Below, piece after piece: positions 1 through 60,621 of a stretch of 60,621 bases of DNA (within the stretch, counting starts at the first letter, position 1; each line of letters begins with the position of its first letter). The notes under the pieces were generated by a model. It made no database searches and was not told the origin of the DNA. It saw nothing but the letters and a program-made list of their open reading frames with translations. Location: positions 1-60,621 of the forward strand of contig JAIXYT010000045.1 in assembly GCA_027490095.1 (NCBI GenBank), given 5' to 3'. The DNA comes from Sphingomonadales bacterium. Lineage in GTDB: Bacteria; Pseudomonadota; Alphaproteobacteria; Sphingomonadales; Sphingomonadaceae. The position numbers were made by a program, and so were the translations under genes.

Positions 1-287
1 CACAGCGGCATCAGGAACACGCTCAGCAGGATCAGCGTCAGCGAAATCCCGTCGATCCCCAGGTGCCAGGTGAAAATGCCGCCGAACAGGTCCGCCCGCT
101 CGATGAACTGGAAGGCCGCCGTCGACGTGTCGAACCGCGCCCACAGCACAAGCCCCAGCGCGAACAGCAGCAGCGTCGTGCCAAGCCCCACCAACCGGGC
201 GTTGCGCGCCCGCGCCGCCTCGTCGCCGGGAAGGAACAGCACCACCAGCGCCAAGGCCAGCGGCAGGAAGATCATCGTCGACAGCAT
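1..287 (-). CDS. nuoM: NADH-quinone oxidoreductase subunit M, N-terminal part
   Basis: Partial gene: the first 95 codons are present and the rest lies beyond the left edge. NuoM is an antiporter-like proton-pumping subunit in the membrane arm of complex I. The visible part has two hydrophobic segments near its start, then a conserved FTWHLGIDGISL-type stretch near residue 80 that is typical of the NuoM/ND4 N-terminus. The ATG lies 3 bases after the nuoL stop codon, so it is translated as part of the nuo operon. Assignment rests on this short piece plus its position directly after nuoL. Confidence 0.9.
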   Translation of the reverse strand, partial: MLSTMIFLPLALALVVLFLPGDEAARARNARLVGLGTTLLLFALGLVLWARFDTSTAAFQFIERADLFGGIFTWHLGIDGISLTLILLSVFLMPL

Positions 288-290
288 CGG

Positions 291-2291
291 TCAGCGCACC
301 ATGAACCAGGTTGCAAAGGCTGCGACGCCGACCAGCATCACCAGCGCATAGGAGGTGACGAGCCCTGTCTGGAAGCGCCGCGCCAGCACCGAACCCCCGG
401 CGACCACCGCGCTCATCCCGTCCGGCCCGAAGCGGTCGATCGTGCCCTGGTCCCCCGCCTTCCAGAAGAAGCGGCCAAGCGCCAGCGCCGGCTTCACGAA
501 CAGCGCATTGTAGATCTCGTCGAAATACCATTTGTTCAGCAGGAAGGCATGCAGATGCTTCCACTGCGCCTTGAACCGGTCCGAAAAGCCCGGGTTCTTG
601 ATGTAGACGAGCCAGGCGATCAGCAACCCGGTCGCCATCACGATCGCCGGCGCCCAGTGCACCAATCCAGGCACATGGTGCAGGCTTTCGAAGAAGGCGC
701 CGTCGTGCACGATGACCCCGCGCCAGAAAGCCGTCTCGTCCCCACCGACGAACCAGTCGTTGAAGATGGCGCCAGCAAACAGCGCCCCGAAGCTCAGCAC
801 ACCCAGCGGAATCAGCATCGAAAGCGGGCTTTCATGCGGATGATAGCCGCCGGTTCCGTCCGAATGGTGCGCGGAATCATGCGCATCTGCATGTGACATG
901 TCATGTTTGTCATGCAGAGCATGCTGGATGTGCTCCGACTGCACCCACCGCGCCTCGCCGAAGAAGGTCCGGAAGATCAGCCGCCACGAATAGAAGCTGG
1001 TCAGCAGCGACGCGAAGACGCCTACGAAAAAGGCCACCCGCCCGCTCTCGCTGCCGCTCTCCCAGGCCGCGAACAGCACCGAATCCTTTGAAAAATAACC
1101 TGAAGTGTAATTCACCCCTGTGATCGCAATGGTGCCGATCACCATTGCCGCAAAGGTCAGCGGAATGGATTTCCGCAAGGCCCCGTAATAGCGCATGTCC
1201 TGCTCATGGTGCATCGCGTGGATCACCGAGCCTGCGCCCAGGAACAGCAGCGCCTTGAAGAAGGCATGCGTGAAAAGGTGAAACATCGCAGCGCCATAGG
1301 CGCCGACACCGGCCGCAAAGAACATGAAGCCCAGCTGCGAGCAGGTCGAATAGGCGATCACCCGCTTGATGTCGTTCTGCGTCGTCGCAACCGTCGCCGC
1401 AAAGAAGGCCGTCAGCGCACCCACATAGGTGACAACCGTCGAGGCCGTTGGCGATGCATCGAAAAGCGGGCTCATCCGGCACACCAGGAACACGCCCGCC
1501 GTCACCATGGTCGCGGCATGGATCAGCGCCGACACCGGCGTCGGCCCTTCCATCGCGTCCGGCAACCATGTGTGCAGCGGCACCTGCGCGGATTTCCCCA
1601 TCGCCCCCACGAACAGCAGCAGCGCGATGGTGGTGATTGCATCCACCTGCGTCCCAAGGAACGTGAAGGTCGCGCCCTTGGCCGCCGGCACCCCGGCCAG
1701 GATGGTGTCGATGTCGACCGTCCCGAACAGCATGAAAAGCGCAAAGATTCCAAGCATGAAGCCGAAATCGCCAACGCGGTTCACCACAAAGGCCTTGATG
1801 GCCGCCGCCCAGGCGCTCGGCTTCTTGTACCAGAAGCCGATCAGCAGATAGCTCGCAAGGCCCACGCCCTCCCAGCCGAAGAAGATCTGCACCAGGTTGT
1901 CGGCCGTCACCAGCATCAGCATCGCGAAGGTGAACAGGGACAGATAGGCAAAGAACCGTGGGCAGTCCGGATCCTCCTCCATATAGCCCCAGCTGTAGAG
2001 GTGGACGAGCGCCGACACCGAGGTGATCACCACCAGCATCACGCCCGTCAGGATGTCCACCTTCAGCGTCCAGTTGACGGCCAGATCCCCGCTGGAAAAC
2101 CATTCCGCCACCACCACATCGGTCGCCGGCGCGCCACCGATCAGGCCGATGAAAACCACCCAGCTCAGCGCGCAGGAAATGAACAGCGCACCCGTCGTCA
2201 CCGACTTGGCCGCAAAGTTCCCGATGGCCCGGTTGCCGATGCCGGCCACCAGGAATGCCAGAAGCGGCAGGAAGACGATTGCCTGGATCAT
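291..2291 (-). CDS. nuoL: NADH-quinone oxidoreductase subunit L
   Basis: NuoL/ND5 is the distal antiporter-like subunit of the complex I membrane arm and pumps protons as quinone is reduced. The 666-residue product has many membrane helices. It carries the conserved core WEGVGLASYLLIGFW and the segment SALIHAATMVTAGVFL. Near residues 465-490 there is a histidine- and aspartate-rich loop (HDKHDMSHADAHDSAHHSDG), which is likely solvent exposed. The C-terminal part resembles the long lateral helix region of NuoL. It lies 5 bases after nuoK and 3 bases before nuoM. Confidence 0.96.
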   Translation of the reverse strand: MIQAIVFLPLLAFLVAGIGNRAIGNFAAKSVTTGALFISCALSWVVFIGLIGGAPATDVVVAEWFSSGDLAVNWTLKVDILTGVMLVVITSVSALVHLYSWGYMEEDPDCPRFFAYLSLFTFAMLMLVTADNLVQIFFGWEGVGLASYLLIGFWYKKPSAWAAAIKAFVVNRVGDFGFMLGIFALFMLFGTVDIDTILAGVPAAKGATFTFLGTQVDAITTIALLLFVGAMGKSAQVPLHTWLPDAMEGPTPVSALIHAATMVTAGVFLVCRMSPLFDASPTASTVVTYVGALTAFFAATVATTQNDIKRVIAYSTCSQLGFMFFAAGVGAYGAAMFHLFTHAFFKALLFLGAGSVIHAMHHEQDMRYYGALRKSIPLTFAAMVIGTIAITGVNYTSGYFSKDSVLFAAWESGSESGRVAFFVGVFASLLTSFYSWRLIFRTFFGEARWVQSEHIQHALHDKHDMSHADAHDSAHHSDGTGGYHPHESPLSMLIPLGVLSFGALFAGAIFNDWFVGGDETAFWRGVIVHDGAFFESLHHVPGLVHWAPAIVMATGLLIAWLVYIKNPGFSDRFKAQWKHLHAFLLNKWYFDEIYNALFVKPALALGRFFWKAGDQGTIDRFGPDGMSAVVAGGSVLARRFQTGLVTSYALVMLVGVAAFATWFMVR

Positions 2292-2296
2292 GTGCC

Positions 2297-2602
2297 TCAG
2301 CCGCGCATCTGGCGGACATCATCGACAGCGATGGTCCCGCGGTTCCGGAAATAGATGACAAGGATGGCAAGACCGATCGCAGCCTCGCCGGCCGCCACCG
2401 TCAGCACGAACATCGCGAAGATCTGCCCAACCATGTCGCCCAGGAACACCGAGAAGGCGACCAGGTTGATGTTCACTGCCAGCAGGATCAGCTCCACCGA
2501 CATCAGGATCACGATGATGTTCTTGCGGTTGATGAAGATCCCCAGCACGCCCAGCGTGAACAGGATCGCACCCACCACCAGATAATGGCCGATGCCGATC
2601 AT
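2297..2602 (-). CDS. nuoK: NADH-quinone oxidoreductase subunit K
   Basis: NuoK/ND4L is a small three-helix subunit of the complex I membrane arm. The 101-residue length is typical. Conserved features are visible: an early [19 protein letters not shown] helix, the acidic glutamate in a [17 protein letters not shown] segment, and a third helix with [11 protein letters not shown]. The start codon overlaps the nuoJ stop by 4 bases (ATGA), a sign of translational coupling. Confidence 0.96.
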
Positions 2603-3246
2603 TGGCCCAGCCTCCCCGAACCAACGCCCACATCGGTATCCACGCCCGCGCCAACGGTCGGCCGCGTGATCGTCACGGCGTTCGCCGGCGTGCGCGCATT
2701 CTGCTTGCCCACATCCTGCCGCTTCACGCCCGGCCGGTGCCGCAGCGTCAGCACGATCGCGCCCACCATCGCGGTCAGCAGGATCATGCCCGCCAGCTGG
2801 AAGATGAACACATAGTCCGTGTAGAGGATAGTGCCGATCGCCTGGGTGTTCGAAAGGTCACCGCCCGGCGCCGGGGCCGCACGGGCCTGCACGGCAAGGT
2901 CCCCGAAGGCCCAGGCCCCGCCCACCAGCACCAGCTCGATCGCCAGGATCAGCCCCAGCATCAGCCCGAACGGCAGATAGGCGGCGAACCCTGCCCGCAT
3001 CTTCGCGAAATCGATGTCCAGCATCATCACGACGAACAGGAACAGCACCGCGACCGCGCCCACATAGACGATCACCAGGATCATCGCGATGAACTCGGCG
3101 CCGATCGCAAGAAACAGCCCGGCCGCGTTGAAGAAGGCAAGGATCAGCCACAGCACCGAGTGCACGGGGTTCCGCGCCAGGATCACCATCAGGCCCGAGG
3201 CGCAGACGACGGTCGCGAACAGATAGAAGACGGCAGCCTGGATCAC
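2599..3246 (-). CDS. nuoJ: NADH-quinone oxidoreductase subunit J
   Basis: NuoJ/ND6 is a five-helix complex I membrane subunit in the proton-translocation path near the quinone site. The 215-residue protein has a conserved N-terminal helix with [20 protein letters not shown], a central [19 protein letters not shown] segment including the characteristic pi-bulge region, and a hydrophilic tail. It follows nuoI after 53 bases and overlaps nuoK by 4 bases. Confidence 0.95.
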
Positions 3247-3299
3247 GGCTCAGAGCAGCCTTTGCGGAAAAAGGATCATCGAAAAAATGCGCCTGCCCG

Positions 3300-3785
3300 T
3301 TACCGATATGGCGCATCGGCGGCAAGGTTGGCGGCAATCGCCCGCTCCCACCGCTCGCCGTTCGCCAGCAGCTTGTCCTTGTTGTACATCAGCTCCTCGC
3401 GGGTCTCGGTCGCGAACTCCAGGTTCGGCCCTTCCACGATGGCGTCCACCGGGCAGGCCTCCTGGCACAGCCCGCAATAGATGCACTTGGTCATGTCGAT
3501 GTCGTAGCGCGTCGTCCGCCGCGACCCGTCCGCGCGCGGCTCGGCCTCGATGGTGATGGCAAGCGCCGGGCACACCGCCTCGCACAGCTTGCACGCGATG
3601 CAGCGCTCCTCGCCGTTGGGATAGCGCCGCAGCGCATGCTCCCCCCGGAACCGCGGGCTCAGCGGCCCGCGCTCGTAGGGATAGTTGATCGTCCGCTTGG
3701 GGCGGAACATGTAGCTGAAGGTCAGCGCATGCCCCCGGATGAACTCCAGCAGCAGCATCGACTTGGCGGCCTGCATCAGGCTCAT
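3300..3785 (-). CDS. nuoI: NADH-quinone oxidoreductase subunit I (two 4Fe-4S)
   Basis: NuoI is the ferredoxin-like subunit holding clusters N6a and N6b, which carry electrons to N2 in NuoB. Two complete CxxCxxCxxxCP motifs are visible: [12 protein letters not shown] (Cys62, 65, 68, 72) and [12 protein letters not shown] (Cys101, 104, 107, 111). The 161-residue length is normal for the alphaproteobacterial form. A longer upstream reading in another frame is a shadow. The start ATG overlaps the nuoH stop (ATGA). Confidence 0.97.
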
Positions 3786-4867
3786 GCGGCGCTCTCCACA
3801 ACAGGCGGTGGCGAGGCCACCTCGGCAGAATAATGGCCCGTGAACACCAGCCAGCCGCTCACCAGCACGACCCAGAACAGCGACAGCGGCAGGAAAACCT
3901 TCCAGCCCAGCCGCATCAGCTGGTCATAGCGGTAGCGCGGCACCGTCGCCTTCACCCAGGCAAAGATGAAGAACATGAAGACGACCTTCAGGAACAGCCA
4001 CACGAGGCCGGGAACCATGTACAGCGGCGCCCAGTTCAGCGGCGGCAGATAGCCCCCCAGGAACAGGATGGAGGCCAGCGCGCACATCAGCAGGATGTTC
4101 ATATATTCGCCCAGGAAGAACAGGGCGAAGGTCATGCTGGAATATTCCACCTGATAGCCCGCCACCAGCTCGGCCTCGGCCTCGGGCAGGTCGAACGGCG
4201 GCCGGTTGGTTTCGGCCAGAGCCGAGATCAGGAACACGATCGCCATCGGAAACAGCAGCGGGTTGAACAGGTTGCCGTTCAGCAGCCCGAAGATGTTTCC
4301 GCGCTGGCTCTCCACGATGTCGGTCAGGTTGAAGCTGGAGGCATAGAGAACGACGCAGATGATCACGAAGCCGATCGAGACCTCATAGCTCACCATCTGC
4401 GCCGCCGAGCGAAGCCCGCCCAGGAACGGGTATTTCGAGTTGGAGGCCCAGCCCGACATGATGATGCCATAGACGCCCAGCGACGACACCGCGAACAGGA
4501 ACAACAGGCCCACGTTGATGTCGGCAAGCACCCAGCCGGCATCGAACGGGATCACCGCCCAGGCCACCAGCGCCAGCACGAATGTGATCATGGGCGCCAG
4601 AAAGAAGACGCCCTTGTTCGCGCCGGTCGGCACGATGGTTTCCTTCAGGAACAGCTTCAGCCCGTCGGCGAACGGCTGCAGGATGCCGATCGGCCCCACC
4701 ACGTTCGGCCCGCGCCGCAGCATCATCGCCGCCCAAACCTTGCGGTCCATCCAGGTCGACAGCGCCATCACCAGCATCACCGGCAGCGCGATCAGCAGGA
4801 TCAGGATCAGGTGGGCGACGAACCAGCCCAGCCCCTCGCCCAGGATGCTCTGGAAGAATTCGGTCAT
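3782..4867 (-). CDS. nuoH: NADH-quinone oxidoreductase subunit H
   Basis: NuoH/ND1 is the membrane subunit that forms much of the quinone chamber and joins the peripheral arm to the membrane arm. The product is 361 residues. Motifs include [16 protein letters not shown] near residue 40, the acidic loop [22 protein letters not shown], and a C-terminal helix with [17 protein letters not shown]. The open frame extends further upstream, but the ATG at 4867 gives the family N-terminus and overlaps the nuoG stop by 4 bases, so it was chosen. Confidence 0.96.
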
Positions 4868-6876
4868 TCGGCCGCCTCCAGAAGCGCCGGGCGCCGGCCT
4901 TCCAGGATCTCGGCCACGCAGGCCCGCATCGTCGGGCTCGCACGCAGGATCGGGTTCGAGCTGTAGAAGTCGGTCGGCCGCGGCACGCTCGCGCCTTCGG
5001 GCTTCCCGGCCTTGATGCTGGCCTTCTCCCAGGCGGCCGGCACCAGCCCCTCGGCCCCCAGCTCGGGCCATTCGGCCGCAATCCGGGCGCGCAGCTGCTC
5101 CAGCGTGTCATAGGGCAGCCGGATTCCCAGCACATCGGCAAGCGCGCGGTAGATGGTCCAGTCCTCGCGCGCGTCGCCCGGCGGGAACACCGCGCGCAAG
5201 GCCCGCTGCACCCGGCCTTCCATGTTCACCCAGGTGCCGGGCTTTTCCGCCCAGGCCGCCGCCGGCAGGATGATGTCGGCAACCGCGGCCCCCCGGTCGC
5301 CGTGGCTGCCCACATAGATCTTGGTCGCCCCGCCGAACGGGGCAAGCGCCACCTCGTCGACGCCCAACAGGACCATCAGCTTCGGCCGGCTGGCGGCAAA
5401 CGCCTCGAGCCCCTCGCCTGCCCAGCCCGTCGTCATCGCGCCGACGCGCGAGGCGCGGTCATGCAGGATGTTGAATCCGTTCCAGCCGTCCTTCACCAGG
5501 TGCGGCGTCAGCTTGTGCACCGCCGCCAGCACTTGCGGGCTTGCATTGCGGCTCCCCACCAGCACGGCAGGCCGCTGTGCCGCCGTCAGCCGCTCCATCA
5601 GCTCGCCCGGCAGCTTCGCCAGCAGCGCCAGATCGTCACCCAGTTCGGTCAGCGGATAGCTCGGGTCGCTGCCCGCCCCGATCCGGAAGACGACCGCACC
5701 CCCGCGCCGCACCGCCTTGCGGATCCGGCTGTTCACCAGCGGCGCATCCAGCCGAGGGTCACACCCCACCAGCAGGATCACGTCCGCCTGTTCCAGGCCC
5801 GCGATCGTCGTGTTGAACCGCCAGTGCGCAGGCGGCCCCTCATAGGCAGCCCCGTCCGTCCGGCACTCCAGCCGCGTCACGCCCAGCCCCGTCAGCAGGT
5901 CCTTCGCCGCCACCAGGTCTTCGACCGCGCACAGGTCGCCGGCAACCGCCACGATGTCCTTGGGGTCCACACCTTTCAGCGCCGCCTGCACCGCGGCAAA
6001 GGCCTGGGCCCACGTCGCAGGCTTCAGCTCGCCGCCCGAACGCACCCAGGGCCGGTCCAGCCGCCGCTCTTTCAAGCCGTCGGCGCAGAAGCGGCCCGTG
6101 TCCGTCACCCACTCCTCGTTGACGTCGTCGTTCAGGCGCGGCGTGATGCGGATCACCTCGGCGGTGCGCGAATGGATGGTCGTGCTCGCGCCGACTGCGT
6201 CCATCACGTCGATGCTGTCGTTGCGCGTCAGCTCCCAGGGCCGATAATGGAAGGCCGTCGGCTTCGAGGTCAGCGCGCCCACCGGGCACAGGTCGATCAC
6301 GTTCGCCGACAGCTCGGACGAGACCGCCTGCTCCAGATAGCTGGTGATCTGCATATTCTCGCCGCGGTACAGCGCGCCGATCTCCTCGACACCCGCCACC
6401 TCTTCGGAAAAGCGCACACAGCGCGTGCAGTGGATGCAGCGCGTCATCACCGTCTTGATCAGCGGCCCCATGTGCTTTTCGGTCACGGCCCGCTTGTTCT
6501 CGTCGAACCGGCTGTAGCCCTTGCCATAGGCCATGGCCTGGTCCTGCAGGTCGCACTCGCCGCCCTGGTCGCAGATCGGGCAATCGAGCGGGTGGTTGAT
6601 GAGCAAAAACTCCATCACCCCCTCGCGCGCCTTCTTCACCTTGGCGCTCTCGGTCACGATCACCTGGCCCTCGGCCGCCGGAAGCGCGCACGACGCCTGC
6701 GGCTTCGGCGGCCCCGGAGACACCTCCACCAGGCACATCCGGCAATTGCCCGCAATCGACAGCCGCTCATGATAGCAGAAGCGCGGGATCTCCTTCCCAG
6801 CTGCTTCGCAGGCCTGCATCACCGTGGCGCCAGCCGGCACCTCCACTTCGATCCCATCTACAGTGAGTTTCGGCAT
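4864..6876 (-). CDS. nuoG: NADH-quinone oxidoreductase subunit G
   Basis: NuoG is the large peripheral-arm subunit carrying one 2Fe-2S and two 4Fe-4S clusters. The N-terminus is a 2Fe-2S ferredoxin domain (Cys34, with an NCRMCLVEV segment). Next is the [15 protein letters not shown] region of the His/Cys-ligated cluster, then [10 protein letters not shown] and a later Cys ([12 protein letters not shown]). The rest is a molybdopterin-oxidoreductase-like fold without visible cofactor function. At 670 residues it is the shorter mitochondrial/alphaproteobacterial type. It starts on the base next to the stop of the DUF3291 gene. Confidence 0.96.
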
Positions 6877-7341
6877 CTAGCGTCCAGTTCCGCAACGAAG
6901 ACTACGCATGCGCTCGATGTCCATGATCTCAGCCCAGCCGAACGCGCGCTCGCTCGGACCATTGTTCTGAAGGTCAATCAAGCGCGACCAAGCCTCATCC
7001 AGCGTGGGCAGCTGCCCCGGCTCGACATACCAGAAGACAAGATGCGTTTGCTCGGACACCTCGAACCAGTTTTCCTTCTTTCGGTAAAACTTCGCGTGAA
7101 TGGTGTTGAACACGAAATTCTCGAGCGACTTTGCATCTTCCCAGACGGACAGATTTACCGCGATGTCGTCACCGACGCGGAAATTGGTCGCGTTGTTGGT
7201 CTCATCCTTCAGCCGCCAGACGAAGCCCGGGCTTCGTTCTGCCAGGCGGTTCACCAGATCCAGATTCTGCATGAACCCGGCCATCCGCGCGTCCGTGGTC
7301 GGGTATCGGAATTTCCCGACATTCAGTTCGGCCAGATGCAT
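6877..7341 (-). CDS. DUF3291 family protein inside the nuo operon
   Basis: A 154-residue soluble protein without signal peptide or membrane helix. The opening [16 protein letters not shown], the segment ERSPGFVWRLKDE, and the paired aromatics in LSVWEDAKSLENFVF and HLVFWYVEPGQLPTLDEA match the DUF3291 family, a dimeric alpha+beta barrel fold of unknown function related to antibiotic-biosynthesis monooxygenase-like proteins. The ATG overlaps the nuoF stop by one base (TGATG) and the gene ends on the base before nuoG, so it is fully embedded in the operon. It is not a known complex I subunit. A role in the complex is possible only by context. Confidence 0.8.
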   Translation of the reverse strand: MHLAELNVGKFRYPTTDARMAGFMQNLDLVNRLAERSPGFVWRLKDETNNATNFRVGDDIAVNLSVWEDAKSLENFVFNTIHAKFYRKKENWFEVSEQTHLVFWYVEPGQLPTLDEAWSRLIDLQNNGPSERAFGWAEIMDIERMRSLRCGTGR

Positions 7342-8651
7342 CACTCCGCCGCCTCCGCAAGGCCCGGAACTGCCACAAACCCGCGGCGCTTCGCGATCCG
7401 CTTCTCGATCTCGGGCCGGAAATGGCGGATCAGGCCCTGGATCGGCCAGGCCGCCGCATCCCCCAGCGCGCAGATGGTGTGGCCCTCCACCTGGGTGGTC
7501 ACCTCCAGCAGCAGGTCCACTTCGTGCGGCTCGGCATCGCCCGTCACCAGCCGTTCCATCACGCGCCACATCCAGCCCGTGCCCTCGCGGCAGGGCGTAC
7601 ACTGGCCGCAGCTTTCGTGCTTGTAGAAATAGCTGATGCGGGCAATCGCGCGGACGATGTCGGTGGACTTGTCCATCACGATCACGGCCGCCGTGCCCAG
7701 GCCCGACTTCAGCTCCTTCAGCCCGACGAAGTCCATCGGCGCATCGATGATCTGTTCCGCCGGCACCAGCGGCACCGACGATCCGCCCGGGATCACCGCC
7801 AGCAGATTGTCCCAGCCGCCGCGGATGCCGCCGCACTGGGTGTCGATCAGCTCGCGGAAGGGGATGCTCATCGCCTCTTCCACGACGCAAGGGGCGTTCA
7901 CATGGCCCGCAATCTGGAACAGCTTGGTGCCGGTGTTGTTCGGCCGACCGATGCCGGCAAACCAGTCCGCGCCCCGGCGCAAAATGGTCGGCACGACGGC
8001 GATCGATTCCACATTGTTCACCGTCGTCGGGCAACCATAGAGGCCGACTCCAGCCGGGAACGGCGGCTTCAGCCGCGGCTGGCCCTTCTTGCCCTCCAGG
8101 CTCTCGATCATCGCGGTCTCTTCACCGCAGATATAGGCCCCGCCCCCACGGTGCACGAACACGTCGAAGTCGTATCCCGACCCGCAGGCATTCTTGCCGA
8201 TGAAGCCCTTGGCATAGGCCTCCTCGACGGCCGCAAACAGCACCTCCGCTTCGCGGATATACTCGCCGCGTATGTAGATATAGGCCGCCCGCGCCCGCAT
8301 CGCATAGCCGGCGATCAGCGCGCCCTCGATCAGCTTGTGCGGATCGTGGCGGATGATCTCGCGGTCCTTGCACGACCCCGGCTCGCTCTCGTCCGCATTC
8401 ACCACCAGGAAGCTCGGCCGCCCGTCCTTCGACTCCTTCGGCATGAAGCTCCACTTCATGCCCGTCGGGAAGCCCGCGCCGCCGCGCCCGCGAAGGCCTG
8501 AATCCTTCACCTTCTGGATGATCGCATCCTGGCCCTGCGCCATCAGCGCCTTCGTGTCGGCCCAGTCGCCGCGCTTCATCGCATGCGCGATCCCCCACGG
8601 CTGGAAGCCGTAGAGGTTGGTGAAGATGCGGTCCTTGTCCGCCAGGGTCAT
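7341..8651 (-). CDS. nuoF: NADH-quinone oxidoreductase subunit F (FMN, NADH site)
   Basis: NuoF oxidises NADH and passes electrons through FMN to cluster N3. The 436-residue protein has the glycine-rich [16 protein letters not shown] nucleotide-binding loop near residue 57 and the [15 protein letters not shown] segment that contacts FMN. It also has [12 protein letters not shown] with a later Cys in [13 protein letters not shown], which bind the 4Fe-4S cluster. The length is typical. It is separated from the 59-aa ORF upstream by 77 bases and overlaps the DUF3291 gene start by one base. Confidence 0.97.
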
Positions 8652-8728
8652 TCGCCGGACCCTTCCCCATTGCCGCGGAACACGCCGCCCAGCAGCCGAA
8701 ACCTGTTCTGTTTCGAAAGCGCCACCGG

Positions 8729-8908
8729 TCAGTCCTTCTTGATCTTGTCGGCAGCGCGCTTCATCGCGGCCATGTTGATGCCCATTACCGCGAGCCCGAC
8801 CGCGATCAGCGGCAGAGCAACCGCCACCTTGCCCTGGTACAGCAGGACCCCGCAGGCGATCGCCAACACGACCAGCAGTCCGCCCAGCGCAGGCTTCACC
8901 GCGTTCAT
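8729..8908 (-). CDS. Small two-helix membrane protein between nuoE and nuoF
   Basis: A 59-residue ORF that I do not recognise as a named family. It has two hydrophobic stretches, [16 protein letters not shown] and [18 protein letters not shown], followed by a basic tail ending [10 protein letters not shown]. This fits a small inner-membrane protein. Its ATG overlaps the nuoE stop by 4 bases (ATGA), so translation is probably coupled to nuoE. The 77 bases after it, before nuoF, hold no further ORF that I can support. It could be a complex I accessory or assembly factor, or a passenger. Confidence 0.6.
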
Positions 8909-9510
8909 GCGACGTCCTTCAAGGTCGTCGGCCCGCCCTCGGGGCAGCTCGCCGTGCGGCCGATCTGCGACCCTGCCTTCGGCGTCTTGCCCGCAATCAG
9001 CGCGTCCAGGATGGCCGTCATGCTCTCGTAGGTCAGGTCCTCGTAATTGTCGTCGTTGATCTGCACCATCGGCGCATTCGCGCAGGCCCCCAGGCACTCG
9101 ACTTCGGTCAGGGTGAACAGGCCGCCGTTCGTCACGTCGCCCTTCTTCAACCCCTTGTCGGCGCAGGCCCGCAGCACATCGTCGGAACCCCGCAGCATGC
9201 AGGGTGTGGTGCCGCACACCTGCACATGGAAGCGGCCGACCGGCGCCAGATTGTACATGGTGTAGAAGCTGGCGACCTCCAGCGCGCGGATCTTGGGCAT
9301 CCCGATCTGGGCGGCGACAAACTCGATCACCGGCAGCGGCAACCAGGCAACGCCCGTCTGCGCAGACATCTGATATTGCGCCAACCACAACAGAGGCATG
9401 ATCGCAGAGGCCTCGCGCCCCTTCGGATAGCGCCCGATGATCCGCTCGGCCTCTTGGCGGTTGGCCTCCGTCCAGCGGAAGTCCGCAAATTCCGTCACGG
9501 TCCCGCTCAC
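8905..9510 (-). CDS. nuoE: NADH-quinone oxidoreductase subunit E (2Fe-2S), GTG start
   Basis: NuoE carries cluster N1a and sits with NuoF and NuoG in the NADH-oxidising module. The thioredoxin-like domain has the four ligands Cys99 and Cys104 (VCGTTPCML) and Cys139 and Cys143 (ECLGAC). I chose the GTG at 9510 because it overlaps the nuoD stop (GTGA) and is preceded by GGAGG about 7 bases upstream. It also starts the protein just before the conserved FADFRWTE segment. The longer open frame would run deep into nuoD. The product is 201 residues. Confidence 0.93.
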
Positions 9511-10739
9511 CGGTCCACCTCCCCGAACACGATGTCGAGGCTGCCGAGCACGGCAGGCGCATCCGCCAGCATGTGGCCCTTGCACAGGAAATCCATCGCC
9601 TGAAGATGGCTCATTCCCGTTGCACGCACATGGCAGCGGTAGGGCTTGTTGGTGCCGTCGGCCACCAGATAGATGCCGAACTCACCCTTGGGGCTCTCGG
9701 TCGCCACATACACCTCGCCCGGCGGCACCTTGAAGCCTTCCGTGTACAGCTTGAAGTGGTGGATCAGCGCCTCCATCGAGCGCTTCATCTCGCCCCGGCT
9801 CGGCGGCGCCACCTTGCGGTCCAGCGTCGCAATCGGCTCACCCTCGCAATGAGCCAACCGGTTCAGGCACTGCTCCACCAGCTTCAAGGATTGGCGCATT
9901 TCCTCCAGCCGCACCATCCACCGGTCATAGCAGTCGCCGTTGCGCCCGATCGGAACCTCGAACTCCAGCTCGCCATAGATTTCATAGGGTTGGCTCTTGC
10001 GCAGGTCCCACGCAATCCCGCTTCCGCGCAGGCACGGCCCGGTGAAGCCCCAGGCAATCGCCTCCTTCGCGGTGATCACCCCGATGTCGACATTGCGCTG
10101 CTTGAAGATGCGGTTGTCGCCGGCCAGCGCCTGCACCTCGTCCAGCAACTTGGGGAACTTCGCCGCCCAGGCCCGGATGTCGTCCGCAAGCCCCGCCGGC
10201 ATGTCCTGGTGAACACCCCCGGGGCGGAAATAGGCCGCATGCATCCGCGCGCCCGAGACGCGCTCGGAAAAGCGGTAGATCTCCTCGCGCTCGGCGAACA
10301 GCCACAGGATGGGCGTCAGCCCGCCCACGTCCATCACATGCGCGCCCACATTCATGATGTGGTTGGAAATGCGCATCAATTCCGCCCACAGCGTGCGGAT
10401 GATCTGCGCCCGCCGCGGCACCTCCACCCCCAGCAGCTTCTCGATGGCCAGCACGTAAGAGTGCTCCATCGACATCGGGCTGCAGTAATCCAGCCGGTCC
10501 ATGTAGGGCAGCGCCTGCAGGTAGGTCTTGTACTCGCACAGCTTTTCCGTGCCCCGGTGGAGCAAGCCAATGTGCGGGTCGCAGCGCTCGATCAGCTCGC
10601 CGTCCAGCTCCATCACCAGCCGCAGCACGCCGTGCGCCGCCGGGTGCTGGGGCCCGAAATTGATCATGTAGTTCTGGATCTTGGTGTCGGCCGACACCAT
10701 GGTCGGGTCGACGATCCGGCCTTCAACCACCTGGGTCAT
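9507..10739 (-). CDS. nuoD: NADH-quinone oxidoreductase subunit D
   Basis: NuoD (49 kDa subunit) lines the quinone-binding cavity with NuoB and descends from the NiFe hydrogenase large subunit. The 410-residue protein has [22 protein letters not shown] near the start (quinone-site His), then [17 protein letters not shown], the [19 protein letters not shown] region and a C-terminal DIVFGEVDR. Length and motifs are normal. The start overlaps the nuoC stop by 4 bases. Confidence 0.97.
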
Positions 10740-11368
10740 GCCGCGCCTCCCTCGCCGTCGGCCTTTTCATCGCCGGGAAGCTTCCAGTTCCCCTCCCAGG
10801 GGCTCAGGAAGTCGAAGCGGCGGAAATCCTGCGCCAGCTTCACCGGCTCATAGACCACCCGGCCGGCGTCTTCCGAGTAGCGCAGCTCCACATGCCCCGT
10901 CAGCGGAAAGTCCTTGCGGAAGGGATGCCCCTCGAAGCCATAGTCGGTGAGGATGCGCCTGAGATCGGGGTTGCCCTCGAACAGCACGCCGTAACAGTCC
11001 CACACCTCGCGCTCCAGCCAGCCGGCATTGGGATAGAGCGGCGTGACGGAAGGAACGGGTGTTTCCTCGTCGGTCGTCAGCTTCACCCGGATGCGCCGGT
11101 TGTGGCGCATCGACAGCAGGTGATAGTTCACCTCGAACCGTTCGGTGCGCTCCGGCCAGTCAACGCCCGCAATGTCCAGCAGCTGGTCGAACGCAAGGTC
11201 GGGCGTGTCGCGCAGGATCTGCAGCACCACCGCCGCACTGTCGCGCTGCACCAGCAGAGTCAGCTCGCCCACGGCCTCGGCCGCATCGATCACATGCTCG
11301 CCCAGCACGCCAAGCGCGCGCTCGGCAACACCCTTGTTGCCGCCGGTGACTGGCAATTGGCTCGTCAT
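10736..11368 (-). CDS. nuoC: NADH-quinone oxidoreductase subunit C
   Basis: NuoC (30 kDa subunit) packs against NuoD and NuoB in the peripheral arm. The 210-residue product has the [18 protein letters not shown] segment, the family signature [20 protein letters not shown] and [18 protein letters not shown] near the C-terminus. NuoC and NuoD are separate genes here, unlike the fused NuoCD of enterobacteria. The ATG at 11368 gives the expected N-terminus. The longer open frame upstream overlaps nuoB and is a shadow. Confidence 0.96.
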
Positions 11369-11379
11369 GGGCCCGCGTC

Positions 11380-11934
11380 CTACCGCTCGAACGTGCCCTG
11401 GCGGCGGATCTTCCGCTGCAGGGCCAGCACGCCATAGAGCAGCGCCTCGGCGGTCGGCGGGCAGCCGGGCACATAGATGTCGACCGGCACGATCCGGTCG
11501 CAGCCGCGCACCACCGAATAGCTGTAGTGGTAATAGCCGCCACCGTTGGCGCAGCTGCCCATGCTGATCACGTAGCGCGGCTCGGGCATCTGGTCGTACA
11601 CCCGGCGCAGCGCAGGCGCCATCTTGTTGCACAGCGTGCCCGCCACGATCATCACGTCCGATTGCCGCGGGGATGCGCGCGGCGCGGCGCCGAAGCGCTC
11701 CATGTCGTAATCCGGCATGGAGGCATGCATCATCTCGACCGCGCAGCAGGCAAGCCCGAAGGTCATCCACCAGAGCGAGCCGGTGCGCGCCCAGGTGGTG
11801 AGATCCTCGAGGCTGGCGACAAGGAAGCCCTTGTTCGACAGTTCGGACCCGACGTCGGCAAAGAAGGCATCCTGCCCGGCCGGATCCTTTGCAAGCGGGC
11901 GCCCGTCGGGCGTGACAAGAAGGTTCGTGCTCAT
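11380..11934 (-). CDS. nuoB: NADH-quinone oxidoreductase subunit B (cluster N2)
   Basis: NuoB carries the terminal 4Fe-4S cluster N2 that reduces quinone. Ligands are visible: the tandem pair Cys63-Cys64 in [14 protein letters not shown], Cys128 in MGSCANGGG and Cys158 in [11 protein letters not shown]. The ATG at 11934 overlaps the nuoA stop by 4 bases and yields a 184-residue protein. Ten more upstream codons are open but unlikely to be used. Confidence 0.97.
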
Positions 11935-12338
11935 TCCCAGTCCAGAGCCCCCTTCTTCCACTCATAGATGAAGCCGACCGTCAGCACGCCCAGAAACACC
12001 ATCATCGAGGCCCAGGCGAACACCAGGTCGGGCCCCATGTGCTTCAGGCTGACAGCCCAGGGGAACAGGAAGGCGACCTCAAGGTCGAAGATGATGAACA
12101 GGATGGAGACGAGGTAGAAGCGTACGTCGAACTGCCCACGCGCCGAGGAAAAGGCCGGGAAGCCGCTTTCATATTCGGTCAGCTTGTCGGCATAGGGCTT
12201 GTTCGTCCCCACCACGTTCGACACCAGGATCGGCAGCCCCACGAACACCAGCGCGAACGCGATCGCGACCCCGAAGAACAGCAGGATGGGGAGATACTCC
12301 CGGCCGATCGCGGCAAGGTCTGGGGCACTCGAAATCAT
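11931..12338 (-). CDS. nuoA: NADH-quinone oxidoreductase subunit A
   Basis: NuoA/ND3 is a three-helix membrane subunit next to the quinone cavity. The 135-residue protein has an N-terminal helix and a loop with [12 protein letters not shown], close to the mobile ND3 Cys loop although the usual Cys is not in the ESG motif itself. A second helix region follows with [24 protein letters not shown], a family signature. It is the first nuo gene. The 102 bases upstream, up to the stop of the suhB-like gene, should hold the operon promoter or leader. Confidence 0.96.
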
Positions 12339-12387
12339 GGGGGGCTTCTAGGGAAGGTGACGAGTCGCGGCAAGCCTCGCACGCGTC

Positions 12388-12411
12388 GCATGACCCAAGG
12401 AGGGGCCATGC
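12388..12411 (-). promoter_or_regulatory. Hairpin in the nuoA leader
   Basis: On the minus strand the sequence can fold GCATGGCCC against GGGTCATGC with a CTCCTT loop: nine pairs, one of them G-T. It lies about 50 bases before the nuoA start and about 30 after the suhB-like stop. There is no T-run after it, so it is not a classical intrinsic terminator. It could be a leader structure or an mRNA-stabilising stem. Confidence 0.3.
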
Positions 12412-12440
12412 CGCGAATGCATGGCAGCCCCCAGCACCCC

Positions 12441-13238
12441 TCAGCGCAAGGCGCCTGCAATCACCCTGTGCAGGCGCGAATGGATCTGGTCGTTGGCGGC
12501 GATCAGCTCCCGCCGCTCCACCATCTTCTCGCCGCCGCGGAAGTCGCTCACGAACCCGCCGGCTGCCTTCACCAGCAGCATGCCCGCGCTCACGTCCCAG
12601 TGGCTCAGCCCCTGCTCCCAGAAACCGTCGAACCGGCCGGCCGCCACCCACGCAAGGTCCAGGCTCGCAGCCCCGAACCGCCGCACGCCGGCCACTTCGG
12701 GGATCACCTTGTTCAGGATGGTCTCGAACTGCGGCTGGTCGCCATGGCCGCGATAGGGAATGCCGGTCGCCAGCAGCGCCTCCGACATGTCGCCCCGGCC
12801 CGACACGCGAAGCCGCGCATTGTGCAGCCAGGCGCCGCGCCCGCGCTCGGCCCAGAAGCTCTCGTCGGTCAGCGGCTGGTAGACCATGCCGGCCACCGCC
12901 ACGCCCAGATGCTCCACGCCGATGGAAATCGCGAAGTGCGGGATCCCGTGCAGGAAGTTCGACGTGCCATCCAGCGGGTCGATCACGAAGCGGGGGGAGT
13001 TCTCCTCCTCGCCGGGGATCTCGCCGCCCTCCTCCAGCAGGAAGCCCCAGCCCGGGCGCGCCCGGCGAAGCTCCTCCACCAGCGTCGCCTCGGCGGCCTT
13101 GTCGGCCTGGCTCACGAAGTCGGCCGGCCCCTTGCGGGAGACCTGAAGTTGGCTGACCTCGCCGAAATCGCGGCGCAGCCTGGGCGCCGCCTTCCGGCAG
13201 GCGCGCTCCATGACGGTGATGATGGCAGACTGGCTCAC
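12441..13238 (-). CDS. suhB: Inositol monophosphatase family protein
   Basis: A Mg-dependent phosphatase of the inositol monophosphatase fold. The metal-binding signature DPLDGTSNFLHGIPHFAISI starts near residue 87, and a second metal motif (HWDVSAGMLLVKAAGG) lies near the C-terminus. An N-terminal Glu pair (LEEGG) precedes the first motif. At 265 residues it is typical of bacterial SuhB-like enzymes. The GTG at 13238 directly follows the efp stop; an ATG 27 bases further in is an alternative. In sphingomonad-type genomes the gene commonly follows efp, which agrees with the layout. The precise substrate is not shown. Confidence 0.88.
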   Translation of the reverse strand: MSQSAIITVMERACRKAAPRLRRDFGEVSQLQVSRKGPADFVSQADKAAEATLVEELRRARPGWGFLLEEGGEIPGEEENSPRFVIDPLDGTSNFLHGIPHFAISIGVEHLGVAVAGMVYQPLTDESFWAERGRGAWLHNARLRVSGRGDMSEALLATGIPYRGHGDQPQFETILNKVIPEVAGVRRFGAASLDLAWVAAGRFDGFWEQGLSHWDVSAGMLLVKAAGGFVSDFRGGEKMVERRELIAANDQIHSRLHRVIAGALR

Positions 13239-13802
13239 TTAATCCGCGCGCCGCACATAGGCTTGCTCGTACACGTCGACCACGATCCGCGTGCCCGAAC
13301 CGATGTGCGGCGGCACCATCACGCGAACGCCATTCTCTAGCACGGCCGGCTTGTACGACGAGCTTGCCGTCTGCCCCTTCACCACGGCGTCGGCTTCCAC
13401 GATCAGGGCTTCCACCTGCTCGGGCAGCTGCACCGACAGCGGGCGCTCCTCGTACAGTTCCATGGTCACGTCCATCCCGTCGGTCAGGAAGGCGGCTGCG
13501 TCGCCCAGCAGGTCCTTCGGCAGGGTCACCTGATCATAGGTGTCCTTGTCCATGAACACGAGATTGTCGTCCTCGGCATAGAGATACTGGAAGTCCTTGG
13601 TGTCCAGCCGCACCCGCTCCACCACTTCGGCCGAGCGGAAGCGAACGTTGGTCTTGCGCCCGTCGATCAGGTTCTTCATCTCGACCTGCATATAGGCGCC
13701 ACCCTTGCCCGGCTGGGTGTGCTGAGTCTTCACCGCGCGCCAGATACCGCCTTCATACTCGATGATGTTGCCGGGACGAATGTCCACGCCGCTGATCTTC
13801 AT
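13239..13802 (-). CDS. efp: Elongation factor P
   Basis: EF-P rescues ribosomes stalled at polyproline stretches by binding between the P and E sites. The 187-residue protein shows the three-domain layout. Domain I is KOW-like, with [35 protein letters not shown] including the Lys/Gly-rich modified-loop region. Domain II contains [21 protein letters not shown]. The C-terminal OB domain ends in [16 protein letters not shown]. Length and motifs are standard. The 86 bases upstream, to the M3 peptidase stop, likely hold its promoter. Confidence 0.96.
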
Positions 13803-13888
13803 GGGTCACCTTGATTGATGGAAAGAGCAAAAGAGTGCGCGCGCCTTAGCCGGTCGGGGCCCGCTTCTCAAGCGTCTCCGCCCACCCG

Positions 13889-15991
13889 TCAGTTCGCCGG
13901 GAAGCCCCGCTTCTTCAGCAGCGCACCCACATCCGGGTCCCGCCCGCGGAACTTGCGATAGGCCTCCGCCCGGTCGGTCTCGTTGCCGGTCGACAGCAGG
14001 ATGCTGCGGAACCGGTCCGCCACTTGCCTGTCCCACACGCTCCCGGCCTCCTTGAAGGCGGCCCAGGTGTCGGCGTCCATCGTTTCCGACCAGAGGTAGG
14101 AATAATAGCCCGCCGAATAGCCGTCGCCCGAGAAGAGGTGGGCGAACTGCGGCAGCCGGTGCCGCATCACGATCTCCCTCGGCATCCCGATCGCGGCCAG
14201 GGTCTCCCGCTCGAAGGCATCCGGGTCGACAACGCCATCTGCTGTCGTGTGCAGCTTCATGTCGACGATCGCCGACGAAAGATAGCTGACGGTCGCATAG
14301 CCCTGGTTGAAGGTCTGCGCCTTCTCGATCTTCTCGACGAGGGCGGTCGGCATCGGCTTGCCGGTCTCGTAATGCCTGGCGAACCGGTCGAGCACCTCGC
14401 GCGTCAGCAGCCAGTTCTCGTTCACCTGGCTCGGATACTCGATGAAGTCGCGCGGGGTGAAGGCAAGGCCCGGATAGGTCACGTCCTGCAGCAGGAAGTG
14501 GATGGCGTGGCCGAACTCGTGGAACAGCGTGTTCGCGTCGTCATAGCTGATGAGGACGGGTTCGCCCGGGCCGGGCTTGGCGAAATTGTTGTTGTTCGAA
14601 TTCAGCACCGTCTGCCGCGTCGGGAAGCCGCGCTGCAGCCGGTAGGTGGTGTGCCAGGCGCCCGAACGCTTGCCGGTGCGGGCGAAATCGTCGCGGTAGA
14701 AGACGCCGACATGTCTGCCCTCGCGCGTCACCTCAAACACGCGCACGTCCGGGTGGAACACGGGAATGCTGCCGGTGATCTCGGTGAACTTCAGGCCATA
14801 GAGCTGCTCGGCGGCCCAGTAGCTCGCCTGGATCATGTTGTTCAGCTCGAAATAGGGCTTGGTCTCGGCCTCCGACAGGTCGTAGCGCGCCTTCCGGACC
14901 TTCTCGGCGTAATAGAGATAGTCCCAGGGTTCGATCGGATGGCCGGCGATAACGCCCATGTCGGCCACTTCCTCCTTCACCCGCGCCACTGCCGGGCCCC
15001 ACACCCGCAGCATCAGCGCCTCGGCCTTCGCCGGGTCCACGGCCATCGTGTCGGCCATGCGCAGATTGGCGTGGGTCGGATAGCCAAGCAGCTTCGCGCG
15101 CTCGGCTCTCAGCTTCACGATCCGGGCGATGGTGGCGTTGGTGTCGTTGGCGTCGCCATTGTCGCCGCGGTTCACGAAGGCGCGCCAAACGCGCTCCCTC
15201 AGCGCCCTGTCGTCGGCAAACGTCAGCACCGGGTCGACGGCAGAGCGCGTGTTGACGATCGCATAGCCCGTCAGCTTGCGCTCGGCGGCGGCCGCTTTGG
15301 CGGCCGACTTCACGCCGTCCGGCACGCCCTGCATCTCGGCCGCGGTGGCCGGCAGCGCGGTCTCCTCGTCCTTCAGCAGCTTCTGGTTGAACCCGGTGAA
15401 AAGGGTCGCAAGCTCCTGGTTGATGGCCGCCAGCTTCGGCTTGTCGGCAGCCGACAGCTTCGCGCCGCTGCGGACAAAGCCCTCCCAGGTCCGCTCCAGC
15501 AGCCGCAGCTGGGTCGGCGTCAGCTTCGCCGACGCGCGCGACTGGTACACCGCGTCGATCCGCGCGAACAGTTTCGGGTCCAGGTTGATCTCGTCATCCA
15601 GCGCCGCGAACTTCGGGCTCCATTCCCGGTCGAGCGCCTGGTAGGCGGGGCTGTTCATGTTGGCCGTCATCAGGCCGAACATGGCGGACACGCGGTCCAG
15701 CTCTTCCCCGCTCGCCTGCAGCGCCCCGATCACATTGTCGAAGGTGGCGGGCGCCGGATTCCCGGCAATCGCGCGGATCTCCGCCCGCTGCCTGTCGAAG
15801 GCCAGCTCCAGCGCCGGCGGGAACATCTGGGGCTCGATCCGGTCGAAGGGCGGCACCCCGCCGTGCGGCCCCGTCCAGGGCTGCAGCAGGAAGGGCATCC
15901 CGGCGGCAGCGGCCGGCTGGGCGGTCTGGGTCTGGGCCATGGCAGGGGTCATGATGGAAAGAGCGGTGGCGAGAAAGAGGACAGACTTCAA
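13889..15991 (-). CDS. Secreted M3 family peptidase (dipeptidyl carboxypeptidase-like)
   Basis: A zinc metallopeptidase of the M3 family (Dcp/oligopeptidase A type). The first 19 or so residues, MKSVLFLATALSIMTPAMAQ, are a clear signal peptide, so it acts in the periplasm. The zinc site HEFGHAIH lies near residue 490 after the family stretch ISYDDANTLFHEFGH. The C-terminal SGDGYSAGYYSYLWSE segment is a second M3 hallmark. At 700 residues it fits periplasmic Dcp-like members, which release C-terminal dipeptides or cut short peptides. It is probably expressed as a single gene. Confidence 0.9.
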   Translation of the reverse strand: MKSVLFLATALSIMTPAMAQTQTAQPAAAAGMPFLLQPWTGPHGGVPPFDRIEPQMFPPALELAFDRQRAEIRAIAGNPAPATFDNVIGALQASGEELDRVSAMFGLMTANMNSPAYQALDREWSPKFAALDDEINLDPKLFARIDAVYQSRASAKLTPTQLRLLERTWEGFVRSGAKLSAADKPKLAAINQELATLFTGFNQKLLKDEETALPATAAEMQGVPDGVKSAAKAAAAERKLTGYAIVNTRSAVDPVLTFADDRALRERVWRAFVNRGDNGDANDTNATIARIVKLRAERAKLLGYPTHANLRMADTMAVDPAKAEALMLRVWGPAVARVKEEVADMGVIAGHPIEPWDYLYYAEKVRKARYDLSEAETKPYFELNNMIQASYWAAEQLYGLKFTEITGSIPVFHPDVRVFEVTREGRHVGVFYRDDFARTGKRSGAWHTTYRLQRGFPTRQTVLNSNNNNFAKPGPGEPVLISYDDANTLFHEFGHAIHFLLQDVTYPGLAFTPRDFIEYPSQVNENWLLTREVLDRFARHYETGKPMPTALVEKIEKAQTFNQGYATVSYLSSAIVDMKLHTTADGVVDPDAFERETLAAIGMPREIVMRHRLPQFAHLFSGDGYSAGYYSYLWSETMDADTWAAFKEAGSVWDRQVADRFRSILLSTGNETDRAEAYRKFRGRDPDVGALLKKRGFPAN

Positions 15992-16082
15992 GGGAGCACC
16001 TTTGCAACAGTCGAAGCGCGACTGCTAGCCGGATGCAGGCCCCTGCACCATGTCCGTTTCGACGAACCGTGCCGGGCCGCGA

Positions 16083-17567
16083 TCAGCGCGCAGCAGGCAC
16101 GGCCGCCAGGATCTCCTTCACCGCCGCCTTCAGCGCCACCTGGCCCGGCGCAGAGCCCGCGTAGCGCCCAAGCCGCGTGATGACGAGATCGTGCGACGGA
16201 ATGATCAGCACATGCTGCCCGCCGGCCCCCAGCATCATGTACGCATCCTTCGGCATCGGGAAGCCGCCGTCCCCGTTCACCCAGAAGAAGCCGCCATAGA
16301 TGGGCCGGCCGTCCTTTGCCCAGGCAGGCGGCACCGTCCGCACGAAGTCCACGAAGCCCGGCGTCAGCAGCTGCTTGCCGCCCCACTGCCCGCCCTGTGC
16401 ATACAGCATCCCCAGCCGCGACCAGTCCCGGGCCGACATCTGCTCATAGCCCTGGGTCAGGAAATTGCCGTTCGCGTCCGTCTGCAGCGTCGCGGTGCGG
16501 ATCCCCAGGGGATCGAACAGCGCGCGCTGGGGAAAGCTCAGATAGTCCCCACCGGCCTTCTCCACCGCCAGCCGCACCATGTAGCTCCCCAGCACGGGGT
16601 CGGTGTTGCGATAGCGGCCGATCGTGCCGGCAGGCCACTGCGGCTGCCGGCTCGCGGCATAGGCGAAGGCATTGTCGCCGGTGTAGTAATACCAGTGGTC
16701 GGGATAGCGCCCGTCGTCGACATAGTCCGGGTCCTGCTCGGCCCGGATCCTGAGGCCGCTCGCCATGTTCAGGATATCGCGGATGCGGATCGCACCCCTG
16801 GGGTCGCCCGCCCCCTGCCATTCGGGGATCGGGGCCTTCTGGTCCAGCGTATACACGCCGTCGGCCATCAGCCGCCCCACCAGCGTCGCGATCACGCTTT
16901 TCCCCATCGACCAGCCCTCGAGCGGCGTGTCGGCGGTCGCGCCAAGATCATAACGCTCGGCGATGATCCGCCCCTTGTGCACCACCACGAAGGCCTGGGT
17001 CAGCCCGGCCGGCGCAAAGGCCGCCTCCACAGCCTTCGCAAGCCGCGCGGAATCCACGCCGGCAGGCGCCTTCGCGACCGCATTGCGGTCACCCATCGGC
17101 CAGTCCATCGTTCCGGCCGGCGGAAGCTTCGGGGTCACCGTCTTCGGCGTGAAGGCCAGCTGCCCCGTCTCCAGCGGCAGGGTCACGCAGCCCTGGCTTC
17201 CCACATGCCGGGCCACCCGCGTCGGCCCGCCCTTCAGCGTCACCCGCACCTCGCGCTTGGCCCGGTCGACCACCGGCGGCTCCGCCAGCGCCCGCGCCTC
17301 GATCGGGGCCAGCGCATTTCGGTCCCCCATGGTCGTGCGCGCGAAATCGGGGTCGAAGCCGCTCGTGAACAGCTGGCTGCAGTGCAGGTTCGCATAGCCG
17401 GCCGTCTGGTGCACCAGCTTGTCGCCGGGCGCCCCCGTCCAGCTCCCCGGCAGCTCGGCAGCCCGCGCGCGCGCAAGCATCGCGTTCCTGTCGACGGTCT
17501 GGGCCGAAGCTGCAGTCGCAGCGCCGATCGCAAGCGCCATCGCAAGGCTGGCGAACGAAGTTGTCAT
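16083..17567 (-). CDS. Secreted serine hydrolase, beta-lactamase/NylB-like fold
   Basis: A penicillin-binding-protein-like hydrolase. The N-terminus MTTSFASLAMALAIGAATAASAQ is a signal peptide. The catalytic SxxK is SMGK at residues 220-223, followed by a YRNTDPVLG segment acting as the Tyr-containing motif and a late GAGGQHVLIIP motif in place of KTG. These resemble class C beta-lactamase relatives such as 6-aminohexanoate-dimer hydrolases. The ATG at 17567 was chosen because GAGGGGG lies just upstream; the longer frame lacks a signal peptide at its start. The substrate is unknown. Confidence 0.85.
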   Translation of the reverse strand: MTTSFASLAMALAIGAATAASAQTVDRNAMLARARAAELPGSWTGAPGDKLVHQTAGYANLHCSQLFTSGFDPDFARTTMGDRNALAPIEARALAEPPVVDRAKREVRVTLKGGPTRVARHVGSQGCVTLPLETGQLAFTPKTVTPKLPPAGTMDWPMGDRNAVAKAPAGVDSARLAKAVEAAFAPAGLTQAFVVVHKGRIIAERYDLGATADTPLEGWSMGKSVIATLVGRLMADGVYTLDQKAPIPEWQGAGDPRGAIRIRDILNMASGLRIRAEQDPDYVDDGRYPDHWYYYTGDNAFAYAASRQPQWPAGTIGRYRNTDPVLGSYMVRLAVEKAGGDYLSFPQRALFDPLGIRTATLQTDANGNFLTQGYEQMSARDWSRLGMLYAQGGQWGGKQLLTPGFVDFVRTVPPAWAKDGRPIYGGFFWVNGDGGFPMPKDAYMMLGAGGQHVLIIPSHDLVITRLGRYAGSAPGQVALKAAVKEILAAVPAAR

Positions 17568-17634
17568 GATCCCCCTCTTTCCGGTGCCGAGGCAAGCAGA
17601 ACGGGCGGGCCCGGTCAATCGGCCAGCGCGGCGC

Positions 17635-18327
17635 TCAGGCCCCGGCGGACATCGCCTGCGCGAAACGGGCGACAGCGGCTGCCGCCCCGTCGGGGTCGTT
17701 CCAGACAGCGGAACTGACCGCCAGGAAGTCCGCCCCCGCCGCCACCAGCGGGCCGCAGTTGCCCGGCGTGATCCCGCCGATGGCGACGCAGGGAATCGGG
17801 CTCAGCGCGGTCCACCAGCCCAGGATGTCTGGCGTCGCATGATGCTCCACCATCTTCGTGCCGGTCGGGAAGAAGGCACCGAAGGCGACATAGTTGGCGC
17901 CCGCCTCGCCCGCCTCCATCGCCAGGTGCCGACTGCCGTGGCAGGTCACGCCCACCTGCGCGTCCGCCCCCAGCAGCGCCCGCGCATCGGCAACCGCGCC
18001 GTCCGTCTGGCCCAGGTGCACGCCGTCGGCTTCCGCCAGCTTTGCAAGGTCTGCCCGGTCGTTCAGCAGGAAGGCCACGTCGGCCGACCGGCAGATCGGC
18101 AGCAGGCGCTCCGCTGCGGCCAGGATCGCCGTGTCGGAATGGCCCTTCATCCGCAGCTGGTACGCCGCGATCGGCGCCCCGGCCGACAGCGCCGACAGCA
18201 GCGCGTCGGCATGGGCGCCGAGATCGAAATCCGGCGGCGAGATCAGGTAGATCTGGCAGGGTGGGCGCTTCTCCGCCATGAACAGGGTGGCGAAGTCGGG
18301 GTCGGGCGTGAGGCCTTGGGGTTCCAT
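17635..18327 (-). CDS. thiE: Thiamine phosphate synthase
   Basis: ThiE joins the pyrimidine and thiazole halves of vitamin B1 in a TIM-barrel fold. Visible motifs are QLRMKG (substrate Lys/Arg strand), FLLNDRADLAKLAEADGVHLGQTD, the VGVTCHG loop, NYVAFGAFFPTGTK and the phosphate-binding VAIGGITPGN. The 230-residue length is usual. ATG at 18327 is used; an internal Met (MAEKRPP) about 17 codons in is an alternative and gives a start nearer the first strand. It lies 33 bases after the methyltransferase gene in the tkt-gap-pgk-aldolase run. No TPP riboswitch was found. Confidence 0.88.
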   Translation of the reverse strand: MEPQGLTPDPDFATLFMAEKRPPCQIYLISPPDFDLGAHADALLSALSAGAPIAAYQLRMKGHSDTAILAAAERLLPICRSADVAFLLNDRADLAKLAEADGVHLGQTDGAVADARALLGADAQVGVTCHGSRHLAMEAGEAGANYVAFGAFFPTGTKMVEHHATPDILGWWTALSPIPCVAIGGITPGNCGPLVAAGADFLAVSSAVWNDPDGAAAAVARFAQAMSAGA

Positions 18328-18360
18328 GCCGAAACCCCTAGCGCAGGGGCCTGCCCGCCG

Positions 18361-18966
18361 TCACGCCTTCCGCGCAACCAGCGTGCAATAGTCCCCCACG
18401 CGCCAGCTGTGCCCCGGCCGGACGGACTGCAGCGCAAGTCCCGAAGCCTCGAGGGCAGCACGAATATCCCGCTCCTCCCAGGCCTTCAGCCCATGCACAT
18501 GCCCAGGCCAGGCCCTCACCGACTCCGCGGTCTGATACCCCAGCACCAGCCGCCCCCCCGGCCGCAGCACCCGCGCCAGCTCGGCGGTCACCGGCTCCAG
18601 CGCAGGCCAGAAATACAGCGCATTCACGCTCGCGGCCTTGTCGATCGCGCCGTCGGGCAGCGGAATGGCCTCGCCCCGCCCCATCAGGAACGCGCCCGCA
18701 TCCCCGATCCGCCGCCGCGCTTGGGCAAGCACCACGTCCGAAGGGTCCACCCCCGTCACCCGAACGCCGGCCCGCGCCAGCGCCCGCGAAAGCGCCCCGC
18801 CGCCGACGCCCAGGTCCAGGATGCGCTCGCCTGCCCTCGGCTCCAGCGCCCGAAACGCCACGTTCATCATCGGCGCACCGATCCAGTCCAGCAGCGGCGC
18901 CACAAGAAAACGCCCGGCCGCTCCCTGCGGCCGGGCGAACTGGGTTGCGAGGAAGCGGCGGAACAT
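18361..18966 (-). CDS. Class I SAM-dependent methyltransferase
   Basis: A 201-residue small-molecule methyltransferase. The SAM-binding motif I is ILDLGVGGGALSRALA near residue 50, motif II is VTGVDPSDVVLAQA, and VLRPGGRLVLGYQ is the post-motif strand seen in UbiE-like enzymes. Residues 1-30 (MFRRFLATQFARPQGAAG) resemble the lead-in of UbiE-type proteins acting on lipid-soluble substrates. ATG at 18966 is 13 bases after the aldolase stop, so it is probably co-transcribed with the glycolytic genes. The substrate cannot be told. Confidence 0.8.
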   Translation of the reverse strand: MFRRFLATQFARPQGAAGRFLVAPLLDWIGAPMMNVAFRALEPRAGERILDLGVGGGALSRALARAGVRVTGVDPSDVVLAQARRRIGDAGAFLMGRGEAIPLPDGAIDKAASVNALYFWPALEPVTAELARVLRPGGRLVLGYQTAESVRAWPGHVHGLKAWEERDIRAALEASGLALQSVRPGHSWRVGDYCTLVARKA

Positions 18967-18979
18967 CCCGCCGGCCCCC

Positions 18980-19894
18980 TTATTCCTTGTTCTGGTAGAT
19001 GCGGACGATCCGGTCCAGCAGCGCCAGCGCCTCGGGCCGCGAACGCTGGAAGCTGTTGCGCCCGATGATCGAGCCGTTGCCGCCGCCGTCGCGGATCGCG
19101 CGCGCATCCTCGAACACCGCGTCGGCTCCCTTGGTCGCCCCGCCGGAGAACACCACCAGCCGCCGCCCGTTGAAGCAGCTCTTCACCACATGCTCGACGC
19201 GCTTCGCCTGGGTCGACCAGTCGCCGCCCTCATAGGCCTTCTTCGCGTCCTTCTGCTCGATATGGTCGGTCGGCAGCTTCACCTTGATGATGTGCGCCCC
19301 CAGCAGCGCGGCCATGTGCGCGGCATAGGCGCCCACATCCAGCGCCAGCTCGCCCTCCTTCGACAGCTTGCCGCCGCGCGGATAGCTCCAGATCACGGTC
19401 GCAAGGCCGACCGATTTCGCCTCGGCCGACATTTCCTTGATCTCTTCCATCATGTCGAAGCAGTCGTCGGCGCCCGGATAGATGGTGAAGCCGATGGCCG
19501 AACATCCCAGCCGCAGGGCATCGTCCACCCCGCCGGTCAGCGCCTGGTTCACGCCCGTCGCCCAGCTGTTGGAGCTGTTCACCTTCAGGATGGTCGGGAT
19601 CTGCCCGGCAAAGGTGCCCGCACCCGCCTCGATCATCCCCAGCGGCGCGGCATAGGCGTTAAGCCCGGCATCGATCGCCAGCTGAAAATGGTAATGCGGG
19701 TCATAGGCCGGCTCGTTCACGGCAAAGCTGCGCGCCGGGCCATGCTCGAAGCCCTGGTCGACGGGCAGGATCACCATCTTGCCCGTGCCACCCAGGCGGC
19801 CCGCCATCAGCATGCGGGCGAGGTTCGCCTTGGTGCCGGGATTGTCGCTCTCGTAATTGTCGAGAATGCGTCTGACGGTCTTGGTGATCTTCAT
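18980..19894 (-). CDS. Class I fructose-bisphosphate aldolase, archaeal (DhnA) type
   Basis: This enzyme cleaves fructose-1,6-bisphosphate into dihydroxyacetone phosphate and glyceraldehyde-3-phosphate, or runs in reverse, through a Schiff-base Lys. The 304-residue product matches the DhnA/FbaB type rather than the Zn-dependent class II enzyme. It has LPVDQGFEHGP near residue 43, GCSAIGFTIYPG, a HIIKVKLPTDH strand that carries the expected Schiff-base Lys, and VVFSGGATKG as a phosphate loop. An AGGAG lies upstream of the ATG. It follows pgk by 18 bases in the tkt-gap-pgk operon. Confidence 0.92.
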   Translation of the reverse strand: MKITKTVRRILDNYESDNPGTKANLARMLMAGRLGGTGKMVILPVDQGFEHGPARSFAVNEPAYDPHYHFQLAIDAGLNAYAAPLGMIEAGAGTFAGQIPTILKVNSSNSWATGVNQALTGGVDDALRLGCSAIGFTIYPGADDCFDMMEEIKEMSAEAKSVGLATVIWSYPRGGKLSKEGELALDVGAYAAHMAALLGAHIIKVKLPTDHIEQKDAKKAYEGGDWSTQAKRVEHVVKSCFNGRRLVVFSGGATKGADAVFEDARAIRDGGGNGSIIGRNSFQRSRPEALALLDRIVRIYQNKE

Positions 19895-19912
19895 CTGCCC
19901 GCTCCTGTTTCT

Positions 19913-21108
19913 CTAATTCTTGAGCGCCTCGACACCGGGAAGCGGCTTGCCTTCCATCCACTCCAGGAAGGCCCCTCCCGCCGTCGAGACGAAGGTGAAC
20001 CTTTCGGCGACGCCGGCATGGTTCAGGGCTGCAACCGTGTCGCCCCCGCCTGCCACGCTGACCAGCGTACCACCGTCCGTCAGCGCCGCCGCCGTTTCCG
20101 CCAGCGCCACCGTCGCCCGGTCGAAGGGCGCCAGCTCGAACGCGCCCAGCGGCCCGTTCCACACGCAGGTCGCGCAGGTCTTCAGCACGTCGCCCAGCGC
20201 TTCCACCGCATGCGGCCCCAGATCAAGGATCATCTCGTCCGCGGCAACATCGTTCACATTGGCGACGCGATCCTGCGCATGCGCCTTGAACTCCTTCGCC
20301 ACCACCACGTCCCACGGCAGGTGCACGGTGCACCCCGAGGCTTCCGCCCGCGCCAGGATGCCCCGCGCTGTCTCGGCCAGATCATGCTCGCACAGGCTCT
20401 TGCCCACCGCGATGCCCTTTGCCGCCAGGAAGGTGTTCGCCATCCCGCCGCCGATGATCAAATGATCCACCTTGCCCACAAGGTTGGTCAGCACATCCAG
20501 TTTCGAGGAAACCTTGGCGCCCCCTACGACAGCCGCCACCGGGCGCTGCGGGCTCCCCAGCGCCGCCTCCAGCGCCTTCAGCTCCGCCTCCATCGACCGC
20601 CCCGCATAGGCCGGCAGCACATGGGCCAGCCCCTCGGTCGAGGCATGCGCCCGGTGCGCCGCCGAAAAGGCATCGTTCACATAGAAATCGCCCAGCTTCG
20701 CCATCTCGGCCACGAAGCCCGGATCATTGGCCTCCTCGCCGGGATGGAAACGCGTGTTCTCCAGCACCGTCACGGTCCCGTTGCCGAGCCTGCGGGTCAT
20801 CGCCGCCATGTCATCGCCGATGCAGTCCTGCAGAAACCCCACGGGCCGCCCCAGCACCTCCGAAAGCGCGTGCACCACCTGCTTCAGCGAATATTCGGCA
20901 CTGGCCTGCCCCTTGGGGCGGCCGAAATGCGCCAGCAGCAGCACCTTGGCCCCGCGGTCGGCGAGGCTTGCAATGGTCGGCACCGCCGCCTCCAGCCGCG
21001 TCGCATCCGTCACCGCCGCGCCGTCCATCGGCACATTCAGGTCCACCCGCACCAGGGCCCGCTGGCCCGAGAGGTCTTCGCCCAGATCGTCGAGCGTGCG
21101 GAATCCCA

Positions 21109-21109
<1 letters not shown>
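19913..21109 (-). CDS. pgk: Phosphoglycerate kinase
   Basis: Pgk transfers phosphate between 1,3-bisphosphoglycerate and ADP. The 398-residue protein has the N-terminal signature [19 protein letters not shown], the [11 protein letters not shown] substrate loop and [11 protein letters not shown]. The nucleotide-side signature WNGPLGAFE and the C-terminal [13 protein letters not shown] follow, the last two forming the hinge and ATP site. ATG at 21109 shares one base with the gap stop (TGATG), indicating coupling to gap. Confidence 0.97.
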
Positions 21110-22110
<1,001 letters not shown>

Positions 22111-22136
22111 GTCCCGCTCCTTGCTCTCGGGCTGTT

Positions 22137-24116
22137 TCAGACAGCCGCGTTCAGTTTCTGCTGCACCCGCGAGGAAATGGCCGCCGCGGTCAAGCCGAAA
22201 TGTTGGTAAAGGTCGCCCGCCGGCGCCGACGCCCCGAAGCTGTCGATGCCGATCATCAGCCCGTCGCTCCCCACGATCCGCTCCCAGCCGAAGGTGCTGC
22301 CCGCCTCCACCGAAACCTTCAGCACATCGGTCGGAAACAGGCTGCAGTCGCCCCGCTCGCGATAGAGCTCCCAGCAGGGCATGGACACCACGTCGGCCCC
22401 GATCCCGTCGGCCTCCAGCAGCTTCGCCGCGTCCACCGCAATCGACACTTCCGACCCCGTCGCCACAAGCACCACCCGGCGCGGCGCCGTCGCCGCGATC
22501 AGCCGGTAGGCGCCTGCCGCAGACCGGTTCGCATCCGTGTCGCAGCGCAGCAGCGGCAGGTTCTGCCGGGAAAGCGCCAGCACCGAGGGGCGGCTGCGGT
22601 CGGCCAGCGCCAGCTCCCAGCACTCCGCCGTCTCGATGGCGTCGGCTGGGCGGTACACAGCCACATTCGGCATCGCCCGCAGGCTCGCCAGATGCTCGAT
22701 CGGCTGGTGCGTCGGCCCGTCCTCGCCCAGGCCGATCGAATCATGCGTCATCACATAGATGGCACCGACCTGCTGCAGCGCCGACAGGCGGATCGCCGCC
22801 CGCGCATAATCGGCGAACACCAGGAAGGTGCCGCCATAGGGAATGATCCCCCCATGCAGCGCCATCCCGTTCATCGCGGCCGCCATACCGAACTCGCGGA
22901 TGCCATAGTGGATGTGCCGGCCGCCGTAATCGGCGGCCGAAAGAACACCCTGCCCCTTGGTCAGCGTCAGGTTGGAACCCGTGAGGTCGGCCGAACCGCC
23001 GACCAGCTCGGGCAGCTGCCCGTTCAGAACCTGCAGCGCCATTTCCGAGGACTTGCGCGTCGCAAGCGGCTTCGGATCGGCCACCAGCGACGCCTTGAAC
23101 GCCGACAGGTCCACAGCAGGCGCATCGCCCGACATGCGGCGCATGAACGCGGCGCCCGTCGGATCAGCCGCAAGCCGCGCGGCCCACGCCGCATGCGCAC
23201 CCGCACCCCGCGCGCCCACAGCCGCCCAGGCAGCCCGGATGTCCGCTGGCACTTCGAACGGCGCATGGGCCCAGCCCAGCTTCGCCCGCGCACCCTCCAC
23301 CTCGGCAGCACCCAGCGGGCTGCCGTGCGTCTTCTCGCTGCCCGCCTTGGTCGGCGCGCCATAGCCGATCACCGTCTTGCACTGCACCAGCGTCGGCAGG
23401 TCGGACGCCGCCGCTTCGTCCAGCGCCGCGCGGATCGAAGCCGGGTCATGCCCGTCGCACGCCACCACATGCCAGCCGGCCGAGCGAAACCGCGCCGGCA
23501 CATCCTCGCTCGACGACACTGAAATCGGCCCGTCGATCGAAATGCCGTTGTCGTCCCACAAGAGCTTCAGCCGCCCCAGCTTCAGATGCCCCGCAAGCCC
23601 GATCGCCTCGTGGGAAATGCCCTCCATCAGGCAGCCGTCGCCGGCGATCACCCAGGTCCGGTGATCGACCAGCGCGTCCCCGAATTCGGCATTCAGGTGC
23701 CGCTCGGCAATCGCCATCCCCACCGCCATCGCCAGCCCCTGGCCCAGCGGGCCGGTGGTGCATTCCACGCCTGCCAGCTCGAAATTCTCCGGGTGGCCCG
23801 CACACGGGCTCCCCAGCTGGCGGAACCGCCTGATGTCCTCCAGCGTCGGCCGGGCATAGCCCGTCAGGTGGAGAAGCGCGTAGATCAGCATCGACCCATG
23901 GCCGGCCGACAGCACGAAGCGGTCCCGGTCGGGCCAGCGCGGGTCGGCCGCATCGAAGGTCAGATACTCGCCCCACAGGATGGTGGCGACATCCGCCATG
24001 CCCATCGGCATCCCGGGGTGGCCGCTGTTTGCTGCCTCCACCGCGTCCATCGCAAGCGCCCGCACGGCATTCGCCATCGGCGCCAGAAGATGATCGGCAA
24101 GCTTGTTCGAAGCCAT
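22137..24116 (-). CDS. tkt: Transketolase
   Basis: Transketolase moves two-carbon ketol units in the pentose phosphate pathway using thiamine diphosphate. Motifs seen are [15 protein letters not shown] near residue 30, the TPP motif [13 protein letters not shown] followed by [10 protein letters not shown], and the conserved [16 protein letters not shown] of the central domain. The 659-residue length is standard. ATG at 24116 is preceded by GAGGG; a GTG four codons upstream is also possible. It heads the tkt-gap-pgk-aldolase operon and diverges from the zapA operon across a 245-base spacer. Confidence 0.96.
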
Positions 24117-24267
24117 CGGGCGGGGCACCCTCGTGTCCTGAGGAGGTTGAGAAACAGGCAGTCAAACTGCCCGAATCGCACGCCCTTCGCCGTCTCGACG
24201 GGCCCGGTTGCGCGGCGCCCTCCTCGCAAAGCCGCCGCTGGAAATCAACGCCGCAGGGAACAACTCG

Positions 24268-24311
24268 TTACAAAGCAAACATTGACGCAAATATAAACAG
24301 TGCCTTATCTG
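24268..24311 (+). promoter_or_regulatory. Candidate sigma-70 promoter(s) for the zapA operon
   Basis: Two overlapping candidates lie in an AT-rich patch within otherwise GC-rich DNA between tkt and the zapA operon. One is TTACAA-N18-TATAAA (24268-24297). The other is TTGACG-N18-TATCTG (24282-24311), whose -35 is close to the alphaproteobacterial consensus. Both point toward the small ORF and zapA. The rest of the 24117-24361 spacer should also hold the tkt promoter on the other strand, but no convincing boxes were found for it. Confidence 0.4.
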
Positions 24312-24361
24312 CAGGCGTCAAGATGTTGGAGGAACGACTCTTGACCGGTCGGAGCGAATCC

Positions 24362-24565
24362 ATGAAGCGTGAGCACACGGGGGTGTCAGAAATGAGTGAT
24401 GTGCTCGCGCGGATCGAGTCCGCGCTCCGAAGATCCGAAGCCGCAGCAGAGCGTCTGGGTCAGCGGCACCGGGGGCTGCGCAACGCCGCCCGCGACACGC
24501 TGGCCGGCATCGACCGGCTGCTGCAGGCAAGCCCACGGACAGACGGAGCAGGGTCGGATGGCTGA
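24362..24565 (+). CDS. Small helical protein upstream of zapA
   Basis: A 67-residue ORF with a heptad-like charged helix (MSDVLARIESALRRSEAAAERLGQR). It overlaps the zapA start by 8 bases, so the two are probably translated together. Similar small ORFs commonly precede zapA in sphingomonads, but I know no function for them. Three starts are possible: ATG 24362 with GGAG seven bases upstream (used here), TTG 24341 with GGAGGA seven bases upstream, and ATG 24392 directly before the conserved helix. Composition suggests a coiled-coil partner for the division machinery; this is inference. Confidence 0.55.
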   Translation: MKREHTGVSEMSDVLARIESALRRSEAAAERLGQRHRGLRNAARDTLAGIDRLLQASPRTDGAGSDG

Positions 24566-24926
24566 AGTCACGCTTTCGGTCGGCGGGCGGGCCTACAAGC
24601 TCGCCTGTCGCGACGGAGAAGAGGATGATCTGCGCGCAGCGGGCGGCCTGCTGGAATCGCGCGTCGCGTCGCTGATGGAGGCGCACGGCGCCGTCGCGGA
24701 ACCGCGGCTGCTGCTGATGGCCGCCCTGCTGGTGTCCGGCGAGCTTCTCGAGCGCAAGTCGAACGAGGCACGGCTGACGCCCTTTGCAGCGCAACCCGCA
24801 TCCGGCGAAGGCCCCGACCGTGCTGCCCCCGACCATGCAGGACCCGACCGCGCTGCCTACGAAGCGCTCGCCGCCCGGGCCGAGGCGCTTGCCCGCCGGC
24901 TCGAAGAGGCTGCTGCCGCCTCCTGA
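24558..24926 (+). CDS. zapA: Cell division protein ZapA
   Basis: ZapA binds and bundles FtsZ filaments at the division ring. The 122-residue protein opens with AEVTLSVGGRAYKLACRDGEEDDL, the ZapA N-terminal domain. LLESRVASLMEA and LLMAALLVSGELLERK follow as the dimerisation helix region. The C-terminal third is Ala/Pro-rich with a final coiled helix. Position supports the call: zapA, 6S RNA and 5-formyltetrahydrofolate cyclo-ligase form a widely conserved proteobacterial string. Confidence 0.9.
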   Translation: MAEVTLSVGGRAYKLACRDGEEDDLRAAGGLLESRVASLMEAHGAVAEPRLLLMAALLVSGELLERKSNEARLTPFAAQPASGEGPDRAAPDHAGPDRAAYEALAARAEALARRLEEAAAAS

Positions 24927-24944
24927 CACGCACCGTTGCGGGGG

Positions 24945-24973
24945 TTGAGCCGACACCCGCCTCTGCCTACATT
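24945..24973 (+). promoter_or_regulatory. Promoter of 6S RNA
   Basis: TTGAGC (24945-24950) and TACATT (24968-24973) are separated by 17 bases, which fits a sigma-70 promoter. The predicted start, about 7 bases on, coincides with the 5' strand of the 6S RNA closing stem at 24980. Confidence 0.6.
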
Positions 24974-24979
24974 GGAGGC

Positions 24980-25136
24980 GGCGGGTACTGCACGATGCGC
25001 GCAATCGAGCATCCCTGAGGCGATAAACACATCCAAGGGGGTTGTCCCTGCCGGGCTCCTGGGCCCGATCATACGGCTCCCACCTGACGTTCTGGCGTCA
25101 GAGGATCTTCATGCAAACGGTCACGCGGTCCCGCCA
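24980..25136 (+). ncRNA. ssrS: 6S RNA
   Basis: 6S RNA binds sigma-70 RNA polymerase by mimicking an open promoter and shifts transcription in stationary phase. The call rests on several agreeing signs. It lies between zapA and the cyclo-ligase gene, the normal ssrS site. A promoter ends 7 bases before it. GGCGGG (24980-24985) plus AC pairs with GU plus CCCGCC (25130-25135) as a closing stem. CCCTGAGGCGATA (25013-25025) resembles the CCCTGAGCCGATA stretch at the 5' side of the E. coli 6S bubble. An internal hairpin CTGACG/CGTCAG lies at 25084-25101. The length of about 157 nt is typical; ends are approximate. Confidence 0.78.
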
Positions 25137-25165
25137 CCCCGCGCCCAGCCCACGGAGCCGCTCCA

Positions 25166-25801
25166 CTGGCCCTGCCACCCGACAGCATCGACGACGGCGT
25201 CGACGACAGCACCCACGCTGCCCGCACAGCGCTCAGGCGCACCGCGCGCGCCGCGCGCAGCGCCTTCGTGGGCGCGCTCGCCGGGCCGGTCCGGCGCGCC
25301 CTGGAAGCAGCGCTGGCGGCAAACATCCTGCCCGCCCTCGGACCGCCCGGCATCCTCGGCAGCTATGCCGCCGTCGGCGACGAAGCCGACCCGGCCGCGC
25401 TGGAAGAGGCCGCGCGCGCCGCAGGCTGGCGCACCGCCTTCCCGCGCGCCACGGCCGGGGCCCCGCTTGCATTCCATGCCGCCACTTTCGCCGAGCTCGC
25501 CCCGGGGTTCCGCGGCATTCCGGAGCCGCCGGAAACGCATCCCGCAGTCCGCCCGTCCGTGCTGCTGGTGCCGCTCGTCGCCGTGGACCGCGGCGGCAAT
25601 CGCCTCGGCCAGGGGGGCGGCCATTACGATCGGACCCTGTCCGCGTTGCGGGCAACGGGCCCCCTTTTCGCGATCGGGATCGCCTGGGACATGCAGATCC
25701 TCGCCGATCTACCCGCGCGCCCCTGGGATCAGCCGCTCGACGCCATTGCGACACCGACGGCCTTCCACCGCGTGCCGCACACGGCTACAGGGCGGGCATG
25801 A
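25166..25801 (+). CDS. 5-formyltetrahydrofolate cyclo-ligase, probable non-standard start
   Basis: This enzyme uses ATP to turn 5-formyl-THF into 5,10-methenyl-THF. The C-terminal half has the family motif GQGGGHYDRTL and the IGIAWDMQIL strand. The N-terminal helix ALRRTARAARSAF also fits. No ATG, GTG or TTG in frame precedes that helix. The first standard start is GTG 25268, which would delete it. A CTG at 25166 lies eight bases after GGAG and would give 211 residues, near the family length, so it is used here as a tentative start. The gene follows 6S RNA and overlaps the DUF2842 start (ATGA). Confidence 0.7.
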   Translation: MALPPDSIDDGVDDSTHAARTALRRTARAARSAFVGALAGPVRRALEAALAANILPALGPPGILGSYAAVGDEADPAALEEAARAAGWRTAFPRATAGAPLAFHAATFAELAPGFRGIPEPPETHPAVRPSVLLVPLVAVDRGGNRLGQGGGHYDRTLSALRATGPLFAIGIAWDMQILADLPARPWDQPLDAIATPTAFHRVPHTATGRA

Positions 25802-26007
25802 CACCGTCCCTCAGGCGGCCCTTCGGCATCCTTGCCATCCTCGTGGGCATCCTCGCCTATGCCCTGTTCGCGGTCTGGCTGTTCGAGCCGGTCGCAACGC
25901 TCCACCCGCTGATTCAGCTGCCCATCTGGGCGGTGCTCGGCGTCGCATGGGTCTTCCCGCTGAAGCCCGTGATGATCTGGATCGAAACCGGCAAGTGGCG
26001 GCCATGA
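25798..26007 (+). CDS. DUF2842 domain membrane protein
   Basis: A 69-residue protein with two membrane helices, GILAILVGILAYALFAVWLF and LPIWAVLGVAWVFPL, and a conserved ending LKPVMIWIETGKW that is characteristic of DUF2842. This family is found mainly in alphaproteobacteria and has no known function. The ATG overlaps the cyclo-ligase stop and its own stop overlaps the chorismate mutase start, so the three genes are a tight translational unit. Confidence 0.8.
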   Translation: MTPSLRRPFGILAILVGILAYALFAVWLFEPVATLHPLIQLPIWAVLGVAWVFPLKPVMIWIETGKWRP

Positions 26008-26324
26008 TCGCACCCCGGATCCCCCCCGAAGCCTGCGCCAGCATGGCCGACGTCCGCGCAGGGGTGGACGGGCTCGACCGCGAGCTGGTCGCCCTGCTTG
26101 CCGAACGCTTCCGCTTCATGGACGCAGCCGCCCGCATCAAGCCCGCCCGCGACCAGGTCCGCGACGAGGCGCGCAAACGCCAGGTCATCGCCAACGCGCA
26201 AGGCCATGCCCGGCGCCTTGGCCTCGACCCTGCGGTCGTCGCACATCTGTGGGAACTGCTGGTCGAAGCCTCGATCGCCCACGAATTCGAGCAGTGGGAC
26301 CGGCTGAGGCCCGCCGCGGAATAG
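26004..26324 (+). CDS. Chorismate mutase, AroQ (type II) class
   Basis: A 106-residue all-helical protein. It shows the AroQ pattern: VRAGVDGLDRELVALLAERFRFMDAAARIK, then RDEARKRQVIANAQGHARRLGL and a third helix with VAHLWELLVEASIAHEFEQWD. This family makes prephenate from chorismate for Phe and Tyr synthesis; some close relatives (PchB) are isochorismate-pyruvate lyases. The Arg and Lys of helices 1 and 2 expected at the active site are present. The start overlaps the DUF2842 stop by 3 bases. A long open frame running in from upstream is a shadow. Confidence 0.82.
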   Translation: MIAPRIPPEACASMADVRAGVDGLDRELVALLAERFRFMDAAARIKPARDQVRDEARKRQVIANAQGHARRLGLDPAVVAHLWELLVEASIAHEFEQWDRLRPAAE

Positions 26325-26338
26325 CAGCCGGGCGCGGC

Positions 26339-26497
26339 CGGCAGCAAAGCTGCCGAGTCCGCTGAAAGGTTCAAGAAAGAACAAAGAAAAAGCGCGGCAG
26401 AGCCGCGCTGTCGGACCTGTCGACTGCAGGACACCTGCAATCGCAGGCCGGCCAGGCCTGCGGCGAGTCTGCAATCAGTGCTTCGCACTGATTGCAG
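26339..26497. repeat. Array of five hairpins between chorismate mutase and tRNA-Asp
   Basis: Five perfect inverted repeats follow one another in about 160 bases. They are 26339-26355 (7 bp, AAA loop), 26391-26409 (8 bp, AGA loop), 26425-26439 (6 bp, 3-base loop), 26442-26462 (8 bp, 5-base loop) and 26469-26497 (13 bp, TTC loop). The second is a terminator on the minus strand. The others lack T-runs. No ORF is supported in 26325-26513. Confidence 0.7.
26375..26409 (-). terminator. Intrinsic terminator downstream of tRNA-Asp
   Basis: On the minus strand the stem AGCGCGGC/GCCGCGCT closes a 3-base loop and is followed by TTTTCTTTGTTCTTTC, a typical Rho-independent terminator. It ends transcription coming from the tRNA-Asp gene about 100 bases upstream. 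Confidence 0.75.
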
Positions 26498-26513
26498 CCG
26501 CCTCTGGCCAAAA

Positions 26514-26590
26514 TGGCGCGAGCGACGGGGCTCGAACCCGCGACCTCCGGCGTGACAGGCCGGCACTCTAACCGACTGAGCTACGCCCGC
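26514..26590 (-). tRNA. tRNA-Asp (GTC)
   Basis: Read on the minus strand, the sequence folds into a standard cloverleaf. The acceptor stem GCGGGCG pairs with CGCTCGC with one G-U pair. The anticodon arm is GCCGG-CCTGTCACG-CCGGA with anticodon GTC. The T arm contains GGTTCGAGCCCC. The discriminator is G and the CCA end is encoded in the DNA. 77 bases including CCA. Confidence 0.97.
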
Positions 26591-26642
26591 GCACTTTGGA
26601 GGCGCGGCTTTATGCGCGCCCCCCAACCCTGTCAAGCGCCTC

Positions 26643-27581
26643 TCAGCCCGCTTTCCCCATCCAGCCCAGAAGTTCCGCCGCCAGCTCTTCCCCCGCATCC
26701 TCCTGGCAGAAGTGCCCGGCCTCCGCGATCAGCCGGTGCGGCTGCCCCTTCGCCCCCGGAATCCGGGCCTGCAGCACCTTCTCGGCCCCCAGCGTCACGA
26801 AATCCTTGTCGCCGAACAGCGTCAGGAACGGCTTCTCGAAGCGCTCCAGCACGTTCCACGCAGCGCGATTCTCGGCCGCCGACGGCATGTCCGGGTCGGT
26901 CACCACCAGCATCGGGAAGCGCCGCGCGCCCGCCTTGAAGCTGTCGTCCGGGAAGGGCGCATTATAGGCCGCCTGCTCCGCGGCCCCGATCCCGCGCGCC
27001 GTGCCCATGTTCACGATCAGGCCCGAATCGAAGTCCGGCACGGTCTGGCTGAAATTGCGCCAGGCCTCGAACGCCTCCGAAGCCTTGCCCTCCCCCGTCG
27101 GCAGGAAGGTGTTCGCTGCGCACACGCGCACGAACCGCTCCGGCATCGCCGCCACCAGCCGCAGCCCGATCAGCCCGCCCCAGTCCTGGCAGAACAAGGT
27201 CACGCCTTCTGTCTGGCCGCGAATTCCAGACGCGGCGCCCAGCGCATTCGCAAGGAACCACTCCGACATCCACCCCACATGCCGCTCATAGGTGTAATCC
27301 TCCTGCGCGGTCGGCTTGTCGGAGCGCCCGAATCCCACCAGGTCCGGCGCCACGCAGCGATAGCCGGCCGCCACCAGCAGCGGGATCATCTTGCGATAGA
27401 GGTACGACCAGCTCGGCTCGCCGTGCATCAGCAGCACCACGGGCCCGTCGGCCGGCCCGGCGTCCACATGGGCAATCCGCAAGGGCCCCAGCGGCCCGCC
27501 GTCCACATCGATGGTCCGCACCGGAAAATCGAAACCGGCAAGTCCCTCGAACCGCGAATCAGGGGTGCGCAACACGGCCAT
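26643..27581 (-). CDS. Haloalkane dehalogenase-like alpha/beta hydrolase
   Basis: A 312-residue alpha/beta hydrolase of the DhlA/HLD-I type, which replaces a halogen on an alkane with hydroxyl through an Asp-ester intermediate. It has the oxyanion motif LLMHGEPSWSYLYRKM, the nucleophile Asp133 in LFCQDWGG, acid candidate Asp260 in FGDKD and base His290 in EAGHFCQED. Trp134 next to the nucleophile fits a halide-binding residue. Epoxide hydrolases share the fold, but the QDWGG elbow and HGEP motif favour dehalogenase. No signal peptide. It is divergent from hemF across a 113-base spacer. Confidence 0.8.
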   Translation of the reverse strand: MAVLRTPDSRFEGLAGFDFPVRTIDVDGGPLGPLRIAHVDAGPADGPVVLLMHGEPSWSYLYRKMIPLLVAAGYRCVAPDLVGFGRSDKPTAQEDYTYERHVGWMSEWFLANALGAASGIRGQTEGVTLFCQDWGGLIGLRLVAAMPERFVRVCAANTFLPTGEGKASEAFEAWRNFSQTVPDFDSGLIVNMGTARGIGAAEQAAYNAPFPDDSFKAGARRFPMLVVTDPDMPSAAENRAAWNVLERFEKPFLTLFGDKDFVTLGAEKVLQARIPGAKGQPHRLIAEAGHFCQEDAGEELAAELLGWMGKAG

Positions 27582-27694
27582 CGCTCGTCTCCTTCGCCGC
27601 CAAGTCTGCCGTCAAACAATCGGCACTTGCAAGGCCGACTTTTTCGAAAAACCAGCGGTTGCCCGCCCCGCCCCCGCGTGGCACCAAGGCGCCG

Positions 27695-28579
27695 ATGACC
27701 GACTTTGACCAACAGCAGCTAGCCGCCCAGGCCTGGTTCCGCAGCCTTCGTGACAGGATCACCGCCGAATTCGAGGCGATCGAGACGGAAGGCGCCAACC
27801 TCCCCGCACTCCCCAACGCGCCCGCAGACCCGGGGCGTTTCGTCTTCACCCCCTGGGAACGCACCGACCACAGCGGCGCGCCCGGCGGCGGCGGCACCAT
27901 GGGCGTCATGAAGGGCCGCATCTTCGAGAAAGTCGGCGTCAACATCTCCACCGTCCACGGCGAGTTCAACCCCGAGTTCGCGAAATCCATTCCCGGGGCG
28001 GACAAGGACCCGCGCTTCTTCGCCACCGGCATCAGCCTGGTTGCCCACATGGCCAACCCGAACGTGCCGGCCGTCCACATGAACACCCGCTTCCTCGTCA
28101 CGACGAAGCGCTGGTTCGGCGGCGGCGCAGACCTCAACCCCGCCCTCCCGCGCGACGACGACACCGCCTTCTTCAAGGGCGCGTTCGAACAGGCCTGCAA
28201 CCGCCACCACCCCGATTACTGGGCGAAGCACTCGGCCTGGTGCGACGAATATTTCCACATCCCGCACCGCAAGCGGAACCGCGGCGTCGGCGGCATCTTC
28301 TACGATTGGCTCCATGTCGAGGACCAGGCCCAGTTCGACGCCAACTTCGCCTACACGAAGGACGTCGGCGAAACCTTCCTCGCAACCTTCCCGGCGATCG
28401 TCCGCAAGCGCATGGGCCAGCCCTGGAGCGCCGACGAACGCCTCGCCCTGCTGCGCTACCGGGGCCTCTACGCCGAGTACAATCTCGTCTACGACCGCGG
28501 CACCACCTTCGGTCTGAAAACCGGCGGCAACACCGACGCCATCCTCATGAGCCTCCCTCCCGAAGCCCGCTGGGACTGA
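27695..28579 (+). CDS. hemF: Oxygen-dependent coproporphyrinogen III oxidase
   Basis: HemF decarboxylates coproporphyrinogen III to protoporphyrinogen IX using O2 in haem synthesis. The 294-residue protein contains GGGGTMGVMKGRIFEKVGVN, STVHGEFNPEF, the conserved RFLVTTKRWFGGGADLNP and a C-terminal EYNLVYDRGTTFGLKTGGN, all family signatures. ATG at 27695 is used. It converges with the TonB receptor gene, with 4 bases between the stop codons. The divergent spacer holds a perfect 12-base palindrome TTTTTCGAAAAA at 27640-27651. Confidence 0.96.
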   Translation: MTDFDQQQLAAQAWFRSLRDRITAEFEAIETEGANLPALPNAPADPGRFVFTPWERTDHSGAPGGGGTMGVMKGRIFEKVGVNISTVHGEFNPEFAKSIPGADKDPRFFATGISLVAHMANPNVPAVHMNTRFLVTTKRWFGGGADLNPALPRDDDTAFFKGAFEQACNRHHPDYWAKHSAWCDEYFHIPHRKRNRGVGGIFYDWLHVEDQAQFDANFAYTKDVGETFLATFPAIVRKRMGQPWSADERLALLRYRGLYAEYNLVYDRGTTFGLKTGGNTDAILMSLPPEARWD

Positions 28580-28583
28580 CGAC

Positions 28584-30569
28584 CTACAGGCCGAGCCTCA
28601 CGGACAGCCGCACCTGTCGCGGCTCGACGGGGTGGATGTGGCGGTCCTCCACGCCGCCCGCCGGCTCGCCGGGAAGCCGCGACGCATAGAAATAGCTGAT
28701 GTCGGGATCGCGCGCGTCCAGCAGGTTCAGCACGTCCAGCCCCAGCCGGAACCGGCCGCTCGTCCAGTAACCGCCAAGGTTCACCAGCGTCGTCGAATCG
28801 GATCGCACGCTGCCGTCCTCGATCAGCGGCGCCGGCCCGAAATGCCGAACCCGCGCGGTCGCCACCAGCCCCGGCGTGGCCTGCCAGCTGGCACCCACCG
28901 ACAGCACATTGCCCACCGACCCGGGAATCCGGTCGTCCGCCACCCCCTCGAACCGCGCGTCGGTCAGCGCCAGGGCGGCGTCCAGCGTCAGCGTGTCGGT
29001 CGGCCGCCAGAACAGGCTGAACTCGCCCCCGAAGCGCCGGGTCGCGTCGTTGGGCTCGGTGGTGCCCGCATCGCCCACGAACACCAGCTCGCTTTCCAGG
29101 TGCAGCCAGAAGCCGACAGCGGTCAGCGTGATCCGCTCGGCCTCGTAGCGCGCGCCCAGCTCGGCACCGCGCGCGCGGGCGAACAGGGGCACCGTCTCGG
29201 CCGGGTCGCCTGTCGCCGGGTCGATGCTGATGGCGGCACCCCGCACATCGTTGGAATGATAGCCTTCGCCGTAGTTGGCATAGAGCTCGAGCGTCGGCGC
29301 CACCTTCCAGGCAAGAGCCGCCTTCGGGGTCACGATCGCAGCCGAGCCCGAACCCGAATTGGCAGCAAGGTCCGACCGCACGTCATAGCCGATCGCATCC
29401 GCCCGCAGCCCCAGCAACAGCCGCAGCGTATCGGCCGGCCGGAACTCGGCCTCGGCAAAGGCCCCGCCGCCCCACTGGTCCACGCTGTCCTCGCGAACGG
29501 CCGCGCGCGGCACGCCGCCGGTCGCGCGATAAAGCCCCACCTTGCCGATCAGGTCGCCGCGCAGGTCGCCCCCCAGCCGAAGCGTGGTGCGCGCGTTCAG
29601 CGGCAGCCGGTGGTCGATGCTGCCGCCCACCACCCAGCGCCGATCGCGCTGGATGAACTGGTCGCCGTTCACCGGGTCCTCCAGCAGATAGGTAAAGTTC
29701 GATGTCAGGCTGAAGTTCGACCGGATCGCAAAGGCCGACCAGCGTGTCCGTTCGCCCGTGCCTTCCAGGTTCAGCGCGATCCGGGTGGAGCTGCCGCCGA
29801 GGTCCGGGTCGATGAAGCCGAACCGCCCGATCGTCCCGTCGGCAATCGCCCGCTCGGGCACCTGGTCGGTCGCGTTCCAGCGCGCGGTATAGGCCGACAG
29901 GCCGATCCGCACCGCGGGGGCCGACCATTTGACCAGGCTCTTGAATGCCTGCAGATCCTCGTCGAGGTCCCAGGGGCCGTCCGATAGCGTGCCCTCGACG
30001 ACACCCAGCAGCTCGCCATTGGCCACGGGCGTGCTGCCGCCGGCAAGGCCGCGCAGATAGCCGAACTGACCGGCCTGCACCTCGGCAAAGGGCCGCTCGA
30101 AGCGCGTCCGGGTGGAAAAGCGCAGCGTGCCTGCCGCAGCGAAGTCCCCGGTGTCGGCATAATAAGGGCCCTTGGCGAAATCGATCCGCTCCACCGCCTC
30201 CGGGATCAGGAAATTGAGATCGAGATAGCCCTGCCCATGGCCGTGGGTGCGCATGTTGACAGGCGCACCGTCCACGAAACCGGCAAGGTCGGTGCCGTGA
30301 TCCAGGTTGAACCCGCGCAGGAAGAACTGGTTCGCCTTCCCCGTGCCCGAATGCTGGGTGGCAATCAGCCCCGGCACATTCTCCGCCAGCTCCCCCACGC
30401 GCGACAGGGGGCGGTTCTCGAAATCGCGGTAGCCGACCGTTCCTTCCGAGCCCGAGGTCGCGATGCCGATCTGCTGGATCGCCCGGCCATAAACGATGAT
30501 GTCGTCGGCTGGCGGCACCTGGGCGGCAGCGGAGCCCGCAGCCAGTCCCGACAGCAGAATTGCACGCAC
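28584..30569 (-). CDS. TonB-dependent outer-membrane receptor
   Basis: A 661-residue beta-barrel importer driven by TonB. A signal peptide (RAILLSGLAAGSAAAQ) precedes a TonB-box-like DDIIVYGR. The plug domain carries NQFFLRGFNLDHGTDLAGFVDG and THGHGQGYLDLNFLIPEAVERIDFAKGPYYADTGDF motifs, and the barrel closes with LSVRLGL. The start GTG 30569 has AAGGGGG five bases upstream; GTG 30587 is an alternative, but the inverted repeat at 30582-30600 overlaps it. It lies downstream of btuD by about 90 bases, and that repeat suggests separate control. The ligand is unknown; a metal complex is a guess. Confidence 0.87.
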   Translation of the reverse strand: MRAILLSGLAAGSAAAQVPPADDIIVYGRAIQQIGIATSGSEGTVGYRDFENRPLSRVGELAENVPGLIATQHSGTGKANQFFLRGFNLDHGTDLAGFVDGAPVNMRTHGHGQGYLDLNFLIPEAVERIDFAKGPYYADTGDFAAAGTLRFSTRTRFERPFAEVQAGQFGYLRGLAGGSTPVANGELLGVVEGTLSDGPWDLDEDLQAFKSLVKWSAPAVRIGLSAYTARWNATDQVPERAIADGTIGRFGFIDPDLGGSSTRIALNLEGTGERTRWSAFAIRSNFSLTSNFTYLLEDPVNGDQFIQRDRRWVVGGSIDHRLPLNARTTLRLGGDLRGDLIGKVGLYRATGGVPRAAVREDSVDQWGGGAFAEAEFRPADTLRLLLGLRADAIGYDVRSDLAANSGSGSAAIVTPKAALAWKVAPTLELYANYGEGYHSNDVRGAAISIDPATGDPAETVPLFARARGAELGARYEAERITLTAVGFWLHLESELVFVGDAGTTEPNDATRRFGGEFSLFWRPTDTLTLDAALALTDARFEGVADDRIPGSVGNVLSVGASWQATPGLVATARVRHFGPAPLIEDGSVRSDSTTLVNLGGYWTSGRFRLGLDVLNLLDARDPDISYFYASRLPGEPAGGVEDRHIHPVEPRQVRLSVRLGL

Positions 30570-30581
30570 GGATACCCCCTT

Positions 30582-30600
30582 CGACACAATTACAGTGTCG
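30582..30600. promoter_or_regulatory. Operator-like inverted repeat before the TonB receptor
   Basis: CGACACAATTACAGTGTCG is a perfect 6-base inverted repeat (CGACAC/GTGTCG) around a 7-base AT-rich centre, 13 bases before the preferred receptor start. Size and spacing fit a dimeric repressor site, for example of a metal regulator. It could also fold as an mRNA hairpin. The rest of the 30601-30659 spacer shows nothing further. Confidence 0.4.
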
Positions 30601-30659
30601 TCCCTAGCAGATGCCCGTCGGCCGATTGGCCTTCATCAGACAATCCCGCGCAAAGCCGA

Positions 30660-31427
30660 TCACGGCGCCGGCACAACCAGCAACCCGGCCACCGGATCGT
30701 CGATAAGCTGCATCTCCAGGCCATAGGCCCGGCGGAGCAGCTCGGCTGTCAGCACCGCCCGGGGGGCCCCGGCGCCCAGCACCCGCCCTTCGGCCAGCAG
30801 CAGCAGCTGGTCGGCATGCCGGGCTGCTGCCTGCAGATCGTGCAGCACCAGCACCACGGCCGCGCCCGCGTCGGCGGCCTTGCGGAACAGCCGCAGCGCC
30901 TCCAGCGCATGGCGCGGGTCCAGGTTCGCCAGCGGCTCGTCCGCCAGCAGCACATGCGGCCGGCCGGCCAGCACGCGGGCCAGAAGCGCCCGCGCCCGCT
31001 CTCCGCCCGAAAGCCGGTCGACGGTGCGGTCCTGCAGCGCGCCGAGGTCGGCAGCGGCAATTGCATCGGCAATCGCGGCACGGTCCTCGGCCGAAAGCCC
31101 GGCAAAGGCCCCCCGGTGCGGCAGCCGCCCCAGCGCCACCAGTTCGTCCACGCGCAAATTCCAGTGCACGGCCCCGCCCTGCGGCAGATAGCCGATCGCC
31201 TGCGCCCGCGCCCGCGGCGCTAGCCCGTCCAGCGCCGCCCCGTCCAGCGCCACCCGCCCGGAAACCGGCGGCAACAGCCCGGCCAGCGCCTCCAGCAGGG
31301 TCGACTTGCCGGCCCCGTTCGGCCCCAGGATCACCGTCACCGTGCCGGGCGCGAACGCCGCAGACACGTCCGCGATCACGGCGCGCGCGCCGCGCGCCAG
31401 CGCCAGATTTTCGGCCACCAGGCTCAT
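30660..31427 (-). CDS. btuD: Cobalamin ABC transporter ATPase
   Basis: A 255-residue ABC ATPase of the FecE/BtuD class. Walker A is GPNGAGKST (from residue 35), the signature is LSGGE (138-142), Walker B is HVLLADEP and the switch His lies in VLVLHDLQAA. It has the family PQGGAVHWNLRVDELVALGR stretch as Q-loop region. The ATG overlaps the btuC stop (ATGA). The B12 assignment comes from the operon: riboswitch, btuB, btuF and btuC precede it. Confidence 0.88.
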   Translation of the reverse strand: MSLVAENLALARGARAVIADVSAAFAPGTVTVILGPNGAGKSTLLEALAGLLPPVSGRVALDGAALDGLAPRARAQAIGYLPQGGAVHWNLRVDELVALGRLPHRGAFAGLSAEDRAAIADAIAAADLGALQDRTVDRLSGGERARALLARVLAGRPHVLLADEPLANLDPRHALEALRLFRKAADAGAAVVLVLHDLQAAARHADQLLLLAEGRVLGAGAPRAVLTAELLRRAYGLEMQLIDDPVAGLLVVPAP

Positions 31428-32392
31428 GCCAGCCGCTCCCGTCCGCGCCACAGCAGCCACAGGAAGAAGGGCGCACCCACCAGCGCCATCGCAATCCCCA
31501 GCTTCAGCTCGGTCGCCCCCGGCGCCAGCCGGACCGCGGAATCCGCCACCAGAAGCAGCGCAGCCCCTCCCAGCGCCGAGGGCAGGATCAGCGCCGAGGG
31601 CCGCTCGCCCGCAAGGGGCCGCAGCAGGTGCGGCACCACCAGGCCGACGAAGCCGATCACCCCGGTCGCGGCCACGGCCGCCCCCACCCCCAGCCCGGCG
31701 CCGCCGATCACCAGCCAGCGGGTGGTGCGAAGATCGATCCCCATCGACCGCGCCGCACCCTCCCCCAGCGCCAGCGCATCGAGCGCCCGGCCCGTGCCCG
31801 CCAGCAGCAACAGCCCCAGCACCACAAAAGGTGATACACGTATCACATCACCCCACCCCCGGTCCGTCAGCGCCCCCATCAGCCAGGTCACGATCTCCTC
31901 CAGCGCAAAGGGATTGGGCGCCAGGCTGATCAGCAGCGCCGTCAGCGCGCCCGCAAGGCTCGACAGCACCACGCCCGCCAGGATGAACCCCGTCGCACTG
32001 CCGCTGCGCCCCGCCAGCAGGGCCAGCAGCCCCATCGCCGCCACCGCGCCACCCATGCCGAACGCCGAGACGACCAGCGGCGTCACCCCGAGGCCCAGGA
32101 ACAGCGCCAGCACCGCCCCGAAGGCCGCGCTCGCCGAAACCCCCAGCACCCCCGGGTCCGCCAGCGGGTTCCTGAGATAGCCCTGCATCACCGCACCCGA
32201 CGCCCCCAGCATGGCCCCGATCAGCAGCCCCAGCACGGCCCGCGGCAGCCTGAGCTCCGCCATCACCAGCGCTTCCGGCGAGCCGGCCGCCACGGCCCAG
32301 GGCGCGATCCACACCTTGCCGGCCATCAGGCTCAGCCCGAACGCGGCCGCCACCAGCGCCGCAAGCAGCAGGTTCAGCCGCACCCCGCTCAC
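31424..32392 (-). CDS. btuC: Cobalamin ABC transporter permease
   Basis: A 322-residue FecCD/BtuC-type permease with about ten membrane helices. Conserved segments include ELRLPRAVLGLLIGAMLGASGAVMQGYLRNPLADPGVLG near residue 48, WLMGALTDRGW, and GVIGFVGLVVPHLLRPLAG near the C-terminus, the loop that contacts the ATPase. The start is GTG 32392, overlapping the btuF stop (GTGA). With BtuD it moves B12 from the periplasm to the cytoplasm. Confidence 0.88.
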   Translation of the reverse strand: MSGVRLNLLLAALVAAAFGLSLMAGKVWIAPWAVAAGSPEALVMAELRLPRAVLGLLIGAMLGASGAVMQGYLRNPLADPGVLGVSASAAFGAVLALFLGLGVTPLVVSAFGMGGAVAAMGLLALLAGRSGSATGFILAGVVLSSLAGALTALLISLAPNPFALEEIVTWLMGALTDRGWGDVIRVSPFVVLGLLLLAGTGRALDALALGEGAARSMGIDLRTTRWLVIGGAGLGVGAAVAATGVIGFVGLVVPHLLRPLAGERPSALILPSALGGAALLLVADSAVRLAPGATELKLGIAMALVGAPFFLWLLWRGRERLA

Positions 32393-33201
32393 GGGAGCGA
32401 GTCCCGGATGGCAGCCAGCCGCCGCGCCGCCGGCACCAGGCTCGGCCCGCCGCAGTTCAACAGATGCCGGTCGAACGCGGCGACTTTCACCGGCCTCCGG
32501 CCGGCCTCGGTTTCAAAGGTCAGTTTCGCCACCAGCGGCGGCAACGCCTCAGGCCGGTCCGTGATCAGCAGCGCCGGCGGATCCAGCGCCAGCGCTTCCA
32601 GCCCGATCACCCCCGCCCCCGTCAGGCCCCGGTCGGCTGCAACGCTGAACAGCCCGGCATGCGCCATCAGCGCCTCCGACAGGCTGCCCGGGCCGGGCAC
32701 GAAACCCGATGCCATGCGCATCAGCGCCGGTTGTCCCGGCCCCGCACGCCGCGCCAGCGCCAGCTCCGCCTCGATCCGCCGGACCAGCACAGCCCCGCGC
32801 CCGCCCTGCCCCACCGCGTCCGCAATCACCCGCACCTGGTCGAGCGACCCTGCAATCGTCGCCGGCACACCGATCGAGACCGTCGGCACCTTCAGCCGGG
32901 CAAGCGCCGCCCGCGTCGCAAGCGGCGTGTAGGGCGTCATCAGCACCAGGTCGGGCTTCAGCGCGATCACCTCCTCGGCCGTTCCACCCTGCGCTGGAAA
33001 CCGCCGCGCCACCGAAATCGGCAGCGAGGTGGCAGCCGGGTCATGGCTCCAGTGGCTGATCGCCGCCACCTGCGCCCCGTCGGCCACCCGCACCAGCACG
33101 CTGTCGATGCAGGGGTTCATCGAAACGACCCGCATCGGCTTCGCCCCTGCCGCCACCGGCAAAAGCGAAACCAGCAGCAACAGGCGCCTACAGCTTCGCA
33201 C
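32389..33201 (-). CDS. btuF: Periplasmic cobalamin-binding protein
   Basis: A class III solute-binding protein. A hydrophobic signal sequence (RRLLLLVSLLPVAAGA) leads into KPMRVVSMNPCIDSVLVRVAD, the usual first strand of BtuF/TroA-type proteins. EEVIALKPDLVLM and a long connecting helix follow. Starts are uncertain: GTG 33201 (270 residues, used) gives a normal signal peptide and a 14-base overlap with btuB, and ATG 33237 adds 12 residues. Its place between btuB and btuC under a cobalamin riboswitch supports B12 as ligand. Confidence 0.82.
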   Translation of the reverse strand: MRSCRRLLLLVSLLPVAAGAKPMRVVSMNPCIDSVLVRVADGAQVAAISHWSHDPAATSLPISVARRFPAQGGTAEEVIALKPDLVLMTPYTPLATRAALARLKVPTVSIGVPATIAGSLDQVRVIADAVGQGGRGAVLVRRIEAELALARRAGPGQPALMRMASGFVPGPGSLSEALMAHAGLFSVAADRGLTGAGVIGLEALALDPPALLITDRPEALPPLVAKLTFETEAGRRPVKVAAFDRHLLNCGGPSLVPAARRLAAIRDSLP

Positions 33202-35056
33202 GAAGCCCCACAAAGGCCTGCCGCCCCGGCTGGCCATAGAAGCTCACCGTCTCGTAGGTCTCGTCGAACAGGTTCGTCACCCGCCCATAGAGCTCGATGC
33301 GGTCGGTCAGTTCAATGCTGCCCCGGATGTCGGCCGTCATGTAACCGGGGATGCGACGCGTGTTCGCCGCATTGTCGAAGCTGCCGGACACATGCGCCAG
33401 CGTCGCCCCCAGCGCCCAGCCACCCGGCGCCACATAATCCGCCACCAGGGCCAGGCTGTGCTCGGGCCGCCGCGCCAGGAAATTCCCCTCGTTCCGCGAC
33501 CCCTCGGTCCGGTTGCGCGCCTCGATCCAGCTGTAATTGGCCTGCACCGTCAGCCCCTCCACGGGTGCAGCCCCCAGCCCCAGCTCCAGCCCCCGGGCCT
33601 CGGTCCGGGCCACATTGTCATAGGTGCCGAACGGCCGGCCCACGCAGATCGGGCTCGTCACGCCGAAGCAGGACACGAAGTCGATCTGGTCCCTCGTCAC
33701 CCGCTGGAACCAGCTCGCAGAGGCACTCAGCCCCATGGGCAGCGAAAGGTCCGCGCCCACATCCCAGCCGGTCGCCCGCTCCGGCTCCAGGGTCGCATTG
33801 CCGAAGTCGGAAAACAGCTGGAACAGCGTCGGCGCCTTGAATCCCTGCCCCCAGCTCGCGCGCAGCCGCAGAGGCTCCACAACCTGCCACGACCCGCTCG
33901 CCGCAAGGGTCGTCGCGCCCCCGAACCGGCTGTGCTCGTCGTGCCGAATGCCGCCCTGCAGGTTCACGCCGTCGGCCGGCGCCAGCAGCGCCTGCACCCA
34001 GCCGCCCTCCAGCGTCGCCCGCGCCGTGAAGGGCTCGGGCGAAAAGCCATCCTCCGTCCTGATGCGCGAAACCTCGCGCTCCAGACCCCCGGCCAGCGTC
34101 AGCCACCCGGCCACCCGCCAGTCGGCCCGCAAGTCCAGCCGCTCCAGCCGCCCTTCCGACTCAAAGCCCGGATCAGTCCCCGGCTCGAACGTGCTGCGGT
34201 CGATGTCGGAGGCCTGCCACCCCACCCGCGCGGTCACCCGCTCACCGCGATACCCCAGCCCCACCACGCCGCTCAATTCGCGCGTGCGCTGCCGCTCGTC
34301 GGTGTCGCCGAAGGCAAAGGTCGGCGGCGCAAAGCCGTCGATCCCCACTTCAGACCGCTGGAACCGCCCGCGCAGGTCCGCGACAAGGCCCTGCGCAATC
34401 TCCACATCGGCCCGCAGGGTCCCCCCCCAGGTCTCGTAATCGTCGCGCTCGCTGTTGCCGCGCGATTCCGCAGCCGCCGAAATCCCGTCGGTCCGCTGCC
34501 AGTTGCCCCCGGCCGACAGCGCCACGGGTCCAACGCGCCCCGACACGTCCGCCCGGCCCAGGAAGCTGTCCCGCGATCCGGCCTCGGCCCGCGCATCGGC
34601 TGCAAGCGCGTCGCCAACGGGCCGCGTCTCCACCGCGATCACCCCGCCCAGCGCCTGGCTTCCCCATGCAAGGCTCTGCGGCCCGCGCAGTATCTCCACC
34701 CGGCCCACGCCAGCCGTCAGCAAATTCGCGAAATCCGCGCCGCCGCCGGGGCTCGAGGTGTCGGCCACCTTCACCCCGTCGATCACCAGCGTGGTCTGCT
34801 CGCCCTCCGCGCCGCGCAGCCGCACGGCCGTGAAGCCGCCCGGCCCCCCGTTCGCCGACACGGTCACACCCGGCTGCAGGCGCAGCACATCGAACAGCAG
34901 CGGCGATTGCAGCCGCTCCAGCTCCTCGGCCGAAATCACCGAAACCGACGCACCCAGGGCGCGCGCCGTCACCGGCGCCCGGGCCGACACCAGGATCGTT
35001 TCATCCACAGGCTGTTGGGCCGCAGCCGCGGCAAGAATCGAAAACAACAGGGACAT
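33188..35056 (-). CDS. btuB: TonB-dependent vitamin B12 receptor
   Basis: A 622-residue outer-membrane barrel. After a short signal peptide (MSLLFSILAAAAAQ), the TonB-box-like ETILVSARAP and a plug with QTTLVIDGVKVAD and RVEILRGPQSLAWGSQALGGVI appear. The barrel has BtuB-like segments such as NYSWIEARNRTEGSRNEG and ends VGLRAKL. A good Shine-Dalgarno (AAAGGAAAG) precedes the ATG. It is the first gene after the cobalamin riboswitch, so import of cobalamin or a related corrinoid is well supported. The leader between riboswitch and ATG holds a GCCGGG/CCCGGC hairpin at 35111-35131. Confidence 0.9.
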   Translation of the reverse strand: MSLLFSILAAAAAQQPVDETILVSARAPVTARALGASVSVISAEELERLQSPLLFDVLRLQPGVTVSANGGPGGFTAVRLRGAEGEQTTLVIDGVKVADTSSPGGGADFANLLTAGVGRVEILRGPQSLAWGSQALGGVIAVETRPVGDALAADARAEAGSRDSFLGRADVSGRVGPVALSAGGNWQRTDGISAAAESRGNSERDDYETWGGTLRADVEIAQGLVADLRGRFQRSEVGIDGFAPPTFAFGDTDERQRTRELSGVVGLGYRGERVTARVGWQASDIDRSTFEPGTDPGFESEGRLERLDLRADWRVAGWLTLAGGLEREVSRIRTEDGFSPEPFTARATLEGGWVQALLAPADGVNLQGGIRHDEHSRFGGATTLAASGSWQVVEPLRLRASWGQGFKAPTLFQLFSDFGNATLEPERATGWDVGADLSLPMGLSASASWFQRVTRDQIDFVSCFGVTSPICVGRPFGTYDNVARTEARGLELGLGAAPVEGLTVQANYSWIEARNRTEGSRNEGNFLARRPEHSLALVADYVAPGGWALGATLAHVSGSFDNAANTRRIPGYMTADIRGSIELTDRIELYGRVTNLFDETYETVSFYGQPGRQAFVGLRAKL

Positions 35057-35180
35057 TCACTTTCCTTTCAACACGGTCACGACAGATGTCGCCCGTGCGA
35101 AAGGCAGCGTGCCGGGGCGCAATGGCCCGGCCCGTCACCGTCTCGTATCACCCGGAGTCCCCGCCGGCCGACTGGACGAC

Positions 35181-35367
35181 CGGTGAAGGCAGGTCTCCTG
35201 GCTCCCGGGTCACCGGTCACGAAGCGCCTTCCCGCCCATCGCTGGGCAGTGGCATGTGGCTTCGCGCCTACCCGGTTACAGTTGCGGGGACAGCGCCGGA
35301 CTGGGGGGCATTCACCCCCGCACCGGCTTCCCTTTTCACCCGGATTTCACCCCGGGCACCTTCACCG
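35181..35367 (-). promoter_or_regulatory. Cobalamin riboswitch
   Basis: On the minus strand the element shows the core features of an adenosylcobalamin-type riboswitch. It has AAAAGGGAAGCCGGTG, then CCCCGCAACTGTAACC, then GAAGCCACATGCCACTG, and the B12 box AGCCAGGAGACCTGCC (35187-35203). The outer helix is clear: CGGTGAAGG (35367-35359) pairs with CCTTCACCG (35189-35181). It controls btuB and the rest of the operon, normally shutting expression when B12 is plentiful. The B12 box is intact, but the expression platform is not obvious; a hairpin at 35111-35131 is a candidate. Confidence 0.95.
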
Positions 35368-35375
35368 ATGCCGCG

Positions 35376-35405
35376 TGGCTAGCACTGCCCGCCCCGGGCT
35401 GACAA
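35376..35405 (-). promoter_or_regulatory. Promoter of the riboswitch-btu operon
   Basis: TTGTCA (35405-35400, minus strand) is followed by TAGCCA after 18 bases. The expected start, near 35369, falls just before the first base of the riboswitch outer helix. A 9-base-arm palindrome, CTGACAGCC/GGCTGTCAG at 35412-35430, lies just upstream and overlaps the SDR stop codon. Confidence 0.4.
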
Positions 35406-35426
35406 GATGGCCTGACAGCCCGGCTG

Positions 35427-36224
35427 TCAGACGAACTTGCCCGGAACGGTCGGGTGGCTGCTCGAAAGCCCCCCATCAACCGCGATCGCCTGCCCGTTCA
35501 CATAGCTCGCCGCGTCCGACGCCAGGAACACCGCCACCGCCGCCTGCTCCTCAGGGCTCGCATAGCGCCGCAGCGGGTTCAGCTGCCCAAGCCGGTCCTC
35601 CTTGCCCCGCGCCCGCGCCCCCTTGAACATCGGCGCGGTCATCCCCGTCTCGGTCAGCCCCGGGCAGATCGCATTCACCCGTACCCCCGTGCCCCCCAGC
35701 TGGTTGGCGCTCGTCTGCACCAGGTTGATCACGCCCGCCTTGCTCGCCGAATAGGGAATGCCGCCCGCGCCCGATCGGATGCCGGCAACGCTCGCGGTCG
35801 CAACGATCGCCCCGCCGCCCAAAGGCACCATCACGCGGGCCGCCTCGCGGATCGCCACGAACACGCCGATCAGGTTCACCCGCAGCACCGCCTCCCATTC
35901 GGCCACCTGCAGGTCGGCAAGCAAGGTCAGCCCGCCCGAAACCCCGGCATTGGCAAACACCGCATCCAGCCGGCCATACTCGCCGACCGCCCGGTCCACC
36001 GCGCCGGCCACAAAGCCCTCGTCCGCCGCATCCCCCACAAGCGGCACGGCGCGGCCCCCCACGGCCCCGCCCAGCGTGTCGATCGCAGCCACCGTCTGCC
36101 CAACCGCGTCCGACCAGTCGGCCGCAAGCACCGTCGCCCCCTCCCGCGCGAACTGCACCGCCGCCGCCCGCCCGATGCCCGAGGCCGCGCCCGTCACCAG
36201 CACCACCCGCCCCTGAAAGCGCAT
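35427..36224 (-). CDS. SDR family NAD(P)-dependent oxidoreductase
   Basis: A 265-residue classical short-chain dehydrogenase. The cofactor loop TGAASGIG starts near residue 11, ADWSD follows strand 2 (its Asp favours NAD), and NAG lies in VFANAGVSGG. The catalytic Ser is in VATASVAGI and Tyr/Lys in YSASKAG. The C-terminus VNGQAIAVDGGLSSSHP is typical. ATG 36224 with GGAG upstream is used; the longer frame runs over the divergent glpK promoter. The substrate is unknown and nothing nearby defines a pathway. Confidence 0.87.
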   Translation of the reverse strand: MRFQGRVVLVTGAASGIGRAAAVQFAREGATVLAADWSDAVGQTVAAIDTLGGAVGGRAVPLVGDAADEGFVAGAVDRAVGEYGRLDAVFANAGVSGGLTLLADLQVAEWEAVLRVNLIGVFVAIREAARVMVPLGGGAIVATASVAGIRSGAGGIPYSASKAGVINLVQTSANQLGGTGVRVNAICPGLTETGMTAPMFKGARARGKEDRLGQLNPLRRYASPEEQAAVAVFLASDAASYVNGQAIAVDGGLSSSHPTVPGKFV

Positions 36225-36300
36225 GTCTCTCTCCTCACCCATTTCCCCAGCCATCGTCGGGGCTTGCACGCGCGCGAACAACCCGCCAGCAATAACAGCC

Positions 36301-37767
36301 ATGGGAGACCTCATTCTCGCGATCGACAGCGGCACCACCTCCACGCGGGCGCTCGCCTTCACCCTCGAAGGCGAAATCGTCGCCGTCAGCCAGCACCCCA
36401 TCACCCAGCATTTCCCCAAACCCGGCTGGGTCGAGCATGACGCGGCCGAAATCTGGGCGCTGACCGACCAGGCCGTCCGCGAGGTGATGGCCAGGGTCGG
36501 CGACCGCGTCCACGCCATCGGCCTCACCAACCAGCGCGAAACCATCGTCTTCTGGTCCCGCCGCACGGGCCAACCGCTCAGCCCCGCCATCGTCTGGCAG
36601 GACCGCCGCACCGCCGACGCGTGCGCCAGCCTTCGCGAAGCCGGCCACGAGGCCGAAGTCCAGGCCCTGACCGGCCTCCTCCTCGATCCCTATTTCTCCG
36701 GCACCAAGATCGGCTGGGCCCTTGAAAACTGGCCCGACGTCAAGGCCGCCGCCGACAGCGGCGACCTCGCCATCGGCACCGTCGAAAGCTGGCTGCTCTG
36801 GAACCTCTCCGGCGGCACAGCCCACCTGACAGACGCGACCAACGCGTCCCGCACCCTCCTCATGGACCTCGCCAGGGCCGAATGGTCGCCGCACATGCTC
36901 GATCTCCTCGGCGTCCCCGCAGCCGCGCTGCCCGCAATCGCCCCCACGGCCGGCCTTCTCGCCGAAACCCACCGCTACGGCCGCCCGCTCATGATCGCCG
37001 GCCTCGCAGGCGACCAGCAGTCCGCCACCATCGGCCAGGGATGTGACGCACCCGGCATGGCGAAATGCACCTACGGCACCGGCATCTTCATGCTGGCCAA
37101 CGCCGGCCCCACGCCGCCCGTCAGCCGCAACCGCCTGCTCTCCACCTTCCTCTCCTCGGCCCCCCGCGCCTATGCGCTCGAAGGCTCGATCTTCGTCGGC
37201 GGCAACGCCGTCAAATGGCTGCGCGACGGCCTCGGCATCCTCGACACCGCGTCCGAATCCGAGGCACTCGCCCGCTCCGTCCCCGATTCGGGCGGCGTCA
37301 CCTTCGTCCCCGCCTTCGCCGGCCTCGGCGCGCCGCACTGGCAGCCGCATGCCCGCGGGCTCCTCACGGGCCTCACCGGCGGCACCACCCGCGCCCACAT
37401 CGTGCGCGCAACCCTCGAGGCGATGGGCCAGCAGACGGCGGACCTCATCGACGCCTTCCGCGCCGACGGCGTCACGCCCTCGACCCTGCGCGTCGATGGC
37501 GGCATGGTCGCGAACGAATGGCTCTGCCAGGACATTGCCGACGCCACAGGCCTGCTGGTCGAACGCCCGCGCAGCATCGAGACCACCGGCCTCGGCGCGG
37601 CCATGCTCGCCGCCGTCGGCACCGGCCTCTTCCCCGATCTCGCAGCCGCAGGCGCGGCAATGGTCCACGCAGATCGCAGCTTCGAACCGGCAGGCTCCGC
37701 CGACGCCCGTGCCGCCCGCCGCGCCGCCTGGCGCCGCGCCGTGACCCAGACCCTCGTCGGCCTGTGA
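36301..37767 (+). CDS. glpK: Glycerol kinase
   Basis: GlpK phosphorylates glycerol to glycerol-3-phosphate. The 488-residue FGGY kinase has ILAIDSGTTSTRALAF at the N-terminus, IGLTNQRETIVFW and AIVWQDRRTAD in the glycerol site, GLAGDQQSATIGQGC and the KCTYGTGIFML ATP loop. LRVDGGMVANEWLCQ and ETTGLGAAMLAAVG near the C-terminus are further signatures. Neither glpF nor glpD is in the window, so it is not in a full glp operon. The 76-base spacer to the divergent SDR gene holds its promoter. Confidence 0.93.
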   Translation: MGDLILAIDSGTTSTRALAFTLEGEIVAVSQHPITQHFPKPGWVEHDAAEIWALTDQAVREVMARVGDRVHAIGLTNQRETIVFWSRRTGQPLSPAIVWQDRRTADACASLREAGHEAEVQALTGLLLDPYFSGTKIGWALENWPDVKAAADSGDLAIGTVESWLLWNLSGGTAHLTDATNASRTLLMDLARAEWSPHMLDLLGVPAAALPAIAPTAGLLAETHRYGRPLMIAGLAGDQQSATIGQGCDAPGMAKCTYGTGIFMLANAGPTPPVSRNRLLSTFLSSAPRAYALEGSIFVGGNAVKWLRDGLGILDTASESEALARSVPDSGGVTFVPAFAGLGAPHWQPHARGLLTGLTGGTTRAHIVRATLEAMGQQTADLIDAFRADGVTPSTLRVDGGMVANEWLCQDIADATGLLVERPRSIETTGLGAAMLAAVGTGLFPDLAAAGAAMVHADRSFEPAGSADARAARRAAWRRAVTQTLVGL

Positions 37768-37955
37768 CCGACCTTCTCTACGGCCTCGCCATGCTCGGCG
37801 CCCTCGCGCTCGCGCTGGGCGGCCTCTGGATGTGGCGCCGCGACCGCAAGCGGTCAGTGCTGCTGATCGGAGCTGCCGCCGTCACGATGGTCAATGTGTG
37901 GAGCTGGTCCACCCTGCCGACGCCGCCGGCACTGGCCCCACCCGCCGCCGGCTGA
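37764..37955 (+). CDS. Small membrane protein coupled to glpK
   Basis: A 63-residue ORF that I do not recognise. It has one or two hydrophobic helices (LLYGLAMLGALALALGGLWMW and SVLLIGAAAVTMVNVW) separated by the basic WRRDRKRS. GTG 37764 overlaps the glpK stop by 4 bases (GTGA), which supports real translation. It may be a small inner-membrane protein with a basic cytoplasmic loop. Confidence 0.5.
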   Translation: MTDLLYGLAMLGALALALGGLWMWRRDRKRSVLLIGAAAVTMVNVWSWSTLPTPPALAPPAAG

Positions 37956-37969
37956 TAGGGACATCGGCC

Positions 37970-38695
37970 ATGCGCATGCGGGAACTCGAACGGGCCAGCG
38001 GCATCTCGCGGGAAACGATCCGCTTCTACATCCGCGAGGGCCTCCTGCCCGAGCCCGAACGCTCGCACCGCAACAGCGCCACCTACACCGACGAGCATCT
38101 GGCCCGCCTCATCACCATCCGCCGCCTCAAGGACGAGCGCTTCCTCCCGCTCTCCGTCATCCGCACCCTCTTCACCGCCGGCGGCGACTGGACAGAGCCC
38201 GACATGCTGCCCGGCATCGACCATCTGCTCCACACCCGCCTCGATGCCGAAGGCGAGCGCGTCGATGCAGTCGCCTACTGCGAACAGCTCGGCGGAGACC
38301 CGGACCATCTCGCCGACACCATCGCAGCCGGCGTCGTCAAGCCCGCCGCCGACGGCACCCTCTCCCCCCGCGACCAGCGAATCCTGCGCCTCGTCATCGA
38401 CGGCGAAAAGCTCGGCTTCAACCGCGCCCGCGGCTACATGGGCGAGGAATTCGGCCACATCGCAGACCTCATGCACAGCGTCGCCGAGCTGGAGGTCAAG
38501 ACCTTCTTCGCCCGCGTCGCCCCCCATGTCGGCGAGCTCGAAGCCGTCGACATGGCCGAGCGCGGCATCGGCATCCTCAACCAGCTGATGGGCGAGCTGT
38601 TCATCCGAGAAGTGCTCGCCCTGTTGGCCGAAAGGCGCCGCGTGGCCAATGACAACCGCGCGGCCGAAGCCTCCGAAGCCGGCGGCACCGCATGA
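37970..38695 (+). CDS. MerR family transcriptional regulator
   Basis: A 241-residue regulator with an N-terminal MerR helix-turn-helix (MRELERASGISRETIRFYIREGLLPEPER) and wing (YTDEHLARLITIRRLKDERFLPLSVIRTL). The long C-terminal part has no metal-binding Cys cluster, so it is not a metal-sensing MerR of the classic type; it resembles the regulators with an all-helical ligand domain. ATG 37970 is used and ATG 37976 is possible. Its stop overlaps the acyltransferase start by 4 bases, so the two probably work together. Confidence 0.85.
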   Translation: MRMRELERASGISRETIRFYIREGLLPEPERSHRNSATYTDEHLARLITIRRLKDERFLPLSVIRTLFTAGGDWTEPDMLPGIDHLLHTRLDAEGERVDAVAYCEQLGGDPDHLADTIAAGVVKPAADGTLSPRDQRILRLVIDGEKLGFNRARGYMGEEFGHIADLMHSVAELEVKTFFARVAPHVGELEAVDMAERGIGILNQLMGELFIREVLALLAERRRVANDNRAAEASEAGGTA

Positions 38696-39339
38696 GCGCG
38701 CCCCAGCCGCCGGGCACCCACGTCCGCTACCCACTCGACAGCGCCGCCATCTATCCCTGGCGCGGGATCGGCCCCGAACTCTACCGCTGGGGCTCCCACC
38801 TCGTCTTTTTCCTCGGCCGCTGGAAGCTCGCCGGCGACTTTCCGCTCCACAGCAAGGCGGTGGTGCTCGCCGCCCCCCACACCTCCAACTGGGACGGCAT
38901 CTGGATGATCGCGGCCGCCGGCATCTACCGCGTGCGGCTGCGCTGGATGGGCAAGGCCAGCCTGGGGCGCGGCCCGCTCGGCTGGCTCGCCCGCCTCGCC
39001 GGCCTCGTCCCCATCGACCGCTCCGGCGGCAAGGATCTCGTGCAGTCGACCGTCCAGGCCTTCGAGCAATCCGACCAGCTGCTGATGGCGATCGCGCCCG
39101 AAGGCACCCGCCAGGCGGTCGGCGAATGGAAGTCCGGCTTCTACCACATCGCCCGCCTCGCCGGCGTGCCGATCATCTTCGCTGTGATGGATTACGGCAC
39201 CCGAACCGTCCGCATATCGGGCGAAATCTGGCCCAGCGGCGATTACGAAGCCGACCTCGCCCTCATCCGCACCCACTATGCCGACGCCCGGGGCAGGCAC
39301 GCCGGGCGGTTCTCGGTGGGCGAGGGGAAACAGGTCTAA
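38692..39339 (+). CDS. Lysophospholipid acyltransferase family protein (PlsC-like)
   Basis: A 215-residue acyltransferase of the PlsC/LPLAT fold. The catalytic HX4D motif is HTSNWD in VLAAPHTSNWDGIWM near residue 65. The substrate motif is APEGTR near residue 138, followed by SGFYHIARLAGVPIIF. Enzymes of this type acylate lysophosphatidate or related lipids at the inner membrane. ATGA overlap with the MerR gene suggests that regulator controls it. It converges with the NfrA-like gene: the two stop codons overlap in TCTAAA. Confidence 0.88.
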   Translation: MSAPQPPGTHVRYPLDSAAIYPWRGIGPELYRWGSHLVFFLGRWKLAGDFPLHSKAVVLAAPHTSNWDGIWMIAAAGIYRVRLRWMGKASLGRGPLGWLARLAGLVPIDRSGGKDLVQSTVQAFEQSDQLLMAIAPEGTRQAVGEWKSGFYHIARLAGVPIIFAVMDYGTRTVRISGEIWPSGDYEADLALIRTHYADARGRHAGRFSVGEGKQV

Positions 39340-40637
39340 AACTCGCCAGCGACGGTGAGGACAGGCCCCGACCCAGGTAGCGCATTCCCCGCAACCCGCG
39401 CCCGGTAATCGATCTGCGCAAAGAAGGGCCAGGGGTCCACCTTGATCCGCGCCGAAGGCCCAAAGTCCAGGCGCGAGGCCGTCAGCCCATAGCTGCGCTG
39501 CACCGCACCCCAGCCCCCCGCCCCGGCGTCAAAGCGCGTCCGGCCCAGCTGGAACAGCGGCACGCTCCCCCGTCCCTGCGCACCCGCATAGACATCGGGC
39601 GTGCTGGTAAAGCCCTCCACCACCCCCGCCTCGCCATAGCCGTCGAGGTCGAGGCGCCGGCCGAACGCCGGAATGCTCCCCTGCCCCCCGCCCGAAACCC
39701 GCGCAGCCCAGGCGTTTCGTGAAAACACCCCCAGCGCGATCCGCCGCTCCACGTCGATCGCAACGGGCACCTTGCGCGACGGCTCATAGCGCACCCCCAG
39801 CGCAGCCTCACCCGTCTCGCTGTCGATCCCGCCGTCGGGCGAGGCGGCAACCGTGTAGCGCCCGAACAGCGAAATCCGCTGCTTCCCCAGCGGGTTCACC
39901 CGCCAGGCAACGGCCGCCCCCATCTGCCCGGCCCCCAGCACCGGCGACGCCGCCAGCGCTTCGCCGGTCCCCTCGCGCGAAAGGGCATAGGCCCCGACAG
40001 ACCAGCGCCGCGTCAGCTGCTTCACATCATCCGCCCAGGCGCCGGCCTCGGGTGCCTTGGGGTCGATCGCCTGGGCCGATTTCAGCAGCCGCACGCCTTG
40101 CGCATAGTCCCCCGCGCGGATCGCCGCATAGCCGGCCGTCGCTGCGGCATGCGCCTGCGCCGAGGCAGGGTCCGGCGCGGCCGGCACGGGCCTCGCGGCC
40201 GCCGTCGGCGTCCCGGCCGGCAGGTCATAGCGCACATCCAGCATCGAGGGCGGCTGCGCCTCGGTGATCACCCGCACCACGCTCTCCTGCGGCGGCCCGC
40301 CCCGGGTTTCCAGGATGATGCGTTGCGGGGGCGGTGCCGCACCGCCGCCACCCGGCGCCCATCCGGCAGCCACCAGCCGCGCAATGGTTTCATCGGCCAC
40401 CTGGGCTGCCACCCGCGCAGCCACCTCGGCCGCCAGCCGCGCGGTGTCCATCTCGGACGCAGCTGCAGGCTCGGCAATGCCAAGCCCCATCGCCGTCTCG
40501 ATCCGGTTTGCTTCGGCCGCGCCGTCGTCCAGCCAGGCCGGCAACCGCCCGGCCGCCCACCCCAGCAGCAGCACCAGCCCCACCTGATAGGCCCGCAGCG
40601 CCCGGCCATTGCGCGACGGCGCCACGCCCTCAGCCAT
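39336..40637 (-). CDS. NfrA-like outer-membrane protein (TPR plus C-terminal barrel)
   Basis: A 433-residue protein. Residues 16-37 form a hydrophobic segment (signal or anchor). An Ala-rich low-complexity linker runs to about 165 and a TPR-like pair follows (AAATAGYAAIRAGDYAQGVRLLKSAQAIDP). From about 210 there are alternating aromatic strands (RWSVGAYALSREG, GAAVAWRVNPLG, ALGVRYEPSRKVPVAIDVERRIALG). These resemble the C-terminal barrel of E. coli NfrA, the phage N4 receptor; NfrA is 990 residues, so this is a much reduced form. It overlaps the end of the NfrB-like gene by 8 bases, supporting a common function in glycan export. Confidence 0.62.
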   Translation of the reverse strand: MAEGVAPSRNGRALRAYQVGLVLLLGWAAGRLPAWLDDGAAEANRIETAMGLGIAEPAAASEMDTARLAAEVAARVAAQVADETIARLVAAGWAPGGGGAAPPPQRIILETRGGPPQESVVRVITEAQPPSMLDVRYDLPAGTPTAAARPVPAAPDPASAQAHAAATAGYAAIRAGDYAQGVRLLKSAQAIDPKAPEAGAWADDVKQLTRRWSVGAYALSREGTGEALAASPVLGAGQMGAAVAWRVNPLGKQRISLFGRYTVAASPDGGIDSETGEAALGVRYEPSRKVPVAIDVERRIALGVFSRNAWAARVSGGGQGSIPAFGRRLDLDGYGEAGVVEGFTSTPDVYAGAQGRGSVPLFQLGRTRFDAGAGGWGAVQRSYGLTASRLDFGPSARIKVDPWPFFAQIDYRARVAGNALPGSGPVLTVAGEF

Positions 40638-42009
40638 TCACCTGCACCTCGCGGTCATCGGGAAAGCGGTGGCGGGTCTTGTCCCAGTCCTGCACGCGGC
40701 CGGTCTCCACTGCCCGGCGATAGCGGTCGACCGCCTTGGCAGCGGCAAGGAAGTTGATGGCATTGGCCAGCAGCGCCCGCGGAGCCGCCAGCAGCCCCTC
40801 CACCGGGCCATAGGCATGGGTCGTGAAGCCGGCCCGCATCAGCAGCCGCCAGGCCAGCAGCAGCACGTTGAACAGCAGGAAGCCCGGCAGCAGCGACTCC
40901 TGCCCCAGGATCGGCGGAAGCACCGCGTCGCTCGACCGGCCAAGGCCCCCGCGCACCAGCATCTGCAGCAGCACAAGCACCGCAGCCGCATAGGCGACGA
41001 CGGCGATCGCCGCCGTCAGCAGGCCCTTGCGGTCACGCGCCAGCATCCAGCGGGTGGAAAGGCTTCCGTCCCAGCCCAGCCGGTCCCAGCCCGAAAGCGC
41101 AATCCCCGTCAGCCAGCGGCTCTTCTGCCGAACCGCCTCGCCCACCGTCGCCGGGAAATAGGCCCGCGTCGCGACAAGCCGCCCGTCCACCCGCGCGCGC
41201 ACCATCCGCCCCTGCAATCCCAGCCGATGGATGCGGTGGCCGATCTCGTAATCCTCGGTCAGGCTGGTCGCGTCGAAGGGGGCGTCGTCCGGCCCCGCCA
41301 GCCGCCCAAGCACATCCCGGTCGATCGCCGTGCCGACCCCGGCCGAGGGCACCGGCGCCCCCAGCACCCCTCGCACCATCATGTCCTTCGCATGGGCCTC
41401 GGCGAACTCGTCGCAATAATGGCCAGACACCATGCGCGCAGACCGGTCCGGCAGGGGAAGCACCGGCACCTGCACCATGGCCAGCGCAGGCATGTGCCGG
41501 TCATAGACCTCCAGGCTCGCCGGATCGACCACATCCTCGGCATCGTGCAGGATCACGGCCTTGAACCGCACGCCCGCCGCCGCCTCGTGCGCCACGACGG
41601 CCCGCCACAGGTGGTTCAGGCAGTCCGCCTTGGTCGTCGGCCCCGGTCGGCTGGTCACGACCGCCTGCACGCGCCGGTCCGCCACCGAGCCGACCGCCGC
41701 CCGCGTCGCCGGATCATTGGGGTAGACGCCCACGAAGATGCTGAGCCGCGGGTCCTCGATGCTCCCGCACAGCCGCCGCAGCATCGGTGCAATCACGGCC
41801 GATTCGTCCCAGGCCGGGATGATCAGCGCAAAGCGCCCGGGCTCCGCGGGCAGCGGCGGCAGGGGCGCTGTCGGGCGAAACGCAATGCGCGCCAGCCACA
41901 CGACATCGACCGCAATGTCATCCAGGCTGGAAAGGAAAATCCCGGCGGCCGACAGCCACAACAGTTCCCGCGAGAAGACGGCAAGGAACGCAAGTGCAGG
42001 CACAATCAC
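40630..42009 (-). CDS. NfrB-like membrane glycosyltransferase (GT2)
   Basis: A 459-residue processive-type glycosyltransferase. After an N-terminal helix and LDDIAVDVVW, it has IIPAWDESAVI, FVGVYPNDP, RPGPTTKADCLN, the metal motif HDAEDV (155-159), VPSAGVGTA, SLTEDYEIG (TED 251-253) and QKSRW (295-299). C-terminal membrane helices follow. The order and wording match E. coli NfrB closely, but the protein stops where the NfrB c-di-GMP-binding MshEN domain would begin. Start GTG 42009; GTG 42003 is possible. It is the first gene of a two-gene unit with the NfrA-like gene. Confidence 0.85.
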   Translation of the reverse strand: MIVPALAFLAVFSRELLWLSAAGIFLSSLDDIAVDVVWLARIAFRPTAPLPPLPAEPGRFALIIPAWDESAVIAPMLRRLCGSIEDPRLSIFVGVYPNDPATRAAVGSVADRRVQAVVTSRPGPTTKADCLNHLWRAVVAHEAAAGVRFKAVILHDAEDVVDPASLEVYDRHMPALAMVQVPVLPLPDRSARMVSGHYCDEFAEAHAKDMMVRGVLGAPVPSAGVGTAIDRDVLGRLAGPDDAPFDATSLTEDYEIGHRIHRLGLQGRMVRARVDGRLVATRAYFPATVGEAVRQKSRWLTGIALSGWDRLGWDGSLSTRWMLARDRKGLLTAAIAVVAYAAAVLVLLQMLVRGGLGRSSDAVLPPILGQESLLPGFLLFNVLLLAWRLLMRAGFTTHAYGPVEGLLAAPRALLANAINFLAAAKAVDRYRRAVETGRVQDWDKTRHRFPDDREVQVNG

Positions 42010-42168
42010 GGAAACAGGGTCGGCCAGGTCGATCGCCCCCCCGGGCGCACGCGATGGTCCGACCCATCAGCCACAAAGCTAGCATATGGCGTGCCAAAGG
42101 CAAGACGGGGCAAGGCGCGCCCGCCGCGCTTCTTCCCACTGGCCGCGCCATCCGCTAGCAGGTCCCGC

Positions 42169-43080
42169 ATGCAGCCCGCCCACCCGGAATCCGCCGTCCA
42201 GGACCTGATGCGCCAGGTCTGGACCAGGGGCAGCGAACGCGTGGACCGCACAGGCGTCGGCACCCGCGCCCTGTTCGGAAGCCTGCTCCGCTTCGACCTC
42301 TCCGACGGCACCGTCCCCCTCCTCACCACCAAGCGCGTCTTCTGGAAATCGGCGGTGAAGGAACTCGTCTGGTTCCTGGCGGGCGAAACCAACATCCGCC
42401 CGCTCGTCGAACAGGGCGTCCACATCTGGACGGACTGGCCGATGGAGCGCCACGCCAAGGCCACAGGCGAAACCCTCAGCCGCGACGACTTCGAGGCCCG
42501 CATCCTCGCCGACGACGCCTTTGCCGCCGAATGGGGCGAACTCGGCCCCGTCTACGGCAAGCAGTGGCGCCGCTGGCTCGGCCCCGACGGCCAGACCCAC
42601 GACCAGATCCAGGCCCTGCTCACCTCCCTCAGGGACAACCCCGCCAGCCGCCGCCACATCTTCACCGGCTGGAATGTCGCCGAACTCGGCGGCATGGCGC
42701 TCCCGCCCTGCCACATGACCTACCAGTATTTCGTCGAGCCCCGGTCAGACGGCCCCGACCGCCTGTCGGGCATCCTCTACCAGCGCAGCTGCGATCTCGG
42801 CCTCGGCTTCCCCTTCAACATCTTCGAAGCCGCCCTCCTCGTCCGAATGCTTGCCGCCCAGTGCGGCTACGCAGCAGGCGAAATCATCTGGATGGGGGCC
42901 GACGTCCACCTCTACCTCAACCACGCGCACCTCGTCGAAACCATGCTCGCGCGCGAACCCCGGCCCTTCCCCACCCTCACGCTGAAGCCGGCGCCCAGCC
43001 TCTTCGATTACCGCCTCGATCACGTCGAAATCACCGGCTACGACCCCCACCCCCATATCGCGGCCCCAGTCGCCGTCTAA
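42169..43080 (+). CDS. thyA: Thymidylate synthase
   Basis: ThyA methylates dUMP to dTMP using methylene-THF. The 303-residue protein has DRTGVGTRALFG, the LLTTKRVFWKSAVKELVWFL region, ELGPVYGKQWRRW, the nucleophile Cys181 in LPPCHMTYQ, QRSCDLGLGFPFNI and the C-terminal DPHPHIAAPVAV. It is longer than the 264-residue E. coli enzyme because of an insert around residues 90-125, as in several other bacteria. It is divergent from the NfrB-like gene across a 159-base spacer. Confidence 0.96.
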   Translation: MQPAHPESAVQDLMRQVWTRGSERVDRTGVGTRALFGSLLRFDLSDGTVPLLTTKRVFWKSAVKELVWFLAGETNIRPLVEQGVHIWTDWPMERHAKATGETLSRDDFEARILADDAFAAEWGELGPVYGKQWRRWLGPDGQTHDQIQALLTSLRDNPASRRHIFTGWNVAELGGMALPPCHMTYQYFVEPRSDGPDRLSGILYQRSCDLGLGFPFNIFEAALLVRMLAAQCGYAAGEIIWMGADVHLYLNHAHLVETMLAREPRPFPTLTLKPAPSLFDYRLDHVEITGYDPHPHIAAPVAV

Positions 43081-43091
43081 CGGAGACATAC

Positions 43092-44219
43092 GTGTCCACC
43101 CCCATCCCCGTCATCTCGGCCACCGGTCTGTTCACGCCAGCCGACAGCATCTCCAACGAAGAGCTGGTCGAAAGCTTCAACGCCCATGTCGCGCGCTTCA
43201 ACGCCGAGCACGCCGCGGCCATCGAAGCCGGCACCGTCTTGGCCCTAAGCCCCTCCTCCGTCGAGTTCATCGAGAAGGCGAGCGGCATCAAGGCGCGCTA
43301 CGTCCTCTCCAAGGCCCCAATCCTCGACCCCGCCATCATGGCGCCCCGCATCCCGGAACGGCCCGACACCGAGCTGTCAGTCCTCGCCGAAATCGCCGTC
43401 AAGGCCGCGCGCCAGGCGCTGGCAAGCGCCGGCCGCGACCCGAAAGACGTCGACGCAGTCCTCTGCGCCTGTTCCAACCTCCAGCGCGCCTATCCAGCAA
43501 TCGCGATCGAGGTACAGGACGCGCTCGGAGTCGAGGGCTTCGGCTTCGACATGAACGTCGCCTGCTCGTCGGCCACCTTCGGCATCCAGACCGCGGCAGA
43601 CTTCATTCGCGCCGGCCACGCGAAAAGCGTCCTCGTCGTGAACCCCGAGATCTGCTCGGGCCACCTCAACTGGCAGGATCGCGACAGCCACTTCATCTTC
43701 GGCGACGTCGCAACCGCCATCCTCGTGGAATCGAAGGACATCGCGCCGCCTGCGCATTGGGACATCCTCGGCACCCGCCTGAAAACGCAGTTCTCCAACA
43801 ACATCCGCAACAACTTCGGCTTCCTCAACCGCACCGCGCCCGAGGGCATCGGCCAACCCGACAAGCTGTTCCGCCAGGAAGGCCGCAAGGTCTTCAAGGA
43901 AGTCGTCCCCATGGTCGCCGAGATGATCGTCGCCCACATGGCCGACCTCGGCCTCGAGCCCACGGGCCTTCGCCGCCTCTGGCTCCACCAGGCCAATGCC
44001 AACATGAACCGCCTGATCGCCGAACGCGTGCTCGGCCACGAAGCCAGCCCCGACGAAAGCCCGACCGTCCTCGACACCTACGCCAACACCTCGTCGGCCG
44101 GCTCCATCATCGCCTTCCACCTGAACAGCACCGACCTGGCAGCGGGCGACACCGGCCTCATCTGCTCCTTCGGCGCAGGCTATTCGGCCGGAACAGTCTT
44201 CCTTCGCAAAGTCGCTTGA
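43092..44219 (+). CDS. Beta-ketoacyl-ACP synthase III-like protein
   Basis: A 375-residue thiolase-fold condensing enzyme. The catalytic triad expected for FabH-type enzymes is visible as Cys158 (NVACSSATFG), His299 (WLHQANANMN) and Asn332 (YANTSSAG). It is longer than E. coli FabH (317), with an insert around residues 220-260 (FSNNIRNNFGFLNRTAPEG). It may therefore be one of the FabH relatives that use unusual starters rather than the housekeeping FabH. GTG 43092 follows GGAG by 6 bases and is 11 bases after thyA. The substrate is unknown. Confidence 0.85.
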   Translation: MSTPIPVISATGLFTPADSISNEELVESFNAHVARFNAEHAAAIEAGTVLALSPSSVEFIEKASGIKARYVLSKAPILDPAIMAPRIPERPDTELSVLAEIAVKAARQALASAGRDPKDVDAVLCACSNLQRAYPAIAIEVQDALGVEGFGFDMNVACSSATFGIQTAADFIRAGHAKSVLVVNPEICSGHLNWQDRDSHFIFGDVATAILVESKDIAPPAHWDILGTRLKTQFSNNIRNNFGFLNRTAPEGIGQPDKLFRQEGRKVFKEVVPMVAEMIVAHMADLGLEPTGLRRLWLHQANANMNRLIAERVLGHEASPDESPTVLDTYANTSSAGSIIAFHLNSTDLAAGDTGLICSFGAGYSAGTVFLRKVA

Positions 44220-44290
44220 ACCCCGCGAAACAGGCTGCTAGGGCGCGCGCTCACCAGTTGGCGGGGCCTTCCCGCTAGAGGCATCGGCGT

Positions 44291-44377
44291 GCGGTCGTGG
44301 CGGAACTGGTAGACGCGCAGCGTTGAGGTCGCTGTGGCCGAAAGGCCGTGGAAGTTCGAGTCTTCTCGACCGCACCA
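44291..44377 (+). tRNA. tRNA-Leu (GAG)
   Basis: Acceptor GCGGTCG pairs with CGACCGC. The D arm contains AACTGGTAGACGC. The anticodon arm CAGCG-TTGAGGT-CGCTG has anticodon GAG. A long variable arm (TGGCCGAAAGGCCGT) marks it as a class II tRNA. The T arm contains GTTCGAGTC, the discriminator is A and CCA is encoded. 87 bases. It sits at the edge of the accessory region and tRNA-Leu genes are common integration sites. Confidence 0.96.
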
Positions 44378-44628
44378 TGCAGCCAAAGAGGGAACCGATA
44401 TTCGGTCCTCCGGGCTGCGGCACTGACAGAAGGCCGGCGACGAATGTCCGTGGCTTTGCCGCGCTGCCACCTTGGTGGTGCAGTCAGAGACGGGCGTCTC
44501 GGGCGTTGCTAGCGCCCTCGATCACGGCAAAATCTCCCCTCGAAAGTTCCCCGGCGTCACCTGCCGACGCGATGGCCATCACGCCAGCGCGGAAGGGATG
44601 CCGGCAGTAACCTGTGGTGCGTCAGTGA

Positions 44629-45003
44629 TTTCGGATGGACGACATGCGTCGCCTGACTGATGGGCCCGACAGCGGTGTTTCCGATCTGCTCGACTGCGTG
44701 GGGTTCACTCTCGATCCGCTCTCACGGTCGAAGAGGGTTGAAGGTGCGAAAGCGACCGGGCTTGGGGACACGAAGCCGAAACGCGGGATTTCTTGAGCTA
44801 CATCCTGCAGGCTTGCGAGAAGCAAGGAATCCAGGAGTTGGCGCCAACCAAGATCGCAGATTTTTCCGCAGATACACTACGGCGGGCTGAACGATGCGAA
44901 GCGAGTGCCGGGATCGATCTCCGCCATCGGGAACGCCTTTCCGGACATCCGGAAGCACGTATCTGCTGCACCGTCATCGCCTGGCTCCAGGCCCTTGTCG
45001 TGA
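44629..45003 (+). pseudogene. Remnant of type I restriction enzyme HsdR C-terminus
   Basis: Three short reading frames in order give a recognisable HsdR (EcoEI-type) C-terminal domain broken by frameshifts. The first has MRRLTDGPDSGVSDLLDCV and FTLDPLSRSKRVE. The second has TRDFLSYILQACEKQGIQEL and APTKIADF. The third has YGGLNDAKRVPGSISAIG and NAFPDIRKH. In intact proteins these segments follow one another in one frame and end near the C-terminus. No intact hsdR, hsdM or hsdS is present. The 44378-44628 stretch between tRNA-Leu and this remnant shows no gene that I can support; it holds a short GGACCGAATATCGGTTCC-like imperfect palindrome. Confidence 0.55.
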
Positions 45004-45007
45004 AGCA

Positions 45008-46447
45008 TCAGGCTTGGTGAATGGCCTTGGTGTGGCAGTAGCTCAGGAACCCTTCCGATCCTCCCTCGCTTCCGAACCCGGAGTCCTTGACACCGCCAAA
45101 CGGCGCATCGGCAGTCGAGATGGCGAAGTTGTTTATCCCGACCATGCCGGCCTCGATTGCATCTGCCAGTCGATTTGCCCGGCGGCCGTTTTCGGTGAAG
45201 ACGAATGCGGCAAGACCGTAGGGCAACCTGTTGGCTGCCTCGATTGCATCGTCCTCCTGCGCGAAAGGCTTGATTGCGGCAACCGGCCCGAACGGCTCGT
45301 TCTTCATGATGGCGGCATCGTCCGGTACATCAGCAAGGACGGTCGGACGAAAAAAATACCCTTGCGCTTCGCGCGCACCGCCGGCGAGAACCCGGGCGCC
45401 TCGGGCCTTTGCATCCTCCACCAGCGCGGCGACCGCATCGGGTCGGCGCCGGTTGGCGAGCGGCCCCATCTGGGTGTCAGGCAACAGGCCATTGCCCACC
45501 TTCAGCGCCGCAGTCCTGGCCGCAAAGCCCGCCACGAAGCGCTCGTAGAGGGACTCCTGCACATAGAAACGGGTCGGCGAAACACAGACCTGCCCGGCGT
45601 TCCGGAACTTCTGGGCCACGAGCATGTCGAGTGTGGCTTCCAGATCGCAGTCGTCGAACACCAGCACCGGCGCGTGGCCGCCAAGCTCCATGGTCACGCG
45701 CTTCAGCCCGTCGGCGGCCAGGTGCATCAGGTGGCGGCCCACAGGCACCGAGCCGGTGAAGCTGAGCTTGCGGATCACCGGGGAGGCAAGCAGGTGGCGG
45801 CTCACCATGTCGGGGACACCGTGGACAGACTGGCAGACCCCAGCGGGGAGGCCGGCATCGATCAGGCACTGCATCAGGGCTGCCGTACAGCCCGGCGTCT
45901 CCTCGGGCGGCTTTGCGATAACACTGCAGCCGGCGGCCAGCGCAGGCGCCAGCTTCTTCGCCATCAGATAGACGGGGAAGTTCCAGGGGCTGAACGCAGC
46001 AACAGGCCCGACGGGTTCATTCACGACGATCGAGCGCTGGCCCGTCGGCCGAACCAGCACCCGGCCATAGTTGCGCCGGGCCTCCTCGGCAAAAAAGTCG
46101 AACATCTGCGCGCTGCCGGCAAGCTCGCCGCGGGCTTCGGCCAGCGGCTTGCCCTGCTCCCGCGTCAGGATGGTCGCGATTGCCTCGGCCCGCTCGCGCA
46201 GCAGGGCCGCCGTCCGGCGCAGGATCGCGCCGCGGGTGTCCACATCGGTCGACCGCCAGACCGGAAAGGCCCGGGCGGCCCCCTCCAGCGCCTCGTCCAG
46301 ATCGGCCGCGGTTGCCAGCGGCACCGTTCCGATCGCTTCGCCAGACGAGGGATCGACCACAACATGTGCGTCGCGCCCCTCGCCCATGCGCCAGCTCTGC
46401 CCGATGAACAGGCCAAGGTCCGCTGCACTGTCGCTCATGCCCGCCAT
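45008..46447 (-). CDS. NAD(P)-dependent aldehyde dehydrogenase
   Basis: A 479-residue ALDH-superfamily enzyme. The base Glu254 lies in VTMELGGHAP and the nucleophile Cys288 in NAGQVCVSPTRFYV. The cofactor loop is FTGSVPVGRHLM, and PWNFPVYLMAKKLAPALAAG and NEPFGPVAAIKPF are further signatures. It resembles succinate-, ketoglutarate- and lact-aldehyde dehydrogenases. Anhydrogalactose dehydrogenases also belong to this superfamily, which would fit the sulfatase locus, but the substrate is not shown. ATG 46447 follows AAGG by seven bases. It is the last gene of the minus-strand run and ends 5 bases from the HsdR remnant. Confidence 0.85.
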   Translation of the reverse strand: MAGMSDSAADLGLFIGQSWRMGEGRDAHVVVDPSSGEAIGTVPLATAADLDEALEGAARAFPVWRSTDVDTRGAILRRTAALLRERAEAIATILTREQGKPLAEARGELAGSAQMFDFFAEEARRNYGRVLVRPTGQRSIVVNEPVGPVAAFSPWNFPVYLMAKKLAPALAAGCSVIAKPPEETPGCTAALMQCLIDAGLPAGVCQSVHGVPDMVSRHLLASPVIRKLSFTGSVPVGRHLMHLAADGLKRVTMELGGHAPVLVFDDCDLEATLDMLVAQKFRNAGQVCVSPTRFYVQESLYERFVAGFAARTAALKVGNGLLPDTQMGPLANRRRPDAVAALVEDAKARGARVLAGGAREAQGYFFRPTVLADVPDDAAIMKNEPFGPVAAIKPFAQEDDAIEAANRLPYGLAAFVFTENGRRANRLADAIEAGMVGINNFAISTADAPFGGVKDSGFGSEGGSEGFLSYCHTKAIHQA

Positions 46448-46569
46448 GTCCTTGCCTTGTCCCCCAAGCCCTGCCGATTCAGCTGGACCGGGAAGCGATC
46501 CAGGCGCCCGCAATGTGCACAAGCCAATGCCCTGTTCGCGCGGGAAGTCCGGACAGTGTCTGCCACCGG

Positions 46570-48177
46570 TCAAGGCCGCATATCAGGCGGCAAGATTGCT
46601 TTCTTCGGCAACTGCCGCTTCTCAGGGTCAAAGTTGTACCCTGGCACCGGGGATCTGGTCCTGGCGTCCAGCATCCGGGACATCCGGGCGACGATCGCAG
46701 GATTGCCGGCGGCGACATCGCGCGTTTCCCGCGGGTCGGCGTCCAGGTCGTAGAGTTCGAGGGGCTGGAGCGGGTCGAAGCCGGAAGGCTGGAAACGGAT
46801 GGCTTTCCACTTGCCATCCCGCACGGCCTGGGCGGGCCCTGCCTTCTCGTGAAACTCCCAATAGAGCGGCCCGGTCTGATATTGGGGCTGCCCGACAAGC
46901 GCCGGCAGAAAGGACCGCCCGTCGATCGCATCCGGTGACGAGGCGCCAGCCACATTTGCCAACGTCGGAAGCAGATCCCAGCTGGCGGATATTGTCGGAA
47001 CGGTCGCACCCGGCTTCGTCTTTCCGGCCCAATAGGCAACCAAGGGCACGCGAATTCCGCCTTCATAGAGATCCCGCTTGGCACCCCTCAGCCCGCCGGT
47101 CGCACCGAAAAAGTCGATGTCGGACCCTCCTTCGGCAGTAGGGCCATTGTCGCTGGTGAAAATAATCAGGGTATTGTCGGCCAGCCCTGCACGCGCCAAG
47201 GCAGCGCGAATTCGGCCGACCTCATCATCAAGCCGTGTTACCATCGCAGCCCGTGCCGCCCGAGGAGTTGGATGCGGCGTGTAATTGGTCCGATCCAGTG
47301 CTTTTTCGGGAAACCGCCCAACATAGCGCGACAACAGCGGCTTCGGAATCTGCAGAGCAGCGTGAGGAATAGTGGATGCGTAATACAAGAAGAAAGGCTT
47401 ATTCTTATTCTGCGCTTCTATAAAACTCTCTGCTTTTCGAATGATATGGTCAGGGGCATAATCCTCTCCCTGATATTTTGTGAATATTTCATCGGCCTTT
47501 GATTTTTCATCCGGAGATATGTGCGGAATGAAAAAGCGATTGCGAAGTGGATATCGCACACCATTCTCCCACAAATGCGTCGGATAGTAATTGTGGGCCT
47601 GCTTCTGGTCGAGATAGCCGAAGGCATAATCGAAACCCTGGCGCATGGGATCACCCGGGGTTCCCTGCATTCCAAGGCCCCATTTGCCGATGAGGGCCGT
47701 GCGATAGCCGCGCTGCTGCAGCATGGCAGGAAGCGTCACCCGTCCTTCAGCCAGCGGCATCTGGCCGCGCTCGCCTTCATCGGTGTAGTCGCCAAGCTCC
47801 CAGTTCCCGCGGATGTGCGTGTTTCCGGTGTGCTGCCCCGTCATGAGGACGGCGCGCGACGGTGCACAAACCGTCGAGCCTGCGTAATGCTGGGTAAATC
47901 GAACCCCCTCGCGCGCAAGCTGGTCCAGATTCGGCGTTTCGGCCTTCGTTTGCCCATAGGGTCCGATATCCCCATAGCCCAGATCGTCGGCGAGAATGAT
48001 GACAATGTTGGGTGGCGCCGGCTGGGTGTTGGCTGGTTTGGCCGTCGGCATGTCAGGCGCGCTGTTTGCCGAAGCGGCAGCAAGGGCTATGATGGACCCG
48101 AAGACCGTCCCCGAAAGTCGAGGCCTGGGGGCAGCCGACCGCATTTCATGGATTCCGAACAGCAACGCTGTCTTCAC
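46570..48177 (-). CDS. Secreted S1-family sulfatase (1)
   Basis: A 535-residue formylglycine-dependent sulfatase. A signal-like stretch (SGTVFGSIIALAAASANSA) precedes NIVIILADDLGYGDIGPYG with metal-binding Asp pair. The modified Cys is Cys104 in STVCAPSRAVLMTG, and IGKWGLG and IFTSDNGPTAEGG are further active-site motifs. It looks like the arylsulfatase group with a GNTHIRGN stretch. Start GTG 48177 is preceded by AGGGGAG. About 200 bases near 47340-47560 are clearly AT-richer than their surroundings. Target sulfate ester unknown. Confidence 0.9.
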   Translation of the reverse strand: MKTALLFGIHEMRSAAPRPRLSGTVFGSIIALAAASANSAPDMPTAKPANTQPAPPNIVIILADDLGYGDIGPYGQTKAETPNLDQLAREGVRFTQHYAGSTVCAPSRAVLMTGQHTGNTHIRGNWELGDYTDEGERGQMPLAEGRVTLPAMLQQRGYRTALIGKWGLGMQGTPGDPMRQGFDYAFGYLDQKQAHNYYPTHLWENGVRYPLRNRFFIPHISPDEKSKADEIFTKYQGEDYAPDHIIRKAESFIEAQNKNKPFFLYYASTIPHAALQIPKPLLSRYVGRFPEKALDRTNYTPHPTPRAARAAMVTRLDDEVGRIRAALARAGLADNTLIIFTSDNGPTAEGGSDIDFFGATGGLRGAKRDLYEGGIRVPLVAYWAGKTKPGATVPTISASWDLLPTLANVAGASSPDAIDGRSFLPALVGQPQYQTGPLYWEFHEKAGPAQAVRDGKWKAIRFQPSGFDPLQPLELYDLDADPRETRDVAAGNPAIVARMSRMLDARTRSPVPGYNFDPEKRQLPKKAILPPDMRP

Positions 48178-48242
48178 GGGACTCCCCTTTCTCGGTACAG
48201 CCTGCCAATCAACAAATCCCGGCCGGCAGGTTCTCACGGACA

Positions 48243-50039
48243 TCAGTCGGCCGCATTTCGGGCAACCGGAGAATTCGACGATCCCCGGTCGAAGGCTGAC
48301 GGATATGTGGCGACACCGCTTTCCTGCCACCCGTAGCGGATGGACTTCGCCTCGACCGAACGTCCCACACGAATGGGAATCGGGGCCCCATAAAGGGCCC
48401 ATTCCTGCTCACCAGCCAGCCGCCATCCGATCGACCCCATGTCGGCAGCGTTGATATGCAAGAACCCTGCCTCTTCCCGGAAGGTCGGCTGCGGGGTGCT
48501 GGGTTGGGCGGTCCCGTTCCAAAGACTGTACACCATCGTTCGTTCGTCGGTCCGGGACAGGTCGGGAATTCCGCCCTGCACCCTCGCAAAGGCACCGCGC
48601 GCGCGCGCCAGTTCCCTGCTCGCCGCCGGCGCGTTCGCGAGGTTGGTCTGACAATCCGGATCCTTCAGCAGATCATAAAGCTCTTCGGTCGGTCGCGGCG
48701 CGCTGAGCCACTGGGCAACGCCGTCCGAGAGCGCATTCAGCGCCTCCAGCCGGCGGATTTCCTGCATGGTCGGCAGGTTTTCCCGATAAGCCAGCCGCTG
48801 CAGCGCTGGCAGGTCGGGGCGGTGGTTGACGATATACTGATAGCGTCGGCCGATAAGGGTTCGCTGATGGCTGGCTGTCTCGTCGAACCGGTCGGCGCCG
48901 GCCAGGACATGGGACGGCTCGGCGGCTTTCCGGCGGCCGGCAAAGACCCGGCCCTGGTGCCAGGCAGCGGGGGGCGCGCCGGCCAAGGCAAGGATGGTCG
49001 GCGCCAGATCTACGAAGCTGACCAGGTCCGATCGCGTTCGAGCTTGGGTCCGGCCCGGCATCTTCAGGAACAGGGGCACGCGCAGGCCAGGCGCCTGAAG
49101 GGCACGTTTCACCCGGGGCAGCCCGTCACCATGGTCCGACGTCACCAGAATGATGCTGTCGTCGTACAACCCTTCGGCCTTCAGCCTGGCGATCAGTCGC
49201 CCGAATTCGGCATCGGCAAATGCCACGTTGTCGTACAGGCGCGCGAGGTCCTGACGGACAATCGACGTGTCGGGCAAATAGCTTGGCACCGACACGTCGG
49301 CAGGTTTCGTCAGCCCGCGAAATGCGTTCAGTACAAGCTTGTTTCTCGCCGCCACCGCCCGAACGGCCGGGTCGGGATTGCTGGCCTCGGGCGGCCAAAG
49401 ATAGGATTCGTGCGTGTAGGCGATATTGAACACGGCAAGAAGCGGCCGGCCTCTCGGTCGGTTTTCCCAATCGGCGCGAGGCTCTGATCGCGTCCAGATG
49501 GTAAAGGGGTCGCCCACCTGATAGTCCGTCTTGCCCACGTTCCAGCTGGCATAGCCTTCCCGGCGCAGCAGTTCGGGGAAGAACTTCACCTCCGGCGGTG
49601 GCACCGCAAGATACTCGACCGGCCCGCCGCCCGGCCAGGGCCCTACCCCACGGGTGCGATGGTGCTGTGCGCCGATCGACTGTTGATGCATGCCGGAAAA
49701 CAAGGCTGCGCGGCTTGGCGCGCAGACCGCCGACGTTGTGTAGGCCCGGTCGAACCGCGTGGCATGCCGGGCAAAGGCATCCAGATGCGGCGTGGAGGCC
49801 AGCCTGTCCCCATAGGCTCCCAGCCGGGGGCTGAGATCATCGAACAGGATCAGGATGATGTCAGGCTGCCGAGCATGGGCCGGCAACCCTGCAAGGCCAA
49901 GGTGAATGATGGCCAGCACCGCCAGCAGCGGTCCGGCAATCCTCAGATCTTCCCCGTTCCTGCCAAAAGTCCCGACACACCTCCTGCGAAATGCGTGTTG
50001 AAAGAGCGAACCCCGCCGAAAGCGTGTGACCCTCTTCAC
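48243..50039 (-). CDS. Secreted S1-family sulfatase (2), heparan N-sulfatase-like, extra C-terminal domain
   Basis: A 598-residue sulfatase. An Arg-rich N-terminus of about 33 residues precedes the hydrophobic core AGPLLAVLAIIHLGLAGLPAHA. Then come IILILFDDLSPRLGAYGD, the modified Cys106 in AVCAPSRAALFSG, and NVGKTDY and LVTSDHGDGLPR. The SIGAQHHRTRG stretch resembles the sulfamidase-like S1 group. After the sulfatase fold, residues 500-598 form a small beta-rich tail (MGSIGWRLAGEQEWALYG, AKSIRYGWQESGVATY) like a chitobiase C-terminal domain. GTG 50039 overlaps the previous stop (GTGA). Confidence 0.87.
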   Translation of the reverse strand: MKRVTRFRRGSLFQHAFRRRCVGTFGRNGEDLRIAGPLLAVLAIIHLGLAGLPAHARQPDIILILFDDLSPRLGAYGDRLASTPHLDAFARHATRFDRAYTTSAVCAPSRAALFSGMHQQSIGAQHHRTRGVGPWPGGGPVEYLAVPPPEVKFFPELLRREGYASWNVGKTDYQVGDPFTIWTRSEPRADWENRPRGRPLLAVFNIAYTHESYLWPPEASNPDPAVRAVAARNKLVLNAFRGLTKPADVSVPSYLPDTSIVRQDLARLYDNVAFADAEFGRLIARLKAEGLYDDSIILVTSDHGDGLPRVKRALQAPGLRVPLFLKMPGRTQARTRSDLVSFVDLAPTILALAGAPPAAWHQGRVFAGRRKAAEPSHVLAGADRFDETASHQRTLIGRRYQYIVNHRPDLPALQRLAYRENLPTMQEIRRLEALNALSDGVAQWLSAPRPTEELYDLLKDPDCQTNLANAPAASRELARARGAFARVQGGIPDLSRTDERTMVYSLWNGTAQPSTPQPTFREEAGFLHINAADMGSIGWRLAGEQEWALYGAPIPIRVGRSVEAKSIRYGWQESGVATYPSAFDRGSSNSPVARNAAD

Positions 50040-51625
50040 CGGCTGCCACCGCTGCGGCTGTCGTCGGCTTGCCGCCGCTCGAGAATGTCTTGCAGCATCG
50101 CATCCATCCGCCCGACGTCACCGGGGCGGCCGCCGGCAAGATTGTTGCGCTCGCCGATGTCCATCGACAGATCGAACAGCTGGGGTTGATCGAGCGCTCC
50201 GCTCTCGATCCCCTTGTCCGCCACGAAACCGGCGCTCTTGGGATCGCGCATCGGTGCGATGTACTTCAGCGAACCCTCGCGCAGGGCAAAGCCGGCGACG
50301 GATTCCTTGAACAGCAGCCGGCGGCCGGCAGACTCTTCGCCAAGCCAGGCGGGCAGCTGATTTTCGCTGTCGATGCCGACCGTGTCTGGCAGCCGCGCCC
50401 CCGCCAGCGCCGCAAGCGAGGCGAACAGGTCAACCTGCGAGAGCAGCGCATCGCTCACCCCCGGCTTGATTCGCCCAGGCCACCAGGCGATCAACGGAAC
50501 GCGCGCGCCAGCTTCGAACGCGCTGTACTTGCCACCGCGCAAGGGGCCGGCCGGCCTGTGGTCACCCAGGCGCTCGACCGATCCGTCCGCGTACCCATCA
50601 TCCAGAACCGGGCCATTGTCGCTGCTGAAGATGACAAGCGTGTTTTCGGCCAACCCCAGACGCTTCAGCTCATCCATGATCTTGCCTGTCATCCAGTCCA
50701 TCTGGACGATGGCGTCCCCGCGCGGCCCCATGGATGTGGTGCCCTGGAAACGCACAGCGGGCAGCCGCGGGACGTGCGGGTCGTGAAATGGGAAGAACAA
50801 GAAAAAGGGCTTGTCCCGGTTGGCGCGCATGAAATCGATGGCCTTGCCGGTGAAGACTTCCGGAAACTGCTCTTCCTTCCATTCCGCAGCCCGGCCACCC
50901 TTCATGTAGCCGATGCGCGACACACCGTTGACAATGCTGCCTGAGTGTTGCGGATTGGCCTTGTAGCGCAGCAGCTCCGGGTTGGACTGCCCGGTCGGCC
51001 GGTCACCGATCGGCTGACGATATTCGACGCTGAGCGGGTCCGCCGGATCGAGACCCACGACGCGATGGTCTTCCAGATAGACCGTCGGCACCCGATCAAC
51101 CGTCGCCGGGATCAGAAAAGAATAGTCGAAGCCGATTTCCAGAGGGCCGGGCTTGACCAGTCCGTTCCAGTCGATGCTGCCCTCGCCCAGCCCCAAATGC
51201 CATTTGCCCACGACCGCGGTCGCATAGCCCTGGTCTTTCAGGACATCGGCAATGGTAACCTTGTCCGGCTGGATCAGCGCCGGCGCATCTCCGGGGAGAA
51301 TCCGGGCGTCGCTGCGAAAGGGGTATTCACCCGTCAGCAGCGAATAGCGCGAAGGTGTGCAGGTCGCCGCCGTTGCATGGGCATCGGTGAAGCGCACGCC
51401 CTCGCGCGCCAGCCGGTCCACATTGGGCGTCGGCAGGCCCCTGGCACCATAGGAACCCAGGTCACCATAGCCCAGATCATCGGCATAGAAGATGACGATG
51501 TTGGGGGGGCGCGTCGCCCGGGTTGCCGGCACATCGATGGCAGACGCCGGCTCAGCCGCAACCGGGTCCGGCAGCGTCAGGCACAACAGCACAGTAAGCG
51601 CATACCATGGGTTGGTGGCGCTCAT
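50036..51625 (-). CDS. Secreted S1-family sulfatase (3)
   Basis: A 529-residue sulfatase with a signal peptide (ALTVLLCLTLPDPVAA). It has NIVIFYADDLGYGDLGSYG, the modified Cys89 in TCTPSRYSLLTG, VVGKWHLGLGEG, FFPFHDPHVPR and VIFSSDNGPVLDDG. The CTPSR version of the motif and the LLTGEYPFR stretch differ from its neighbours, so it is likely from another S1 subfamily with a different target. The ATG overlaps the stop of sulfatase 4 (ATGA). Confidence 0.9.
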   Translation of the reverse strand: MSATNPWYALTVLLCLTLPDPVAAEPASAIDVPATRATRPPNIVIFYADDLGYGDLGSYGARGLPTPNVDRLAREGVRFTDAHATAATCTPSRYSLLTGEYPFRSDARILPGDAPALIQPDKVTIADVLKDQGYATAVVGKWHLGLGEGSIDWNGLVKPGPLEIGFDYSFLIPATVDRVPTVYLEDHRVVGLDPADPLSVEYRQPIGDRPTGQSNPELLRYKANPQHSGSIVNGVSRIGYMKGGRAAEWKEEQFPEVFTGKAIDFMRANRDKPFFLFFPFHDPHVPRLPAVRFQGTTSMGPRGDAIVQMDWMTGKIMDELKRLGLAENTLVIFSSDNGPVLDDGYADGSVERLGDHRPAGPLRGGKYSAFEAGARVPLIAWWPGRIKPGVSDALLSQVDLFASLAALAGARLPDTVGIDSENQLPAWLGEESAGRRLLFKESVAGFALREGSLKYIAPMRDPKSAGFVADKGIESGALDQPQLFDLSMDIGERNNLAGGRPGDVGRMDAMLQDILERRQADDSRSGGSR

Positions 51626-53130
51626 GGAAGGCCTGCTCCGGTCCCGGGCTGGCCGGCTTTCGGAGCCCCTTCAGGGCCGGTCGATCCTCCGGCCGGTGGC
51701 GGCCAGGTGCCCAGCGGCGGGAAGGCCGGCTCTCGGGCCATGTTCGCGTTCCATGCGTCGAACACGGTCTTGTACCGCGCCACTTCGTCGGCGTTGGCCG
51801 GCGCAATGTCCGTGGTCTCGCCAGGATCGGCCCGCAGGTCGAACAGCGCCGCCACCTTGCCGTCGCTCACATATTTGCGGTCTCCGGCCACGATGGCGCT
51901 CGCGCCCCGGTCGAAATCACGGAAAAACAGCATCGGGTGCGGCGGTCCGCTCTTTTCCCCACGCAGATAGGGCACAAGGTCAACGCCATCGAGGGGTCGG
52001 TCCGGGCGCAGCGCGATGCCGAGCTGCCCGGCCAGCGTGCCGACGATGTCCATGCTGCTGACCGGCTGATCATGATCCCGGCCACCCGGGATCCTGGCTG
52101 GCCAGCGTATTGCAAACGGCACCCGGATGCCGCCTTCATACAGATCCCGCTTGCCTCCCCGCAGCGGTCGGTTGCTGGCAACCGGCTGATCGCCCGCCTT
52201 GCCGGGCGTGACGCCGCCATTGTCGGTCAGAAAGATGACGATCGTATCCCGGGCCCGCCCGGTGCGGTCGATCTCGGCCAGCACCTTCCCGACTCCATCG
52301 TCCATGGCGCTGATCATCGCAGCATAGGTGCGCCGCTTTTCATCTCGGATGTGCGAAAAGCGCGCGAGATAGGGGTCGGATGCCTGCAACGGCGTATGCG
52401 GCGCGTTGTAGGCAAGGTACAGAAAATAGGGCTCGGGCTGATCGGCCCGGCGCCGGATGAAATCGACGGCTCGGTCGCTGAATTCGTCGGTCAGATACTT
52501 CTGAAAATGAACCGACGTCTCATTCTGCGTCAGCTTGGCACGATACCAGTCATAGAGCTTGCGGGTCTCATAGATGTTCTCGAATTGCGTTTCCTCGGGT
52601 CGATAGCTGTGTCCACCCTCCAGCATCCCATAGAATTCATCGAAGCCGCGTTTGCGCGGGCGCAGCGACGGATGCGTCCCCATGTGCCATTTGCCGACCA
52701 GCATCGAATGATAGCCTGCGCGCTGCAGCATTTCGGGCAGGATTTCCTCGGTCAGCGGCATGCCACCCCGCGGATCGGTCGGGTCCGCATTGGGATTGCG
52801 GTCGAACCCGAAGCGGGATTGGTATCTGCCGGTCAGCAGGCCGGCCCGGCTTGGCCCACAGACCGGGAAGGTCACATAGCCACGGGTGAAGCGCACGCCT
52901 TCCCTGGCGATCCGATCGATGTTCGGGGTGGGGATATCCGTGCTGCCGTTGAGACCGACATCGGCATAGCCCTGGTCATCCGACACGATGAGCACGATGT
53001 CCGGCTTGCGGGCAGGCACTGTTTCCGCCACCGACGGCGCTGCGACGGCGAAGCCCAGGATCGGCAACACCCCACGCATCACTGACGCCATCTGGGCAAC
53101 CAGCCATTGCCATCCGCGCTCGCGCGCCAT
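51622..53130 (-). CDS. Secreted S1-family sulfatase (4), CGPSR type
   Basis: A 502-residue sulfatase with an N-terminal signal (GVLPILGFAVAAPSVAE). It has IVLIVSDDQGYADVGLNG, the modified Cys91 in FPVCGPSRAGLLTGRYQ, VGKWHMG, YNAPHTPLQ and IFLTDNGGVTPG. The CGPSR-AGLLTGRYQ form is common in the S1_19 subfamily, which includes carrageenan sulfatases; this subfamily call is tentative. A Pro/Gly-rich tail ends the protein. AGGAG lies before ATG 53130, overlapping the galactosidase stop, so it follows it after 10 bases. Confidence 0.9.
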   Translation of the reverse strand: MARERGWQWLVAQMASVMRGVLPILGFAVAAPSVAETVPARKPDIVLIVSDDQGYADVGLNGSTDIPTPNIDRIAREGVRFTRGYVTFPVCGPSRAGLLTGRYQSRFGFDRNPNADPTDPRGGMPLTEEILPEMLQRAGYHSMLVGKWHMGTHPSLRPRKRGFDEFYGMLEGGHSYRPEETQFENIYETRKLYDWYRAKLTQNETSVHFQKYLTDEFSDRAVDFIRRRADQPEPYFLYLAYNAPHTPLQASDPYLARFSHIRDEKRRTYAAMISAMDDGVGKVLAEIDRTGRARDTIVIFLTDNGGVTPGKAGDQPVASNRPLRGGKRDLYEGGIRVPFAIRWPARIPGGRDHDQPVSSMDIVGTLAGQLGIALRPDRPLDGVDLVPYLRGEKSGPPHPMLFFRDFDRGASAIVAGDRKYVSDGKVAALFDLRADPGETTDIAPANADEVARYKTVFDAWNANMAREPAFPPLGTWPPPAGGSTGPEGAPKAGQPGTGAGLP

Positions 53131-53140
53131 CAGCCTTCTC

Positions 53141-58160
<5,020 letters not shown>

Positions 58161-58281
58161 GATCCGCTTTTGCTTTCCTGAAGTCTTCCCAGGACGCCCA
58201 ACCTACATCGACTGCGCACAGTGCAGGCGTCGAAGCAGACAGTCGGCCTTGCCGGGCGCAGGTTCCCGCAGCCGCATCGCA

Positions 58282-60621
58282 TCAGAAGCGGACACGCACG
58301 CCGGCCGAGAACCTACGATCGGCTTCGCCATATTGCCAAGGCACGCCGTTCTTGAAGTGCGCACGCCTGACGATCGGCTGCCTGGTCAGATCGACCCCCT
58401 GCAGGGCAAGCGTGATGTTGGGCGTCACATCGTAGGAGAGCGAAGCATTGAGCTGCCCACGCGCCGACAACCAGGAAGGGCCGCCCTGCACTTCCTGCTG
58501 GGCCTCCGACTCAAGGAATGTATCACGCCACGTATAACGCACCCGGGCGCTGATCCCGTATTTTTCATAGAAGACGGTAATGTTGTAGGACGTCTCCGAC
58601 AGTCCGCGAATGGGCAGCGGGAATTCCTCGTTCAGGCCCACTTCCCCGAATTCCGTCGGCAACGTGAATGTAAAGTCCCGGTCTCCTTTCAGGAACGTAA
58701 TGTTCGCAATAAGGCCGAATCCGCCGAGGAAATTGTCAAAGTAACCGTCGAGAGAGTGCTGAAACGCAAGCTCGACACCCCTCAGCGTCCCTGAGTTCGC
58801 GTTTTCAGGACGAATAACGTTTGCACAAGCGCCAATTTGACCTGTGGACAGCACAACAAAAGGATTCCAGATGCCTTGGACGCAGGCACTCTCTGTCGTC
58901 ACTTGCGATCCATCCGGGTTTCTGCTCGCCGGCGTGACAATAGAACTGATGATATCACTTCTCTTTTTGTAGAATGCGCCCGCCGAGAGCACGCTGGATG
59001 GCGCGAAATACCATTCGATGCTGGCATCGATGCTGTCGACATTTTCAGGGACCAGTTCCGGATTCCCGGCATTCAGCGTGTTTCCAAAAATAGGGAAATT
59101 CAGCGTAGGAGAAAGCTGATCGAATGCAGGCCGGCTGATATTGCGCGCATAGCCAAGGCGCAGCAACAGGTCGTCGACAGGCTCCCAGGTCAGGCTGGCA
59201 CTTGGAAGCAGCTTGAAATAGCTCTGCGTTTCGACGACGTCGCCGGTCACAACGCCGTTTCGGCTGGTAACACCCGTTGCAGTCTGATCCGTCAGAACCG
59301 CCCGGACACCGAACGTCGCACGAAACGGGCGGTTGGCCAGATCGGCATCGATCCGCCCCATTATGTATCCGGCGAAGGTGGTTTCCTCGACGTCGAAGCC
59401 TGCCGCCTGGTTGAAATCCGGATTGACCGTCAGGCGATTGGCAGGATTTTCAATGGCAGCATTCAGCCGCTCGATGGTTCCCGCACGGTCACGGATCGCA
59501 AGGAACGGGTCGAGTGTTAGATAGGGGCTGATGTATTCGCCGTCCCTGCCAAACAGCGTCCGCGGCGTGGGCACAAGGATATCGGAAATCTCGGTGCCCG
59601 ATATGCCGGGAAAATTCGGGGTGGCGAGCGAAAACTGGTCTCGAGAGGACGTTCGCCTGTTGATCCGGACGCCGGTCTCGATCGCGGACAGCGCGCCCCA
59701 ATTTGTGTTGAATTTGAAGTCCAGTCGTCCGGCAACCTCATCATTGCTGAACGCATTGCCGTTGTCACGAACCACAAAGACCGCATATCGCGCCGGATCC
59801 AGTATGCCCGCCGATATGTCGGGCCCAACCGGGTAGAACTTGATCCGGCCACTACGCGCATCATAGAAATGGTCGACCGGCTGGCGACCGGCGGCCGTAT
59901 TGAACTGCGCCCCGGCATTGGCCCGCTGAAACTGGGAAACCATGCTCAGATTGTCGCTGTCGGTTGCCGACTTCGTGATCGACAGATCGGCGGACACCTC
60001 GACAATGTCGGATTGATACTCCACCCCGAAGGCGCCAAGCCATGTCGTCGTCAGCCGGTTGTTCGACTGGTTGTTCATGCGAAGCTGGTAGCCATCCTGT
60101 TGGCCCGCGATGAGCCAGCGGAGTTCGCGATCACTGGGAAGACCCTCCAGAACCACAAATTCCGATTGGGCAATCCGATCCAGTTCGCCGCGACCGTTCA
60201 CGATGTCGCCGAAAACACTCTGCCCGGCATTCTCGAACGAGAAGTCGGAATAGAAGCCTTCCAGGCGCAGCTTCCACCGATCGTTGGGCGCCCACTCGAA
60301 ATTGCCGTTGAAGGCCTTGCGCTCACGCGCCTGCGAAATGACTGTCGAACTGGAAAAGCCCGGCCGGAAATAGGGGTCGGGCACGCCGTCTCCCGTCAGG
60401 TCGATGGTGTTCCGCACGATCGGGGTAACCCTGATCGTCCCCCCCTGGACATCCTGCCTCTGATAGCTCGCGGAGAGGACGAAGCCTATTTCGCCGATCG
60501 GCGTATCGAACCGATCGCCCAGCGTGACCGCGCCCGACGGCTGCCAGCTGTCGGCATTTTCCGCATACTCCATGTCGAATTGGGCCGCCCGCAACGGGGT
60601 GCGCAGCTCCAGTCCCCGATA
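58282..60621 (-). CDS. TonB-dependent receptor, C-terminal part (saccharide uptake candidate)
   Basis: Partial: the first residues visible (YRGLELRTPL) are already in the barrel and the plug lies beyond the right edge. About 779 residues are present, ending in the aromatic SAGVRVRF typical of outer-membrane barrels. Strand patterns include RATFGVRAVLTDQTATG, LLPSASLTWEPVDDLLLRLGYARNISRP, NPELVPENVDSIDASIEWYF and SYNITVFYEKYGISARVRYTWRD, the usual barrel pattern of sphingomonad and Caulobacter saccharide receptors. It is upstream of and co-directional with the sulfatase genes, so import of their oligosaccharide products is likely. Confidence 0.85.
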   Translation of the reverse strand, partial: YRGLELRTPLRAAQFDMEYAENADSWQPSGAVTLGDRFDTPIGEIGFVLSASYQRQDVQGGTIRVTPIVRNTIDLTGDGVPDPYFRPGFSSSTVISQARERKAFNGNFEWAPNDRWKLRLEGFYSDFSFENAGQSVFGDIVNGRGELDRIAQSEFVVLEGLPSDRELRWLIAGQQDGYQLRMNNQSNNRLTTTWLGAFGVEYQSDIVEVSADLSITKSATDSDNLSMVSQFQRANAGAQFNTAAGRQPVDHFYDARSGRIKFYPVGPDISAGILDPARYAVFVVRDNGNAFSNDEVAGRLDFKFNTNWGALSAIETGVRINRRTSSRDQFSLATPNFPGISGTEISDILVPTPRTLFGRDGEYISPYLTLDPFLAIRDRAGTIERLNAAIENPANRLTVNPDFNQAAGFDVEETTFAGYIMGRIDADLANRPFRATFGVRAVLTDQTATGVTSRNGVVTGDVVETQSYFKLLPSASLTWEPVDDLLLRLGYARNISRPAFDQLSPTLNFPIFGNTLNAGNPELVPENVDSIDASIEWYFAPSSVLSAGAFYKKRSDIISSIVTPASRNPDGSQVTTESACVQGIWNPFVVLSTGQIGACANVIRPENANSGTLRGVELAFQHSLDGYFDNFLGGFGLIANITFLKGDRDFTFTLPTEFGEVGLNEEFPLPIRGLSETSYNITVFYEKYGISARVRYTWRDTFLESEAQQEVQGGPSWLSARGQLNASLSYDVTPNITLALQGVDLTRQPIVRRAHFKNGVPWQYGEADRRFSAGVRVRF

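Follow-up and report, generated by a model that had tools for sequence, protein, structure and literature searches.

The DNA analysed here, a window of 60,621 nucleotides that makes up the whole of contig C4 in the draft genome (51 contigs, 96.6% complete) of a Sphingomonadales relative of Sphingomonas, probably contains part of an acquired and largely complete locus for sulfated beta-galactoside oligosaccharides, which lies to the right of a tRNA-Leu(GAG) gene and is split over C4 and a second contig, C35. An earlier note on this DNA had proposed a sulfated, galactose-containing polysaccharide as the substrate. This proposal gained support from the subfamily kinship of the sulfatases, with their carrageenan-pathway relatives, and from the galactose oxidation pathway predicted on C35, while agar and porphyran, which the note had also named, found no specific support.

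All eight genes between 45008 and 60621 were recovered as a co-directional row on the minus strand, of the kinds described before. ORF, Pfam, and NCBIfam analysis, with Pfam matches above the curated cut-offs, bore out a TonB receptor, an IlvD/Edd protein, a GH2 enzyme, four sulfatases, and an aldehyde dehydrogenase; the domain assignments are full-length, so that chance is no concern for these matches. The claim that several starts overlap preceding stops proved correct for 3 of the 7 junctions: ATGA at 51622-51625, GTGA at 50036-50039, and TGATG at 48241-48245, where the S1_20-like sulfatase gene overlaps its upstream neighbor. Hydrophobic N-termini, as judged by eye, were seen on the four sulfatases and the GH2 enzyme, in line with the secretion suggested for them. 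The features are as follows:

44291..44377, plus strand: tRNA-Leu(GAG) (ARAGORN), left boundary of the variable region and possible integration site
45008..46447, minus strand: aldehyde dehydrogenase, SSADH/KGSADH type (Pfam Aldedh, 4.5e-163)
46570..48243, minus strand: S1 sulfatase, S1_20-like, predicted secreted, predicted galactose 3-O-sulfatase (PDB 7ana/7an1)
48243..50039, minus strand: S1 sulfatase, S1_8-like, predicted secreted, predicted galactose 2-O-sulfatase (PDB S1_8A/B/C)
50036..51625, minus strand: S1 sulfatase, S1_15, predicted secreted, predicted galactose 6-O-sulfatase (PDB 9bas)
51622..53130, minus strand: S1 sulfatase, S1_19-like, predicted secreted, predicted galactose 4-O-sulfatase (PDB 6bia/6b0k/9hh3/6prm)
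53141..56401, minus strand: GH2 LacZ-type beta-galactosidase, predicted secreted (Pfam, motifs)
56430..58160, minus strand: IlvD/Edd sugar-acid dehydratase, predicted D-galactonate dehydratase (Pfam ILVD_EDD_N, 3.7e-105)
58282..60621, minus strand: TonB-dependent receptor, 3' part (TonB receptor barrel, 7.5e-37; TIGR01782)

The four sulfatase ORFs contain the Pfam Sulfatase domain (5.7e-64 to 5.2e-37) and Cys-type C-x-P-x-R signatures (CAPSR, CAPSR, CTPSR, and CGPSR, with CAPSR in the S1_20-like enzyme), and a formylglycine-generating enzyme (FGE) is encoded elsewhere in the genome, on contig C41 (E 3.7e-80). By kinship, they sort with S1_20 (3S), S1_8 (2S), S1_15 (6S), and S1_19 (4S), potentially one for each galactose hydroxyl. 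The closest solved relatives of three of them are carrageenan-pathway enzymes, from the lambda pathway for S1_15 and S1_8 and from the iota/kappa pathway for S1_19. The S1_15 sulfatase matches S1_15A (PDB 9bas) at 2.8e-188 and is 55-56% identical to two Pseudoalteromonas carrageenovora S1_15 proteins (tree support 0.96/0.996); the C-terminal Trp that differs between S1_15A and S1_15B did not discriminate between monosaccharide and oligosaccharide use. The S1_8-like sulfatase falls in a clade with P. carrageenovora S1_8 proteins (support 1.0) and has S1_8A/B/C as its best PDB matches, at just 28-29% identity to the lambda enzymes; according to the source excerpts available, its subfamily also holds xylose-2S and glucosamine-N-sulfate enzymes. 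The S1_19-like sulfatase, whose best PDB relatives are 6bia, 6b0k, 9hh3, and 6prm, groups with P. carrageenovora RS20155 (0.954), sister to a Christiangramia crocea protein (0.985).

The S1_20-like sulfatase scored higher against PDB 7ana (383 bits) than against 7an1 (306 bits). We take the former to be Bacteroides thetaiotaomicron BT1622, which prefers 3S-GalNAc and also acts on 3S-Gal, and the latter to be BT1636, which acts on 3S-Gal; on this assumption, the order of the scores would count against the 3S-Gal assignment. His, Glu, and Arg residues are identical to those of the aligned 7an1 chain, and we presume these to be the residues described for galactose-3-sulfatases of this subfamily. 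In the excerpt available of that description, the His recognizes the axial O4, and the Glu and Arg are at O2 (PMC10154612).

None of these matches points to steroid or choline sulfates, the unrelated substrates that the earlier note had named as refuting its reading: the fourth sulfatase is nearest to 7ana and 7an1 and the others to carrageenan enzymes. Generic, glycan-independent scavenging of sulfate esters (aryl, choline, or steroid sulfates) would be consistent with the NCBIfam choline-sulfatase and arylsulfatase (PRK13759) models scoring on all four proteins, but the scores of about 100-149 bits fall far short of 433 and 481, the curated cut-offs, and the genes lie among those for a TonB receptor, a galactosidase, and a galactose pathway; we give this explanation hardly any credence.

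Sulfatase subfamilies are not single-substrate, and S1_20 and S1_15 also occur in mucin degradation, as stated in source excerpts. The locus could therefore be directed at animal-type sulfated glycans, such as mucin O-glycans or sulfated N-acetyllactosamine, whose terminal 3S and 6S sugars would be the targets of the GH2 and sulfatases. It shares S1_20, with the residues recognizing O4 and O2, and S1_15 with the B. thetaiotaomicron mucin sulfatases BT1636, BT1622 (S1_20), and BT1624 (S1_15), members of both subfamilies that, in the excerpted sources, act on mucin sulfates, with BT1624 and BT1636 in one mucin-associated PUL. However, no hexosaminidase, sialidase, fucosidase, or other mucin-type glycosidase was recognized among the locus genes read, and the kin of the S1_19 and S1_8 proteins come from algal galactan pathways. 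The SusC/SusD pair of Bacteroidota-type PULs is also absent: the locus genes read include one TonB receptor and no SusD. We consider an animal glycan substrate very improbable.

The right edge of the window is the end of the contig rather than of the locus, and it truncates the TonB receptor gene, whose TIGR01782 match (2.5e-112) starts at model position 147. C35:1-528 is probably the 5' part of this gene: when C4 and C35 are abutted, the frame is kept, giving a single frame of 955 aa, and its alignment to a receptor of 36% identity runs gap-free across the junction. C35 is also colinear with the DNA to the right of this tRNA-Leu(GAG) in genomes G101 and G498. This argues strongly that the contigs are adjacent, and the locus most likely continues on C35. 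The earlier note had advised looking to the right for endo-hydrolases and regulators; this continuation adds a GntR/FCD regulator, a sodium/sugar (SSS) symporter, an SDR, an SMP-30 lactonase (SGL, 2.8e-74), a PfkB kinase (2.8e-22), and a KDPGal aldolase (NF006600, 249 bits against a cut-off of 207). Together with IlvD from the window, the SDR, lactonase, kinase, and aldolase would form a complete De Ley-Doudoroff gene set for D-galactose, in which we infer the substrates of the SDR and kinase, since both score below the cut-offs of their models.

The GH2 enzyme, the sole PF00703 match in the genome, has a Pfam TIM barrel (8.4e-91) plus Bgal_small_N and carries GNE and EYAHAMGN motifs; it scores 969.7 bits against NCBIfam Bga2A, below the cut-off of 999. 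IlvD is 64-65% identical to proteins from galactonate-type operons on plasmids of Sulfitobacter S190 and Ruegeria SCSIO 43209 (2 of the 10 listed records were inspected). These operons share IlvD, the SDR (44-48%), the KDPGal aldolase (50-53%), and SMP-30 (39%) with the present locus, but they rely on ABC transporters, their kinase is a 2-dehydro-3-deoxygalactonokinase that does not resemble the PfkB kinase here, and no sulfatase is listed in the stretches read.

There is no step for the aldehyde dehydrogenase in the De Ley-Doudoroff route, and this counts against our preferred explanation. The idea that it acts as a 3,6-anhydrogalactose dehydrogenase (DauA) was dropped: its identity to the dauA-type enzyme of P. 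carrageenovora (one reference set) is 33%, while SSADH and KGSADH are among its closest solved relatives. The latter, an alpha-ketoglutaric semialdehyde dehydrogenase, would fit a sulfated arabinogalactan locus in which IlvD and the aldehyde dehydrogenase would also serve a non-phosphorylating L-arabinose route ending in alpha-ketoglutarate. The solved relatives of IlvD likewise include L-arabinonate dehydratase, and a Rhizobium enzyme takes both L-arabinonate and D-galactonate, according to the excerpted source. However, neither a 2-keto-3-deoxy-L-arabinonate dehydratase nor an arabinosidase was recognized among the genes read, and the presence of the KDPGal aldolase and of the kinase suggests a hexonate, making this explanation quite improbable.

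Under the preferred reading of a locus for sulfated beta-galactosides, the TonB receptor would import sulfated galacto-oligosaccharides into the periplasm, where four exo-acting sulfatases, matured by the FGE, would take sulfate off galactose at position 2 (S1_8), 3 (S1_20), 4 (S1_19), or 6 (S1_15). The secreted GH2 would then clip the bared terminal beta-galactose, and the symporter would carry it into the cytoplasm. There, the SDR, lactonase, dehydratase, kinase, and aldolase would convert it to pyruvate and glyceraldehyde-3-phosphate, presumably under the control of the GntR/FCD regulator.

The earlier remark that the sequence shows no endo-hydrolase was borne out for the two endo-acting families searched, GH16 and GH150. 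GH16 (PF00722) had no match in the genome, with a positive control matching in 6 of 14 known genomes. No GH150 match was found in the draft genome with a P. carrageenovora protein that we take to be GH150, in a search without a positive control; GH110 had no match either, without a control run, though the same query finds a relative in Pseudocolwellia at 34%. As no polymer-cutting enzyme was found, the organism probably lives on fragments released by other microbes.

A carrageenan PUL proper, degrading the lambda or kappa/iota polymer itself, is unlikely. The S1_15 kinship with the lambda-locus sulfatases and the nearest relatives of S1_8 and S1_19 would agree with it, as would the 57% identity of the symporter to that of the P. 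carrageenovora lambda locus. In Pseudocolwellia agarivorans, moreover, an S1_20 protein (38% identical to that of the window) sits beside a lambda-type S1_8, GH110, and S1_15. Against this stand the GH150, GH110, and GH16 results, the dissimilarity to the dauA-type enzyme, and a GH2 of a different type, only about 25% identical to that of the lambda locus. A complete kappa/iota route is unlikely, because GH16 was not found, the aldehyde dehydrogenase is distant from dauA, and the sole MR/MLE protein read nearby is 23% identical to the dauB-type protein of P. carrageenovora (one reference set); a complete lambda route would be missing GH150 and GH110.

Rather, the locus is best read as a new form of the marine sulfated-galactan loci, in parts nearest to the lambda-carrageenan PUL known from Pseudoalteromonas (P. 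distincta U2A; PULs 8 and 9 of P. carrageenovora). Both contain S1_8, S1_15, a GH2, a TonB receptor, and an SSS symporter, and share a scheme, predicted here, of exo-desulfation followed by galactosidase action. The low identities of S1_8 and GH2 to the lambda enzymes argue that the present locus is not a copied lambda-carrageenan system. It additionally has S1_20 and S1_19, sits in variable DNA next to a tRNA gene rather than on a plasmid, and would process galactose by its own De Ley-Doudoroff genes instead of a galactokinase. With the kappa/iota-carrageenan locus (P. carrageenovora PUL 7), it shares S1_19 kin and oxidative sugar catabolism genes beside sulfatases, but no dauABCD-like set was seen.

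To our knowledge, characterized sulfated-galactan loci come mainly from Bacteroidota and Pseudoalteromonas, with sulfatases paired with polymer-cutting enzymes. An alphaproteobacterial locus with sulfatases predicted for all four free galactose hydroxyls, and with no polymer-cutting enzyme found, would, if true, be a clear and testable case of a sulfated-galactose cross-feeder, with the genes in variable DNA next to a tRNA, and would offer a compact group of enzymes with which sulfation patterns could be mapped. A position-complete set (2-O, 3-O, 4-O, and 6-O), just one exo-beta-galactosidase, and a dedicated galactose oxidation route might even, as a more tentative idea, indicate a general scavenger that takes sulfated beta-galactosides of any sulfation pattern from the leftovers of polymer degraders, rather than one named polysaccharide.

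All 5 other genomes of the genus are syntenic with the window up to the tRNA-Leu(GAG), and the synteny breaks off at 44377-44415: the left side is common, and the content on the right differs. The cluster is absent from the 3-58 kb read right of the tRNA in these genomes. In G101 and G163, the best S1_19 matches were 42% and 41%, respectively. Variable content beside a conserved tRNA is found in tRNA genomic islands, and suggests acquisition by transfer. The evidence for an island is incomplete, as no integrase was recognized among the genes read and no att repeat of the tRNA 3' end was found in window 44000-60621 or, at 12 or more exact bases, in C35:1-40000. Low GC does not set the cluster apart, as a GC of 0.63-0.66 is also seen at positions 1-16000 of the window.

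No syntenic copy was found in the stretches examined elsewhere, which covered S1_8 neighborhoods from 14 of 21 other matching genomes, S1_19 neighborhoods from 5 of 45, and S1_15 neighborhoods from 15 of 16 (the 16th, G347, was covered in the S1_8 set), plus 7 of 63 loci from a contig scan with exact peptide patterns from one S1_15 protein, which gave at least 63 loci. When 14 proteins (8 encoded in the window and 6 on C35) served as tblastn queries, at most four kinds, counting loose matches, turned up in any one stretch, while three adjoining stretches of G188 together matched five. The cluster of G188, from the same family, has two GH2 copies (41-44%), S1_20 (53%), S1_19 (39-40%), and TonB receptors, along with GH95 and PhoD-like genes; S1_8 and S1_15 had no match there at the thresholds used in searching the order. 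A 20-kb stretch of G245, also of this family, holds S1_15 (51%), the aldolase (53%), the symporter (72%), a TonB receptor, and a KDGal-kinase-like gene, while S1_8, S1_19, S1_20, and GH2 had no match in it. Megablast of the whole cluster against plasmids returned 5 records, each covering at most 4%. Searches of open-licence literature listed no description of such a locus in Sphingomonadales or other Alphaproteobacteria, or with this combination of subfamilies. Across the order, where the first few candidates per genome were scored, matches were listed in 22 of 396 genomes for S1_8, 24 of 396 for GH2, and 17 of 396 for S1_15, the own genome included, which was the only one present in all three lists.

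The eight minus-strand genes at window 45008-60621, with their probable continuation on contig C35, are best described as a putative locus of an alphaproteobacterium that would serve the use of sulfated beta-galactosides and includes a predicted galactose oxidation route of its own, a variation on marine sulfated-galactan loci. The gene kinds listed in the earlier note were confirmed on this strand: one aldehyde dehydrogenase, four sulfatases (all S1), one GH2 enzyme, one IlvD/Edd dehydratase, and one TonB receptor. The note's statement that starts overlap preceding stops holds for 3 of the 7 junctions (ATGA, GTGA, and TGATG). All four sulfatases carry a Cys-type signature (CAPSR, CAPSR, CTPSR, and CGPSR), and the formylglycine-generating enzyme required for maturation of Cys-type sulfatases is encoded on contig C41 of the same draft genome (E 3.7e-80). 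The GH2 protein, the only one in its genome to match PF00703, contains GNE and EYAHAMGN motifs, which we take to be the LacZ catalytic glutamate motifs. Four further sulfatases are encoded outside the locus, on contigs C50 and C37, where the surrounding ORFs were judged by eye. ARAGORN also called a minus-strand tRNA-Ala at 60489-60579, inside the TonB receptor frame; this call is probably false. Among 12 plasmid records listed, those matching the guaA region come from Azospirillum, Sphingomonas, Shinella, Methylobacterium, and Qipengyuania, which points to an alphaproteobacterial host, probably of the Sphingomonadaceae in the GTDB sense.

By homology, the sulfatases are closest to subfamilies S1_15, S1_8, S1_19, and S1_20. 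The top PDB match of the S1_15 protein is S1_15A of the lambda-carrageenan pathway (2.8e-188), and it shares 55-56% identity with two proteins of Pseudoalteromonas carrageenovora. For the S1_8 protein, the top PDB matches are the lambda-pathway enzymes S1_8A, S1_8B, and S1_8C; it groups with P. carrageenovora S1_8 proteins with a clade support of 1.0, yet at an identity of just 28-29%, in a tree of 63 sequences (51 picked by a motif filter from fetched loci, PDB sequences left out). For the S1_19 protein, the top PDB matches are iota/kappa-carrageenan sulfatases, and identity to two sulfatases of the P. carrageenovora kappa/iota locus is 39%. Its sister in the tree is a protein of Christiangramia crocea (48-49% identity), encoded in the same stretch as an S1_15 sulfatase and two GH2 enzymes. 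The sulfated-galactan reading of the earlier note therefore survives a comparison with subfamilies for unrelated substrates, as the nearest structurally solved relatives of these three sulfatases are carrageenan-pathway enzymes. The best PDB match of the S1_20 protein is 7ana (383 bits), followed by 7an1 (306 bits); the two are presumably the Bacteroides thetaiotaomicron sulfatases BT1622 and BT1636. In BT1636, as described, a histidine reads galactose O4, while a glutamate and an arginine lie at O2 (PMC10154612). The alignment shows identical residues at all three positions in the S1_20 protein, while the 7ana chain lacks the glutamate and arginine at O2; the protein is thus nearer to BT1622 in overall score and to BT1636 at the pocket.

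Published accounts assign removal of 2S to S1_8 and of 6S to S1_15 in the lambda pathway, of 4S to S1_19 and S1_7 (PMC12549532), and of 3S to S1_20 (PMC10154612); S1_8 and S1_20 members with other substrates are also known. Taking the subfamily kinship of all four sulfatases together, we predict one sulfatase per free galactose hydroxyl.

Whole-genome searches found no GH16 enzyme (the control was positive in 6/14 genomes) and, in a search without a positive control, no relative of a P. carrageenovora GH110 protein. The same holds for a P. carrageenovora query protein that we take to be a GH150, again without a positive control. The earlier observation that no endo-hydrolase is visible thus held for GH16 and, within the limits of that search, for GH150.

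Since the window is the entire contig C4 of a 3.15-Mb draft genome in 51 contigs, the locus was traced past its end. Of 48 plug-domain matches listed, a single one sits in an open frame of fewer than 600 residues (195); it lies on the minus strand at C35:16-327, right where contig C35 begins. Abutting the right end of C4 to the left end of C35, which share no sequence overlap, gives a single open frame of 955 residues. The joined receptor aligns to its best relative among 35 long proteins compared (from stretch L054) with 36% identity over 1005 columns, ungapped at the join. In addition, two relatives of the genus carry, to the right of this tRNA-Leu, DNA that is colinear with C35 and correctly oriented; the match begins at C35:24322 in G101 and at C35:19885 in G498, where it is reached after 38 kb; no C35 match was found within the stretches of G163 (18 kb) or G499 (about 26 kb). 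The unbroken frame, the ungapped alignment, and the independent colinearity in two relatives make it a strong inference that C4 adjoins C35. The first genes of C35 are the following:

Genes at the start of contig C35
C35:1-528, minus strand, TonB receptor N-terminus
C35:858-1580, GntR/FCD regulator
C35:1754-2521, SDR (best model D-xylose 1-dehydrogenase, below cut-off)
C35:2594 to about 3225, minus strand, KDPGal aldolase (NF006600 score 249 bits, cut-off 207)
C35, ending at 4918, SSS symporter
C35:4915-5892, SMP-30 lactonase
C35:5892-6926, PfkB kinase

The IlvD dehydratase of the window and the SDR, SMP-30 lactonase, PfkB kinase, and KDPGal aldolase of C35 correspond to the five De Ley-Doudoroff steps. 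The kinase is best matched by models for a KDPG aldolase/sugar kinase fusion and a KDG/KDGal kinase, with every score below cut-off, and the solved relatives of the SDR include sulfoquinovose 1-dehydrogenase. The IlvD protein shares 64-65% identity with its counterparts in operons carried by plasmids of Sulfitobacter S190 and Ruegeria SCSIO 43209 (2 of the 10 records listed, both inspected), which also encode a beta-galactosidase or GH2, an SDR, a 2-dehydro-3-deoxygalactonokinase, a KDPGal aldolase, and an SMP-30 protein. The C35 proteins share 44-48% (SDR), 50-53% (aldolase), and 39% (SMP-30) identity with these. A solved relative of IlvD, the Rhizobium L-arabinonate dehydratase, accepts D-fuconate, D-galactonate, and L-arabinonate (PMC11316719), so the substrate of IlvD is not fixed by its sequence alone; the gene context supports galactose as the predicted pathway sugar. 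The Sulfitobacter S190 plasmid (NZ_CP081123.1; L229 and L230) contains a long region twice, each time with a galactonate-type operon. Genes are broken in one of the copies, where the 2-dehydro-3-deoxygalactonokinase is split in two, and the repeat may be an assembly duplication.

Left of the locus, synteny with all 5 other genomes of the genus stops at the 3' end of a tRNA-Leu(GAG), at 44377 or 44378 in four genomes and at 44415 in one. Right of this tRNA, no cluster DNA was present in about 58 kb of G101 and G498, 26 kb of G499, 18 kb of G163, and 3 kb of G500. Compared with G498, the variable region spans about 36 kb, with the cluster within its first 23 kb. This variable site, together with the patchy distribution, leads us to infer that the locus was acquired by transfer. 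The cluster has a GC content of 0.635 and C35:1-7000 one of 0.637, compared with 0.68 in window 1-44290 and 0.69 in C35:19885-60000; as window 1-16000 is likewise low (0.63-0.66), composition lends weak support to transfer. A search for a second copy of the tRNA end turned up nothing in window 44000-60621 or in C35:1-40000, the best 25-mer match in C35:1-25000 having 9 mismatches. None of the genes read was recognised as an integrase. Just right of the tRNA, window 44800-45000 resembles by eye a decayed C-terminal piece of type I restriction HsdR, perhaps left over from an island; no Pfam domain matched in the portion scanned, 44894-45022. Near the same tRNA-Leu in G500 (C105, L180), a short ORF at 2182-2493 looks by eye like a P4-type integrase N-terminus, consistent with recurrent integration at this site.

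At the thresholds used, and counting the window's own genome each time, S1_8 relatives occur in 22, LacZ-type GH2 in 24, and S1_15 in 17 of the 396 genomes of the order, with best other identities of 48%, 48%, and 60%; only this genome is in all three lists. S1_19-type matches occur in 46 of 199 family genomes (best-scoring other 42%, none above 43%). The nearest parallels within the family are G188 and G245. The G188 cluster encodes two GH2, a GH95, an S1_20 (53%), and an S1_19 (39-40%), and its substrate may be a galactan that contains L-galactose or fucose; it spans L158 2475-11975 and L157 16200-20000, with PhoD-like genes and TonB receptors too. In the 20 kb read of G245, an S1_15 (51%) lies within about 10 kb (L213 9266-19390) of a TonB receptor, a KDGal-kinase-like gene, an aldolase (53%), and a symporter that shares 72% identity with that of C35, perhaps a 6-sulfogalactose locus. 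In the same family, genomes G400 and G457 each combine S1_15, a TonB receptor, SMP-30, and IlvD (44%).

Further afield, a lambda-type locus of Pseudocolwellia agarivorans (L077), with two S1_8, GH110, and S1_15 (74% and 62%, 71%, and 76% to P. carrageenovora, respectively), also encodes an S1_20. This subfamily is absent from the published set of five sulfatases of P. distincta U2A. A close functional parallel is PUL 9 of P. carrageenovora, which is described as having one S1_8, two S1_15, a galactokinase, a TonB receptor, and an SSS symporter (PMC6262041), the last 57% identical to that of C35. In genus g112 of family f8, S1_15 genes (57-60%) are present in ten genomes (L200-L209), beside a conserved SDR in 7 of the 10 stretches; their neighbours differ from those in the window, and this is apparently a separate S1_15 context.
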